Below are positions 1 to 51,102 of a DNA stretch of 51,102 bases, piece by piece. The DNA is from Mariniphaga sp. GTDB lineage: Bacteria; Bacteroidota; Bacteroidia; Bacteroidales; Prolixibacteraceae. Positions within the stretch are counted from its first letter, which is position 1, and the number at the start of each line of letters is the position of its first letter. Made by a program: the position numbers and the translations under genes. The stretch lies in the NCBI GenBank assembly GCA_010906965.1, contig JAAFHB010000010.1:1-51102 (forward strand). Direction: 5' to 3'. The notes under the pieces are model-generated. The model had not been told where the DNA came from. It saw only the letters and a list, made by a program, of their open reading frames with translations, and ran no database searches.

Positions 1-334
1 TGTCCTTTTCCGATTTCATGTAAATAGGACCCACTGCATAACCAGTTACATCGCTCGCTTTTAGCTTTGCATGAAATTCAGCTATCTGCTCATCCGTGCT
101 CGCCATCGGGAGATGAAAATCCTTAATGCAAAGATAGTGCACGTCAGCACGTTTCAACGTTGCAAGTGCCTTATCGAGGTCGAACTTGAGAAATGTATAG
201 CCCGCCATGCCGATTTTAAACTTCTCACCTGTTTCGGGAGGCATCCGCTGTCCGGGGCGCTTTTCCTGAGACGTTGCCGTCTGCGAAGTAACAGCCAATA
301 ATCCAATAACCAAAAAAATGATTGCTCTCTTCAT
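1..334 (-). CDS. Exported sugar-phosphate isomerase/epimerase-like TIM-barrel protein (5' part only)
   Basis: The minus-strand frame opens with ATG at 334-332 and runs off the left edge, so only about 111 N-terminal residues are visible. It begins with a signal peptide (MKRAIIFLVIGLLAVTSQ, then a polar stretch ending near TATSQEK), so the product is exported. After a short linker, the stretch GEKFKIGMAGYTF followed by DLDKALATLKRADVHYLCIKDFHLP resembles the first beta-strand and helix of xylose-isomerase-like TIM barrels, which Bacteroidota often export for carbohydrate metabolism. Catalytic residues lie beyond the edge, so the reaction cannot be named. The family call is fairly good; the substrate is unknown. 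Confidence 0.75.
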   Translation of the reverse strand, partial: MKRAIIFLVIGLLAVTSQTATSQEKRPGQRMPPETGEKFKIGMAGYTFLKFDLDKALATLKRADVHYLCIKDFHLPMASTDEQIAEFHAKLKASDVTGYAVGPIYMKSEKD

Positions 335-702
335 CTGTTAATTAATTTATGTTTCCGGTTGATCCTTCTGCCAACAAATCAGAACTCTTTTTGCTGGCGC
401 AGTATTTCCGGTTTGAATGAATTTAGAAAGGTCAAAAATAGTAAAAAGGGGATATCTTGAATGATAAACCGACACTAATTTAATTCAAATCGTGTGCATA
501 CACGAAAAATGTAATGTGAAAGAAAACAGAACGAACCATTTTTTTCAATTTAATGATTGTACTCGCATCAGTTGCTGCCTGAATTAGCCTGTGGATAAAG
601 AGATATCATTCAAAACGATGACGATTACCTCGACTGAACCGGCGTCATTACAAAAGATTGTGGTATTTTCGTCCTAATTTCGAAAAATCAATTTCAAGCA
701 CA
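335..702. other. Intergenic stretch, no gene seen
   Basis: This AT-rich spacer lies between the divergent TIM-barrel gene and the VOC gene, so it should hold promoters for both. A small inverted repeat TCGTGT-gcat-ACACGA at 490-505 is the only structure I could pick out. No exact TAnnTTTG element was found close to either start. Confidence 0.5.
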
Positions 703-1089
703 ATGCGCCTCAACAAAATTCATCATATCGCCATTATCTGCTCCGATTATGAGCGGTCGAAAGCCTTTTACACAAAAACACTTGGACTATCAATCAAATC
801 GGAAGTCTTCAGAGCTGAGCGAAACTCATGGAAAGTTGATCTTGCATTAAACGGGGATTATGTGATCGAGTTTTTCACTTATAAGAATCCTCCCGAACGC
901 ACGACAAATCCTGAAGCATGTGGATTACGCCACCTTGCTTTTGAGGTAGATCGTGTTGAAGATGTTCATAATGAGTTAACCTCACAACAAATTGTTTGCG
1001 AAGCAATCCGGACAGATGAATTTACCCAGAAAAAGTTCTTCTTTACCTTCGATCCTGATAATTTACCCATTGAATTTTATGAAAAGTAA
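703..1089 (+). CDS. VOC-family (glyoxalase/bleomycin-resistance fold) protein
   Basis: This is a 128-residue single-domain protein of the vicinal-oxygen-chelate superfamily. It starts IHHIAIICSDYERSKAFY, the usual first beta-alpha unit. It keeps four candidate metal ligands in the expected order: His in HHIAI, Glu in YVIEFF, His in LRHLAFEV and Glu in PIEFYE. The overall pattern is that of the YaeR/SMU1112c-like lyases. A longer in-frame start at 658 would add 15 residues before this fold, so ATG 703 is preferred. The stop overlaps the start of the next gene by 11 bases, suggesting coupled translation. Substrate unknown. Confidence 0.85.
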   Translation: MRLNKIHHIAIICSDYERSKAFYTKTLGLSIKSEVFRAERNSWKVDLALNGDYVIEFFTYKNPPERTTNPEACGLRHLAFEVDRVEDVHNELTSQQIVCEAIRTDEFTQKKFFFTFDPDNLPIEFYEK

Positions 1090-1564
1090 AACAAATATAA
1101 AACTCGACCTTTCCCACAACGAGCAAAAAAGACTGCGGACAAATAAGATTAAGTATTCCAGAATAACTGAATACCTCGTTGATGATTTAAGCATGTTGCT
1201 GAATGTTCCGCCAACGAGGGCAAAGGAGATTTACGCATTGGCAGAATTTCAATTGATTCCTTCCATCGGAATAAAATTTGCGCAGGATTTAATTTCATTA
1301 GGATATTACTCGCTCGATGAACTCAAAGAGAAAGACGGGGCAAAGTTGATTGAAGACCTGGAGCTTTCGGCAGGAACATGGATCGATCCATGCGTTGAAG
1401 ATCAATGCCGCTTGGCGGTGGATTATGCCAATAACCGCGACAACTGTAAAAAGTGGTGGGATTTTACCGACGAACGAAAAAAGTACCGGCTCGAAAACGG
1501 TTACCCGGCCAACCGCCCTCAAAAAGCATGGTTTGAACTTGAGAAATACCGGAATAAAGAATAA
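1079..1564 (+). CDS. Helix-hairpin-helix protein, Cdd1/pathogenicity-locus-like
   Basis: This 161-residue protein has a central helix-hairpin-helix-like stretch (LLNVPPTRAKEIYALAEF, then IPSIGIKFAQDLISLGYYS), followed by a conserved-looking C-terminal part rich in Trp, Cys and basic residues (DPCVEDQCRLAVDY, CKKWWDFTDERK). That arrangement matches the small Cdd1 ('pathogenicity locus') family. The HhH fold suggests nucleic-acid binding, but no function is established from sequence. ATG 1079 lies inside the last codons of the VOC gene; longer frames upstream are shadow sequence of that gene. A link in function to the VOC protein is only suggested by the overlap. Confidence 0.7.
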   Translation: MKSKTNIKLDLSHNEQKRLRTNKIKYSRITEYLVDDLSMLLNVPPTRAKEIYALAEFQLIPSIGIKFAQDLISLGYYSLDELKEKDGAKLIEDLELSAGTWIDPCVEDQCRLAVDYANNRDNCKKWWDFTDERKKYRLENGYPANRPQKAWFELEKYRNKE

Positions 1565-1748
1565 AAGCATACACGAAAATGAGCTAGTCTCCCGACAAAC
1601 TGATTGCAAATCCATTCTTTTTCAGGAGTTCGCCAAAAAATGTTTTTTCTTCACCATTCGTTCTGATTTTTCGATAAATTTGTTGAATCAAAAGTTGAAC
1701 GACCAAGACAAATTCATTTTCGCCAAAACCACCTTCAAACAAGGACTA

Positions 1749-2561
1749 ATGAATCACCGATTAACACTCATCCTGCTTCTTTTACTTGCATTTTTTTTCT
1801 CATGCAAAAAAGATAAGCCGCTTATCATCGAAGATCCCGGTATTCCGTTACTTGAAAAGGTGATGTACGGCTCCGAATTGTACAATGTTTACACCTGGAA
1901 TGCTTCCTATCTGATCAGTGAGGAAAAAAGCAAATTCTTTTATACCAGGCATAATTACAACAGCCATAATCAACTGGTTTCATCTGATTTTTATGTAGAT
2001 CCAGGTATTTATAGCAGCGATTCGCATCTTTCACAGGCAAGTATGAACCGAACGGAATGGGTCAGTCCGGACAATACGGCGAAAGAGATGTTCAGAACGT
2101 ATGAATATAATCAGAACGGCCAGTTGATAAAATACTCAATCAACCGGCTGAATACAAATTACAAGTCGTATTCAATTTTCGGGTACAACGCAAAAAGTCA
2201 GATAAGCAAAGAGACCTGGTATTCGGATGGTAAGGCCAATGGAAATACCATCTACACCTATAACGACGCCGGAAATTTAATTATTAAAACGCGCAATGAT
2301 ATTTTGGCCGATGGAAGCTTTAAATTAAGTACGACAACGAACTATGAATTTGATAATAAGAAGAATCCATATCTCCTGTTTAAAATGCAGATCCCGGGCA
2401 TTTACACAAATCAAAACAATATTATAAAAGAGACATTTCAACTCTGGTTTGAAGTTGATGCCTTTATTGATAAAATTCAGATTACGGAAACCACTTATGA
2501 ATATAATAACAGCGGTTATCCGGTAAAGAAGGATGGAATTGTTGAATTTACCTATCGTTAA
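1749..2561 (+). CDS. Surface/periplasmic lipoprotein with YD-like repeats
   Basis: The 270-residue product starts with a lipoprotein signal peptide whose lipobox ends LAFFFSC followed by KKDK, typical of Bacteroidota lipoproteins, so the Cys near residue 20 should be lipidated. The body carries repeated motifs of the form Y-x-Y-N-x-x-G-x-L (YEYNQNGQLIKY, FGYNAKSQISKE, YTYNDAGNLIIK, YEYNNSGYPVKK). These resemble the YD/RHS repeat and related beta-rich repeats. The open frame continues far upstream to 1350, but only ATG 1749 gives the signal peptide. No enzymatic motif was seen; a cell-surface role is inferred from the signal alone. Confidence 0.75.
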   Translation: MNHRLTLILLLLLAFFFSCKKDKPLIIEDPGIPLLEKVMYGSELYNVYTWNASYLISEEKSKFFYTRHNYNSHNQLVSSDFYVDPGIYSSDSHLSQASMNRTEWVSPDNTAKEMFRTYEYNQNGQLIKYSINRLNTNYKSYSIFGYNAKSQISKETWYSDGKANGNTIYTYNDAGNLIIKTRNDILADGSFKLSTTTNYEFDNKKNPYLLFKMQIPGIYTNQNNIIKETFQLWFEVDAFIDKIQITETTYEYNNSGYPVKKDGIVEFTYR

Positions 2562-2576
2562 GAAAGATTTTCAAAT

Positions 2577-3020
2577 ATGAATATAACCCTCAGACCTGCT
2601 GTTGTAAATGATTTTCCCGCAATTGTTGAAATGTTCAGGGAATTTGCCCATTTTGAACACCTTGATGAGCGTTTAACCAATACGGTTGAGCGTATGAAAG
2701 CTGAAGCCGAATATTTCAATTGTTTTGTTGCGGTGAATAATGAAGTTGAAATTTTAGGTTACGCCACTTACTTCTTCTCTTATTTCACATGGACAGGTAA
2801 ATCACTCTACATGGACGATCTCTATGTAAGAGAAAGCTATCGAGGCGCCGGAATCGGGAAATTGCTTATTAATAAGGTAATCGAATTTGCCAAAACATCC
2901 GGATGTCATAAATTAAGGTGGCAGGTATCCGACTGGAACGCAACTGCTATTGGATTTTACAAAAGCCTTGGAGCAGAGATCGATAAACAGGAACGCAATT
3001 GCGATTTAGATTTGAAGTAA
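2577..3020 (+). CDS. GNAT-family N-acetyltransferase
   Basis: This 147-residue protein spans a whole GNAT domain. It opens with ITLRPAVVNDFPAIVEM, contains the strand before the cofactor site (YMDDLYVRESYRG) and the acetyl-CoA pyrophosphate-binding signature R-G-A-G-I-G at about residue 90, then ends with the W-N-x-x-A-x-x-F-Y-x-x-L-G-A motif. The pattern is closest to diamine/small-amine acetyltransferases, including the acidic residues near the front (EFAHFEHLDE), but the acceptor cannot be fixed. It follows the lipoprotein gene by 15 bases and may be co-transcribed with it. Confidence 0.9.
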   Translation: MNITLRPAVVNDFPAIVEMFREFAHFEHLDERLTNTVERMKAEAEYFNCFVAVNNEVEILGYATYFFSYFTWTGKSLYMDDLYVRESYRGAGIGKLLINKVIEFAKTSGCHKLRWQVSDWNATAIGFYKSLGAEIDKQERNCDLDLK

Positions 3021-3229
3021 AAGCGTCCGGCAATAAATGAACACCCTTTTTAAAAAAATCCCGCTATTTCACACAATTATTGAATTAAATAAGAATTTTA
3101 CATGATTGAACATCCGATCAGGATGCGTTGTTGTAATTTTGAAATTTGTATTTGATTGTAGATGGTAAAATACTATCAACTGCATTTCAGAATTGATGAG
3201 CAATTACTTTTTAATAAATAAAAAACCAG

Positions 3230-3817
3230 ATGAAGAAGGTATTACTCTTTTTGGCAGATGGCTTCGAGACCCTTGAAGCAGGTGCATTTATAGATGTTAT
3301 CGGATGGAACCAGGTTGAAGGAGACAGCAAAACTCAGTTATTTTCGTGCGGACTTCGTCGCGAAGTCAAAAGTTCGTTCAATCAACGGGTGGTTGTTGAT
3401 TATTTAATCGGTGATATTAATCCAGAGGAATTCGATGCGCTTGCAATCCCTGGCGGATTCGAAGAGTACGGTTATTATAATGATGCCTACAGCGACGAAT
3501 TCCTAAAACTCATCCGAATATTTAATGCACATGGCAAAATCATCGCATCGGTTTGTGTAGGGTCATTACCGATTGCCCGAAGCGGTATTTTAATAAACCG
3601 CAGGGCGACCACTTACAATAAAAATACGTTAAGAATTGAAGAATTGGCAAGTTATGGAGTCAATGTAATCGAAGAACCGATTGTAATGGATTGCAATGTG
3701 ATCACCTCCTGGGATCCATCAACCGCTGCGGATGTTGCCTTTCTGTTGCTCGAACGATTGACTACAAAAATGCAGAGTGATTATATCCGTAAGATTATGG
3801 GTTTTAAATTGAAATAA
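3230..3817 (+). CDS. DJ-1/PfpI-family protein
   Basis: The 195-residue protein has the DJ-1/PfpI flavodoxin-like fold. It begins KKVLLFLADGFETLEAGA, with the conserved Glu16. It carries the nucleophile-elbow sequence ASVCVGSLPIA with Cys109, and the AIPGG motif before it. The C-terminal part contains VMDCNVITSWDPSTAADVAFLLLE, as in the DJ-1 type, with no obvious His partner of a PfpI protease. Known members act as deglycase/glyoxalase III, chaperones or redox sensors; I cannot choose among these. It lies 21 bases upstream of dapF and probably shares its transcript. Confidence 0.85.
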   Translation: MKKVLLFLADGFETLEAGAFIDVIGWNQVEGDSKTQLFSCGLRREVKSSFNQRVVVDYLIGDINPEEFDALAIPGGFEEYGYYNDAYSDEFLKLIRIFNAHGKIIASVCVGSLPIARSGILINRRATTYNKNTLRIEELASYGVNVIEEPIVMDCNVITSWDPSTAADVAFLLLERLTTKMQSDYIRKIMGFKLK

Positions 3818-3838
3818 AAATATTATAAATTGAATAAT

Positions 3839-4669
3839 ATGATGAAATTTCAGAAAATGCACGGATTGGGAAACGATTTCATCCTTATGGATGAGATCGA
3901 TCCATTGAAATATGATTTGGCAGCGTTGGCAATTAAATTATGCGACCGTCATCAGGGAGTCGGAGCCGATGGCATTATCCTGATCCTTCCTTCGGAGATT
4001 GCTGATGTAAAAATGCGGATTATCAATTCGGATGGCAGCGAAGCAAACATGTGCGGCAACGGCATTCGCTGCTTTGCAAAATATGTATACGACAACCAGA
4101 TCAATACTTCCAAATCATTTACAATCGAAACAGGCGCTGGCATAATGATTCCGGAGTTAATTGTTGAGGATGGAAAGGTTTTATTTGTAAAAGTAAATAT
4201 GGGAGCTCCGCATTTAGAGCGTTCACAAATTCCTATGACTGGCGCCCCCGGAAATGTGATCAATGAAACCATCAACATTGCCGGTAATGATTATAAAATT
4301 ACAAGTTTGCTGATGGGTGTTCCCCATACAATTGTTTTTGCGGATCATCTTGCCGAAGAAGATCTTATCACACTTGGTAAGCTTATCGAAAAGCATCCTT
4401 CTTTTACACAAGGCACCAATGTAAACTTTGTGGAGGTACTCAATGATCATGAAGTCAATGTAAGAACATGGGAACGTGGAGCCGGAAGAACGCTCGCTTG
4501 TGGTACAGGAAGTTGTGCTTCGGCAGTTGCGGCATCGTTGAATGACCTTACAGGCAAAGAAGTCACGGTACATTTGGCATTGGGAGATTTATTGATAGAA
4601 TGGAAAGATGGACTTGTTTACATGACTGGAAGTGCCAATCATGTCTTTGAAGGAGAGATCGAAATTTGA
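3839..4669 (+). CDS. dapF: Diaminopimelate epimerase
   Basis: DapF converts LL-diaminopimelate to the meso form in the cytoplasm, for lysine and peptidoglycan synthesis. The sequence opens MMKFQKMHGLGNDF, the family start. It carries the two catalytic cysteines in their standard settings: NMCGNGIRC (Cys72 counted from ATG 3839) and LACGTGSCAS (Cys221). HQGVGADG and the C-terminal beta-helical repeat are also present. Length (276 residues) is normal. A TTG at 3830 would add only three residues (MNN); the tandem ATGs at 3839 and 3842 are better starts. It sits between the DJ-1 gene and an MscS-like gene on the same strand. Confidence 0.96.
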   Translation: MMKFQKMHGLGNDFILMDEIDPLKYDLAALAIKLCDRHQGVGADGIILILPSEIADVKMRIINSDGSEANMCGNGIRCFAKYVYDNQINTSKSFTIETGAGIMIPELIVEDGKVLFVKVNMGAPHLERSQIPMTGAPGNVINETINIAGNDYKITSLLMGVPHTIVFADHLAEEDLITLGKLIEKHPSFTQGTNVNFVEVLNDHEVNVRTWERGAGRTLACGTGSCASAVAASLNDLTGKEVTVHLALGDLLIEWKDGLVYMTGSANHVFEGEIEI

Positions 4670-4695
4670 AAAATCATCTGTTAAAATAACTCCGA

Positions 4696-5214
4696 ATGAC
4701 AGAGCCCAACCTGATAAAGGCCATCGAAACCGTAGTGGTGATTCTGATACTCCTTGCTGCGAACCTCTTCACGCGGAATGTTGTGAAAAACATACTGAAA
4801 CGTTTCGCTTTTGAGTTTCAGCGCCGGAAAATTACAATGAAACTGATCAATATCCTGATCTTTGTACTGGCGGTGGTAGTTATTGCAGCAATTTGGGGTG
4901 TCAATCAGTCGCAGTTAATCCTGTTTATTTCTTCTTTTCTGACCGTTTTGGGAATCGCTTTTTTTGCACAATGGTCGCTGCTTGCAAATGTTACTGCCGG
5001 ACTGATCCTCTTTTTAAATCATCCCTTACGGCTTGGTGACCGGATCAGGATAATGGACAAAGATTACAACATTGAAGGACGGGTGGACGATATAACCTAT
5101 TTTTTTCTGCACATACGCATGGATAATGGCGAGAAAATCACAATACCCAATTCAGTTGTGATTCAGAAAACCATTTCAATCATGGCAAAAACTGAAAATC
5201 AGGTGAAGCCTTGA
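4696..5214 (+). CDS. Short MscS-type mechanosensitive channel protein
   Basis: This 172-residue membrane protein has three hydrophobic segments (about 9-26, 48-68 and 73-104). The third is followed by the MscS pore and beta-domain signature: GIAFFAQWSLLANVTAGLIL, then HPLRLGDRIRI, GRVDDITYFFLHIRM and ITIPNSVVIQKTI. It therefore contains the pore helix and the upper cytoplasmic beta-barrel. It ends before the alpha/beta domain that builds the vestibule of the classic 286-residue MscS. Short forms like this are known, so it need not be a truncation. It lies 26 bases after dapF. The likely role is osmotic pressure relief; gating is untested. Confidence 0.85.
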   Translation: MTEPNLIKAIETVVVILILLAANLFTRNVVKNILKRFAFEFQRRKITMKLINILIFVLAVVVIAAIWGVNQSQLILFISSFLTVLGIAFFAQWSLLANVTAGLILFLNHPLRLGDRIRIMDKDYNIEGRVDDITYFFLHIRMDNGEKITIPNSVVIQKTISIMAKTENQVKP

Positions 5215-5285
5215 AAGATTAAAGACATTTCAACTTTAAGAAATTCAAGGTATATTTACAAAGTTCAAAATAAATAGCAGAGAGA

Positions 5286-5663
5286 ATGGTCATATTGGAA
5301 GAGAAGCACAAAGCATCGTTTTTAATCGGGATTTTATTTGTGGTTATCGGTTTTTTGGTAAAAGTGTTCTACCGCGAATACATCAACAGCCATGGTATTG
5401 ATGATTTTGGTCTTGCAGGTTCATTACCAAGTTTCTTCTATGTAATTGGATTCTCGCAATTGTTGCAGATCAGGCCGATCAAATATCCTTCTTTGGTGAT
5501 TCTCGTTGTCGTAATCGGATCAATTATCTACGAATTCAAACAGCAATCGTCCAATTTAGCAGGCCTTGACATAAATGATATTGTAGCATCAATTGCAGGC
5601 GGTGCAATTTCATTGATGATCTTATACATTATCGGAAAGAAGTTTAAAAACCAGGAAAAGTAA
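5286..5663 (+). CDS. Small integral membrane protein
   Basis: This 125-residue protein has about four hydrophobic segments (roughly 11-28, 43-60, 67-84 and 98-117). The last part (INDIVASIAGGAISLMILY), with an acidic residue before the final helix, vaguely recalls VanZ-like small membrane proteins. I do not recognise a family with confidence and assign no function. It lies 71 bases after the MscS-like gene on the same strand and may end that operon. Confidence 0.7.
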   Translation: MVILEEKHKASFLIGILFVVIGFLVKVFYREYINSHGIDDFGLAGSLPSFFYVIGFSQLLQIRPIKYPSLVILVVVIGSIIYEFKQQSSNLAGLDINDIVASIAGGAISLMILYIIGKKFKNQEK

Positions 5664-5858
5664 TTTTGAATTGCCTCAAAGTTGTTTTTCTGATAAATAA
5701 AACGATCTTCTCCGCCCTGAATTTGTACTTAAGAAAACACATAAACAGTTTTCGCCACCAATTCACCAAGTGGCATTATTTTTTTTCCTCATATCATCTC
5801 TTTACTCTTATATTTCCCTTGTCTTTGTTCTTTTCTCGCCTATCAAACCCTAAATCCC

Positions 5859-5866
5859 TATCTTTG
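5859..5866 (+). promoter_or_regulatory. Candidate -7 promoter element of gltX
   Basis: TATCTTTG matches the Bacteroidota -7 consensus TAnnTTTG exactly and is followed by C. It lies 32 bases before the gltX ATG, giving a short leader. No clear TTG-type -33 element sits 19-21 bases upstream, so this is a half-supported promoter. Confidence 0.5.
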
Positions 5867-5898
5867 CAAAAAATAAAGGTTTTTCAAAATAGATTGTC

Positions 5899-7428
5899 AT
5901 GAGCGAAAGAAGAGTTAGGGTTCGTTTTGCCCCAAGTCCAACGGGACCGCTTCATATCGGAGGTGTTCGTACAGCATTATTTAATTATTTGTTTGCAAAA
6001 AAACACGGAGGCGACTTCCTGCTTCGGATTGAAGATACCGATCAGGGACGTTATGTACCAGGAGCTGAAGATTATATACAGGAAGCATTGGAATGGTGCG
6101 GAATGAAAGTTGATGAAGGGCCAAAACAAGGCGGACCATTTGCACCCTACCGTCAAAGCGAACGGAAAGAACTCTATCGTCAATATGCAGACCAATTGCT
6201 TGCAAGCGGACATGCCTATTATGCATTCGATAGCCCCGAAGAACTTGATCAGGCACGTGCGACTGCTGAAGAAAAGGGTGAAACCTTTACTTACAATGCG
6301 CTATCACGTAGCGGGATGAAAAATTCACTTTCACTTTCGGAAGATGATTGTAAAACACTCCTTGCCTCGTCGATCCATTATGCGATTCGGTTTAAAATGC
6401 CCGATAACCTTGATGTAACTGAGGTTGATTTAATCCGAGGAAGCGTTACTTTCAATACATCGTCGCTCGATGACAAAGTTTTGTTCAAAAGTGACGGAAT
6501 GCCAACCTATCACCTTGCCAATGTGGTCGATGATCACCTGATGGAGATTTCACACGTGATTCGTGGTGAAGAGTGGCTCCCTTCAATGCCATTACATGTG
6601 CTTTTGTACCGCGCATTTGGCTGGGAAGATACGATGCCCCGTTTTACACACCTTCCGTTGATCTTAAAACCTGTCGGAAAAGGAAAACTTAGCAAGCGCG
6701 ATGGCGATAAAATGGGATTCCCAGTGTTTCCATTGCTTTGGAAAGATCCGGAAACTGGTGATACTTCGCGTGGCTATCGTGAAGACGGCTTTTTCCCCGA
6801 TGCTTTTATCAATATGCTTGCCTTATTGGGATGGAATCCGGGCACGGAACAGGAAATTTTTTCGATGGAAGAACTTTGTGAAGCATTTTCGCTTGATAGA
6901 GTTGGACATTCGGGCGCACGCTTCGATCCTGAGAAAACGAAATGGTATAATCACCAATATTTCATCAAAAAATCGGACCAGGAATTAGGCGAATTATTGC
7001 TTCCTTTCCTCAAAGAGAAAGGTATTATTGTTGAACCGGTAATGGCAACAAGGGTTTGCGGCATGGTAAAGGAAAGATGCAATTTTGTATCCGAAATATG
7101 GGATCAAAGTTACTATCTATTTCAGGCACCAACCACTTACGATGAAAAAATAGCGGCCAAACGCTGGAAAGATGATGTTCCTGCAATAATGGGTGAGATT
7201 GCAGTGTTTTTCGAAACCGTACAGCAATGGAATGCACCTGAAATTAAGGAACCATTCTCTGCATTTGTAACAACAAAAGGTTGGAATTTCGGTACGGTAA
7301 TGAATTCATTACGGCTTTGCCTCGTTGGCGGCAGTTTTGGTCCCGATATCTTCGAAATTTGCGATCTGATCGGAAAAGCGGAAACCATTTCACGAATTAA
7401 AAAGGCGATAGATACAATCAAAGTTTAA
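5899..7428 (+). CDS. gltX: Glutamate--tRNA ligase
   Basis: GltX charges tRNA-Glu with glutamate in the cytoplasm. The class I synthetase signatures are clear: the HIGH box appears as PSPTGPLHIGG (His19-Gly22) and the KMSKS loop as KLSKRDG near residue 263. RTALFNYLFAKKHGG, LLRIEDTD and the GEEWLPSMPLH segment also fit GluRS. The length of 509 residues is normal for the phylum. ATG 5899 is the only start that gives the conserved N-terminus. It has its own promoter-like element and is followed by a strong terminator. The sequence does not show whether the enzyme discriminates against tRNA-Gln. Confidence 0.97.
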   Translation: MSERRVRVRFAPSPTGPLHIGGVRTALFNYLFAKKHGGDFLLRIEDTDQGRYVPGAEDYIQEALEWCGMKVDEGPKQGGPFAPYRQSERKELYRQYADQLLASGHAYYAFDSPEELDQARATAEEKGETFTYNALSRSGMKNSLSLSEDDCKTLLASSIHYAIRFKMPDNLDVTEVDLIRGSVTFNTSSLDDKVLFKSDGMPTYHLANVVDDHLMEISHVIRGEEWLPSMPLHVLLYRAFGWEDTMPRFTHLPLILKPVGKGKLSKRDGDKMGFPVFPLLWKDPETGDTSRGYREDGFFPDAFINMLALLGWNPGTEQEIFSMEELCEAFSLDRVGHSGARFDPEKTKWYNHQYFIKKSDQELGELLLPFLKEKGIIVEPVMATRVCGMVKERCNFVSEIWDQSYYLFQAPTTYDEKIAAKRWKDDVPAIMGEIAVFFETVQQWNAPEIKEPFSAFVTTKGWNFGTVMNSLRLCLVGGSFGPDIFEICDLIGKAETISRIKKAIDTIKV

Positions 7429-7473
7429 TCTGACAATATCTTTATCTGATAAATTAACGTTTAAATTTCACTA

Positions 7474-7518
7474 AAATCCCCGGAAAATTCCGTTTACAGG
7501 CGGACTTTCCGGGGATTT
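7474..7518. terminator. Bidirectional terminator between gltX and the sod gene
   Basis: A perfect 13-bp inverted repeat pairs AAATCCCCGGAAA (7474-7486) with TTTCCGGGGATTT (7506-7518) around a 19-base loop. The A and T runs at its ends make it usable from both strands, which suits the two convergent genes. Confidence 0.85.
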
Positions 7519-7555
7519 CTATTGAAATTACTTTTAATAAACAATCAGTAATTGA

Positions 7556-8308
7556 CTATTTTAAAGCCTTTAATGCTTCATCGTAACGACGGGAAACTTC
7601 TTTCCAGTTCACAATCTTCCAGAAAGCATCAACATATTCCGGACGGCGGTTCTGATATTGAAGATAATAGGCATGTTCCCAGACATCAAGTGTAAGAACA
7701 GGAATACCCCGAACTTCGGTCGTACTCATCAACGGATTATCCTGATTAGGCGTTGAACTCACGACTAATTTACCGTTTTCATTCACCGACAACCACGCCC
7801 AACCGCTTCCGAACTGTTTTTTTCCGGCATTGCTGAAAGTTTCCTTGAATTTATCGACACTTCCAAAGGACTCATTGATTGCTTTCAGCAGTTCACCGGT
7901 TGGTTCCTGACCAGAAGCAGGCGCCATTAGCATCCAAAATAACAAATGGTTATAAAATCCTCCTCCATTATTCTTAACAAGAACAGGATATTTTTCTATT
8001 TCAGTAAATAGCTGGAAAAGTGTCTTTGAAGCAAATTCAGGACCCGTTGTTGCATCATTCATATTCTTTGTATAGGCTGCATGATGCTTGGAATAGTGAA
8101 TCTCCATTGTTTTTGCATCGACTGACGGTTCCAAAGCATTGTAAGCATAAGGCAAGGGCAATTGTTTTGATTGTCCGGTAAGCTGAGAGTCAGCTAATTT
8201 TGCAAATGCCTTATTCCAAAAGGCATTGTCAGCAGGAAACGGTTTACCCGCAAAAGAAAATGTAGCGAAAAGAACTACTACAAGAATCGATACTAATCGT
8301 TTTTTCAT
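7556..8308 (-). CDS. Exported Mn/Fe superoxide dismutase
   Basis: This enzyme dismutates superoxide to oxygen and peroxide. The 250-residue protein has an N-terminal signal peptide (MKKRLVSILVVVLFATFSFAG) and a linker of about 28 residues before the catalytic fold starts at LPLPYAYNALEP. Metal ligands are in place: His71 (MEIHYSKHH), His in FYNHLLFW, and Asp/His in LDVWEHAYY. The outer-sphere Gln sits in TPNQDNPL, the MnSOD-type position, so a Mn or cambialistic enzyme is more likely than a strict FeSOD. The signal peptide puts it in the periplasm or outside, unlike the cytoplasmic SOD of most Bacteroidota. It stands alone, convergent with gltX. Confidence 0.93.
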   Translation of the reverse strand: MKKRLVSILVVVLFATFSFAGKPFPADNAFWNKAFAKLADSQLTGQSKQLPLPYAYNALEPSVDAKTMEIHYSKHHAAYTKNMNDATTGPEFASKTLFQLFTEIEKYPVLVKNNGGGFYNHLLFWMLMAPASGQEPTGELLKAINESFGSVDKFKETFSNAGKKQFGSGWAWLSVNENGKLVVSSTPNQDNPLMSTTEVRGIPVLTLDVWEHAYYLQYQNRRPEYVDAFWKIVNWKEVSRRYDEALKALK

Positions 8309-8471
8309 CTTTAAATTATTTATTTAACATTTACCAAATAAAAAAAATTCCGATTGACCGGAGTTTATTTAATAATCAAACAAATAGGAGTAAAAAAGGT
8401 TTAAAGAGTCTACTCCGACGGGCAAAAATTACAAAATGCCGAAAATCATTGTACGGGTGAATGCAAAGAAA

Positions 8472-8495
8472 GGGGGAGTTGTGCAATTCTCCCCC
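8472..8495 (-). terminator. Terminator of the ATP-grasp gene
   Basis: GGGGGAG (8472-8478) pairs with CTCCCCC (8489-8495) around a 10-base loop. Read on the minus strand the hairpin is followed by TTTCTTTG, so it best serves the ATP-grasp gene that ends at 8553. Confidence 0.65.
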
Positions 8496-8552
8496 AGACC
8501 CATTTCAATTGAACTGGTTACAAAAAACTAATCTAATCTATGAAAATGAAAA

Positions 8553-9479
8553 TCAATTGTGATTCATCAGCCATTTTGCAATGCTGGATGAAATATCTGA
8601 ACCTGTAATATCCTCGATCCATTCGTACTGACTAATTGGATTCAAGGCATCGAAATACCATTCATCGTTTTCAGTGACAAAAAAGTCGAAAACACCATGG
8701 GTTAAATTTAATTCTGTCATTATCTGAATCGCCTTCATCTTGATTGACATTGGAGGCTGAACAATCGTATAATTTGGTTGACCTGACTCAGCGCCTGCAC
8801 ATTCACAAACCGAGTTGGCTTTAATTTTGCCAACAAAGTATTCTTTACCAACCACTGTACATCGTACCTGGTAATCAGCATGTGCTACAATACAACTATT
8901 TGCAGGTAAATTATCCAAAAAAGCAGTTCCAAACTTATCAGCGCATTTATCAAAGCAATCACCTGCTGATTTTGTTTGACAACCCTGATTCATCAGCTCC
9001 AAAACGCGCTCTCTTTTACTTTCAAAAAAACTATTGAGGTAATTAATATCGTTTGAGCAGATGTATGAAGGCCATTTTAATCCGACATTCTTCGATATAG
9101 AATACTGTCTGAATTGATTCTCGTCATAAAAATCCTGATAGAAATTCAACCATTTTGTTGATTCGAGTGAAGAGAAGAGTTTTTCAAGTGTTTTGTTCCA
9201 AATCTCTTTCCAAATAAAATAATCCTCCACCTGCGGACAGCTATTTTCGATAAATTTTTCAAGACGCGCACCTCTATTCCAAACTGCTTCTATTTCGTTC
9301 GTTGAAAAACAGCAATTTGGGCCTTCTATTTTGAATGAGTTATTTTCGAATTTGACCTGAGTGGATTTTAATGATTCAACATCAAGATTCAGCCTCGAAT
9401 AATCCGCAGCGTTGTCCTGCAGGATTGATTCGACACGATCAGCATGTTTATCACTTTTATCCGATATTATTAAAATCAT
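8553..9479 (-). CDS. ATP-grasp peptide maturase (graspetide ligase-like)
   Basis: This 308-residue protein resembles the RimK-like ATP-grasp enzymes that cyclise graspetides (microviridin MvdC/MvdD and Bacteroidota 'grasp-with-spasm' types). The N-terminal pre-ATP-grasp domain starts MILIISDKSDKHADRV and contains EAVWNRGARL, matching the VW-x-R segment of that group. The later part has ADYQVRCTVVGKEYFVGKI and ends GVFDFFVTENDEWYFDALNP, then QYEWIEDITG. In relatives this last segment reads E-x-N-P; here it is A-L-N-P, with an Asp one position earlier, so a Mg-binding Glu appears replaced. The protein is unusually rich in Cys (NCCF, CQTK, CFDKC, CEC). It lies downstream of the exporter genes and near a double-glycine precursor, which supports the role. 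Confidence 0.75.
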   Translation of the reverse strand: MILIISDKSDKHADRVESILQDNAADYSRLNLDVESLKSTQVKFENNSFKIEGPNCCFSTNEIEAVWNRGARLEKFIENSCPQVEDYFIWKEIWNKTLEKLFSSLESTKWLNFYQDFYDENQFRQYSISKNVGLKWPSYICSNDINYLNSFFESKRERVLELMNQGCQTKSAGDCFDKCADKFGTAFLDNLPANSCIVAHADYQVRCTVVGKEYFVGKIKANSVCECAGAESGQPNYTIVQPPMSIKMKAIQIMTELNLTHGVFDFFVTENDEWYFDALNPISQYEWIEDITGSDISSSIAKWLMNHN

Positions 9480-9603
9480 ACCCTATTATTGTAAAGTAAA
9501 TTGTTATAATTCTTTCCGCACCGACTTTACTTCGGAATTCAGGTATTAATAGGAAAGGGCAGTCATTTGTTACCCTGATTTTGGCTTTATTTTGCAATAA
9601 AAG

Positions 9604-9611
9604 CAAAAATA
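9604..9611 (-). promoter_or_regulatory. Candidate -7 promoter element of the ATP-grasp gene
   Basis: On the minus strand the sequence reads TATTTTTG, an exact TAnnTTTG match, about 125 bases before the ATP-grasp start. The 227-base gap behind HlyD suggests the gene may have its own promoter. No -33 element is clear. Confidence 0.35.
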
Positions 9612-9706
9612 AATTTCAGGATATTTTAATAAGCAGGTTTACAGAACATTATAAATGGTGAAATTTTTAATGATGGTGATATATTACATCGAAGTTTTTT
9701 GATTTT

Positions 9707-11005
9707 CTATTTGCCATTATCGAAAAATGCCCTTAAAGGATTAATTAATCGTGTAATCAGCCGCATTTCTTTTGTAATAATCTCGGCTGTACCGTCCATT
9801 TGTTGAATAAATTTCAGATTCTCGCGGTATGACGAGGTCATTCCGTCGGAAAGCGCAATCTCCGCAACATATCCTTTGGCATCCGGAACCAATGATATCG
9901 ACCTGATATTCCCTTTTAGCATCCCGAACTCCATATATGGAAATCCATTTAATTTCAAATTCACCCGTTGACCAACTTCAACCTTTCCAAAGCCGGATGG
10001 CGGAATCACTGCTTTAGCAATGATTGCCGATTCTTCGACGGGAATAATAGTAGCGATCAGTTCGCCGGTTTTCACCTCCTGATTTACGCTCCAAATGGAA
10101 GTAAAAGTCAGCTTCCCTTCAACGGGACTGGCAACAAGGAACAGCTCCTCCCATTGGTGAATCGCGTTTTCGAGATTTTGTTTCGATTCATCAAGTGCAA
10201 GACGGAATTCCGATAACTCTCTTTCGTGCTGCATCTGCAATTCAACACGGGTAGATTGCATTTGCAGAATTGAAGATTCGGTTTCCCTGAGCACAGCTTC
10301 AAAACCAACGAAAGCCGATTTCTTTGAAAGAAAAACTTGCCGTGACTTATCGTATTCGGCTTCACTTGTCGTCCGTTTAAGGTAAAGTGATGAATCGCGG
10401 GTAAAACTTTTTTGAGACAACGTCAGATCATTTCGTTGAATCTCCCTTTGACGAATTAAAGTCTGGTAATACTCTTCCTGTTTGACAATCTGTTTGTCAA
10501 TTAATCCGATCTTTTGCGGAAGATAGTTTTGCGTAAGATAATGCTTAAAGTTATTCCTGCTTTTCAGAAACGGACCATAACTCTGCTGCAATTCGCCAAG
10601 TGTAAGTTGGTCAGACAAGTCATAGGCAAACACCTGATCATCCCATTTGGCAATTAGAAAGCAATCGGCCAATTCCTTTTTAAGGATCAGGTAGTGAGCA
10701 AAATCTGTTGGATTGTTGATCAATGCAATATTACCTTTCTCAAGAATTATCTGACCATCAACCGCAAATAGCCGATCTATTTTACCGGTTGATTTACTGA
10801 TCAATGAAACCGGCGGATTCTTCTTCGTTAATATCATCGGAGCCCTGATAATCTCGGGAGACTTAAAATAATAGCTTCCGATCAGAAGCGCAGAAAACAT
10901 TGTGAATATGACTGTCAGTCCCCACCGGATTACCCGATTGGGAATAAACGACATAATCGCCTCAACTTCTTCGCTGTGAGCTTCTAAATTAGATTTATCC
11001 GGCAT
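9707..11005 (-). CDS. HlyD-family periplasmic adaptor of a peptide exporter
   Basis: This is a 432-residue membrane-fusion protein. It has a short cytoplasmic N-terminus, one transmembrane segment (about 28-48, WGLTVIFTMFSALLIGSYYF), a lipoyl/barrel half (KSTGKIDRLFAVDGQIILEKG) and a long central coiled coil (about 140-285, with repeated Q/E/K heptads such as QREIQRNDLTLSQKSF). It ends with the returning lipoyl and beta-barrel parts (VASPVEGKLTF, VEVGQRVNLKLNGFPY). Such proteins link an inner-membrane ABC exporter to an outer-membrane channel. It starts 75 bases after the C39 ABC transporter on the same strand, the usual pairing for exporters of double-glycine peptides. Confidence 0.92.
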   Translation of the reverse strand: MPDKSNLEAHSEEVEAIMSFIPNRVIRWGLTVIFTMFSALLIGSYYFKSPEIIRAPMILTKKNPPVSLISKSTGKIDRLFAVDGQIILEKGNIALINNPTDFAHYLILKKELADCFLIAKWDDQVFAYDLSDQLTLGELQQSYGPFLKSRNNFKHYLTQNYLPQKIGLIDKQIVKQEEYYQTLIRQREIQRNDLTLSQKSFTRDSSLYLKRTTSEAEYDKSRQVFLSKKSAFVGFEAVLRETESSILQMQSTRVELQMQHERELSEFRLALDESKQNLENAIHQWEELFLVASPVEGKLTFTSIWSVNQEVKTGELIATIIPVEESAIIAKAVIPPSGFGKVEVGQRVNLKLNGFPYMEFGMLKGNIRSISLVPDAKGYVAEIALSDGMTSSYRENLKFIQQMDGTAEIITKEMRLITRLINPLRAFFDNGK

Positions 11006-11080
11006 GACAATAGTACTTTTCGTTCAATATTCATTTCAATTTCGAAAGGATGATTTAAACTGCTGAATCAGGAACAACAA

Positions 11081-13297
11081 TTAGCCACCAAGTTCAAGCT
11101 GATCTTTAACAAGATTAAAATAGATTCCCTTTTTGCCAACAAGTTCAGGATGAGTACCCTTTTCGACAATCTCCCCGCCTTCCAAAACTACAATCTGATC
11201 GGCATTTTTAACGGTACTTAATCGGTGCGCAACCACAATAACCGTACGATCTTTGAAAAACTGGTTCAGGTTATCCATGATCACCAACTCATTGCGGGCA
11301 TCCAGGGCGTTGGTTGCTTCGTCGAAAAAGATATAATCGGGATTCTTGTAAACGGACCGTGCAATAAGGATGCGCTGCTTTTGGCCTGTACTCAATCCAT
11401 GTCCATCACTGCCGATTCGGGTATCGTAGCGCAGGGGTAGCGCTTCGATAAACGATTGTATATTAGCAGTTGCAACAGCCTTTTCTACTTTCACAAAATC
11501 AGGGATTTCATCACCAATTCCGATATTGCCTGCAATGGTATCCGAAAAAATAAAACCTTCCTGCATTACAACACCACACCGTTTGCGCCACTGTTGCTGG
11601 CTGTAACTATCGATTGAAACTCCGCCCAGCAATATTTCACCTTTAACCTGTTTGTAAAAACCAAGAATCAGCTTGACAAGCGTACTTTTTCCACTTCCAC
11701 TCGTTCCAACAATTGCTGTAATTTTGTTTGCCGGAATCTCGAGATTTATCTTCTTCAACACTTTTGGTGAATTAGGCCCTTCGTACTGAAATGTTACGTT
11801 TTTCAATACAATATCTCTTCCTGCCGGAATATCATATATTTTCCGCTCTTCAGGTTTCTCCTCGTCTTCTTTCTCATTGATCTCACTTAACCGCTCAAGA
11901 CTGATTTTTGCATCCTGAGCCGATTGAATAAATCCAATAAATAGCTGGATGGGCGCATTCAATTGCCCTATGATATATTGTACCGCCATCATCATCCCGA
12001 GTGTCATATCACCTGTCACTACTGCCCTGGCGGTCATAAAAGAGATGATAATGTCTTTGGTCTGATTGATAAAGGTAGCGCCTACCATCTGATTCTGATT
12101 AAGAATCAGACCCTTAATGTTAACTTTATATAACTTTGCCTGAATGCGTTCCCACTCCCACCGTTTTTGCTTTTCGCAATTATTGAGCTTAATCTCCTGC
12201 ATCCCTGTAATCAGCTGAACAATATTACTCTGATTGGCTGAAGCTTGTTGAAATCGTTTATAATCCAGGGTCCGCCTTCTTTTAAGAAAAAGCAGCACCC
12301 AACCAATATATAACAGGCTTCCAATAACAAATACAACTAAAATGCCCGGGTGATAAGTGGCCATTATAACTGTATAAATCAACAATGTGATGGTTGCAAA
12401 CAGAATATTCACAAGAGATGAAGTGAGGAAGGTTTGAATCCGGCTGTGATCTCCCATTCGCTGCATGATATCACCCACCATTTTCGAATCAAAAAATGAG
12501 ATTGGCAACCGCATCAGTTTGATTAAAAAATCAGAGATCAATGAAATGCTCACCCTTGTTGTCACGTGCAACATGATCCAGTTTCGGATCATCTCGTTTG
12601 CTGTCTGACCAAAAGTTAGGACTAACTGTGCAATCAATACCATCATGATAAAATTCACGTCGCTATTCCCAATTCCATAATCAACAATTGATTGGGTCAG
12701 AAACGGAAAAATCATGCTCACAAGACTTCCGGTTAGCATCCCAATCAGAAGTTGAATGATAAATTTCCGGTACGGACGCAAATAATTCAGCAGGTAACCA
12801 TACCTTCCAATGCTATGATCTTCCTTATCTTCGTTATAAAACTGAGTTGAAGGTTCGAGCAATAATGCAATACCCTCATTTCCCTGAGCCAGCCAACATT
12901 TTAAAAACTCCGTCTTCTTGTATTCTAACATTCCATGGGCAGGATCGGCAATTTGCACGACCTCTTGTCCTTCTTTCTGTTTCGAGAAAAACGAGAACCG
13001 TCCTTTTCGGGAGATTTGGGTAACAACAACAAAATGTTTTTGATTCCAATGGATGATGCAGGGAAGTGGCACCTCGTCTCTTAGTTGCTCCCATGTAACA
13101 CGCACTCCCCTCGATCTGAAACCCAGGTTCTCGGCAGCATCACACAAACTAAGCATAGATACACCCTCACGCGTCGGAAAAGAGAGGCTTCGTAAATGCG
13201 CCGTCGAATAGCTGCGACCATAATACTTAGATATCATTCGCAGGCAAGTCGGCCCGCAATCCATAACATCAAGTTGCATGAAGAAAGGAAATCGCAT
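11081..13297 (-). CDS. Peptidase-containing ABC transporter (C39 bacteriocin/RiPP exporter)
   Basis: This 738-residue PCAT combines three domains. Residues 1-130 form a C39 cysteine protease with Gln8, Cys14 (MDCGPTCLRM), His88 (KHFVVV) and Asp118 (IADPAHG), all the catalytic residues. Residues about 165-450 form a six-helix ABC transporter membrane domain. The rest is the ATPase, with Walker A GTSGSGKSTLVK, signature LSTGQKQR and Walker B YIFFDEAT. Such proteins cut leader peptides after a Gly-Gly pair and export the core. The divergent 51-residue peptide ending its leader in LRGG is the obvious substrate. It is the first gene of the minus-strand unit PCAT-HlyD-ATP-grasp. Confidence 0.95.
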   Translation of the reverse strand: MRFPFFMQLDVMDCGPTCLRMISKYYGRSYSTAHLRSLSFPTREGVSMLSLCDAAENLGFRSRGVRVTWEQLRDEVPLPCIIHWNQKHFVVVTQISRKGRFSFFSKQKEGQEVVQIADPAHGMLEYKKTEFLKCWLAQGNEGIALLLEPSTQFYNEDKEDHSIGRYGYLLNYLRPYRKFIIQLLIGMLTGSLVSMIFPFLTQSIVDYGIGNSDVNFIMMVLIAQLVLTFGQTANEMIRNWIMLHVTTRVSISLISDFLIKLMRLPISFFDSKMVGDIMQRMGDHSRIQTFLTSSLVNILFATITLLIYTVIMATYHPGILVVFVIGSLLYIGWVLLFLKRRRTLDYKRFQQASANQSNIVQLITGMQEIKLNNCEKQKRWEWERIQAKLYKVNIKGLILNQNQMVGATFINQTKDIIISFMTARAVVTGDMTLGMMMAVQYIIGQLNAPIQLFIGFIQSAQDAKISLERLSEINEKEDEEKPEERKIYDIPAGRDIVLKNVTFQYEGPNSPKVLKKINLEIPANKITAIVGTSGSGKSTLVKLILGFYKQVKGEILLGGVSIDSYSQQQWRKRCGVVMQEGFIFSDTIAGNIGIGDEIPDFVKVEKAVATANIQSFIEALPLRYDTRIGSDGHGLSTGQKQRILIARSVYKNPDYIFFDEATNALDARNELVIMDNLNQFFKDRTVIVVAHRLSTVKNADQIVVLEGGEIVEKGTHPELVGKKGIYFNLVKDQLELGG

Positions 13298-13746
13298 AAT
13301 TAAACCAATAAATAAAATTATTTTGATGACCGGTCAATAAACTGCCCCCAGGTTTACCGGTCAATTCGAATGGAGAAGTTTAAAATCCTGAGTTGTAAAA
13401 ATAGTTTAATAAAGTTTCATTTTTCTGGCATTCGCTTACAAAAAATAAAAAAAACATTTTTTTTTAATAAATAATTGAAAAACAATAATGATATTCGTAT
13501 CGTATTCAATATCTACAATATAGAAACACTTTATTTTAATTTTTAATATTCTTCTGTAAAACAACTATAATTCATAATACAAGCCAAACACAGCATAAAC
13601 AATATATATTCAACATGTTACAGGAGCGAATTAAAATTTACACTTCGCAGTACATTTCAATACTGTACCCAAATATTTTTTTCTTTCAGGTAACAAATCA
13701 GTGCCTATTCCTATTAACATTCATAAACTCAAAAAAAACACTCAAT
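13298..13746. other. Divergent promoter region between exporter and precursor
   Basis: This AT-rich 449-base region separates the exporter operon (leftward) from the precursor gene (rightward). It contains two direct copies of ACCGGTCAAT (see separate entry). It also contains an in-frame extension of the precursor (from 13615) that reads as unstructured AT-rich sequence and is judged non-coding. No exact TAnnTTTG element was seen. Confidence 0.5.
13329..13365. promoter_or_regulatory. Direct repeats ACCGGTCAAT, operator-like
   Basis: Two exact 10-base copies, at 13329-13338 and 13356-13365, are spaced 27 bases start to start. The first copy lies within a GACCGGTC palindrome. They lie 32-68 bases upstream of the exporter start, where a regulator or sigma-factor site would be expected. 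Confidence 0.45.
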
Positions 13747-13902
13747 ATGAAAAGCAAGTTATTCATTTCCGAAAAGAACGAAGGTTTCGAAATCAAATTT
13801 AAAAGTCTGAACAATGACGAAATGAATAACCTCAGAGGTGGTGGCAGGGAACTTCCACCAAGTGGTGGCGAGGATTTTCCTCTTGATCCTTTCAAAAAAT
13901 AA
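13747..13902 (+). CDS. Double-glycine leader precursor peptide (putative graspetide)
   Basis: This 51-residue peptide has a leader of about 32 residues (MKSKLFISEKNEGF, then FKSLNNDEMNNLRGG). The leader shows the L-N-x-x-x-M-x-x-L-(K/R)-G-G ending common to Bacteroidota peptides exported by C39 transporters. Cleavage after Gly32 would release a 19-residue core, GRELPPSGGEDFPLDPFKK. The core has acidic residues (Glu35, Glu42, Asp43, Asp47) and possible nucleophiles Ser39, Lys50 and Lys51, as needed for ATP-grasp ester or amide cross-links. It has no Cys or Thr, arguing against lanthipeptide or sactipeptide chemistry. ATG 13747 is chosen because the leader pattern begins there; the frame stays open to 13615. 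It faces the PCAT operon head to head. Confidence 0.75.
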   Translation: MKSKLFISEKNEGFEIKFKSLNNDEMNNLRGGGRELPPSGGEDFPLDPFKK

Positions 13903-13958
13903 CACAGTTCAATTAGAATAATTTCCTCTGAAAATCTCATTATTAAGATTCATATATT

Positions 13959-13996
13959 CTATGAATGTGAATACCAATATTTACAACATTCATAGC
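13959..13996 (+). terminator. Inverted repeat downstream of the precursor gene
   Basis: CTATGAATGT (13959-13968) pairs perfectly with ACATTCATAG (13987-13996) across an 18-base loop, 57 bases after the precursor stop. There is no T-tract, so it may protect the 3' end of the short transcript or act as a protein site rather than terminate. Confidence 0.4.
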
Positions 13997-14056
13997 TTAC
14001 TTTCTGATCATACAATTGTATCATCATTCCCCATACAAGGTGTTTTTTTAAGCTAT

Positions 14057-14083
14057 TTAAAAGATTATCCTAAAATCTTTTAA
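14057..14083 (+). promoter_or_regulatory. 10-bp inverted repeat upstream of the CHAT gene
   Basis: TTAAAAGATT (14057-14066) and AATCTTTTAA (14074-14083) form a perfect inverted repeat with a 7-base spacer, about 50 bases before the CHAT gene start. A TATCTTGC stretch just after it (about 14092) is a near match to the -7 element. It could be an operator or a weak terminator. Confidence 0.4.
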
Positions 14084-14131
14084 CAAATTCCTATCTTGCC
14101 GGAGAATTAGTTGGCAAATTTATCTCTGGTA

Positions 14132-16918
14132 ATGAAGGTTTTATCACTTTTATATTTCTTATTTTTAAGTACAATAAGTTTAGCATCTAATGCTCAGGCA
14201 TCAGCGACAGATACAGTCGTGTCCGTTTATGCCAAATATGGTAACCAGATGAAGTCCGGACACCTGATGGAGGCCGCTACAAGCTTGTCAGGTCTTCTGA
14301 AACCAAATTTCCAATTAACAGGAAAACAAAAACTCGTAATTTACAATAACCTTGGTATAATCCACAAAAAATTGGGACAGTTCGATATCGCTCTTGGATA
14401 TTACGATGCTGCCGAATCCATCTATCTCACGAATAATTTCACAGATAACTCCTTTCTGATGAGTATCTATGGAAATAAAGCGAACATTTATGTAATTAAG
14501 GGCGAGTTCAATAAAGCATTGGAATATGTTGAAAAAGCAATCAGGTCGGTACAAGAGGGAACTGAAACTGGTGTATTAAAACAACAGACTACGTCTTCGC
14601 TCTACCTGAACTCGGGAATTGTCTACTACCAACTTAACGATTTCACTCAAGCTATAATTGCTTTTAAAAAAAGTCTTTCTTTAAAAGAGAAGTATACATT
14701 ACCAGGGAAAGACATTGTTTATCTGCAGTTTGCAAAAACATATGCAAAGAATGGAAATAGCCAATTAGCGGACAAATATTTTAAACTGAGCATCAAACAG
14801 TCAGAATCTGAAAGAAGTAACGTATCTATCAATCTGGCGAGTACATGTCTGGAATATGGTGATTTTCTTATGCTAATCAATGAAAATTCCAAGGCTTTAA
14901 TAATTATTCAAAAAGCACTAAAAATAACTGTTCAAAACTTTGGCGAGAAGAATCAACTTACTGCGAACTGTTACCAAATAATGGGCGACTATTACCGAAG
15001 AGTCAAAGATTATCAGGAAGCCTTAACCTATTATCAAAAAGCGTTGGTGTCCGGTTCAAAAACTTTCAATGCTTCGAATATCCAGGTAAATCCCACAATG
15101 AATGATATCACCCTCAATTTATGGCAGTTAAGACTATTACAAAGTAAAGCAGAAGCTTTACTGAGTCTTGCCAGCGAAGAAAAAGTCAAGCGTGAAAAAA
15201 TCAACTATCTTTCGTTAAGCCTGAATACGATTAACCTTGCCATTGAGATGACAAATTCGATCCGGTTTGATTACCAGAATGTTGAAACCCGGTTAGTATT
15301 TAATGAGAAGCAAAAGAATGTATTTGTTGCAGCCCTTGAAACTGCATTGCAACTATATGATCTGTCAGGCGAAAGAAGCTATTTGCACCTTGCCTATCAG
15401 ACCGCGCAACAATGCAAAGCCAATGAACTCAAGTACGAAATTTCCAAAAACAAATCATATACCGATAACGAGATACCTGATTCGCTGCGAAATAAAGAGA
15501 ATAAACTACAACAGGATATTGCGGCTTACAATAATCTTATCCAAAATGAACTGGCACTAATCAAGCCGGATACCGCCAAAATTGCTTTTTGGAAAGACCA
15601 GCAGTTTGCTTTGAGCCGCGATCTCGAGAAAACGATTGAACAGACTGAAAAAAAATACCCCCGGTTTATTGATAAAATTAAAAAGGGGAATATCATTAGG
15701 ATAGCGGAAATACAGGCCAATTTAAAACCGGATGACAGTTTAATTGAATATTTATTTTCAGAAAAGGATGAAAAAGGTAGTCGGAAATTGTACGAATTTG
15801 TGATTACGCCGACAGATTTAATATGCCACACCGAAATAATTGACAGCACTTTATCGGCTAATTTTTCTCTCATGAAAGACCGGTTACTCAATCAATACAC
15901 ACCAGGCAAAGGCCTTGCAAATTATAACCAGTTGAATCAGCTACTTTTTGATGCTTATCGCATTTTGATTCAGCCCCTCGAGAAACACTTTGCAGGCAAG
16001 CAGCTGATTATCATTCCTGACGATGATATCTCCTATTTACCATTCGATGCGTTTTTAACTTCCTGGACGAAAAAGCGGCAGATTAATTATGCCGAATTAT
16101 CGTATTTGATCAGTACCTACACCATTTCATACGCCTACTCAACCAATACTCTGTGGAATAATCAGTTAAAAGCACAAAATCGTCCGAGAGTTATTGGTCT
16201 TGCACCAGATTATTCGAACACAGCATTAGCAGATGGGAAAAGGTACAGCGCTCTTAAAACCAATAATAGGGAGGTCGAAAGCATTCTAACTAATTTTGAT
16301 GGGACTGTTTTAAAAGGCGGACAGGCAACAATTGCCAATTTCAGATCGAATCTAAACGGCGGTGTGATACTCCATCTTGCCATGCATGCAGAGTTAGACA
16401 CCCTCCACTCAGGATCGTCGAGTTTAATATTCGCGCCCGATGTAAAAAATGCGGGGAATTACAGACTCTATAATTACGAAATCGGACAAATGAACATTAT
16501 TTCGCCCATGGTAGTGCTGAGTGCCTGCAACACTGGAGGTGGCAAGCTTTACAGTGGAGAAGGCCTGATGAGCCTTGCACGTAGTTTTGTTTTGGCCGGC
16601 GTTCCTGCGGTAATTGAAACACTCTGGCCGGTAGAAGATGTTGCAGGTTCAAAGATCATGGGTAGCTTTTACAAATACCTGGCTCAAGGCATGCCAAAGA
16701 ATATTGCTCTAAGACAGGCGAAGCTGGACTATATAAGTACAACTTCGCCCTCTTTTGTAAATCCCCAGTTCTGGGCTGCTTACACTTTAGTTGGAGATGT
16801 ATCAGCCCTAAAGCGAATATGGTGGAAGGATCCCTTGATTTTCATTTCACTGTTCAGTTTATTTTTAATTATTGTCGCAATTTTGATTTACCGGTTCAAA
16901 TTTTTAAGAATTAACTGA
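14132..16918 (+). CDS. Membrane-anchored TPR-CHAT (caspase-like) protein
   Basis: This 928-residue protein has an N-terminal signal peptide (MKVLSLLYFLFLSTISLASNAQA), tetratricopeptide-like helical repeats from about 60 to 350 (for example NNLGIIHKKLGQFDIALGYY and GDYYRRVKDYQEALTYYQKA), a charged coiled region, and a C-terminal CHAT domain (about 600-890). The CHAT catalytic pair is present: His752 in HLAMHAE and Cys799 in LSACNTGGGK, followed by GEGLMSLARSFVLAGVPAVI. A final hydrophobic segment (LIFISLFSLFLIIVAILIYR) would anchor it in the inner membrane with the protease in the periplasm. CHAT proteases are caspase relatives. TTG 14111 is an alternative start; ATG 14132 gives the cleaner signal peptide. 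It follows the precursor gene and overlaps the convergent anti-sigma-like gene by 31 bases. Confidence 0.88.
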   Translation: MKVLSLLYFLFLSTISLASNAQASATDTVVSVYAKYGNQMKSGHLMEAATSLSGLLKPNFQLTGKQKLVIYNNLGIIHKKLGQFDIALGYYDAAESIYLTNNFTDNSFLMSIYGNKANIYVIKGEFNKALEYVEKAIRSVQEGTETGVLKQQTTSSLYLNSGIVYYQLNDFTQAIIAFKKSLSLKEKYTLPGKDIVYLQFAKTYAKNGNSQLADKYFKLSIKQSESERSNVSINLASTCLEYGDFLMLINENSKALIIIQKALKITVQNFGEKNQLTANCYQIMGDYYRRVKDYQEALTYYQKALVSGSKTFNASNIQVNPTMNDITLNLWQLRLLQSKAEALLSLASEEKVKREKINYLSLSLNTINLAIEMTNSIRFDYQNVETRLVFNEKQKNVFVAALETALQLYDLSGERSYLHLAYQTAQQCKANELKYEISKNKSYTDNEIPDSLRNKENKLQQDIAAYNNLIQNELALIKPDTAKIAFWKDQQFALSRDLEKTIEQTEKKYPRFIDKIKKGNIIRIAEIQANLKPDDSLIEYLFSEKDEKGSRKLYEFVITPTDLICHTEIIDSTLSANFSLMKDRLLNQYTPGKGLANYNQLNQLLFDAYRILIQPLEKHFAGKQLIIIPDDDISYLPFDAFLTSWTKKRQINYAELSYLISTYTISYAYSTNTLWNNQLKAQNRPRVIGLAPDYSNTALADGKRYSALKTNNREVESILTNFDGTVLKGGQATIANFRSNLNGGVILHLAMHAELDTLHSGSSSLIFAPDVKNAGNYRLYNYEIGQMNIISPMVVLSACNTGGGKLYSGEGLMSLARSFVLAGVPAVIETLWPVEDVAGSKIMGSFYKYLAQGMPKNIALRQAKLDYISTTSPSFVNPQFWAAYTLVGDVSALKRIWWKDPLIFISLFSLFLIIVAILIYRFKFLRIN

Positions 16919-17901
16919 GCTTTTTTCTTATAAATACCTTCAGTTTCGGACAATGTTTCCATTATAGAAAGTGCTTTCAGATTTTCACCCGTTTTAATGT
17001 AGCACAATCCAAGATACCATTGTGCTTCGGGGACAAACTGATCCTCTGCATTCAGAAGGTCATTAAAGACAGTAATAGCTTCAGGGAAATTGCCTTGTCC
17101 CATCTGATTCAGTCCTGAAAATAGAAGAACTTCTGGTAGGTTTTCGTTCATTTTGCGTAATTCTTTAAATGCCAGCTCAGCATGCATATAATCCTTCGAT
17201 AAATAATAATCAACTCCGTCCTGTAATTTTCCGGTAAATTCATTGGAATTTCCCCTTAACCGATATGAATTGGCCTCCAAAGGTTCGTAATACTGGTCGA
17301 AAATAGAACCGCCCATAAATGAAGATGTTACTGGTCTAATCAACAAAAGAGAAAGTATCAATACTGCCGCAGCAACCTGAAAAACAATTTTTCGTGATAC
17401 TCTGCGACGAAGAACTGGCATTTGAATAACCTTTTCGCTGAACGGATCCGATTTTTTTACATATTCCATAATTCGTTTGGCTGCAATATCATCCTCAAGT
17501 GATGGTTTTTTGTGCTCGAAGGTTTTAACCCAATCCTCCGAAACATCATCAATTCCTGAAAGAATCATTTCAACTTCAGCTTTAGCGATCTTTTTCCGGA
17601 ATTCAACTTCAGTATCTACTTCAATTATGCTGAAGTCCTTGCTGATGCTCTTCTCTATATTGGAACGCCGATAATTATCAATATCCTTTCGTGCCAGTAT
17701 TTCAGCTTTAATAAGCTCTGGATCGTTTTCAATCGCCTCGAGCAATAAGCTCTGCTTCATGATTTTATCGATTTTACACTGAAAAATGTACTCTTTTCTT
17801 AAGCGCTCATTCGTGTTTAGACTACGCTTAAATCCTTCCTTTTCAGTTTTAGTCATTTTGCCCGAATGATAGTCGAGAATGATTTCAGTAAAATTGTTCA
17901 T
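16888..17901 (-). CDS. Anti-sigma-like membrane protein with TPR repeats
   Basis: The 337-residue protein has a charged cytoplasmic N-terminus (MNNFTEIILDYHSGKMTKTEKEGF, the kind of short helical start seen in anti-sigma domains that bind ECF factors). One transmembrane segment follows at about 170-190 (FQVAAAVLILSLLLIRP). The periplasmic C-terminal half has TPR-like helices (YYLSKDYMHAELAFKELRKM, GNFPEAITVFNDLL, AQWYLGLCYIKTGENLKAL). It starts 16 bases after the sigma gene stop, so the two are co-transcribed, as sigma/anti-sigma pairs are. The periplasmic TPR domain could sense the neighbouring TPR-CHAT protein, which is inference. Its 3' end is antisense to the end of the CHAT gene. Confidence 0.7.
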   Translation of the reverse strand: MNNFTEIILDYHSGKMTKTEKEGFKRSLNTNERLRKEYIFQCKIDKIMKQSLLLEAIENDPELIKAEILARKDIDNYRRSNIEKSISKDFSIIEVDTEVEFRKKIAKAEVEMILSGIDDVSEDWVKTFEHKKPSLEDDIAAKRIMEYVKKSDPFSEKVIQMPVLRRRVSRKIVFQVAAAVLILSLLLIRPVTSSFMGGSIFDQYYEPLEANSYRLRGNSNEFTGKLQDGVDYYLSKDYMHAELAFKELRKMNENLPEVLLFSGLNQMGQGNFPEAITVFNDLLNAEDQFVPEAQWYLGLCYIKTGENLKALSIMETLSETEGIYKKKAQLILKNLNR

Positions 17902-17917
17902 AATTATTTCTGGTTAT

Positions 17918-18496
17918 TTATTTAATATTTAGGTTTTTCACCAATTCATTATAATCGGGATGTTCCATTATTTTGCTTTTCAACTCTTTCATACATTCAC
18001 TTTTCCTTTTCCGAACATATCCGTAACTGTACCCTAGTTTTTCTGCGATCTCAACCGGAGGAATTTCCAGCCAATACATTTTGAGAATTTTCTGCGATAC
18101 TTCGTCCATTGAATCAAAACTCTGCCTGAAAATATTTTCATAGAATTCACTGTCGCTATATTCTGTAAAATCGTTTTCATTGGGTTCTAAAGAACGACGA
18201 AGTTCGTAATTCTTTGCAGCCTTTAGTTTGTCGAGTGCCATCAGCCACAAATTTTTGCAAATCGCAAACAAATAGGTTGATAGCATACCCTGAAGAACAA
18301 AATCATCATTGTAAATTTTTTCAATTATAATAAATAATGCATCCTGAAAAATATCCTTCGCATCTTCATCATTGCCGTTATTCTTCGATATAAAATATCT
18401 GATTACAGGAAGATTCTCCTTAGCCAGGTATTTCACGGCAAACGATTCGCCTGATTTTAAGCCTTGAATTATTTCCTGATCGGTGTAATTTTTCAT
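17918..18496 (-). CDS. ECF-type RNA polymerase sigma factor
   Basis: This 192-residue sigma-70 family factor keeps region 2 (about 20-90, including EDAKDIFQDALFIIIEKI and STYLFAICKNLWL) and region 4 (about 130-175). Region 4 contains the helix-turn-helix: MDEVSQKILKMYWLE, then PPVEIAEKLGYSYGYVRKRK. Regions 1.1 and 3 are absent, as in ECF factors. A TTG three codons upstream is possible, but ATG 18496 is the standard start. It heads a two-gene unit with the TPR anti-sigma-like gene and lies beside the CHAT/peptide island, so it probably controls some of those genes. Its target promoter is unknown. Confidence 0.9.
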   Translation of the reverse strand: MKNYTDQEIIQGLKSGESFAVKYLAKENLPVIRYFISKNNGNDEDAKDIFQDALFIIIEKIYNDDFVLQGMLSTYLFAICKNLWLMALDKLKAAKNYELRRSLEPNENDFTEYSDSEFYENIFRQSFDSMDEVSQKILKMYWLEIPPVEIAEKLGYSYGYVRKRKSECMKELKSKIMEHPDYNELVKNLNIK

Positions 18497-19134
18497 TTGA
18501 AACAAAATATTCGGTGTTTTTGCTTAATCTTTATAGTGCAAAATAAGCATTTAGTACAGACATCTCTTTGCAACAAATATATATAATTTAAATAGATATA
18601 AGGCACCAACATTGCACATAAATATGAAAACAATGAAATTTATTTTCAGATTACCGATCAGACTAATTCAAATCAGATTTACGAGGCAGCTTTGAATAAA
18701 AATCTATGCCGCGCTCTACAGAATCTGATCTTCAACCTATTTATCAAAGAACGATCATTTAAAATATTCAAACTAAACAACCCAGCTTCAGAGAGAAAAA
18801 TTTCGATCAATCTAAATAAGCGATAATTTATCGTTCAGTTTAAACATTTATACTACTTAATTGGAATAGGAATGGAATTGTTACCCATTTTTGGCAATTA
18901 TTTTTAAAAAATATATCACCGCCCGACGAAGTAAAATAGAATCAATAAGTTAGTGTGCGAAACAAATTGTGATGATGCACCATTTTCGATCGTTAAACGA
19001 TCTAATTTTATTGAATGGGTAATGATTGTGGAAATACAATAAACACTGTTAATACAAACGCGCAAAACAAAAATCATTAAAAGATTGTTGTAATAATAAA
19101 TTTTGCTTTTCTTTGCATCAATAAAATTTAAAAA
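18497..19134. other. AT-rich intergenic region between the sigma gene and the trp leader
   Basis: About 640 bases without a supported gene. A 23-codon frame at 18624-18695 encodes a basic hydrophobic peptide but has nothing else to support it. The right end carries the trp promoter and leader (separate entries). The left end should hold the sigma gene promoter; TATTTTGC on the minus strand near 18540 is a near match only. Confidence 0.5.
19085..19115 (+). promoter_or_regulatory. Candidate trp operon promoter
   Basis: TTG at 19085-19087 and TTTCTTTG at 19108-19115 are spaced 20 bases apart, matching a Bacteroidota -33 TTG and a one-mismatch -7 TAnnTTTG. Transcription would begin near 19122, just before the first leader peptide. 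Confidence 0.45.
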
Positions 19135-19188
19135 ATGAAGACATTTAAATCAATATGGCTTTGGTGGGGCAACACTTTCCTCTGTTAG
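19135..19188 (+). CDS. trpL: trp leader peptide 1 (three Trp codons)
   Basis: This 17-codon frame encodes MKTFKSIWLWWGNTFLC, with Trp at 8, 10 and 11. Its product has no function of its own; ribosome stalling on the Trp codons reports tryptophan supply. Segment 1 (CAATATGGCTT, 19151-19161) overlaps Trp8 and pairs perfectly with segment 2 (AAGCCATATTG, 19194-19204). The TAG stop ends one base before segment 2 pairing material begins at 19189. This is the classical layout in which a terminating ribosome masks segment 2 and permits the terminator, and a stalled one frees it. Confidence 0.88.
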   Translation: MKTFKSIWLWWGNTFLC

Positions 19189-19256
19189 AGGTGAAGCCAT
19201 ATTGTATTTTTTAAAATACTTAACCGGCTTACCTTTTACAGGTAAGCCGGTTTTTT
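19189..19256 (+). terminator. trp attenuator 1 (terminator with competing antiterminator)
   Basis: The terminator stem pairs AACCGGCTTACC (19222-19233) with GGTAAGCCGGTT (19241-19252), 12 bp with a 7-base loop and a run of T to 19256. The competing antiterminator pairs AGGT(G)AAGCC (19189-19198, G bulged) with GGCTTACCT (19226-19234), which uses the left arm of the terminator. Confidence 0.88.
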
Positions 19257-19304
19257 CGTTTTTCACAGATTTCATTTAATATAAAAAAATAAAACGCATT
19301 AATA

Positions 19305-19367
19305 ATGAAGTATTTAACTCTTAATAACCGGGCATGGCGGTGGCAGGATTACTTTTTACAAACGTGA
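19305..19367 (+). CDS. trp leader peptide 2 (W-R-W)
   Basis: This second 20-codon frame encodes MKYLTLNNRAWRWQDYFLQT, with Trp at 11 and 13. It starts 49 bases after the first attenuator. Its TGA (19365-19367) lies four bases before a stretch (GATAACCTT, 19371-19379) that can pair with the next terminator's left arm, mirroring the first unit. Two Trp in 20 residues is far above expectation, which supports a second sensing peptide rather than a chance frame. Confidence 0.75.
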   Translation: MKYLTLNNRAWRWQDYFLQT

Positions 19368-19370
19368 AAG

Positions 19371-19439
19371 GATAACCTTCGTGTCTCCCTAATTTTAGGG
19401 ATGAAACGGCTTATCGGATCACGATAAGCCGTTTTTTTT
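19371..19439 (+). terminator. trp attenuator 2
   Basis: The terminator pairs AAACGGCTTATCG (19404-19416) with CGATAAGCCGTTT (19422-19434), 13 bp with loop GATCA and a T-tract to 19439. A competing helix can form between GATAACCTT (19371-19379) and AA(c)GG(c)TTATC (19405-19415), with two bulged C. A small hairpin TCCCTAA/TTAGGGA sits between them (19386-19401). Confidence 0.82.
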
Positions 19440-19466
19440 ATAAATAATTTTAAATAAAACTCAAAT

Positions 19467-20876
19467 ATGAAACAATACAACTTTAAAACCAGTGTCAGGG
19501 AAATCTTAGCCGATACGGTCACTCCTGTAAGTGTTTACCTCAAAATGCGCGACATTTTTCCAAATGCATTGCTGCTTGAAAGTTCCGATCATCACAGTCT
19601 CGAGAACAGCTATTCGTTTATCTGCCTAAAACCTGAAGCGTCAATTGAAGTAGATCAATTCAGAACCACAAAAAAATATCCAGACGGACGAACCGAAACC
19701 GGTCAGATTACCAAAAGCGGACAACTTGCCGATGAGATGGAAGCATTTTTCGACAGCTTCAAAGCGGAGAGTCATTTACCGGAACTTCCAGCCAACGGTT
19801 TTTTTGGTTATGTCAGTTACGATGGGGTTCAGTATTTCGAGACGATCAAATTTAAAAATCCGGTGAATCCTGCTTATGCTATTCCTGAGGTTCACTATGC
19901 TTTTTATCATTATATCATTGCCATCAATCATTTTCAGAACCGCATCCAGTTGATTGAAAATCTTTTCGAGGGAGAAACCTCTTCGCTCAACGCAATTGAA
20001 GATTTATTGACCAGCCGCAATTTTGCCACATTTTCGTTTGATACCGTTAATGGTGAAAGCTCAAATATTACCGATGAGGAATATAAAACAATGGTTACCA
20101 AAGGGAAGAAACACTGTTTCAGAGGTGATGTATTTCAGATTGTTCTCTCGAGACAATACGCTCAGCAATTCTCCGGAGACGATTTCAATGTTTACCGCGC
20201 CCTGCGTTCTATCAACCCATCACCGTACCTGTTTTACTTCGATTACGGGAATTACAAGATTTTCGGATCATCTCCCGAGGCGCAGCTTCAGATCAATAAA
20301 CGAAAAGTATCGATTAACCCCATTGCAGGAACCGTTCGCAGAACCGGAAATGACGAACAGGATCGTTTGCAGGCTGAAAAACTTTCGAATGACCCCAAGG
20401 AGAATGCAGAACATGTAATGCTGGTTGACCTTGCCCGCAATGATCTGAGCCGTAACGCTACGAACGTAGAGGTTGAACTTTTTCGCGAAGTCCAATTCTA
20501 TTCACATGTGATTCACCTTGTATCGAAAGTTACAGGAATACTTCCCGAAGGATCGAATCCTGTCCGTGTGATGGGCGATTCATTTCCGGCCGGAACACTC
20601 TCGGGAGCACCAAAATTTAAAGCGATGGAACTGATTGATGAATACGAAAATCAAAATCGTGGCTATTACGGTGGATGTATTGGTTTTATAGGTTTCGACA
20701 ACCGCTTCAACCATGCCATTATGATCCGTTCGTTCTTAAGTAAAAACAATACACTTTTCTACCAGGCCGGAGCGGGAATTGTAGCAGCCTCGGACGAAGA
20801 AAGCGAATTGCAGGAAGTTGGAAATAAACTGGCTGCTTTGAAAAAGGCGATCATCATGGCCAAAGAAATCAAATAA
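19467..20876 (+). CDS. trpE: Anthranilate synthase component I
   Basis: TrpE makes anthranilate from chorismate, using ammonia supplied by TrpG, as the first committed step of tryptophan synthesis. The 469-residue protein has the N-terminal feedback site (LLLESSDHHSLENSYSFI), where tryptophan binds in the family. Its chorismate-binding domain runs from about 205, with RQYAQQFSG, SPSPYLFY-like INPSPYLFYFDYG, GSSPEAQL, PIAGTVRRTG, DLARNDLSR and GTLSGAPKFKAMELI. Length is normal. It is first in a seven-gene operon, 27 bases after the second attenuator, so its expression should track charged tRNA-Trp. Confidence 0.96.
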   Translation: MKQYNFKTSVREILADTVTPVSVYLKMRDIFPNALLLESSDHHSLENSYSFICLKPEASIEVDQFRTTKKYPDGRTETGQITKSGQLADEMEAFFDSFKAESHLPELPANGFFGYVSYDGVQYFETIKFKNPVNPAYAIPEVHYAFYHYIIAINHFQNRIQLIENLFEGETSSLNAIEDLLTSRNFATFSFDTVNGESSNITDEEYKTMVTKGKKHCFRGDVFQIVLSRQYAQQFSGDDFNVYRALRSINPSPYLFYFDYGNYKIFGSSPEAQLQINKRKVSINPIAGTVRRTGNDEQDRLQAEKLSNDPKENAEHVMLVDLARNDLSRNATNVEVELFREVQFYSHVIHLVSKVTGILPEGSNPVRVMGDSFPAGTLSGAPKFKAMELIDEYENQNRGYYGGCIGFIGFDNRFNHAIMIRSFLSKNNTLFYQAGAGIVAASDEESELQEVGNKLAALKKAIIMAKEIK

Positions 20877-20905
20877 ACATCCATTAAGACATAAAAAATA
20901 TCCAA

Positions 20906-21472
20906 ATGAAAATATTAGTAATCGACAATTACGACTCCTTCACCTATAACCTCGTTCATGCTTTGAAAAAGTTTGAAGGAGTTACTGTTGAAGTCAAACG
21001 AAATGATGAAGTAGCTGAAGAAGAACCAGATCTGTACGACAAAATCGTATTCTCGCCCGGGCCCGGATTGCCCGAAGAGGCAGGTTCGATGCTTTCGATC
21101 ATCAAAAATTATGCAGGCAAAAAACCGATGTTGGGTGTTTGCCTGGGACATCAGGCAATAGGCGAATCCTTTGGTGGAACCTTACAAAACATGAACAATG
21201 TTCTTCATGGCATTGCTACCCCAATAACAGTGGTTGCCGAATCTTATATGCTCGACGGACTTCCTGAGACTTTTGATGCGGGCCGTTATCACTCGTGGAT
21301 TGTTGAAAAAGAATCGCTGCCCTCAGTTCTTGAGATTACAAGCATCGATAAGGAAGGAAGGATCATGTCGTTTCAACACCGGGAATTTGATATTCAAGGA
21401 GTTCAGTTTCATCCGGAATCGATTTTAACACCGCTTGGTGAAAAGATCCTTGAGAACTGGGTCAGACATTAA
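20906..21472 (+). CDS. trpG: Anthranilate synthase component II (glutamine amidotransferase)
   Basis: TrpG releases ammonia from glutamine for TrpE. The 188-residue class I amidotransferase begins KILVIDNYDSFTYNLVHAL. It shows the oxyanion strand SPGPGLPEEAG, the catalytic Cys in LGVCLGHQAIGESFGG, and the His-x-Glu pair in QFHPESILTP. It is a stand-alone subunit, not fused to TrpD. It follows trpE by 29 bases and is followed 76 bases later by trpD. Confidence 0.95.
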   Translation: MKILVIDNYDSFTYNLVHALKKFEGVTVEVKRNDEVAEEEPDLYDKIVFSPGPGLPEEAGSMLSIIKNYAGKKPMLGVCLGHQAIGESFGGTLQNMNNVLHGIATPITVVAESYMLDGLPETFDAGRYHSWIVEKESLPSVLEITSIDKEGRIMSFQHREFDIQGVQFHPESILTPLGEKILENWVRH

Positions 21473-21548
21473 AAGTGCTTCATCACTAAAAAGAAACACT
21501 ATTTCAATTTATTTCATTGCATATCAGCCTAATTTCAAAAACTTTAAA

Positions 21549-22541
21549 ATGAGAGATATTCTAAACTACCTTTTCGAATACAAAAGGTTAACGATAAAAG
21601 AAGCAGAAGAAATCCTGCTCGAAATTGCAGGAGGTAAACACTCCGATGCTGAGATTGCGGCATTTATGACCGTCTTCAACATGCGTACAATTAGCATTGA
21701 CGAACTTGCCGGATTTCGCAATGCACTTTTAAAAACTTGTATTCCAATTGATTTGTCGTCATTTAATGCAATCGACTTGTGCGGAACGGGTGGCGACGGA
21801 AAAGACACTTTCAATATTTCAACCTTATCGGCTTTCGTAGTTGCCGGAGCAGGCGCCACCGTCGCCAAGCATGGTAATTATGCCGCTTCGTCAGGTTGCG
21901 GATCGTCGAATGTGATGGAACATCTCGGTTATAAATTTTCGAATGATCACGACAGGCTACGAAATGAACTGGCCGATTGCGGAATCACGTTTCTTCATGC
22001 ACCGCTTTTCAATCCGGCAATGAAAAACGTGGGACCGGTTCGTCGCGCATTACGTCTAAAAACCTTTTTCAATATGCTCGGACCGATGGTGAATCCCGGA
22101 AGACCACAGAATCAGATCGTCGGGGTTTTCAGCCTCGAACTGGCCCGCATGTATAACTATCTCTATCAAAAGAGCGATGTCAACTATTGCATCATTCACA
22201 GCATCGGTGGCTACGACGAAATCTCCCTGACAGGCGATTTTAAAGTGCTCACCAACAAATCGGACCGGATACTTTCACCTTCTAACCTGGGAATGCCGCT
22301 TGTAAAAGCGGAAGAATTAGCTGGTTCGGGTGATGTGCCCGGAACAGCAGCAATTTTCGTGAATGTTCTTCATGGTAAAGGGACAATTGCTCAAAATTCA
22401 GTTGTAATCGCAAACGCTGCAATGGCCCTCGCAACTTACTTTCCGGAGAAAGGTATTGAGGAATGCCTCGAAGCTGCCAAATCTTCACTGCTTGGAGGAA
22501 AAGCTTTAAAAGTTTTCACAAAATTAATTTCTTTGCAATGA
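21549..22541 (+). CDS. trpD: Anthranilate phosphoribosyltransferase
   Basis: TrpD joins anthranilate to phosphoribosyl pyrophosphate. The 330-residue protein starts MRDILNYLFEYKRLTIKEAEE. It carries the PRPP-binding motif CGTGGDGKDTFNIST, the second motif GAGATVAKHGNYAASSGCGS, and NVGPVRRALRLKTFFNMLGPMV with the family's magnesium and anthranilate contacts. The open frame runs back to 21435 through the end of trpG, but only ATG 21549 gives the family's N-terminus. The stop overlaps the trpC start as ATGA, implying coupling. Confidence 0.96.
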   Translation: MRDILNYLFEYKRLTIKEAEEILLEIAGGKHSDAEIAAFMTVFNMRTISIDELAGFRNALLKTCIPIDLSSFNAIDLCGTGGDGKDTFNISTLSAFVVAGAGATVAKHGNYAASSGCGSSNVMEHLGYKFSNDHDRLRNELADCGITFLHAPLFNPAMKNVGPVRRALRLKTFFNMLGPMVNPGRPQNQIVGVFSLELARMYNYLYQKSDVNYCIIHSIGGYDEISLTGDFKVLTNKSDRILSPSNLGMPLVKAEELAGSGDVPGTAAIFVNVLHGKGTIAQNSVVIANAAMALATYFPEKGIEECLEAAKSSLLGGKALKVFTKLISLQ

Positions 22542-23344
22542 GCACCATATTGGATGAGATTGTAGCAAACCGTAAGGAAGAGGTTGCGAAGCAGAAACTG
22601 AATATTCCTTTGTCAGAAATACAATCAAAAATTGATCTGAGCATTCCCCGGAATTCACTTTCAGAGCGATTACAATCTTTCGGAGCAAGTGGTGTTATTG
22701 CAGAATTCAAGAGACGATCACCGTCAAAAGGGGTGATTAATGATCGTGTTCAGCCTGAAATTGTCACAAAAGGATATTCAGATGCCGGCGCTTCAGGACT
22801 ATCGGTTCTGACGGACACGAAATATTTCGGCGGCAGCACCGCCGATTTTACGGCTGCAAGGAATGCAAATCCGCTTACTCCGCTACTTCGAAAAGATTTT
22901 ATGGTTGACGAATACCAGCTTTTTGAATCCAAACTATTAAATACGGACGTTATTTTACTGATTGCAGCTGTTTTAGAGAAAACCGAAATCTCACGTTTTG
23001 CTTCAATCGCTCACGAACTCGGAATGGAGGTACTACTTGAACTACATGATGAAAGCGAAATTGATAAGATTGACAAGCTAATTGACATGATCGGTATCAA
23101 CAACCGAAATCTCAAAGACTTTAAAGTTGACATGGATCGTTCGCTGAAATTGCTTGACCGACTTCCGGCCAATGCTGTAAAAATATCAGAAAGCGGACTA
23201 AGCGATCCGGAGACAGTGAATTTCCTGCATAAACGGGGCTTTCAGGGTTTTTTGATGGGAGAGAATTTTATGAAATCAGAAGATCCCTCAACAGCTTGTC
23301 GTGATTTTATCAGTAAGCTAAATTACAAATCAATTTCATATTAA
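22538..23344 (+). CDS. trpC: Indole-3-glycerol phosphate synthase
   Basis: TrpC closes the indole ring by decarboxylating carboxyphenylamino-deoxyribulose phosphate. The 268-residue TIM barrel opens MSTILDEIVANRKEEVAKQK. It contains VIAEFKRRSPSKGVI (catalytic Lys region), GLSVLTDTKYFGGS, LLRKDFMVDEYQ, IGINNRNLKDF and ISESGLSDPE, all typical. It is separate from trpF, not fused as in enterobacteria. It starts within the trpD stop (ATGA) and is followed by trpF after 7 bases. Confidence 0.96.
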   Translation: MSTILDEIVANRKEEVAKQKLNIPLSEIQSKIDLSIPRNSLSERLQSFGASGVIAEFKRRSPSKGVINDRVQPEIVTKGYSDAGASGLSVLTDTKYFGGSTADFTAARNANPLTPLLRKDFMVDEYQLFESKLLNTDVILLIAAVLEKTEISRFASIAHELGMEVLLELHDESEIDKIDKLIDMIGINNRNLKDFKVDMDRSLKLLDRLPANAVKISESGLSDPETVNFLHKRGFQGFLMGENFMKSEDPSTACRDFISKLNYKSISY

Positions 23345-23351
23345 AGAAGTT

Positions 23352-23975
23352 ATGAAAATAAAAGTGTGCGGAATGCGCAACCCGTCAAATATTGGAGACC
23401 TGGTTAAACTAAAGCCTGATTATATTGGCTTTATCTTTTATCCTAAATCGAAACGCTTTATCGGAGAGCAAATCCCTGATGAAATTCAGTCATTGATTCC
23501 GGTATATATTCAAAAAGTCGGCGTTTTTGTAGATGAACCATTCGATAACCTGCTTGAAAAATTTAAAAGTAACAAGCTGGATATGATTCAGCTTCACGGA
23601 AGTGAACTGCCGGGATATTGCGAAAGGCTTAAGAAACTTGAGATTCCTCTCATAAAAGTATTTAGCATTGATGAGGCGTTCGATTTCGAAACCGTCAAAC
23701 CATATGATCTTTTTTGCGATTATTACCTGTTCGATACGGCAAGCGACCTTCGGGGCGGATCGGGGTTGAAATTTGACTGGAAGAAATTAGAGCAGTACAA
23801 AGACGACAAACCATTCTTTTTAAGCGGGGGAATTCGACCAACCGATGTTGAAGAGATCAAACAAATTACACACAATGAATTGTATGCAATTGATGTTAAC
23901 AGTGGATTTGAAATTGAGCCCGGTATTAAAGATATTCCGAAACTGAAATCGTTCATGGAGGAATTAAGAAAGTGA
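23352..23975 (+). CDS. trpF: Phosphoribosylanthranilate isomerase
   Basis: TrpF carries out the Amadori rearrangement of phosphoribosylanthranilate. The 207-residue TIM barrel has the catalytic Cys in KVCGMRNPSNI, the YIGFIFYPKSKRFI segment, VGVFVDEP, IQLHGSE, the catalytic Asp stretch LFDTASDLRGGSGLKFDW and the phosphate-binding LSGGIRPTDV, ending in DVNSGFEIEPGIKD. Tight spacing from trpC (7 bases) and to trpB (28 bases) places it within the operon. Confidence 0.95.
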   Translation: MKIKVCGMRNPSNIGDLVKLKPDYIGFIFYPKSKRFIGEQIPDEIQSLIPVYIQKVGVFVDEPFDNLLEKFKSNKLDMIQLHGSELPGYCERLKKLEIPLIKVFSIDEAFDFETVKPYDLFCDYYLFDTASDLRGGSGLKFDWKKLEQYKDDKPFFLSGGIRPTDVEEIKQITHNELYAIDVNSGFEIEPGIKDIPKLKSFMEELRK

Positions 23976-24003
23976 AAAACAAAAACATTAAAATCATTAT
24001 AAA

Positions 24004-25191
24004 ATGAGTTATCAATCAGACGATAAAGGATACTATGGCACATTCGGTGGAGCGTTTATTCCCGAAATGATGTATCCAAACGTTCATCAATTACAGAACT
24101 GCTACCTTGAAATCATCGAAAGCGATGAATTCAGGCAAGAGTTTAAGCAACTGCTTCGCGACTATGCGGGAAGACCTTCGCCCCTTTATTATTCCGACCG
24201 TCTTTCGGATCATTACAATGCGAAGATTTACCTGAAGCGTGAAGACCTGAACCATACCGGATCTCACAAGATCAACAATACGATTGGTCAGATATTGCTC
24301 GCCAAACGGTTAGGTAAAACACGCATTATCGCTGAAACCGGGGCCGGTCAGCATGGTGTCGCAACAGCGACCGTTTGTGCCAGGGCAGGTTTGGAGTGCA
24401 TTGTTTATATGGGAGCATTGGATGTCGCCCGACAGTCGCCTAACGTTGAAAAAATGAAAATGTTAGGCGCTGAAGTGAGGCCGGTTTATAGTGGGAACAA
24501 AACCTTGAAAGACGCCACAAATGAGGCCATCCGCGACTGGATCAACAATCCGGTTGATACCCACTATATATTAGGATCAGTTGTAGGACCACACCCCTAC
24601 CCCGATATGGTTGCCCGGTTTCAGTCGGTTATCAGTGAAGAAATCAGGGTGCAACTTCTGGAGAAAACAGGGAAGGAAACACCTGATTATGTGATTGCCT
24701 GTGTTGGAGGTGGAAGCAATGCCGCCGGCGCTTTTTATCATTTTCTGGACGATCCTTCCGTTAAATTAATTGCGGTTGAGGCTGCAGGAAAGGGAGTTGA
24801 TTCCGGTGAATCCGCAGCCACGACCCAACTTGGGCATACGGGTGTACTTCATGGAAGCAAAAGTTTGTTGATGCAAACGCCGGATGGACAGATTGTAGAA
24901 CCATACTCGCTTTCGGCAGGATTGGATTATCCAGGAATCGGCCCAATGCATGCCAACCTTTTTGTTACCAAAAGAGCTCAATTTCTCAGCGCCACCGACG
25001 ACGAAGCGCTTCGTGCTGCTTTATACCTTACTCAAAAAGAAGGAATTATACCAGCGCTCGAATCTGCCCATGCGTTAGCAGCGCTCGAAATGATTGATTT
25101 CAAACCTGAAGATGTTGTCGTAGTAAATGTTTCGGGTCGCGGTGATAAGGATATGGAAGCCTACCTAAATTATTATCAATCCATTAAATAA
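24004..25191 (+). CDS. trpB: Tryptophan synthase beta chain
   Basis: TrpB condenses indole with serine using pyridoxal phosphate. The 395-residue protein has the start [16 protein letters not shown], the PLP lysine in RHD-type context [15 protein letters not shown], the indole-site stretch [14 protein letters not shown], the phosphate-binding [13 protein letters not shown] and the C-terminal [10 protein letters not shown]. It is the canonical TrpB1 form, which works in complex with TrpA encoded next to it. Confidence 0.97.
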
Positions 25192-25201
25192 TTTCACACT
25201 C

Positions 25202-25975
25202 ATGAAAAATCGAATTACATCACTTTTCAAAAGAAAAGACGAAAATATTCTTTCAATATACTTTACTGCCGGATACCCGGAACTGAATGATACCGTGAAA
25301 ATTATCAGTCAGCTCGAAAAAAGCGGGGCCGATCTGGTTGAAATCGGAATGCCATTCTCCGATCCCGTTGCCGATGGCCTGGTAATTCAGCAAAGCTCCG
25401 AAATCGCCCTCAAAAATGGAATGACGATTGATTTGTTGTTCGGGCAACTCAAAGAAATTCGCAAAAGCGTTTCAATTCCCTTAATATTAATGGGATATCT
25501 GAATCCAGTGATGCAATATGGAATCGAGGCGTTTTGTGAAAAATGCAATGAAACAGGTATTGACGGAACGATTATCCCCGATCTGCCGCTTGAGATTTAT
25601 GAAACGGAATACAAGGAGATTTTCGAAAAAAATTCTGTGAGCAATATTTTTCTGATAACTCCCCAAACTTCGGATGAAAGAATCAGAAAAATTGATGCAC
25701 TCTCCACAAGTTTTATTTACATGGTCTCCTCTTCATCCACTACAGGAGTAAAAGGAGCCGTCAATGAGGAACAAATAACCTATTTCGATAGAATCCGTGC
25801 AATGAATCTACGCTCTAAGCGATTGATTGGGTTTGGAATTTCAGACAAAGCCTCCTTTGAAAAATCAGCTGGTTACGCCAATGGTGCCATCATTGGAAGC
25901 GCATTTGTCAAAGCAATTGAAGGTCCGGGAACGATTGAAATCAAGGTGAAGGACTTCGTTCAGAAGTTTTATTAA
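25202..25975 (+). CDS. trpA: Tryptophan synthase alpha chain
   Basis: TrpA releases indole from indole-glycerol phosphate and channels it to TrpB. The 257-residue TIM barrel shows the catalytic Glu/Asp stretches LVEIGMPFSDPVADGLVIQQ and LILMGYLNPVMQYG, then GTIIPDLPLE, YMVSSSSTTG and IGFGISDK. It follows trpB by 10 bases and is the last trp gene; no strong terminator is visible after it, so some read-through toward the peptidase gene is possible. Confidence 0.95.
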   Translation: MKNRITSLFKRKDENILSIYFTAGYPELNDTVKIISQLEKSGADLVEIGMPFSDPVADGLVIQQSSEIALKNGMTIDLLFGQLKEIRKSVSIPLILMGYLNPVMQYGIEAFCEKCNETGIDGTIIPDLPLEIYETEYKEIFEKNSVSNIFLITPQTSDERIRKIDALSTSFIYMVSSSSTTGVKGAVNEEQITYFDRIRAMNLRSKRLIGFGISDKASFEKSAGYANGAIIGSAFVKAIEGPGTIEIKVKDFVQKFY

Positions 25976-26040
25976 ACATGGGATTAAATAAGAATAAAGA
26001 CTTCCTTCCCAAAACTTCTGTGTCTTTTTATAAATAAAGT

Positions 26041-26048
26041 TAAATTTG
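26041..26048 (+). promoter_or_regulatory. Candidate -7 promoter element of the S46 peptidase gene
   Basis: TAAATTTG is an exact TAnnTTTG match 16 bases upstream of the ATG, leaving a very short leader. No clear -33 element. Confidence 0.45.
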
Positions 26049-26064
26049 CCCCAAATTTTAATTA

Positions 26065-28215
26065 ATGAAAAACAGTTTTGTAGTATTCTTTGTGTTTGTG
26101 TTCTTCTTGAACCTTAACGCTAAAGCCGATGAAGGGATGTGGCTTCCTTCGCTTGTTGGTAAATTGAACATCCAGAAAATGAATTCGATAGGATGTAATT
26201 TGACCGCTGAGCAAATTTACAGCATTAACCATTCAAGTCTAAAGGATGCTGTAGTTGCCCTCGATCGTGGTTCATGTACTGCAGAATTGATTTCAGCCGA
26301 TGGATTACTATTGACCAATCACCATTGTGGTTTTGGCGAAATTCAGGCGCACAGTTCCGTTCAGCACGATTACCTGAAAGATGGTTTCTGGGCGATGAAA
26401 CGGGAAGAAGAACTTTCGAATCCGGGCAAAACAGTTACTTTTCTAATCAGCATGGAAGATGTAACTGAACAGGTAATGAAGGAGGTTACTGATTCTATGG
26501 ACGAAAATACCCGCATCACAAAGATTCGCGAGGCAGGTGCAAAAATAGAAAAAGAAGCAAAAGGTGAAACTGGTTACGAAACCCGTGTCAGAAGCCTTTT
26601 CGAATCGAATAAATACTTTCTCTTTGTTAGCCAGACGTTTAACGATATTCGTCTGGTTGGAGCACCACCACAGTCAATTGGCAAATTTGGAGGCGAAACC
26701 GACAACTGGATGTGGCCTCGTCATACCGGCGATTTCTCGATGTTCAGGGTTTATTGCGGTCCTGACGGAAAACCTGCCGAATATTCGAAAGACAATGTTC
26801 CTTATCACCCAAAACATTTTCTTCCAATTTCATTAAAAGGAGTTGAAAAAAACAGTTTCTCAATGGTGATGGGTTATCCGGGTACAACTACGCGCTACCG
26901 GACTTCCAACGAAGTGAAATACACAATGGATGTTGTTAATGAAATCCGAATTACTGCACGAGAATCCAAACTGAATATTATCAGGGACTTCATGGCTACA
27001 AGCCAGAAAGCAAGAATCCAATACGCCTCAAAATTTGCACGAAGCTCAAACTATTATAAATACTCAATCGGACAGAACAAAGGATTGACTGCCCTTAACG
27101 TTATTGGCAAAAAACAGGCGATTGAAAACGATTTTCTAAAATGGGTGAACGAAAAGCCTGAACGAAAAGCCAAATACGGAAGCGCACTCGATTCGATTAA
27201 TGCAGCTTTTAAAAGCCGTGAAGAGAAAATCGCTTTTCAGTATGCACGCGAAGCACTGCTTAGTGGCGCTGAAATATTCGCCTTTACAGCTGAAGCCTCC
27301 TCTCTTTATGAAGCTTTAAAAGGTAACGATAAAACTAAAATTGATGCTGCCGCCGAAGAACTGCGTAGTTCGCTTGGTGAGTATTTTAAAGATTATGACG
27401 CCAATACCGATCAAAAAGTGGCCGGTGCATTGTTAAAACTCTACGCCACAAAAGTTAATCCAAGGTATATTCCCGGATTTTTTCAGGAGATAGGATCGAA
27501 GTACAAAGGCAATTTCGATGCCTATGCACAAAAACTCTTCGAAAAAAGCATTTTTGCCGATCAGGCAAAGCTGGAATCATTCTTAAACAAACCATCACGG
27601 AAAGCACTCGATAAAGACATGGCATTCAATGCAATGCGTTCAATCTTTATAACATTGAATGTTATTTCGCAGGATCTGGGCAATACAACCGACGGTCTTG
27701 ACAAAGCCCGCAGATTATTCGTTGCCGGATTGAACGAAATGAATAAAGACAAATCGGTTTATCCCGATGCAAATTCGACCATGCGGCTTACTTACGGTAT
27801 TGTTGATGGATATGTGCCTCATGATGCAACCTACTACGATTATTTCACAACATTGAAAGGTTACGAAGAAAAGGGGATTCCGGGCGATGTCGATTTTGAT
27901 TTCCCTCAGAAACTGGTCGACATGTACAAAGCCAAAGATTTCGGACAATATGCCGATAAAGATGGAACCTTACACACTTGCTTTACTTCGAATAACGATA
28001 TTACAGGCGGAAATTCAGGAAGTCCGGTGATTAACGGCGACGGGGAACTCATTGGTATTGCTTTTGATGGCAACTGGGAAGCAATGAGCGGCGATATCGC
28101 ATTTGAACCTGAATTACAGAAATGTATCAATGTAGATATCCGTTTTGTGCTTTGGACCATCGATAAATTCGCCGGTGCCAGCCATTTAATCGACGAGATG
28201 AAATTGATCAGATAA
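26065..28215 (+). CDS. S46-family dipeptidyl-peptidase (DPP7-like)
   Basis: S46 enzymes are Bacteroidota serine exopeptidases that remove dipeptides from peptide N-termini in the periplasm. The 716-residue protein has a signal peptide (about residues 1-21, ending NAKA), then MWLPSL, with the catalytic His in TNHHCGFGEIQ, Asp in GGETDNWMWPRHTGDF and Ser651 in TGGNSGSPVIN. The residue 18 positions after the Ser is Gly (FDGNWE). In the family this position is Gly in DPP7, which prefers hydrophobic or broad P1 residues, and Arg in DPP11, which prefers Asp/Glu, so DPP7-like specificity is inferred. Confidence 0.93.
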   Translation: MKNSFVVFFVFVFFLNLNAKADEGMWLPSLVGKLNIQKMNSIGCNLTAEQIYSINHSSLKDAVVALDRGSCTAELISADGLLLTNHHCGFGEIQAHSSVQHDYLKDGFWAMKREEELSNPGKTVTFLISMEDVTEQVMKEVTDSMDENTRITKIREAGAKIEKEAKGETGYETRVRSLFESNKYFLFVSQTFNDIRLVGAPPQSIGKFGGETDNWMWPRHTGDFSMFRVYCGPDGKPAEYSKDNVPYHPKHFLPISLKGVEKNSFSMVMGYPGTTTRYRTSNEVKYTMDVVNEIRITARESKLNIIRDFMATSQKARIQYASKFARSSNYYKYSIGQNKGLTALNVIGKKQAIENDFLKWVNEKPERKAKYGSALDSINAAFKSREEKIAFQYAREALLSGAEIFAFTAEASSLYEALKGNDKTKIDAAAEELRSSLGEYFKDYDANTDQKVAGALLKLYATKVNPRYIPGFFQEIGSKYKGNFDAYAQKLFEKSIFADQAKLESFLNKPSRKALDKDMAFNAMRSIFITLNVISQDLGNTTDGLDKARRLFVAGLNEMNKDKSVYPDANSTMRLTYGIVDGYVPHDATYYDYFTTLKGYEEKGIPGDVDFDFPQKLVDMYKAKDFGQYADKDGTLHTCFTSNNDITGGNSGSPVINGDGELIGIAFDGNWEAMSGDIAFEPELQKCINVDIRFVLWTIDKFAGASHLIDEMKLIR

Positions 28216-28320
28216 TCGGTGACCGATTAATAATTATCGGAAGCAGAAACGGCAAAAATAAAATTAACGATATTGAAAGACCGGCCAAACTACCTGTCTT
28301 TCAATATTTTAACCAAAAGC

Positions 28321-28794
28321 ATGACGCAGCGAGAGAATCCTGAAATCATTATTTACACCGATGGTGCAGCCCGTGGAAATCCAGGTCCCGGAGGATATGG
28401 CGTTGTTATGATGTCGGGACCGCACCGAAAAGAACTTTCGCAGGGCTACAAACTCACAACCAACAATCGGATGGAGTTAATGGCGGCTGTGGTTGGGCTT
28501 GAAACACTAAAAGTCGGACCTTGTAAAGTAACTATCTATACCGATTCGAAGTATGTGGCGGATTCGGTAGAGAAACGATGGGTTTTTAACTGGGTGAAAA
28601 CCAATTTTAAAGGGAAAAAGAACAGCGACCTCTGGAAAAGGTTTCTGGAAGTTTCGGCACGTCATCATGTAAAATTCGTTTGGGTGAAGGGGCATGCCAG
28701 TATTCCTGAAAATGAACGGTGCGACGAGTTGGCGGTTGCAGCATCATTTATGCCCAACTTACCGCAAGACACAGGATATCAAATCGATAATTAA
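28321..28794 (+). CDS. rnhA: Ribonuclease HI
   Basis: RNase HI cuts RNA in RNA-DNA hybrids. The 157-residue protein carries the four acidic catalytic residues in order: Asp in YTDGAARGNPGPGGYG, Glu in NNRMELMAAV, Asp in IYTDSKYVADS and Asp in NERCDELA. A basic-protrusion-like segment is present (VKTNFKGKKNSDLWKR). The fold and length (about 155) are those of the E. coli type. A TTG at 28273 would extend it by 16 residues that do not resemble the family, so ATG 28321 is used. A separate RNase HII gene lies at 35.5 kb. Confidence 0.93.
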   Translation: MTQRENPEIIIYTDGAARGNPGPGGYGVVMMSGPHRKELSQGYKLTTNNRMELMAAVVGLETLKVGPCKVTIYTDSKYVADSVEKRWVFNWVKTNFKGKKNSDLWKRFLEVSARHHVKFVWVKGHASIPENERCDELAVAASFMPNLPQDTGYQIDN

Positions 28795-28830
28795 AAAGAA
28801 ATACAGTTTCATTTATTTAATGAAATGAAA

Positions 28831-28838
28831 TACATTTG
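28831..28838 (+). promoter_or_regulatory. Candidate -7 promoter element of the Kdo transferase gene
   Basis: TACATTTG is an exact TAnnTTTG match 21 bases before the ATG at 28860. Its presence here also argues against the upstream TTG (28836) being the start codon. Confidence 0.5.
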
Positions 28839-28859
28839 TCAGGCAAAATCGTTAAAAAA

Positions 28860-30089
28860 ATGAAGTGGCTTTACAACTTAGGAATACTCGCATATTACCT
28901 GCTGCTTAAAATCGTTTCGATCAGAAACGAAAAAGCACGCAAATGGCTCGAGGGTCGTAAAGATATCTTCAAACGTTTACGCGAAACAATTACCCCTGGC
29001 GAACGAATTCTTTGGTTTCACGCTTCTTCGCTTGGCGAGTTCGAACAGGGTAGACCAGTCATTGAGTCAATTCGCAAGTTAAAACCAGACTACAAAATCC
29101 TGCTTACATTTTTCTCACCTTCGGGTTATGAATTAAGAAAAGACTACAAATACGCCGACTACATTTTTTACCTTCCTTTAGATACTAAAAAGAACGCCGC
29201 CCGGTTTATCGATATTGTAAGACCCGAAAAAGTCTTTTTTATTAAGTATGAATTTTGGTATAACTTTCTCACACAGTTGAAAGAAGAAGGAATACCAACC
29301 TATATTTTCTCCGCCTTGTTCCGCCCTTCGCAAATCTTTTTTAAACCCTGGGGAAAATGGTATTTAAAGGCAATCGCCACCTATGAGCACATTTTTGTAC
29401 AAAATCAGGAGTCATTTGATATTCTTCACAAATTTGGATTTATAAATGTATCTGTTTCGGGCGATACCCGTCTTGATCGTGTTGGTGAAATAGCAGATGC
29501 AGCACCAAGGCTTGATAAATTGGAGATTTTTTGTGGCGGTCAAAAGGCCATTATTGCTGGAAGTACCTGGAAAGAAGATGAAGATCTCTTTATTCCATAC
29601 CTTAATAAATGCCGGTCGGGTCAGAAATTCGTTATTGCCCCTCACGAAGTCAATCCGCAAACACTTGAACGGGTTTGCAGCGCTCTTGAAAAACCCTACG
29701 CCCTTTATTCGACGGCAACACGCGAAGAGCTGGCAAATGCAGAAGTATTGATTGTTGACGGTTACGGATACCTTGTTTCGGTTTACAGGTATGGAATGCT
29801 GGCTTATGTTGGCGGGGGATTTACATCCGGAATTCATAGCACGCTTGAACCCGCAGCGTTTGGACTTCCCGTAATTTTCGGTCCCGATTATCAAAAATTC
29901 CAGGAAGCCCATGATATGTTAAGACTTGGTGCCGCTACCTGTATTAATAATTACGAGGAACTCGAAACGCAAATTGACAGTTACCGGTCGAATCCGGAAA
30001 AGCTCCTTTCTGATGCTGCAATCGCACAAGCGTATGTCAATAAAAATCGTGGCGCTTCAAAAGAAATTGTGAAATATCTTTTCCTGTAA
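28860..30089 (+). CDS. waaA: 3-deoxy-D-manno-octulosonic acid (Kdo) transferase
   Basis: WaaA (KdtA) adds Kdo from CMP-Kdo to lipid A precursor at the inner membrane. The 409-residue protein begins with a membrane-anchoring helix (MKWLYNLGILAYYLLLKIVS). It contains the family segments WFHASSLGEFEQGRPVI (the GE with the proposed catalytic Glu), FFSPSGYELRK, KYEFWYN, FSALFRP, SGDTRLDRV, AGSTWKEDED and VGGGFTSGIHSTLEPAAFG. It is a GT-B enzyme. Whether it adds one or two sugars cannot be told. It follows rnhA after 65 bases but has its own promoter-like element. Confidence 0.94.
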   Translation: MKWLYNLGILAYYLLLKIVSIRNEKARKWLEGRKDIFKRLRETITPGERILWFHASSLGEFEQGRPVIESIRKLKPDYKILLTFFSPSGYELRKDYKYADYIFYLPLDTKKNAARFIDIVRPEKVFFIKYEFWYNFLTQLKEEGIPTYIFSALFRPSQIFFKPWGKWYLKAIATYEHIFVQNQESFDILHKFGFINVSVSGDTRLDRVGEIADAAPRLDKLEIFCGGQKAIIAGSTWKEDEDLFIPYLNKCRSGQKFVIAPHEVNPQTLERVCSALEKPYALYSTATREELANAEVLIVDGYGYLVSVYRYGMLAYVGGGFTSGIHSTLEPAAFGLPVIFGPDYQKFQEAHDMLRLGAATCINNYEELETQIDSYRSNPEKLLSDAAIAQAYVNKNRGASKEIVKYLFL

Positions 30090-30418
30090 TCCTATTTCGT
30101 CTCTACCAAACTATTTCTCTCCATCGCATCTTCATGACGTCCCCCATCTCAGTTTGATGACGGCTTATTGACTAATAATCTGTACCTTCCAATATTCCTA
30201 ATTTCTTCAACAATATTTATTTTTGTAAACTTTTTGCAATTATCAAACTATCATATATTTATATATCAAGTAAATAACAATGTAAAGTTGATAACTTTTT
30301 TTGCCATGTGGTAAAAATGTAAACGGAAACGTCGTTGAGTCGCTATATTGCATCAACAAAAAAAGGGTTTTATACATGACATATAAACCCAATTAAATCA
30401 ACCTAATATTAAAAAATA
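30090..30418. other. Intergenic leader region upstream of nrdJ
   Basis: This AT-rich, 329-base spacer has one clear feature near its right end: an inverted repeat GGGTTT/AAACCC at 30365-30390, within the likely 5' leader of nrdJ and 28 bases before the ATG. TATATTGC near 30344 is a one-mismatch -7 element. I could not recognise a cobalamin riboswitch or a NrdR box pair, though either might be expected upstream of this gene. Confidence 0.5.
30365..30390 (+). promoter_or_regulatory. Hairpin in the nrdJ leader
   Basis: GGGTTT (30365-30370) pairs with AAACCC (30385-30390), with further weak A-T pairing inside. It lies in the transcribed leader just before nrdJ and may affect translation or mark an operator. 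Confidence 0.35.
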
Positions 30419-32965
30419 ATGGAATTAAAAGAGATCACCCCCCAACAAAAAGATGACTCCCCGGCAACTTATTCACCGGATGAAGCATTTGTGGCATCGG
30501 TTAAATATTTCAAGGGTGACGATCTTGCGGCTCGTGTTTGGGTCAACAAATATGCGTTAAAAGATTCGTACGGCAATATATTTGAATTGACTCCTGACGA
30601 CCTTCATCATCGCCTTTCCTCGGAGATTGCAAGAATCGAAAAAAATTATCCGAATCCAATATCGGAAGATGAATTATTTGGACTTTTCAAAGATTTCAAA
30701 TATATCGTACCTCAAGGTGGTCCTATGACAGGCATCGGTAATGAATTTCAGGTTGGTTCGTTATCAAATTGCTTTGTGGTAGGAAATGGCGCTGATTCAT
30801 ATGGTGGAATTATTATGATCGATCAGGAGCAAGTCCAGTTGATGAAACGCCGTGGCGGAGTTGGACATGATTTATCGCACATTCGCCCTAAAGGATCGCC
30901 TGTAAAAAATTCGGCCTTAACTTCAACGGGGATTGTCCCATTTATGGAGCGGTTCTCGAATTCGACACGCGAAGTAGCACAGGACGGCAGACGCGGAGCC
31001 CTCATGTTGTCAGTTTCTATCCGGCATCCTGACTCTGAAGAGTTTATTGATGCCAAAATGGACGAAGGCAAAGTAACGGGCGCCAATGTATCGGTAAAAA
31101 TCGATGATGAATTTATGCAGGCCGTTCGTGATAAAACAACTTATAATCAGAAATATCCGATCGACAGCAACCATCCAACCTATTCGAAGGAAACAGATGC
31201 TGCCAAGTTGTGGGACAAAATTGTTTTCAACGCATGGAAATCGGCTGAGCCAGGTATTCTTTTTTGGGATACCATTATCCGCGAATCAGTTCCGGATTGT
31301 TATGCCGATCTTGGCTATAAAACAGTTTCGACAAACCCTTGCGGCGAAATTCCACTTTGTCCTTACGATAGTTGTCGGTTAATAGCGCTGAATTTATATT
31401 CATATGTAGATGAGCCATTTACTCCAAAGGCAAAATTTGATTTCGATCTGTTCCGTAAACACATCCGCCAGACACAGCAAATAATGGATGATATCATTGA
31501 TTTGGAACTTGAGAAAATCGATGCAATTTACAATAAAATCATTGTCGATCCGGAAGATACTGAAATCAAACGGGTTGAAATCAATCTTTGGGAGAAAATC
31601 AAAAAGATGGCGATTAACGGACGACGCACAGGTATTGGCATAACTGCCGAAGGTGATATGCTTGCCGCGCTTGGATTGCGTTATGGTTCGGAAACTGCTG
31701 TTGAATTTTCAGTTGAGGTTCACAAAATTGTAGCACTGGAAGCCTATCGCGGATCGGTTAATCTCGCCAAAGAACGTGGTGCATTCCCGATTTACGATTC
31801 AAAACGCGAAAAGAACAATCCTTTTATCCAACGTCTTGCGCAGGCAGACCCTGAATTATACAAGGACATGACCCGCTTTGGTCGACGTAATATTGCTTTA
31901 CTGACGATTGCCCCGACTGGAACTACAAGTTTGATGACACAAACAACTTCAGGAATAGAACCTGTTTTTATGCCTGTATACAAACGCCGCCGCAAAGTCA
32001 ATCCCAACGATAAAGATGCACGCATCGACTTTGTCGACGAAATGGGTGACAGCTGGGAAGAGTACATTGTATTCCACCATAAATTTAAAACATGGATGGA
32101 AGTCAATGGTTTTGAGCTTAAACGAAACTATACGAACGAGGAGTTAGACGCGATAGTCGCCAAATCGCCGTATCACAAAGCCTCTTCGAACGATATTGAT
32201 TGGTTGGCCAAGATTAAAATGCAGGGGCAGATCCAGAAGTGGGTCGACCATTCAATCTCCGTTACCATCAATCTACCGGAAGAAGCCACCGAAGAACTGG
32301 TCAACAAGCTCTACTTTGCAGCCTGGGAAAGTGGATGTAAAGGGGTAACTGTTTACCGCGAAGGATCGCGTTCAGGAGTTTTGATCTCAACCAAAGACAA
32401 AAAGAAAGACGGCATTTTCCCGACAAAACGTCCCGAAATACTTGAAGCTGACATTGTTCGACTTCAAAACAACAAGGAGAAATGGATTGCCTTTATCGGA
32501 CTGATAGATGGGAAACCGTATGAAATTTTCACAGGTTTGGCTGATGACGAAGATGGAATACTTCTGCCACGTTCAGTTACTTCGGGATGGATTATCAAGA
32601 GCAAGGATGAATCGGGAATCACACGGTACGATTTCCAATACTGCAATTCAAGAGGTTACAAAACAACAATTGAAGGTCTGTCGTATAAGTTCAATCCGAT
32701 CTTCTGGAACTATGCAAAACTGATTTCGAGTGTATTGCGTCATAGCATGACCATACAAAAAGTTGTTGAACTGGTTACCAGCCTTCAGTTTGATGTAGAG
32801 TCAATCAATACCTGGAAAAACGGAGTAGCACGTGCATTGAAGAAATACATTCCGAATGGTACGGCTGCTGAAGATTCAAAATGTGAAGGTTGCGGATCAG
32901 CGAATGTTATTTACCAGGAAGGCTGCCTGATCTGTCAGGATTGCGGATCTTCGAAATGTGGATGA
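30419..32965 (+). CDS. nrdJ: Adenosylcobalamin-dependent (class II) ribonucleotide reductase
   Basis: This enzyme reduces ribonucleotides to deoxyribonucleotides using coenzyme B12, independent of oxygen. The 848-residue protein shows the alpha-barrel core: GNEFQVGSLSNCFVV (first active-site Cys), RRGGVGHDLSHIRP, STREVAQDGRRGALM, VSTNPCGEIPLCPYDSCRL (central Cys and the Asn/Glu pair) and the phosphate site IAPTGTTSLMTQTTSGIEP. The C-terminal tail has CEGCGSANVIYQEGCLICQDCG and a final SSKCG, a zinc-ribbon and redox-tail arrangement. Length suits the family. It needs vitamin B12, although no cobalamin genes lie nearby. Confidence 0.95.
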   Translation: MELKEITPQQKDDSPATYSPDEAFVASVKYFKGDDLAARVWVNKYALKDSYGNIFELTPDDLHHRLSSEIARIEKNYPNPISEDELFGLFKDFKYIVPQGGPMTGIGNEFQVGSLSNCFVVGNGADSYGGIIMIDQEQVQLMKRRGGVGHDLSHIRPKGSPVKNSALTSTGIVPFMERFSNSTREVAQDGRRGALMLSVSIRHPDSEEFIDAKMDEGKVTGANVSVKIDDEFMQAVRDKTTYNQKYPIDSNHPTYSKETDAAKLWDKIVFNAWKSAEPGILFWDTIIRESVPDCYADLGYKTVSTNPCGEIPLCPYDSCRLIALNLYSYVDEPFTPKAKFDFDLFRKHIRQTQQIMDDIIDLELEKIDAIYNKIIVDPEDTEIKRVEINLWEKIKKMAINGRRTGIGITAEGDMLAALGLRYGSETAVEFSVEVHKIVALEAYRGSVNLAKERGAFPIYDSKREKNNPFIQRLAQADPELYKDMTRFGRRNIALLTIAPTGTTSLMTQTTSGIEPVFMPVYKRRRKVNPNDKDARIDFVDEMGDSWEEYIVFHHKFKTWMEVNGFELKRNYTNEELDAIVAKSPYHKASSNDIDWLAKIKMQGQIQKWVDHSISVTINLPEEATEELVNKLYFAAWESGCKGVTVYREGSRSGVLISTKDKKKDGIFPTKRPEILEADIVRLQNNKEKWIAFIGLIDGKPYEIFTGLADDEDGILLPRSVTSGWIIKSKDESGITRYDFQYCNSRGYKTTIEGLSYKFNPIFWNYAKLISSVLRHSMTIQKVVELVTSLQFDVESINTWKNGVARALKKYIPNGTAAEDSKCEGCGSANVIYQEGCLICQDCGSSKCG

Positions 32966-32993
32966 TTTTTCATGAACTCCATATATCATCAGG

Positions 32994-33018
32994 GAGGCCC
33001 GAATTTCGGGCCTCTTTT
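32994..33018 (+). terminator. Terminator after nrdJ
   Basis: GAGGCCCGAA (32994-33003) and TTCGGGCCTC (33005-33014) form a GC-rich 8-10 bp stem followed by TTTT. It lies 29 bases after the nrdJ stop. Confidence 0.8.
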
Positions 33019-33021
33019 CAT

Positions 33022-33174
33022 TTACAACAATGATAATGGCTCTCCTTTTGTGGTATAACCAACAACCATGCTGTTTTCATACTCTTTACTCATTGCATAA
33101 ACCATTCTTAGGAACCGTTCATCAGCTTGGTCTACATATTGTTGCACTTCCTTGCGTAAAACAATTGCTGTCAT
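33022..33174 (-). pseudogene. Short antitoxin-like protein, probably truncated
   Basis: The 50-codon frame (MTAIVLRKEVQQYVDQADER, then FLRMVYAMSKEYENSMVVGYTT) resembles small Bacteroidota proteins usually paired with RelE/ParE-like toxins, in which a longer C-terminal helix follows the VVGY-x-x-x-G-x-P-L segment. Here translation stops right after GEPLSLL, and no toxin gene lies beside it, so I read it as a remnant. It could instead be a complete small protein. Confidence 0.45.
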
Positions 33175-33216
33175 GATTTCTATTTTTTTATATACTGCAA
33201 ATTACAACAACAAACG

Positions 33217-33282
33217 ATTAATAAACAGACTAATATAGATTGAAATTCATTGTTTAAAGTCGCAGATTGTATTACCGCACCA
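33217..33282. repeat. Degenerate 66-bp repeat, copy A
   Basis: It begins ATTAATAAACAGA and ends GCACCA, as copy B does, with the same length of 66 bases. The end region has stem-loop character (CAGATT/GATT-like). It lies between the antitoxin-like fragment and the LPP20-like gene. Confidence 0.5.
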
Positions 33283-33302
33283 GCCTGGATTTTGATTGTC
33301 AA

Positions 33303-33926
33303 CTAAAACTTCATCAGCCCTTCCAATTTTTCATGGGCAATTTTGGTCTCTTCTTCTAAACTCTTGCGGATCACTTTCTTTGCAACATCGAAAGCTGTGG
33401 CCATATTGTACGCCAACCTCACATTTACTTCAACATTTTTTCCGATTTTCTTATACATTTCAACCATAGGTAATACCTGGCCAATCTCCTGAGCAATAAG
33501 ATTTTTAGATGCAGCAACTGTTTTTGTCACTGATGCCGCTTCCTCATTATTAAGTTGTTGGTTGGCTATACTATTTTCGATAAGTGCAGCAATCTGGGTA
33601 TTGATCTGACCAGCTAACTCAAGCTTGGCAGTCTCCATTGCCTGAAGTTTGGCGGCAGTTTGTGTTTCGCCGATTGAGTTTCCGGTAGCCATAATATATT
33701 TAGGCTCATTTTTATCGTTGGTTTCATATTGCCTCATCCACGAACGTTCAAGCTGTTTGTCAAGAGGCAGCGCACCAAGGGCGACATAAAACCCATCTCT
33801 TTTATACTTTTTGGCTTCTACTCGGGCGCTTCGAATGGCTTTTGAAGTAATATCTTTTTTTAAATCCTTATTGGTTTGCTGAGCCATAAGCAAATTTGAA
33901 GCTGCGAATAAAAAGGCGAAAGCCAA
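33303..33926 (-). CDS. Exported LPP20-like protein
   Basis: This 207-residue exported protein has a hydrophobic leader (LAFAFLFAASNLLMAQ) and a mature part with an ATGNSIGETQTAAKLQAMETA segment. That segment, with the following helix, resembles the LPP20 domain of small envelope proteins found in many Gram-negatives. No catalytic motif was seen. The start is odd: the reading frame upstream continues to a TAA at 33954-33956 and would encode IIKTTVKLL before the hydrophobic core, an ideal signal-peptide n-region, but there is no ATG. TTG 33926 is the first recognised start. The true start may be a rare AUC codon at 33953 or 33950, or the base there may be wrong. Confidence 0.7.
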   Translation of the reverse strand: MAFAFLFAASNLLMAQQTNKDLKKDITSKAIRSARVEAKKYKRDGFYVALGALPLDKQLERSWMRQYETNDKNEPKYIMATGNSIGETQTAAKLQAMETAKLELAGQINTQIAALIENSIANQQLNNEEAASVTKTVAASKNLIAQEIGQVLPMVEMYKKIGKNVEVNVRLAYNMATAFDVAKKVIRKSLEEETKIAHEKLEGLMKF

Positions 33927-34235
33927 GAGTAATTTAACGGTCGTTTTGATGATTTATTGTTTAAATAAAGGTTTAAATTGTTTTTATCTTATAGTACCAA
34001 AAAACTACAAAATGTCACAGGTCAGCGAAATATTTATGCGTAAATTTTGATTTAAAAAATTTGTTTTTGATTAAAATGAATGCAAATGAATCCCAACAAC
34101 CGATTACGGAGCAAAGTCGAAGGAAAAGAGTTATCGTTCCAAATTGGTTATGTGAATTACCCGATCGGCATATATTATATTGGAAGGTGCTGAGAAGAGG
34201 TGCTTCTTGACTTGTATTATCTTATAGTAAATATT

Positions 34236-34394
34236 TTATTTTGCTTTATTTATTTTTGGTAATCCCACTTTTCGAAGCATTTCATTTGCTTTAGCCAATT
34301 TCTCAGGGAAAAGCACTTTGTCATTGAAGAAATCCAGTGACTTATCAATCAATACAACTGGACGTTTTTTCATATCTATCTCGTTAATATTCAT
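34236..34394 (-). CDS. Small protein paired with the DUF6934-like gene
   Basis: A 52-residue frame (MNINEIDMKKRPVVLIDKSL, then DFFNDKVLFPEKLAKANEML) starts 4 bases after the DUF6934-like stop on the same strand, so the two are almost certainly co-translated. I do not recognise a family. Its small size, basic charge and tight coupling are reminiscent of toxin-antitoxin partners, but nothing in its sequence proves this. An internal Met8 is an alternative start. Confidence 0.6.
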   Translation of the reverse strand: MNINEIDMKKRPVVLIDKSLDFFNDKVLFPEKLAKANEMLRKVGLPKINKAK

Positions 34395-34398
34395 ATCT

Positions 34399-34842
34399 TT
34401 AAATTTTTCGTTTCACCAAAAATGCATCATAATCAATATCTTTACGAAATTCTTCCCACTCTTCCTGCTTTTCTCCATATATTTCAAAATCCCCTTGAGC
34501 ATCATCCAAATATTTTGTAATCCCCATCCTGTACAACCTAGTTCTTGATTTATTGCTGCCGGTGGCATATACCAGAGCTTCTGTATATTTATCGGTGAAA
34601 GCGTAAAGTGTTGAAACAACAGTGGCTAAAACTTTTTCGCTATCTCCATTATTGGAAATCACATTATCATCAATTTCGCCAGTTTCTGCATTCATATCAC
34701 CAAAACCAAGATTGTAAAGATCTTTATAGTTCGTCGGCGTAAATTGAACCAATTTGGTAATTTTACCTTTGTGGCCAATGCTCACAAATTCAAACACCTC
34801 AAGGTATTCTCCTGATCTGATTTCATACCTGTCAAGTTTCAT
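34399..34842 (-). CDS. DUF6934-like protein
   Basis: This 147-residue soluble protein matches my recollection of the Bacteroidota family DUF6934: RYEIRSGEYLEVFEF near the start, then GKITKLVQFTPTNYKDLYNL, NNGDSEKVLATVVSTLYAFT, YATGSNKSRTRLYRMGITKY and a C-terminal acidic EIYGEKQEEWEEF. The function is unknown. It is followed after 4 bases by a 52-residue protein. It has no signal peptide or membrane segment. It lies in a repeat-rich, gene-poor stretch typical of accessory DNA. Confidence 0.7.
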   Translation of the reverse strand: MKLDRYEIRSGEYLEVFEFVSIGHKGKITKLVQFTPTNYKDLYNLGFGDMNAETGEIDDNVISNNGDSEKVLATVVSTLYAFTDKYTEALVYATGSNKSRTRLYRMGITKYLDDAQGDFEIYGEKQEEWEEFRKDIDYDAFLVKRKI

Positions 34843-34977
34843 TTATCCGAGTTTCTACCACAAATATCGTAAATAATTATGAACTGTCAATACTCTTAAA
34901 TAATATTTGTATCCACAGAAATACAATATATTGCCCCTTCTCTACAAATTCTAATTGCAATTCAGATTATTCAAACC

Positions 34978-35043
34978 ATTAATAAACAGATTAATAGTTA
35001 TTGAAAACCCTTGTTTGAAGGTATGGATTGCAAATCAGCACCA
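34978..35043. repeat. Degenerate 66-bp repeat, copy B
   Basis: Shares ATTAATAAACAGA-x-TAATA at its start with copy A, and GG-x-x-x-GGATT...AAATC-x-GCACCA at its end with copy C. GGATTGCAAATC can fold as a small hairpin. Confidence 0.5.
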
Positions 35044-35250
35044 GTGAATATTTCTTACCAATTGACCTGATTCGGCTAACCGCAGGTGATGATTAAAATT
35101 CGAATGTCAGTAGCAGAGAAACCGCAATTACAAATCTACTTGCCTTAGCTATTTCTGGTGAATATCCTGAAGAGCTTAGTGAAGGCTTGCCTGCGACCCC
35201 TGAGATCTAAATTGCCTGAACGTTTTGAAGTCATGCCCTCGCTATTCATT

Positions 35251-35316
35251 CAAATTCAGATAAATAATAGTTTGCAAATCCTTTTTCTAAGAGGTGTGGA
35301 TTAAAAATCTGCACCA
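35251..35316. repeat. Degenerate 66-bp repeat, copy C
   Basis: The 3' half (GGTGTGGATTAAAAATCTGCACCA region) closely matches copy B and can form an imperfect hairpin, GTGTGGATT with AATCTGCAC. The 5' half is more diverged. Confidence 0.45.
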
Positions 35317-35497
35317 AAAGAGTAGGTGAGTTTAAAGCTGATCCGTTCGCATACAAATTTGTGTAGGTCCTGTAGCTAGAAAAAAGTAAGTTTATTGGGA
35401 TAAGTGGCTGCACCAAATATTTATGAAATTACCAATTTATCAAATAAAATCAAACACCGATTTCCTTCTTACCAATTGAAATACATCTAATTGCATT

Positions 35498-36106
35498 TTA
35501 TTCATCCCCAAAATCTATCTTCAACTGCGTATCGATCAGCCTGAAGCTCTTGCGGTGATAAGGGGTAATTCCAAACTCGGATAATGCCTTCCGGTGAAAG
35601 GCGGTCGGATACCCTTTATTCTGGTTCCATCCATATTCGGGATATTCTTCGTGTAAGGCCAGCATAAAATCGTCGCGGTAGGTCTTGGCAAGTACAGACG
35701 CAGCAGCAATCGAAAGGTATTTACCATCGCCCTTTACTACTGTTGTGTAGGGAATATTTTGATAAGGCTTAAACCGGTTCCCATCGACAATAATATGATC
35801 CGGCCGGACAGTAAGCTGATCTAATGCACGATGCATCGAAAAGATCGAAGCATTCAGAATATTTACCTTATCAATTTCAAGATGATCATAGGTGCCAACC
35901 GCCCAGGCAATTGCGGCTTCTTCGATGATGGGGCGCAATTCATAACGCTGCTTTTCGGTTAGTTTCTTCGAATCGTTCAGCAATTCGGAGCTGAAATTCC
36001 CTGGCAAGATTACTGCAGCTGCAAATACAGGTCCGGCAAGACATCCCCTGCCCGCCTCATCGCAACCAGCTTCGATAACTCCTCTCTTTAGATTATGCAG
36101 CAGCAT
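35498..36106 (-). CDS. rnhB: Ribonuclease HII
   Basis: RNase HII removes RNA primers and single ribonucleotides from DNA. The 202-residue protein has the DEAGRG motif with catalytic Asp16 and Glu17 ([14 protein letters not shown]). It also has DHIIVDGN with the third acidic residue, [23 protein letters not shown] with the fourth, and the C-terminal [17 protein letters not shown] segment. The length is typical. It is separated from sprA by 216 bases, a gap that contains a short tandem CTGGTTACTGG repeat and nothing else notable. Confidence 0.95.
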
Positions 36107-36322
36107 GTTTTGATTTCTTTATTTGGCACCGATTTATATGCGAAGTTTAAATTTCAAAGCGAATTAGCAGCTGGTTACTGGCAACTGGTTACTGGTTTTT
36201 AGCAACTTGCTGAAATCACTTTCTCCAAATACATCTTGACTTCAAAATGATATTCATATCGGAGCAGTAGGTTTAGCTATTGGCCGGTTGCAAGAAGCCA
36301 TTAGCCAGCAGCAAGAATATCA

Positions 36323-39300
36323 TCACTGCGTCAACGTAAACCTGAAACTAAGACCAAAATTAGCATTTGTCGTGCGATAGGCATTCGAAATAAACGGGCT
36401 GTTCAAAATCCGGTCGTAAAACAACCGCACGATAAATACCTCGCTAAGATTATAATCAGCCGAAAACTTAATTGAGAACGATTCCTGTCCTGCCGTAGTC
36501 TGGTTGTTCTCTTCAATCAGTTTACGAAGTACGGTTTTATTTTTTCCATATGTCAGATCAGCCCTGACATTTAAATCGTTATTCAATGCCTTTTGCGAAG
36601 TCTTCGTTTTAATAAACATCTTCATATTCTCGAAACGGTAACCTAAACCAAGGCTTGCCTCATTGTTATAAAGTTCCATCGCCTGATTATTGGTCAGACT
36701 GAGCATGACATTTCTAGTCTTCCGATACTCGAAACGGGAGGTAACATTGTTGAGCCAGGTAATATCAATATCAAAAAGCGGATTAAAAGTTTCGTTTATG
36801 TTGATGGTTGCTATATCGTATTTAGGCAGAAAATTATTCTGTGCGTTTAATAAATAACTAAATCCATCATTTTCAGTCTGGTAATTAAGATTCGAGATGT
36901 AAGAGCCAATACTGTAAGTTGAACGATAGTCGTGTGTGATGCTCATCGATTTCATCACATCCTTAAGTCCCGAGATTTTATTAACGACTCCCGAATACTG
37001 AATACGCCAATTCGGCATCATAAATTTGGCAGATGGAAATGGGGTAAGTGAAACCTTTTCGGCACTTTTACCTGAATAAGCGGCAAGAAATGCAGGGATC
37101 AAAACCTCCTGTGCCGACGGACCGTACCCAGCCGGATAACCGGTAACCGGATCAATTGAACCGGGGGCATAGCCAAAGTTTGGATTAGCCACCCGCGTTT
37201 GATCGAGCCGCCGGGCAATTATTTCGCGATTTTGCCGGAACTGGTTCCAGACTTTTGAGTCCTGCACGGCCGATTTTCCAAGTTTTTCGAATGATGAACC
37301 AATTGAAATAATGGACATCGTGAAATTGCCGTTGTACGATTTATTATAACTGTCCCAGCCATTTTGGTTATCATAGATCAGAAATTCGGTGGAATTGCTC
37401 GAAAAGCTCCGGTTTGCATTGATGTCAATCTTCAAATCGGGGATTGGAACTAATTTTGCCCTGATGTTCAAACGTGTATTTGTACTCAGCATAAAAGGCT
37501 TATTCAGAATGGTGTCGGTTGAGACCCATCCCCTTTCAGCTGCCGACTGTCCGAAACCTGCATCCTGATGACCCAGAATAAAAGGGATTCCAGGAGCAAA
37601 CGAACTGCCACCATCAGCAGTCTCAAAATTAGAAGATCCCAAAAAATTGGTTCCTGGTAAATAACCGTAAAGCGATGTTCCGCTATTTTCGGTATATGAG
37701 ACATTTATGTTGTAAAGCATCATCAGAAAACGCGCAAGGTATTCATCAAGATGCAAACTTTCCTTCACATCTTTGTCTTTCCCACCTGTGACTTCGACGA
37801 TCGCCTTCGGGCAATCAATTTCGGGGGTGAACATTACACGATTCTCGTTGACAATTTTTGTCTGACCGTTTATTACCTTCCCCTTTTCGTCAGTTATCCT
37901 GACAGTTACGTTTGCGGTTCCAAGTTTATGAAAGATCGATTGCGGCGTATTCTTTTTCAGGACGGCATTTCCATCCCTGAACTTTGTAGGTGCAGTAGTA
38001 CTTATTGGTGAATTCTGCCCGCGTGTCTGAGCGTCGCGCCTTCCCCGACTAAATTCGCCATACTTCTGATTCACCCGTTTCAGGTAAGGGACGCGGTTGT
38101 ACAACCGGATAAAGTCAGCCTGTCCGTTTAACTGAACCGCACGTGAATTACTAACGTTGTTACCAATCGTATAATCTCCGCGGGTAATAGGTGCCACATC
38201 CCAATCGTATGCTGCCTGATAGATCGCCGATGATGAAGTCCAGTCGAGCAACGGCAGTTTATTGATCGGGATGGTATACGAAATATTCCACGTGTGATGG
38301 TAGTGTGTATTTCGTCCACCATCCAAAATGCTTTGCCAGATTGTGTCGCGCCGGGCCTGATAGCCAGGAAGGTTTTTGTCGATTGCACCAAGTGGTTCAT
38401 CAATCCGCGATGAATTAACAGCAGAAAAATCAATTTTCAGTCCGCGTGTCAGATCGAAACGGAAGTCGTAATACCTGTTCCAGATGAAGTCTTTGAGATA
38501 CGTTACAGGCAGTATAAAGCCAGGATTGGTGATATTACGGTATTGCACGGTACTGCTCGTGCGATTGAGATCCGACCGGAAAGATAACTGGCTCGGCATG
38601 AAATTGAGGTTAAAATCGCGCACAATTGTCAATGCCGGTGATTTTAAGAATTTTACATTTTTGAAAGGATCAAAGGGCTTCGGCCTGCTTACAAAATTAT
38701 AATTCAGCAAAGCACGTGTATTAATCGTTTGTTCAAGAATGGTATTGATGTCTCCCTGCTCGAACACATTATGAGAGTAGGTAAGCGAGAAATTCGAAAG
38801 ATCATAAATCTTCGGATCACCGGTCTTATTGGGTTTATCGATCTGAACGTTCGTTAGATTGATGCTCCTGCGTGCTGTAAACGTCTGGGAAATTCGTTTT
38901 ATTGAATCGCGGTCTTGCGAATTTGCAGCGTTGGCAAGCGCGTCTTTGAGTTTCACATCTTTATCCAGAGGTGAATATTCGGGAGTAGAAACCGCTTTTG
39001 AGAAACCCAGGTATAGGGGTATTTTTACGCCCGATTCTGGTTTAAAGAACTTTCCTAATTCAAGATTGGTGGAGATATCGTATTCATGACTGTCATCCAG
39101 CGTCCGTTGTCCCATTTTTGAGTCAATGCTTCCAAACCCCGTAGTTGTCATCCTTCCGGCGAACGAATAGGTCCCCAAATCGGCCAAATTTCCCGAAACG
39201 CGTCCAATGGCAGCCCAACCACCTTTTTCTTCAAAATCGGTCAACCGCAGTTCATTTACCCATACTTCAACCGATTTCGGGCCCAATGTTCTCCCTTTCT

Positions 39301-42300
39301 TATTCCGGATACCGATCATCGCCACCTCCACCTGCGAGAGATCGGGGTTTCCTTTTACTTTAATCCTGTTTTGATTTTTGTTTACCTCCTTGTGGACCTG
39401 TTCGTAAATATCACTCAGCGTAATTGTAGATCCGGCCACACGCATTTTGTTGTTTCGCTCCAGTTTTAGTTGTGGCAGTAAATCAAGCGGAATATAAACC
39501 CTGTTTGCTTCGGGCCACACGATCAAACGATCACTTTCTCTTTCAGAACTGTACAGAGACGAAGGTGGAGTTTTCTTTAATGGAACTTCGTATTCGTAGT
39601 AATTGTATTGAAAATCAGATCCTAACCGAACGAACAAGTACAGATCGTCATCTTTCAGATTGGTCCCTTCCATTTCCTCTGCATGGACTTCAAGTTTCAA
39701 TGTCTTATACCTGCGCATGTCAATGAGCATTGTTTTATAGGCCCCCCGCGCATCACCAGGTTGCAAATCGGTGGTACGTAAAACCATTGATTGCTCGTTC
39801 AACTGGGTCAGCTGGGCATTCGAAGGATCGATCACACGACTTACACCGGGAGGAAGGATGTAATTTACAGGTTTCTTGCTGCTGTTTTCCTCTACGTTCA
39901 CTGCCGATATTTCAAACTGCGTATCCGGCGATGGGATGCTTAAATCTTCCGTGAGGTCTTTATCGTATCGTCTCCAATTGGTACGAACAAGATCGAGCGT
40001 AGCAAATCGCATCACAACAGGTTTTTGCCATCCCCGCAAAAACATTCTTATAAAACGGATCGATCTGAAATCGTTGATGGTGCCGTAAACCTTATCGGGG
40101 GAACTCACGGGGATTTTAAACTGATACCAAGTGACTTCTTTTGATGAACCATTTGAAACCGGAGCAACTCTGATATCCGTAATATAGTTTTTGCCCATTG
40201 CCATGTTCGCATGGTCTATCTTAAGATGATATTGGAAGTAGGCTTCATTTTCATTCAGTGTGTTGTCGTCATTAATGTCCTCAACATCAGGTATTGATGT
40301 GGCAGCTGTCGGGTAGCTCTCGGGCGATTGCTCCGAAGTGGGCGAATTGCTTTCAGTTCGGGCATAGAACTTATACCGTTCGAGAAGATTTTTATTTTGC
40401 TGATCATAACTGGTACCGCGAAAATAGTGGTAGTCATCGCTCGATGGATCTCTTCTGGCGATACCTAAAGCAGCAGTATCGGTCACCACATTTGCAAGTT
40501 TATTGATATAACTGCTAAAGAATGTTCCTTCATCTTTCGAACTAAGTCCGTCAATTCCAACGTCCTGATTTACACGAGCGGCGGGAGAATTATCGAAAGC
40601 TTTTACGAGTGACTGCTGCTTCGAAACCCTTCCCCAGGCAGTATGATCGATGGTTGTAGTATCGCCATTGGCAGGTAAGCCCTGTTCGAACGACTTCCGC
40701 CCATCGCGCAGCACATCTTCCGAAACATTTCCAAGGTTAAAATAGAGATCACCACCCGGATTTGCAACTCCAAGTGAATCATCCATTGCGAAGGGATCCA
40801 TCAGCCAAAATTCGATGTATTCGACATTAGCAGCTTCAAAATCGCTTGTTTCAATTTTTCGCATGATTCCACCCCATCGTGTTTCGGGCGATTTAAGTTT
40901 GTCAAAAGCATCAACACCCGAAGAAAAAGCAGATGGATTTACGTCGTAATTGTAAGAGCCTCTTTCAGATGGATAAAAAGAGAGGTCAAGTGTCGGAATA
41001 TTCGTTGGCTGGCCGGCAGGCGTTTCGCGATCCGGAAATATCTCCTTTTGAAATACTTCCCGTACCCGGTGATCTTTACGCATTTCATCCTTCACAGGCG
41101 AAGTACGTCGCTGCATAAACGGATCGATGATGTACCACGAAAGCAGCGCACGGTTATACCCGTTTTCGAGATTGTTGATCAGGTCACCTTCGGGAAACAA
41201 TTCGTTCGATTGCGGCGTACTTGCCGTATACCAACCCACAAACGATTTAAGATTGATAGGCGTTTTAGCTCCCTCAAAATCGTCGATATAAGCCGCTCCC
41301 TCTTTTGAAATCACCTTTGAATGACCCGGAAATAATTTGGCCCATTCGGCTTCGATTGCAATCTTCGACTCTTCCTTCGTCTTAATAAAAGGAAGTGCAT
41401 TTACCATCCGGGTGATCATACCAGAGGTTGAATTGTAGGATGCATTCAAACCAAGCATAAGGTTCGAAATCGGATCTTCGCCGTAATTCACTTTTTGGTA
41501 AAGCGGCTTTTCGTGCAGATACATCATCGTACCGCCGATGTTGAAATTCTTATTGAATTCGTAGTTTAAGTGCGTACCCAGCATTGTTTTACGCTGCATA
41601 CTAAAGAGATCCTCACTCTCGGTCGAAATCGAAATAGGTGTCCCCGATTCCAGCAAACCCTGATTAATGATTTTAACTTTTCCCTGCGTATAATCGACAA
41701 TAAAATCCACGTCTTCCTGAAGTTGTCTTCCACCTGCCATCACTTTCACCGAACCACGTGTAATATTGATGGCATCGAGCGAAATTTCAGTATTCGAAGA
41801 TCCTTTGTAGCTCCCCAATAACCGAAATTTATTCTTTTCCGCGTCCTGTTCGGCTACTGTCTTCGTTTTATCGTAAAGACTTCGGAAAACATATTTTTTT
41901 ATGGCACTGGCATCGCCTTTCAACTGTCGTTCCAAATTCGAACCAAACGGTTCAATAACCGGGAAGATGATTCGTCCCCGCGAAGAATTGATGGTAATCC
42001 GTTCCAGGTAATCGAAAATGCCATCCGGATAAGGATCAAGTTGCTTATTTAAACGATCAAGGTTCATTACCCCGAGCAGTATCTTTTCTTTAAGCGGACC
42101 ATCGGGCAAATAGTTAATATTCGATCCGGCGGCGTCATTCTTAAAAAGCACATCGAGCTTAAAATCTTCACTCGAAATTCGCTGACCATTAATGTTGTAT
42201 ACATTTTTCATCATTAACTGCCAGTTTTTGAACAAGGGATTCAGATTCGTCCCTTTGAGCATTTTCAAAATCAATGTACCAGGAGCAGCAATCCCATCCG

Positions 42301-43810
42301 TCGAAAACTCCCCAACCTGAAAAGTTACACCATTTGAAGTGTACTGATAGGCAACTGCAAGTACTTCGTCGTTATTAACAGATTGGTTTAATGATAAATA
42401 TCCAAGTTGCCGGTTAAGCGTATACTCGGTAGAATCCAGCAAACGCGCATTTTCAATCTTTTCGTAATCGCGTCCGCCCACAAAATTCTGACCAACCAAT
42501 GGGCCAAGTACCTCGGTAAGCCTCGCAATATCACGAATACCGGAATAGGTGGTGTTCATCTCCTTATAAAGTCCGTTGATGTCGTTACCCGGATAAGTAT
42601 TGAACGGGAACGAAAGACCGGGGGTATCGCCAAACGATGAAATATTCTGATTCTGTTTATTCGTGCCTCTTTCGCCCAGATCCATCAGCGCCAGTATATT
42701 ACGTGATTCCTGAAAACGGCTGGATTTATTGGTCACCCATACTTCAATCTTGTTGATGGTGACCGATGATTTTATGATGGGCAATTCTGCAAGCGCCTGA
42801 TCGTAGTTTTCGTAAAAATAGTGCCCCAATAAAAAATGACGGTTGGCATCATAGTCGGTCGCGCTGATTTCGAACTTCGATTTCTCTGCTCCACCTTCTG
42901 TGTTTATCACTTTCGTCTCCCCTTTTTGCTGCGAGAAAACGGTTGAAACAGATAACTTTCCGAATTGCAAATCGGTTTTTACCCCAAAGAGATTGGTTCC
43001 GCCCCTGATAAGCGTACCAGTGAGTGGCATAGAGACATTGCCCGCCTCGATGTTCTTCACAATATCATCATCGTTGCCCGCGTAATCGAGCTTTATTTTA
43101 TTTTCAAAATCGAAGGTGGCATCGGTGTTGTAATTGAACCTCATTTTTAACCGTTCACCGATTTGTCCATCGAGATTCACATTGATTTTCTGACTAAAAT
43201 CGAAGGTCGTATTTCGCTGCATCCTAACCGGAATCGAAGGGTTTTCGATCCGATTGCTCCGAACGCCCAAACTCATCTCGACATAACCCTGTGGTTTGAT
43301 ATTCACAACATTCGATCCAAATACCTTATTGAAAGCCTGACCACTGATACGAAACTGAGGAAGAAGTTGCGATCGCTGATTCATTGAACTTTGCGACATT
43401 CTCTCACGCCAATACCGCGAAATAGACTCCTTAAGATCTGTCTTCATATACTCTTCGAGGCTGAGCGAAAGCGGCAAACGAAAATCAGTAGATCCCACCT
43501 TTTCAGAGATCAGGTAATCGCCCGCAACCGGGTCATATTCAATAACAGTATAGATATTTGAAGGTTTTTTGAGATATAGTGCCGATGTATCTTGTGAACC
43601 AGAATTCACAAAAGTGCTCTCATCTTTAAATGGAAAAGGCAGTGGACCAAGTGTATCCCTGCGAATTGTATCCTGCGGAGCCATCTGATTTATCAGCAAA
43701 GCTTCGCTGGTTGATCTTTCCATACCTACCAAAACAATACTGTTGCTGGTTAGGGTGGATATGATCAAAAGGGTTAAAACTACTGCCGTATTTAATAAAA
43801 CCCGTCGCAA
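36323..43810 (-). CDS. sprA: SprA, outer-membrane translocon of the type IX secretion system
   Basis: SprA (Sov in Porphyromonas) is the very large beta-barrel through which type IX cargo crosses the outer membrane, and in gliding species it is needed for motility. This 2495-residue protein has an N-terminal hydrophobic signal segment (VLLNTAVVLTLLIISTLTS). The body is a long run of beta-strand patterns with SprA-family segments such as NGTIQVTEG-like repeats, FPVIEPFGSNL, GAAYIDDFEGAKTPINLKSF and EVWVNELRLTDFEEKGGWAA. It ends with the aromatic, alternating strands of a barrel C-terminus (TTNANFGLSFRFTLTQ). It follows ruvA by 9 bases, a recurrent Bacteroidota pairing. It shows that the host secretes proteins by T9SS. 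Confidence 0.97.
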   Translation of the reverse strand: MRRVLLNTAVVLTLLIISTLTSNSIVLVGMERSTSEALLINQMAPQDTIRRDTLGPLPFPFKDESTFVNSGSQDTSALYLKKPSNIYTVIEYDPVAGDYLISEKVGSTDFRLPLSLSLEEYMKTDLKESISRYWRERMSQSSMNQRSQLLPQFRISGQAFNKVFGSNVVNIKPQGYVEMSLGVRSNRIENPSIPVRMQRNTTFDFSQKINVNLDGQIGERLKMRFNYNTDATFDFENKIKLDYAGNDDDIVKNIEAGNVSMPLTGTLIRGGTNLFGVKTDLQFGKLSVSTVFSQQKGETKVINTEGGAEKSKFEISATDYDANRHFLLGHYFYENYDQALAELPIIKSSVTINKIEVWVTNKSSRFQESRNILALMDLGERGTNKQNQNISSFGDTPGLSFPFNTYPGNDINGLYKEMNTTYSGIRDIARLTEVLGPLVGQNFVGGRDYEKIENARLLDSTEYTLNRQLGYLSLNQSVNNDEVLAVAYQYTSNGVTFQVGEFSTDGIAAPGTLILKMLKGTNLNPLFKNWQLMMKNVYNINGQRISSEDFKLDVLFKNDAAGSNINYLPDGPLKEKILLGVMNLDRLNKQLDPYPDGIFDYLERITINSSRGRIIFPVIEPFGSNLERQLKGDASAIKKYVFRSLYDKTKTVAEQDAEKNKFRLLGSYKGSSNTEISLDAINITRGSVKVMAGGRQLQEDVDFIVDYTQGKVKIINQGLLESGTPISISTESEDLFSMQRKTMLGTHLNYEFNKNFNIGGTMMYLHEKPLYQKVNYGEDPISNLMLGLNASYNSTSGMITRMVNALPFIKTKEESKIAIEAEWAKLFPGHSKVISKEGAAYIDDFEGAKTPINLKSFVGWYTASTPQSNELFPEGDLINNLENGYNRALLSWYIIDPFMQRRTSPVKDEMRKDHRVREVFQKEIFPDRETPAGQPTNIPTLDLSFYPSERGSYNYDVNPSAFSSGVDAFDKLKSPETRWGGIMRKIETSDFEAANVEYIEFWLMDPFAMDDSLGVANPGGDLYFNLGNVSEDVLRDGRKSFEQGLPANGDTTTIDHTAWGRVSKQQSLVKAFDNSPAARVNQDVGIDGLSSKDEGTFFSSYINKLANVVTDTAALGIARRDPSSDDYHYFRGTSYDQQNKNLLERYKFYARTESNSPTSEQSPESYPTAATSIPDVEDINDDNTLNENEAYFQYHLKIDHANMAMGKNYITDIRVAPVSNGSSKEVTWYQFKIPVSSPDKVYGTINDFRSIRFIRMFLRGWQKPVVMRFATLDLVRTNWRRYDKDLTEDLSIPSPDTQFEISAVNVEENSSKKPVNYILPPGVSRVIDPSNAQLTQLNEQSMVLRTTDLQPGDARGAYKTMLIDMRRYKTLKLEVHAEEMEGTNLKDDDLYLFVRLGSDFQYNYYEYEVPLKKTPPSSLYSSERESDRLIVWPEANRVYIPLDLLPQLKLERNNKMRVAGSTITLSDIYEQVHKEVNKNQNRIKVKGNPDLSQVEVAMIGIRNKKGRTLGPKSVEVWVNELRLTDFEEKGGWAAIGRVSGNLADLGTYSFAGRMTTTGFGSIDSKMGQRTLDDSHEYDISTNLELGKFFKPESGVKIPLYLGFSKAVSTPEYSPLDKDVKLKDALANAANSQDRDSIKRISQTFTARRSINLTNVQIDKPNKTGDPKIYDLSNFSLTYSHNVFEQGDINTILEQTINTRALLNYNFVSRPKPFDPFKNVKFLKSPALTIVRDFNLNFMPSQLSFRSDLNRTSSTVQYRNITNPGFILPVTYLKDFIWNRYYDFRFDLTRGLKIDFSAVNSSRIDEPLGAIDKNLPGYQARRDTIWQSILDGGRNTHYHHTWNISYTIPINKLPLLDWTSSSAIYQAAYDWDVAPITRGDYTIGNNVSNSRAVQLNGQADFIRLYNRVPYLKRVNQKYGEFSRGRRDAQTRGQNSPISTTAPTKFRDGNAVLKKNTPQSIFHKLGTANVTVRITDEKGKVINGQTKIVNENRVMFTPEIDCPKAIVEVTGGKDKDVKESLHLDEYLARFLMMLYNINVSYTENSGTSLYGYLPGTNFLGSSNFETADGGSSFAPGIPFILGHQDAGFGQSAAERGWVSTDTILNKPFMLSTNTRLNIRAKLVPIPDLKIDINANRSFSSNSTEFLIYDNQNGWDSYNKSYNGNFTMSIISIGSSFEKLGKSAVQDSKVWNQFRQNREIIARRLDQTRVANPNFGYAPGSIDPVTGYPAGYGPSAQEVLIPAFLAAYSGKSAEKVSLTPFPSAKFMMPNWRIQYSGVVNKISGLKDVMKSMSITHDYRSTYSIGSYISNLNYQTENDGFSYLLNAQNNFLPKYDIATININETFNPLFDIDITWLNNVTSRFEYRKTRNVMLSLTNNQAMELYNNEASLGLGYRFENMKMFIKTKTSQKALNNDLNVRADLTYGKNKTVLRKLIEENNQTTAGQESFSIKFSADYNLSEVFIVRLFYDRILNSPFISNAYRTTNANFGLSFRFTLTQ

Positions 43811-43819
43811 TATATTTTA

Positions 43820-44401
43820 TTAAAAACTTTTTAATGCTATTTTGAGAAGTTGTTCTACAGTTAGACCTGGCTGCGCCGCAATAATCTGATCCAAAGAATT
43901 TTCAACCGCTTTTTTATTGAATCCAAGCATTTCGAGCGCACTCAGGGCTTCATTTCTTACGACCGAATCGCCAGTTTTGAAAATTTTATCCGAAGCGACT
44001 CCCTTACCCACTTTATCCTTAAGTTCAATGATAACCCGCTGAGCTGTTTTGGCCCCAATCCCCTTAATGCTTTTCAAAAGATTCACATTCTCAGTCAGAA
44101 TAGCGTTACGCAAATCGTCAGGAAGATAGGATGATAGCATCATAATTGCGATGGCAGCTCCGATTCCGTTTACTAAGATTAGCATTCTGAAAAAATCACG
44201 CTCATCCTTATCGGCAAAGCCATACAGTAATTGAGCATCCTCACGCACCACCTGATGAAGGAATAACTTACTGTTCTCTTTACCGTTTATACGGGAATAG
44301 GTATTGATGGAGATATGTAAAAAATAACCGATTCCACCGGCCTCAACCACAACCCCTGCAGGGGTTAATCCGGATATTGTTCCTTTGATAAATTCGTACA
44401 T
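43820..44401 (-). CDS. ruvA: Holliday junction branch-migration protein RuvA
   Basis: RuvA binds four-way DNA junctions and loads the RuvB motor. The 193-residue protein has the N-terminal OB-fold domain (MYEFIKGTISGLTPAGVVVEAGGIGY). It then has the double helix-hairpin-helix domain (LILVNGIGAAIAIMMLS and LKSIKGIGAKTAQRVIIELKDK). After a flexible linker comes the C-terminal domain III, which contacts RuvB (EALSALEMLGFNKKAVENSL). Length is typical. The sprA gene starts 9 bases downstream on the same strand. ruvB and ruvC are not in the window. Confidence 0.96.
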   Translation of the reverse strand: MYEFIKGTISGLTPAGVVVEAGGIGYFLHISINTYSRINGKENSKLFLHQVVREDAQLLYGFADKDERDFFRMLILVNGIGAAIAIMMLSSYLPDDLRNAILTENVNLLKSIKGIGAKTAQRVIIELKDKVGKGVASDKIFKTGDSVVRNEALSALEMLGFNKKAVENSLDQIIAAQPGLTVEQLLKIALKSF

Positions 44402-44718
44402 AGAATGTAAAAAAACCTCCTAATTAATTTAAAAACAATATCCTAAATCTTGATACAAATTAGATTCCACCGGGAATCATTTGTTTTATTTCTTAATTTA
44501 ACACAAAATTTCACAAAATTCGTGCAACCCTTCAAAAGTACAAATAAAAACGGTTACGCAAAATCATTATTACTACCTCGTATTTTGCGCAGGAATCGGA
44601 ACAGGTAAATTACGGAAACGACATCGCCGTTTCGCACTATGCAGGACAATATCCGGAACAGGACGGACACAATTCCGAAGTATTCGGGTAGCTTTGTAGA
44701 ATACTAAACAGATATCAA
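44402..44718. other. Divergent intergenic region between ruvA and the GH130 gene
   Basis: About 317 bases with no supported gene. A stop-free frame up to 44691 encodes a plausible-looking peptide but has no start and no family. The right end carries a -7-like element for the GH130 gene. Confidence 0.45.
44689..44696 (+). promoter_or_regulatory. Candidate -7 promoter element of the GH130 gene
   Basis: TAGCTTTG matches TAnnTTTG exactly, 22 bases upstream of the ATG at 44719. No clear -33 element. Confidence 0.45.
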
Positions 44719-45762
44719 ATGGATATTTCAAACCGTTTTCCCGAAAACCCACTTCTTCGTCCGACCGATCTAAAACCAGGTATTGAAGGAATGGAAATCG
44801 TTTGCCTGTTGAACCCGGGCGTTTTTCAGTTTGAAGGAAAAATCTGGCTGCTGCTTCGTGTTGCCGAAAGACCCAAACAAATTGAAGGCAAAATCAGCTT
44901 TCCGGTATATAATAGTGAAGGTAAAATTGAAATTCTGAGTTTCGATAAAAACGATCCCGATCTCGACGCGACCGATCCCCGCATTATCAACTATAAGAAA
45001 AAAGATTACCTCACAACGCTCTCTTATTTACGACTTGTTTGTAGTGATGATGGAATTCATTTTCACGAGCCGGCTGGTTATCCTCCCATATTTGGTAAAG
45101 GCGAACTCGAAACTTTTGGCATTGAAGACTGCCGCGTAGCCACGATGAAAGATGAATTCTGCCTGTCGTTTACCGAAGTATCCGAATTTGGGGTTGGTGT
45201 AGGTCTGATCCGGACCAATGACTGGAAGAATTTCAAACGCGAGGGGATGATCTTCCCGCCTCACAATAAGGATTGTGCGATATTCGATGAAAAGATCAAT
45301 GGAAAATATTTTGCACTGCACCGTCCGAGCAGCCCTGAACTGGGAGGTAACTATATCTGGCTGGCCGAATCACCCGATCTGATTCACTGGGGACAACACA
45401 AGTGCATTGCCACCGTACGTCCCGGTATGTGGGATTCGAAACGTGTCGGTGCAGGCGGAGCACCCATCCGGACAGAAAAAGGATGGCTTGAAATCTATCA
45501 CGGAGCAAATAGCGATCATCGTTATTGTCTGGGTGCCTTGTTGCTGGATATTAATAATCCTTCAAAAGTACTGGCCCGAAGCATTGATCCGATCATGGAA
45601 CCCATTGAGACGTACGAACAAACCGGATTTTTCGGCAATGTCGTATTTACCAACGGTCACTATGTGAAAGGCGATGATATCTTCATGTATTACGGTGCGA
45701 GTGATGAAGTGATCTGCGGTACAAGGCTCTCCATTTCCAAAATACTTTCGAAACTCAATTAA
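44719..45762 (+). CDS. GH130-family glycoside phosphorylase
   Basis: GH130 enzymes phosphorolyse beta-mannosides, releasing mannose 1-phosphate in the cytoplasm. This 347-residue protein has the five-bladed beta-propeller pattern. The family's signatures are the N-terminal NPLLRPTDLKP, the phosphate-side GIEDCRV with the proposed catalytic acid, and later GGAPIRTEKGWLEIYHGA and YCLGALLLDINNPSKVLARS. It has no signal peptide. The substrate (mannosyl-glucose, mannosyl-GlcNAc or mannan oligosaccharide) cannot be resolved. It stands directly before a fragment of another carbohydrate enzyme, suggesting a degraded polysaccharide locus. Confidence 0.9.
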   Translation: MDISNRFPENPLLRPTDLKPGIEGMEIVCLLNPGVFQFEGKIWLLLRVAERPKQIEGKISFPVYNSEGKIEILSFDKNDPDLDATDPRIINYKKKDYLTTLSYLRLVCSDDGIHFHEPAGYPPIFGKGELETFGIEDCRVATMKDEFCLSFTEVSEFGVGVGLIRTNDWKNFKREGMIFPPHNKDCAIFDEKINGKYFALHRPSSPELGGNYIWLAESPDLIHWGQHKCIATVRPGMWDSKRVGAGGAPIRTEKGWLEIYHGANSDHRYCLGALLLDINNPSKVLARSIDPIMEPIETYEQTGFFGNVVFTNGHYVKGDDIFMYYGASDEVICGTRLSISKILSKLN

Positions 45763-45781
45763 CTGCAACCACCAACGATAC

Positions 45782-45907
45782 CAGCTACAGGACGTTGTAA
45801 TACCAGCAGGTGAAGCTGCGTTGATTGTTGAGTTGCCGGCCGGTACACGTCTGAAGACGGTGGGATCAAAAATTAAAGTTGGGAGTACAGTGATCGCCTA
45901 CAAATGA
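45782..45907 (+). pseudogene. C-terminal remnant of a carbohydrate-active enzyme
   Basis: In a frame different from the GH130 gene, 41 sense codons ending at TGA 45905 read as a coherent C-terminal beta-sandwich tail: DVVIPAGEAALIVELPAG, then TRLKTVGSKIKVGS. This pattern (IPAG-x-x-A-x-I-x-x-P followed by VGS) is the usual end of large exported glycosidases such as alpha-L-rhamnosidases. There is no start and no upstream gene body, so it is the leftover end of a deleted gene. Confidence 0.5.
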
Positions 45908-46014
45908 TCTTTAATTCGATTTTGAGCGGGTTTTATCCTTGAGTCTCCTTCTGAATGCAAAAGCAGAAATGCCTCCGAGGCTCTAAGAATCAAAGCTTCA
46001 CGAAGGATAAATAA

Positions 46015-47076
46015 CTATTCCCCACCTGTTCTGTCAATCTCGTGACGCTGCATTGGGTTTTTCGATAATGCAGCGTAGCGTTTGCGATTCTCAAACAGAT
46101 CGATTGCAAGATATAATGCATTACGAAACGACTCTTCGGAGGCAGTGCCTGTCCCGGCAAGGCTGTAAGCGGTACCGTGACCCGGTGAAGTACGGATAAT
46201 TGGTAATCCTGCAGTATAGTTCACACCCGATTCGAACGCAAACGATTTGAAAGGTATCAAACCCTGATCGTGAAACATGGCCAGGGTAGCATCAAATTTT
46301 TTGAACTCACCCGAACCAAAAAAACCATCTGCCGGATATGGCCCCAAAGCGATGATTCCCTCATCATTCGCCTGTTTGATAGCAGGTAATATGATCCGTT
46401 GTTCCTCATCACCAATCAAGCCACCATCTCCTGCGTGAGGATTAAGTCCGAGAACGGCAATGCGTGGTTTATGGATTGAAAAATCTTCAAGCATCGTTTT
46501 ATGGAGGACCCGCAGGTTATTCAGTATTCTTTCTTTGGTAATCAATGCAGCCACCTGACTCAATGCGATATGGCCCGTAACAACACCGACCTTTAAAATA
46601 TCGCTGACCATTAACATCAGAAAGTTTTTTGCACCAAATTCTTTGGCAAAATAGTCGGTGTGGCCCGGAAAATGAAAACTCTCGGATTGTATGTTTTCTT
46701 TGTTGATAGGAGCAGTGACAACAACATCAATATCGCCCGCTTTAAGATCCCTGACAGCAGCCTCAAGGGCCGCTAAAGCCGCCTCACCAGCCTGCTTTGT
46801 CGATTTTCCAAGTTCAACCCTCACGTCTTCATTCACGCAATTGATAATATTTACGCGCTTGGGATTCGCATCCCTGGCGGTATTTACCTGGTTAAAATTG
46901 AAAATTTCGCTGTCCATTGCCTTCCGGTAATAGGCCGCAACTTTCGGCGAACCATAAACAACCGGAGTACACATTTCCAAAATCCGACTGTCAGCTAAAG
47001 CTTTAATAATTACCTCGTAACCAATTCCATTAATATCACCGTGGGTGATTCCCACCTTAATTTTATGTTGCTCCAT
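46015..47076 (-). CDS. pdxA: 4-hydroxythreonine-4-phosphate dehydrogenase
   Basis: PdxA oxidises 4-phosphohydroxy-threonine in the DXP-dependent vitamin B6 pathway. The 353-residue protein starts KIKVGITHGDINGIGYEVI. It contains the metal-binding histidines in FPGHTDYFAKEFG, AMFHDQGLIPFK and RTSPGHGTAYSLAG, and the NAD site GLNPHAGDGGLIGDEE. Length is within the family range. It is monocistronic and lies next to the leucyl aminopeptidase gene on the same strand, 149 bases apart. No other pdx gene lies in the window. Confidence 0.95.
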   Translation of the reverse strand: MEQHKIKVGITHGDINGIGYEVIIKALADSRILEMCTPVVYGSPKVAAYYRKAMDSEIFNFNQVNTARDANPKRVNIINCVNEDVRVELGKSTKQAGEAALAALEAAVRDLKAGDIDVVVTAPINKENIQSESFHFPGHTDYFAKEFGAKNFLMLMVSDILKVGVVTGHIALSQVAALITKERILNNLRVLHKTMLEDFSIHKPRIAVLGLNPHAGDGGLIGDEEQRIILPAIKQANDEGIIALGPYPADGFFGSGEFKKFDATLAMFHDQGLIPFKSFAFESGVNYTAGLPIIRTSPGHGTAYSLAGTGTASEESFRNALYLAIDLFENRKRYAALSKNPMQRHEIDRTGGE

Positions 47077-47225
47077 TCCTAAAATCTATAATATATGATT
47101 ACAATCCGTATTGATAAACGGTTGATTTGTCAAATTTAAGCTTTTATTTGAGAAATCACAGTGGCATTTAATGCCAAAATTTGATCGTGGTTATGTCTCT
47201 CTGCCTTCGCCACGATCAAAATGGT

Positions 47226-48668
47226 TTATGCCAACCCCCGCAGAAAGTCAATCAGCAACCGCACACCGGAGGCGGTTCCCCCTTTTGTCCGGTAATGATC
47301 TGCTGCATTTATAAATGCAGGTCCTGCAATGTCAAGATGAATCCAGGGATAGTCCACAAATTTCGCCAGAAACATGCCGGCAGAAATTGCTCCACCTTCG
47401 CGTGCACCAATATTCTTCATGTCGGCAATATCCGATTTGATCGATTCGCCATACTCTTCCCAAAGTGGAAACTCGACCACACGCTCATAAACATTCTCGC
47501 CTGACTGTTTTAAACCATTAAAAGTTTGAACATCTGCATTTCCCATTCCCACGATTCCGTACTGACCGATTGCCATGGCCGCAGAACCTGTGAGCGTTGC
47601 AACATCAATCACCAGTTGGGGCTGATAATCCTTAGCATAACTAAGCGCATCAGCCAATATCAACCGACCTTCAGCATCGGTATTCAACACCTCAACCGTT
47701 TGACCGCTATGCATATAAATCACATCTCCGGGAGCATACGCATTCCCGTCAGGACGATTATCAGTTGACGGAACAAGACCAATCAGGTGCAATGGCAATT
47801 TACATTTCGCAGCAAAGTACATCACAGAAGCAACTACTGCGCTTCCGGCCATATCGCACTTCATGTAATCCATTGAATCTTTAGTTGGTTTCAGGCTCAA
47901 TCCTCCCGTATCGAAAACAACCCCTTTTCCCACCAAAACAATTGGTTTCGAATTCTTTGCATCAGCAGGATTCCATTCCATCACCGTGAAGGTCGGAGGA
48001 TCGATACTTCCCAAATTGACAGCAAGCAAGCCACCCATCTTTAATGCTTCAATTTTATCCTTGTGAAAAACCTCCGTTGAAAAGCCGGCCATCTTCCCCA
48101 TCGCTTCAAAGCTCTCAGCCAGTTTTACGGCATTCAGGTGCGATGCCGGTTCATTAACAAGATCGCGTGCGATAAAAACCGCTTCGATCACTACGGCCAA
48201 TGTATCCATCTCGTTTTCTGAGACTTCAGTCCCGACAAAATTGATCTTCTCAAGATTCCACCGTTTTTTAGTCGTCGCCGACTGGTACTTCACAAATTGG
48301 TAACTCCCTAAAGCCAAACCTTCGGCTAAGGCAATACTCGTTTGAGGATGAACGGCCGGAACAAAGATATCGACGCCGCTGATTTTTTCTTTGCATAAAA
48401 TTCCGGATATTTCATTTCCTCTTTTCCGGCATTGTTCCTGGAATACGCCCTGCTCTTTTAAAGGATCGGCAAAGGCAATTAAAATTAATTCGTCATACCG
48501 GTTCACAACAACCAATTCATTCTCTTCGAATTGTTTAAGCACATAAGCCGCTTCATTTTCAGTGAATGGAATTCCGGTAAGCGCCGTCCGGTCGAAAACC
48601 AGGTATACCTTGGCGAAGGATTGTGCCTGCTCATTTATGCTAAATTGAAACTTTCTGTTTTCTATCAT
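47226..48668 (-). CDS. Leucyl aminopeptidase (M17 family)
   Basis: This cytosolic dizinc or dimanganese aminopeptidase removes N-terminal residues from peptides. The 480-residue protein has an N-terminal alpha/beta domain. Its catalytic domain starts near 165 (VFIARDLVNEPASHLNAVKLAE). It carries the metal ligands in VLVGKGVVFDTGGLSLKP (about residues 242-259) and the signature VLNTDAEGRLILADAL (about 326-341), with the Lys and Asp residues in DYMKCDMAGSA also present. The ending IHLDIAGPAF-x-x-x-A is typical. It could work with the exported S46 dipeptidyl-peptidase in peptide use, which is inference. Confidence 0.94.
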   Translation of the reverse strand: MIENRKFQFSINEQAQSFAKVYLVFDRTALTGIPFTENEAAYVLKQFEENELVVVNRYDELILIAFADPLKEQGVFQEQCRKRGNEISGILCKEKISGVDIFVPAVHPQTSIALAEGLALGSYQFVKYQSATTKKRWNLEKINFVGTEVSENEMDTLAVVIEAVFIARDLVNEPASHLNAVKLAESFEAMGKMAGFSTEVFHKDKIEALKMGGLLAVNLGSIDPPTFTVMEWNPADAKNSKPIVLVGKGVVFDTGGLSLKPTKDSMDYMKCDMAGSAVVASVMYFAAKCKLPLHLIGLVPSTDNRPDGNAYAPGDVIYMHSGQTVEVLNTDAEGRLILADALSYAKDYQPQLVIDVATLTGSAAMAIGQYGIVGMGNADVQTFNGLKQSGENVYERVVEFPLWEEYGESIKSDIADMKNIGAREGGAISAGMFLAKFVDYPWIHLDIAGPAFINAADHYRTKGGTASGVRLLIDFLRGLA

Positions 48669-48923
48669 CTTATTTTATTATCATATGCAACCAACAATTT
48701 TAAATGTTGATGGTTCAAAATTACAAATTAATTGATTTACCGGCTGTCGTTGAAAAATTTACGTGATAATCCAAATTACAGTTGAAAAATTAGTTATTTT
48801 GCTCCGGCAAGTTGATTTATCACCATTAAAGTGTATCCTGTTTTTACATTTTAATCGGAACAAATGGCTAGTCAGTGTTTAATAAATTATAAATCAGGTT
48901 TATACCAATTTTAAGAATCATTA

Positions 48924-50816
48924 ATGAGAAAATGGCGTACCGATGACTCAGCCGAGCTTTACAACATCAACGGTTGGGGAATTAATTATTTTTCGATCAA
49001 TGAAAAAGGACATGTTGTTGTCACCCCCCGGAAAAATGGCGTTGAAGTTGACCTAAAAGAATTGGTTGAAGAACTTCAGTTGCGGGATGTTTCTGCACCG
49101 ATGTTGATACGGTTTCCTGACATTCTTGACAGCCGGATCGAGAAAATGGCCAGTTGTTTCAAAATAGCCTCCGAAGAATACGCCTATAAAGCCCAGAATT
49201 TCATCATCTACCCCATCAAGGTCAACCAAATGCGCCCTGTTGTTGAGGAGATCGTTGGTCACGGGAAGAAATTCAACATCGGCCTTGAGGCGGGTTCTAA
49301 GCCTGAATTACATGCAGTTATCGCCATCAATACAGATAATGATTCACTGATCATCTGTAATGGTTATAAAGATGAAGATTATATCGAGCTGGCACTTCTT
49401 GCCCAGAAAATGGGACGTCGTATCTATTTGGTCGTTGAAAAACTCAGCGAACTTAAACTGATTATCAGGATTGCCAAGCAGTTCAAAATAAAACCAAATC
49501 TTGGAATAAGGATCAAACTGGCCAGTTCAGGCAGCGGGAAATGGGAAGACTCAGGCGGTGATGTCAGTAAATTCGGACTCACTTCGAGCGAATTACTCGA
49601 AGCCCTCGAAGTACTCGAAAAGAACAAAATGAAAGATTGCCTGCATTTGGTTCACTTCCACATCGGCAGCCAGGTTAATAAAATCAGGCGCATTAAAATT
49701 GCGATCCGCGAAGCATCACAGTTTTATGTGCAGCTACATTTGAATGGTTATAACATTAGTTTCGTTGATATTGGTGGCGGATTGGGGGTCGATTACGATG
49801 GAACACGTTCGTCGAACAGCGAAAGCAGCGTGAACTACAGCATACAGGAATACGTGAACGACGTGATTTCGACAATGGTTGATGTAAGCGATAAGAATAA
49901 TCTGCCTCATCCAAACGTAATTACAGAATCGGGGCGATCACTCACAGCGCATCATTCGGTATTGATATTCGAAGTGCTTGAAGCAACCTCACTTCCGATT
50001 TGGGAAGAAGACGAAGAAATAGAAGCGGATGGACACGAATTGCTCAAAGAGCTTTATTCGCTGTGGAGTACACTGAATCAGACCCGTATGCACGAAACAT
50101 GGCACGATGCACAACAGATTCGCGAAGAGGCACTCGACCGTTTCAGTCTTGGATTGCTCGACCTTCAGACAAGGGCCAAAATCGAAAAATTGTTTTGGTC
50201 GATCGCCAAAGAGGTTCAGCAAATGACCAACGGGATGAAACATATCTCGGAAGAGCTGACCACGCTTCCTAAGTTATTATCTGATAAATATTTTTGCAAT
50301 TTCTCGCTTTTCCAGTCGTTACCCGATTCCTGGGCAATTGACCAGATATTCCCGATTATACCAATTCAGCGTCTCGATGAGAAACCCGACCGTTCGGCAA
50401 CACTTCAGGACATCACCTGCGATTCGGACGGGAAGATTGATAATTTTATCTCAACACGCAACCTCTCCTATTACCTCCCGGTACATTCATTAAAACCGAA
50501 GGAGCCTTATTACATCGGGGTATTTCTTGTTGGAGCATATCAGGAAATTCTGGGCGATTTACACAACCTCTTCGGAGATACCAATGCGGTGCACGTTTCG
50601 GTTGACGATAAAGGTTACAGCATCGATCAGATTATTGATGGTGAAACAGTCGCAGAAGTGCTTGAATATGTGCAGTACAATCCCAAAAAATTAGTCCGCA
50701 CCGTCGAAACATGGGTAACGTCATCTGTAAAATCCGGAATTATTACCACTGAAGAAGGAAAAGAGTTCCTCTCGAACTACCGTTCCGGGTTGTATGGCTA
50801 TACCTATCTTGAATAG
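48924..50816 (+). CDS. speA: Biosynthetic arginine decarboxylase
   Basis: SpeA makes agmatine from arginine, the first step of putrescine/spermidine synthesis. This 630-residue fold-III PLP enzyme starts WRTDDSAELYNINGWG. It has the PLP lysine at Lys99 (IIYPIKVNQMRPVVEEI), the GLEAGSKPEL segment, LHLVHFHIGSQV, FVDIGGGLGVDYDG and the ITESGRSLTAHHSVLIFEV motif. The C-terminal part has VGAYQEILGDLHNLFGDTNAVHV, where the active-site region of the second domain lies. The length suits the SpeA type, not the small lysine/ornithine enzymes. No other polyamine gene adjoins it. Confidence 0.96.
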   Translation: MRKWRTDDSAELYNINGWGINYFSINEKGHVVVTPRKNGVEVDLKELVEELQLRDVSAPMLIRFPDILDSRIEKMASCFKIASEEYAYKAQNFIIYPIKVNQMRPVVEEIVGHGKKFNIGLEAGSKPELHAVIAINTDNDSLIICNGYKDEDYIELALLAQKMGRRIYLVVEKLSELKLIIRIAKQFKIKPNLGIRIKLASSGSGKWEDSGGDVSKFGLTSSELLEALEVLEKNKMKDCLHLVHFHIGSQVNKIRRIKIAIREASQFYVQLHLNGYNISFVDIGGGLGVDYDGTRSSNSESSVNYSIQEYVNDVISTMVDVSDKNNLPHPNVITESGRSLTAHHSVLIFEVLEATSLPIWEEDEEIEADGHELLKELYSLWSTLNQTRMHETWHDAQQIREEALDRFSLGLLDLQTRAKIEKLFWSIAKEVQQMTNGMKHISEELTTLPKLLSDKYFCNFSLFQSLPDSWAIDQIFPIIPIQRLDEKPDRSATLQDITCDSDGKIDNFISTRNLSYYLPVHSLKPKEPYYIGVFLVGAYQEILGDLHNLFGDTNAVHVSVDDKGYSIDQIIDGETVAEVLEYVQYNPKKLVRTVETWVTSSVKSGIITTEEGKEFLSNYRSGLYGYTYLE

Positions 50817-50836
50817 ACGTTATTGGTTCCATGATT

Positions 50837-50866
50837 CCGGATGGTTTTTATCCCGTCAGGGATAAT
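50837..50866 (+). repeat. REP-like hairpin repeat, copy 1
   Basis: A 30-base unit beginning CCGGATGG, whose TTATCCC/GGGATAA arms (50848-50865) form a 7-bp stem around GTCA. It lies 20 bases after speA and differs from copy 2 at one base. Confidence 0.7.
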
Positions 50867-50923
50867 TTCAACAGCAACAATTTTTACATTCCTTGATTGT
50901 CTGGCCCTGGAAAAATACAATTA

Positions 50924-50953
50924 CCGGATGGTTTTTATCCCGGCAGGGATAAT
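50924..50953 (+). repeat. REP-like hairpin repeat, copy 2
   Basis: The same 30-base unit, with loop GGCA in place of GTCA and the same 7-bp TTATCCC/GGGATAA stem (50935-50952). The two copies are in direct orientation, 87 bases apart. Confidence 0.7.
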
Positions 50954-50987
50954 CCGTCGGTAGAAAAATAGGTAGCGGGGAGGCGGT

Positions 50988-51005
50988 TCGTCCCGTACGG
51001 GACGA
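50988..51005. repeat. 18-bp perfect palindrome
   Basis: TCGTCCCGTACGGGACGA is perfectly self-complementary. Such palindromes accompany REP-associated transposase (RAYT) elements in Bacteroidota. Confidence 0.6.
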
Positions 51006-51007
51006 CA

Positions 51008-51097
51008 GATCCCTATCATATCGCCGAATATCGCAAAATACTAACTGATTTTGGCATCGATTACGATGAACAATATATTTTTAAACCAATCGAATAA
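51008..51097 (+). pseudogene. C-terminal tail of a REP-associated (Y1/IS200-type) transposase
   Basis: The frame reads DPYHIAEYRKILTDFGIDYD and ends EQYIFKPIE before TAA at 51095. This resembles the C-terminus of Y1-family transposases (pattern Y-x-x-x-L-x-x-x-x-x-x-Y-D-E-x-Y-(L/I)-(F/W)). A TAG at 50969 closes the frame upstream, so only the tail remains. It adjoins the palindrome and the REP-like hairpins. Confidence 0.45.
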
Positions 51098-51102
51098 CGC
51101 AC

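Follow-up and report, generated by a model that had tools for sequence, protein, structure and literature searches.

A GG-leader peptide linked to a TPR-CHAT protease and an ECF sigma factor suggests a family-conserved regulatory circuit in Prolixibacteraceae

The genes described here lie in a stretch of 51,102 nucleotides from Mariniphaga sp. (the window, by which we mean the whole of the DNA analysed), which is one contig of a 509-contig genome. On its minus strand, genes for a degenerate MvdC/MvdD-like ATP-grasp protein (8553-9479), an HlyD-type adaptor (9707-11005; TIGR01843 84.7 bits, under its cut-off of 208.65) and a C39-peptidase ABC exporter (11081-13297; Peptidase_C39 104.7, ABC_membrane 99.1 and ABC_tran 105.3 bits) stand beside a divergent plus-strand gene for a 51-residue GG-leader peptide (ATG at 13747 to stop at 13902), which has homologs in the same genus. 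An earlier note, made from the sequence alone, had singled out this gene set together with the LRGG end of the leader, and all four reading frames are indeed open at these coordinates. The note described the minus-strand genes as a single unit, but the ATP-grasp-like gene is not simply the last one of the exporter unit, having a promoter-like site of its own (9546-9574, minus strand; a motif match 66 bp before the ATG). The unit also extends past the genes first noted, which included a TPR-CHAT protein (14111-16918, plus strand; Pfam CHAT 171.9 bits), to the gene of a one-TM, TPR-containing anti-sigma-like protein (16888-17901, minus strand) and an ECF sigma factor gene (17918-18505, minus strand). 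Between the window and locus L016, dN/dS is 0.056 for the ATP-grasp-like gene, 0.044 for HlyD, 0.032 for the C39-ABC gene and 0.114 for the peptide (51 codons), and this purifying selection on all four compared genes (0.03-0.11) indicates that they are real genes. As had been claimed, none of the eight proteins of 7559-18505 matched a radical SAM, LanM-type or cyclodehydratase family; with ten further window proteins from beyond this region, 18 in all were scanned with Pfam, and no Cas family was found among them. An Rfam search of the window gave no match, and PADLOC returned only a generic TPR match.

The C39-ABC protein is the sole full-length C39 found in the window genome, and the export of a GG-leader peptide with removal of its leader, as originally proposed, is supported at the sequence level by its peptidase domain (104.7 bits against a cut-off of 22), in which Cys, His and Asp can be seen by eye. 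The HlyD gene adjoins the C39 gene in every same-genus locus spanning both, and the C39/HlyD pair stands with the peptide in every window-genus locus that spans it. Outside the genus, a C39 exporter occurs somewhere in 16/16 near-complete genomes of four other genera, mostly as an orphan C39/HlyD pair beside rpsL (7 of 8 stretches); no such pair lies beside rpsL in any of the nine same-genus genomes with an rpsL match (G002 has no rpsL match). Relocation of the exporter from rpsL to the peptide was considered and rejected, because a tree places the window exporters outside the rpsL-linked group, although the loci labelled 'other' in this tree include several too short to show rpsL. They group instead with L289, a second C39 of genome G523, which is 70% identical to them and belongs to a locus with a Cys-rich GG peptide, and replacement by a RiPP-type exporter would fit better.

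The TPR-CHAT protein is made up of a predicted signal peptide, which improves if translation starts at ATG 14132, followed by TPRs, a CHAT domain and a C-terminal TM with a basic tail. Hydropathy of the CHAT proteins gives the same picture: of the 14 listed, 13 are hydrophobic near the N-terminus and all near the C-terminus, where a basic tail follows. The dyad His759/Cys806 is found in 49/49 aligned sequences, and the window protein thus combines TPRs with a CHAT domain carrying the His/Cys dyad, as is typical of the Csx29 type. The product of 17918-18505 is a sigma-70 ECF factor by TIGR02937 (62.0 bits, cut-off 42.9). Its neighbour has a single TM by hydropathy as well as TPRs and matched no named anti-sigma model in the profile scans; we infer an anti-sigma role for it from this topology and from its position beside the ECF gene. 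Next to its membrane span stands an Arg followed by Gly (..YRLRGNS..), and this stalk Arg after the TM is invariant in 40/40 family sequences with a TM (one 85-residue fragment lacking the TM was left out of the set), the next residue being Ser in 28, Gly in 10, Ala in 1 and Thr in 1. As a mark of CHAT-controlled anti-sigma factors in general, the stalk Arg was rejected: at class level it is present in 13/16 cases with CHAT in reach and in 6/10 without (p 0.37), in a comparison that left out L216 (no anti-sigma match), L192 (short contig), the window, and long or partial matches.

A promoter-like motif, GGTAACA-N14-YYWAYTAA, forms a conserved block in genus alignments of the DNA upstream of the peptide (10 sequences) and of the ECF gene (9). 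The window holds exactly three sites, against 0.07 expected: an ECF-type promoter-like site before the peptide (GGTAACA-N14-CCTATTAA; 13689-13717, plus strand), one before the ECF gene (GGTAACA-N14-CCAATTAA; 18857-18885, minus strand) and the site of the ATP-grasp-like gene given above. An exact motif lies upstream of the peptide in 11/11 same-genus genomes with the peptide, and on the ECF side it is exact in 11 same-genus genomes where that end of the locus is assembled. In eight loci the motif lies 56-66 bp before the ATG of the ATP-grasp-like gene, as an exact match in five, with one mismatch in two and with two mismatches in one, and the site persists in two loci from which the gene is missing. 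Where a same-genus genome has no locus but is near-complete, it contains no N14 site (G004, G007, G016) or one (G005); among the incomplete ones, G010 has none, and G003 (68% complete), in which no locus was found, has six. The N14 spacing accounts for 52/73 of the genus-wide motif matches, or 23/44 after subtraction of the 29 at the locus, in a test that is partly circular, the motif having been derived from N14 sites. A reversed-pattern control yields more matches than the motif itself over spacings 11-17 (115 vs 73), and a permuted -35 control gives 13 matches, 6 of them at N14 (counted by eye). Because the origin of the motif and both controls weaken the spacing statistic, we place the weight on the position and conservation of the motif and not on a p value for its spacing.

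Loci of other genera carry a cognate motif, G[GT][TA]ACCTTT, which stands before the peptide in 32/36 (its distance to the ATG being 65-77 bp in 31 of the 32 and 27 bp in L141) and before the ECF gene in 22/34, leaving 12/34 ECF genes without it. In the 348.7 kb searched, 55/72 occurrences fall before peptide or ECF genes, as counted with a regular expression derived from these very loci. Elsewhere in the window genus, sites of the genus motif also stand before other genes, each in a single genome: an ABC ATPase gene (L258), a set of LytTR and LANC-like genes (L259), the gene of a membrane protein that resembles CPBP but scores below cut-off (L261) and that of a GG peptide similar to class IIb bacteriocins (L264; 21.7 bits, cut-off 21.5). 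Given the motif shared by the peptide and ECF genes, the ECF sigma factor may use it and autoregulate its own gene.

TPR-CHAT homologs (E 1e-60) are present in 99/140 family genomes and in 19/23 genera. From these, 40 CHAT stretches spread over genera were taken, of which those reaching over 350 bp upstream were usable, and a GG peptide stands beside CHAT in 36/36 usable loci from 13 genera other than that of the window; the four stretches without a peptide have just 22-198 bp of upstream DNA, and looser and strict GG-peptide patterns give the same 36/36. Across the same stretches, 44 GG-peptide open reading frames occur in 24.8 kb upstream of CHAT, compared with 6 in 330.7 kb elsewhere. An ECF match was obtained in 31/36 and an anti-sigma match in 30/36 of these stretches, some of them being truncated. 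Outside the window genus the peptide is oriented away from CHAT, and most CHAT stretches are without an exporter or ATP-grasp gene, no linked C39/HlyD being present in the open reading frame lists of 11. The earlier note had treated the CHAT protein as attached to the ATP-grasp gene set; it is indeed linked, yet it is a more conserved partner of the peptide than the ATP-grasp gene is. Beyond the family, a CHAT match (E 1e-50) was found in 12/294 other genomes of the class, and no GG peptide lies upstream of the related CHAT genes in 16 loci, eight of which have at least 450 bp to search. It follows that the module works there without the peptide, which looks like an addition by this family to an older CHAT/anti-sigma/ECF module.

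In the window peptide the leader ends in LRGG, followed by GRELPPSGGEDFPLDPFKK, and homologs occur in 11/18 same-genus genomes (7 of them aligned). The core keeps Ser/Thr and Asp across the genus, also in genomes lacking the ATP-grasp-like gene, where the core type is unchanged (GGVDFP in L074 and L076, SGDDV in L075). The tails of the peptides are short, often acidic and near-identical among tandem copies, and in 12 of 15 within-genome peptide pairs similarity is higher in the tail than in the leader, while it is equal in 1 and lower in 2 (two further pairs with chance open reading frames, from L139 and L142, were excluded). Many of the peptides have Lys before GG, and L121 has Leu there. The bacteriocin_sig model matches the leaders weakly, scoring above its cut-off in 3/7 scanned peptides from outside the genus. 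Of the features of a GG-peptide pheromone, the GG leader and the C39-ABC exporter are both present, the exporter being usually unlinked in other genera.

The earlier note placed the ATP-grasp-like protein in the RimK/MvdD kind, and a sequence relationship to MvdC/MvdD-type ligases is borne out by TIGR04185 (E 1e-24) and by AMdnB (7m4s, E 8e-13). Against the graspetide ligase models, however, it scores below every curated cut-off (MvdC 87.2 of 425, MvdD 82.3 of 350, SAV_5884 62.5 of 475 and w_spasm 52.3 of 230 bits), and just the N-terminal Pfam domain PF21068 passes (27.9 vs 27). Matches at E 1e-5 occur in 14/149 relatives, counting the window genome; nine are genus orthologs, seven of them full length (the window included) and two partial, and the other five are of the ordinary type, at 25-31% identity. 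When the seven full-length orthologs are aligned with distant relatives (28 left after deduplication of 33, one of the 28 being a fragment of another), the Glu of the E-x-N metal motif, kept in 28/28 distant relatives, is replaced by Ala in five orthologs and by Ser in two; the ATP-grasp hinge (FQExI) is deleted in 7/7; D-x-R, which is D-x-R in 25 and D-x-K in three of the distant relatives, is absent in 7/7; and the ATP-site Lys is Glu in four and Lys in three. D265, N280 and R206 are kept in all; the residues compared here have catalytic roles in ATP-grasp enzymes. The orthologs share six invariant Cys (141, 167, 175, 179, 196, 207), and of the 41 columns 164-204 just five are invariant, four of those being Cys. 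An AlphaFold model built from seven sequences reached a mean pLDDT of 49.6 and was set aside. The gene is missing in 3/11 same-genus genomes with the peptide (G009, G014 and G015, 97-98% complete), all of which keep peptide, exporter, CHAT, anti-sigma and ECF genes; in G015, whose contig stops inside HlyD, the absence is taken from a genome search in which the sole match was an ordinary 26% relative. These losses from the active site, together with the genomes that have the precursor and not the gene, speak against the graspetide chemistry initially favoured, and a canonical graspetide locus was rejected on these grounds. A grasp-with-spasm locus was likewise rejected, there being no radical SAM family among the scanned neighbours. 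Some residual activity may be retained via Asp277, beside the lost Glu, and the protein may be a catalytically degenerate accessory that binds or escorts the peptide.

Taken together, we favour, with a probability of roughly 45%, a reading in which the locus belongs to a system conserved in the family: the GG peptide is exported, the TPR-CHAT protease acts in the periplasm to release the ECF sigma factor, and this factor in turn drives expression of the peptide. The C39-ABC/HlyD pump would cut the leader at GG and export the tail of the peptide, and the peptide, or its build-up, would control the periplasmic, membrane-anchored TPR-CHAT protease. This protease would then cut the stalk of the anti-sigma factor, the bond after the conserved Arg next to the membrane being a plausible site, and the freed ECF sigma factor would transcribe its own gene, the peptide gene and, in the window genus, that of the ATP-grasp-like protein, so that a feedback loop is closed. 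The peptide is the likeliest trigger because it is small, multicopy, conserved in its tail within genomes and apparently controlled like the sigma gene, although the direction could be reversed, with the peptide as product and not as signal. Other points that weigh against this reading are the stalk Arg, which at class level does not follow CHAT, the CHAT loci outside the family that do without a peptide, the 12/34 ECF genes of other genera that lack the motif, the two motif controls, and the six N14 sites of G003, where no locus was found. A fuller version, in which the peptide is species-specific and is sensed by TPR-CHAT as a receptor-protease that cuts the anti-sigma factor so that the ECF factor makes more peptide, in which one lake genus has co-opted as an accessory what was once a graspetide ligase and is now a Cys-rich pseudo-ATP-grasp, and which would amount to a new class of Gram-negative signalling, is more doubtful.

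The main rival to the peptide as signal is the peptide as a bacteriocin-like output: TPR-CHAT would sense envelope stress or contact and free the ECF factor, and the peptide would be one effector of the resulting regulon, with no action on CHAT. The bacteriocin-like GG peptide and the other genes that follow motif sites elsewhere in the genus (L264, L259, L258, L261) would suit such a regulon, as would the weak bacteriocin_sig matches of the leaders with the three non-genus peptides above cut-off, but each extra target comes from a single genome, the short, often acidic tails are near-identical in tandem copies, unlike diversified bacteriocins, and the peptide is tied to CHAT in all 36 loci. 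We therefore judge this explanation unlikely, though less so than those that follow. The tie to CHAT could also be more direct, with the peptide as a substrate or inhibitor of the protease and no secreted signal, for example as a pseudo-substrate whose [RK]GG would fit the Arg specificity of clan CD. Clan CD peptidases prefer Arg, and the [RK]GG of the peptide resembles the R-S/G of the anti-sigma stalk; the peptide also usually lacks a linked exporter in other genera. Such a role is nevertheless improbable, given that the residue before GG is often Lys and in one case Leu, that a C39/HlyD exporter accompanies the peptide in all window-genus loci spanning it, and that GG after a helical leader is the usual C39 cleavage site. 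It is least probable by a wide margin that the ATP-grasp protein is an active graspetide ligase forming ester or amide rings in the peptide. Its MvdC/MvdD-like sequence, the purifying selection on its gene, the promoter-like motif shared with the peptide and the Ser/Thr and Asp kept in the core in the genus would all accord with a working enzyme; the loss of metal Glu, hinge and DxR in all seven orthologs and of Lys in four would not, nor would the same core type in genomes without the gene (L074, L075, L076).

The proposed circuit of exported peptide, CHAT protease and ECF factor has counterparts in several known systems. DegS/RseA is an established case of regulated proteolysis in ECF/anti-sigma pairs and combines a periplasmic protease, a one-TM anti-sigma factor and an ECF sigma factor, all with candidate counterparts in the locus; here, though, the putative protease is a caspase-like CHAT protein that carries TPRs, and the circuit would include a GG peptide gene. 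In Gram-positive bacteria, GG-leader peptide pheromones are exported by C39-ABC transporters, as in ComC/ComAB, with which the locus shares the GG leader, the C39-ABC exporter and a peptide gene apparently controlled by its own circuit; in place of a linked histidine kinase receptor, however, it has a sigma factor and a CHAT protease. In the Craspase system (Cas7-11/Csx29, Csx30 and CASP-sigma), the TPR-CHAT protease Csx29 cleaves Csx30, the inhibitor of an ECF-type sigma factor, and the ECF-type sigma factor autoregulates its locus (PMC10028731). The locus here resembles it in having a TPR-CHAT protein beside a putative sigma inhibitor and an ECF sigma factor that may likewise autoregulate its locus. 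It differs in that the CHAT protein has a predicted signal peptide as well as a C-terminal TM, the putative inhibitor spans the membrane once, and a GG peptide stands where an RNA trigger would be expected, with no Cas gene among the scanned window proteins; by analogy, Csx29-Csx30 logic moved to the membrane would explain the gene linkage seen here. ECF54 sigma factors also have CHAT proteins in their neighbourhood, although the passage on them describes control without an anti-sigma factor and mentions no peptide (PMC8999054). Graspetide and grasp-with-spasm loci share an MvdC/MvdD-like relative, a GG precursor and an ABC exporter, and inactive, truncated ATP-grasp proteins of branch 8 have already been noted (PMC8939145). 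In contrast to these, the ATP-grasp-like protein here is full length, with active-site losses and new invariant Cys residues; no SPASM gene is present, and the ATP-grasp gene is dispensable. The terms 'chat' and 'sigma' do not occur in the text of the graspetide paper (PMC8939145). Searches of open-licence PMC papers turned up no account of a GG peptide together with CHAT and an ECF/anti-sigma pair.

An MvdD-like match beside a GG peptide is, as this locus illustrates, insufficient to call a graspetide. To our knowledge, TPR-CHAT caspase-like proteins are widespread in bacteria, with trigger and substrate known for only a few, and here the gene order itself points to the anti-sigma-like protein as candidate substrate, to the peptide as candidate trigger and to the GGTAACA promoter as read-out, which makes the question directly testable. 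If the peptide is the signal, the locus would represent a sigma-factor-based form of peptide signalling in Bacteroidota, linking caspase-like proteolysis to communication between cells.

The GG-leader peptide of the window (13747-13902, plus strand) and the corresponding peptide in L016, a stretch from a relative of the same genus (15591-15746), have tails that stop early, each peptide measuring 51 aa in all as against 71-84 aa for the other nine same-genus peptides. In both of these genes the profile match extends beyond the stop codon. Downstream of the window peptide gene, at 14017-14055, lies a terminator-like inverted repeat (TTGTAT..ATACAA) followed by a T run, which is seen again in the genus alignment. 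The SprA-type protein encoded elsewhere in the window (36323-43810, minus strand; 2495 aa; Pfam SprA_N, 689 bits) bears no relation to the peptide and exporter.

Two same-genus stretches, L074 (13324-13484) and L076 (5677-5841), have kept the ATP-grasp-type promoter motif while the ATP-grasp gene itself is gone, and in both the motif is followed by a short conserved stretch and a terminator-like hairpin, an arrangement that perhaps represents a small RNA. Elsewhere in the genus, motif sites of genome G003 precede a LytTR protein, a GG-containing ORF and a LANC_like protein (L259, 1159-3699, plus strand), an ABC ATPase (L258, 2776-3890, minus strand) and two CPBP-like membrane proteins (L261, 1183-2666, plus strand). 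In G001, a site lies several hundred bases upstream of a second GG peptide, which is class IIb bacteriocin-like (L264, about 3323-3450, minus strand; TIGR03949, 21.7 bits, cut-off 21.5).

GG peptides also accompany C39 exporters in other relatives. The G523 locus (L299, 6946-13951, minus strand), comprising a C39 exporter 70% identical to that of the window, an HlyD protein and a Cys-rich GG peptide, is RiPP-like, of an unmodelled kind. In G525, an ATP-grasp protein with an intact E-x-N motif and two GG peptides adjoin a C39 exporter (L173, 3101-4722, plus strand), and this is a likelier real graspetide-type locus.
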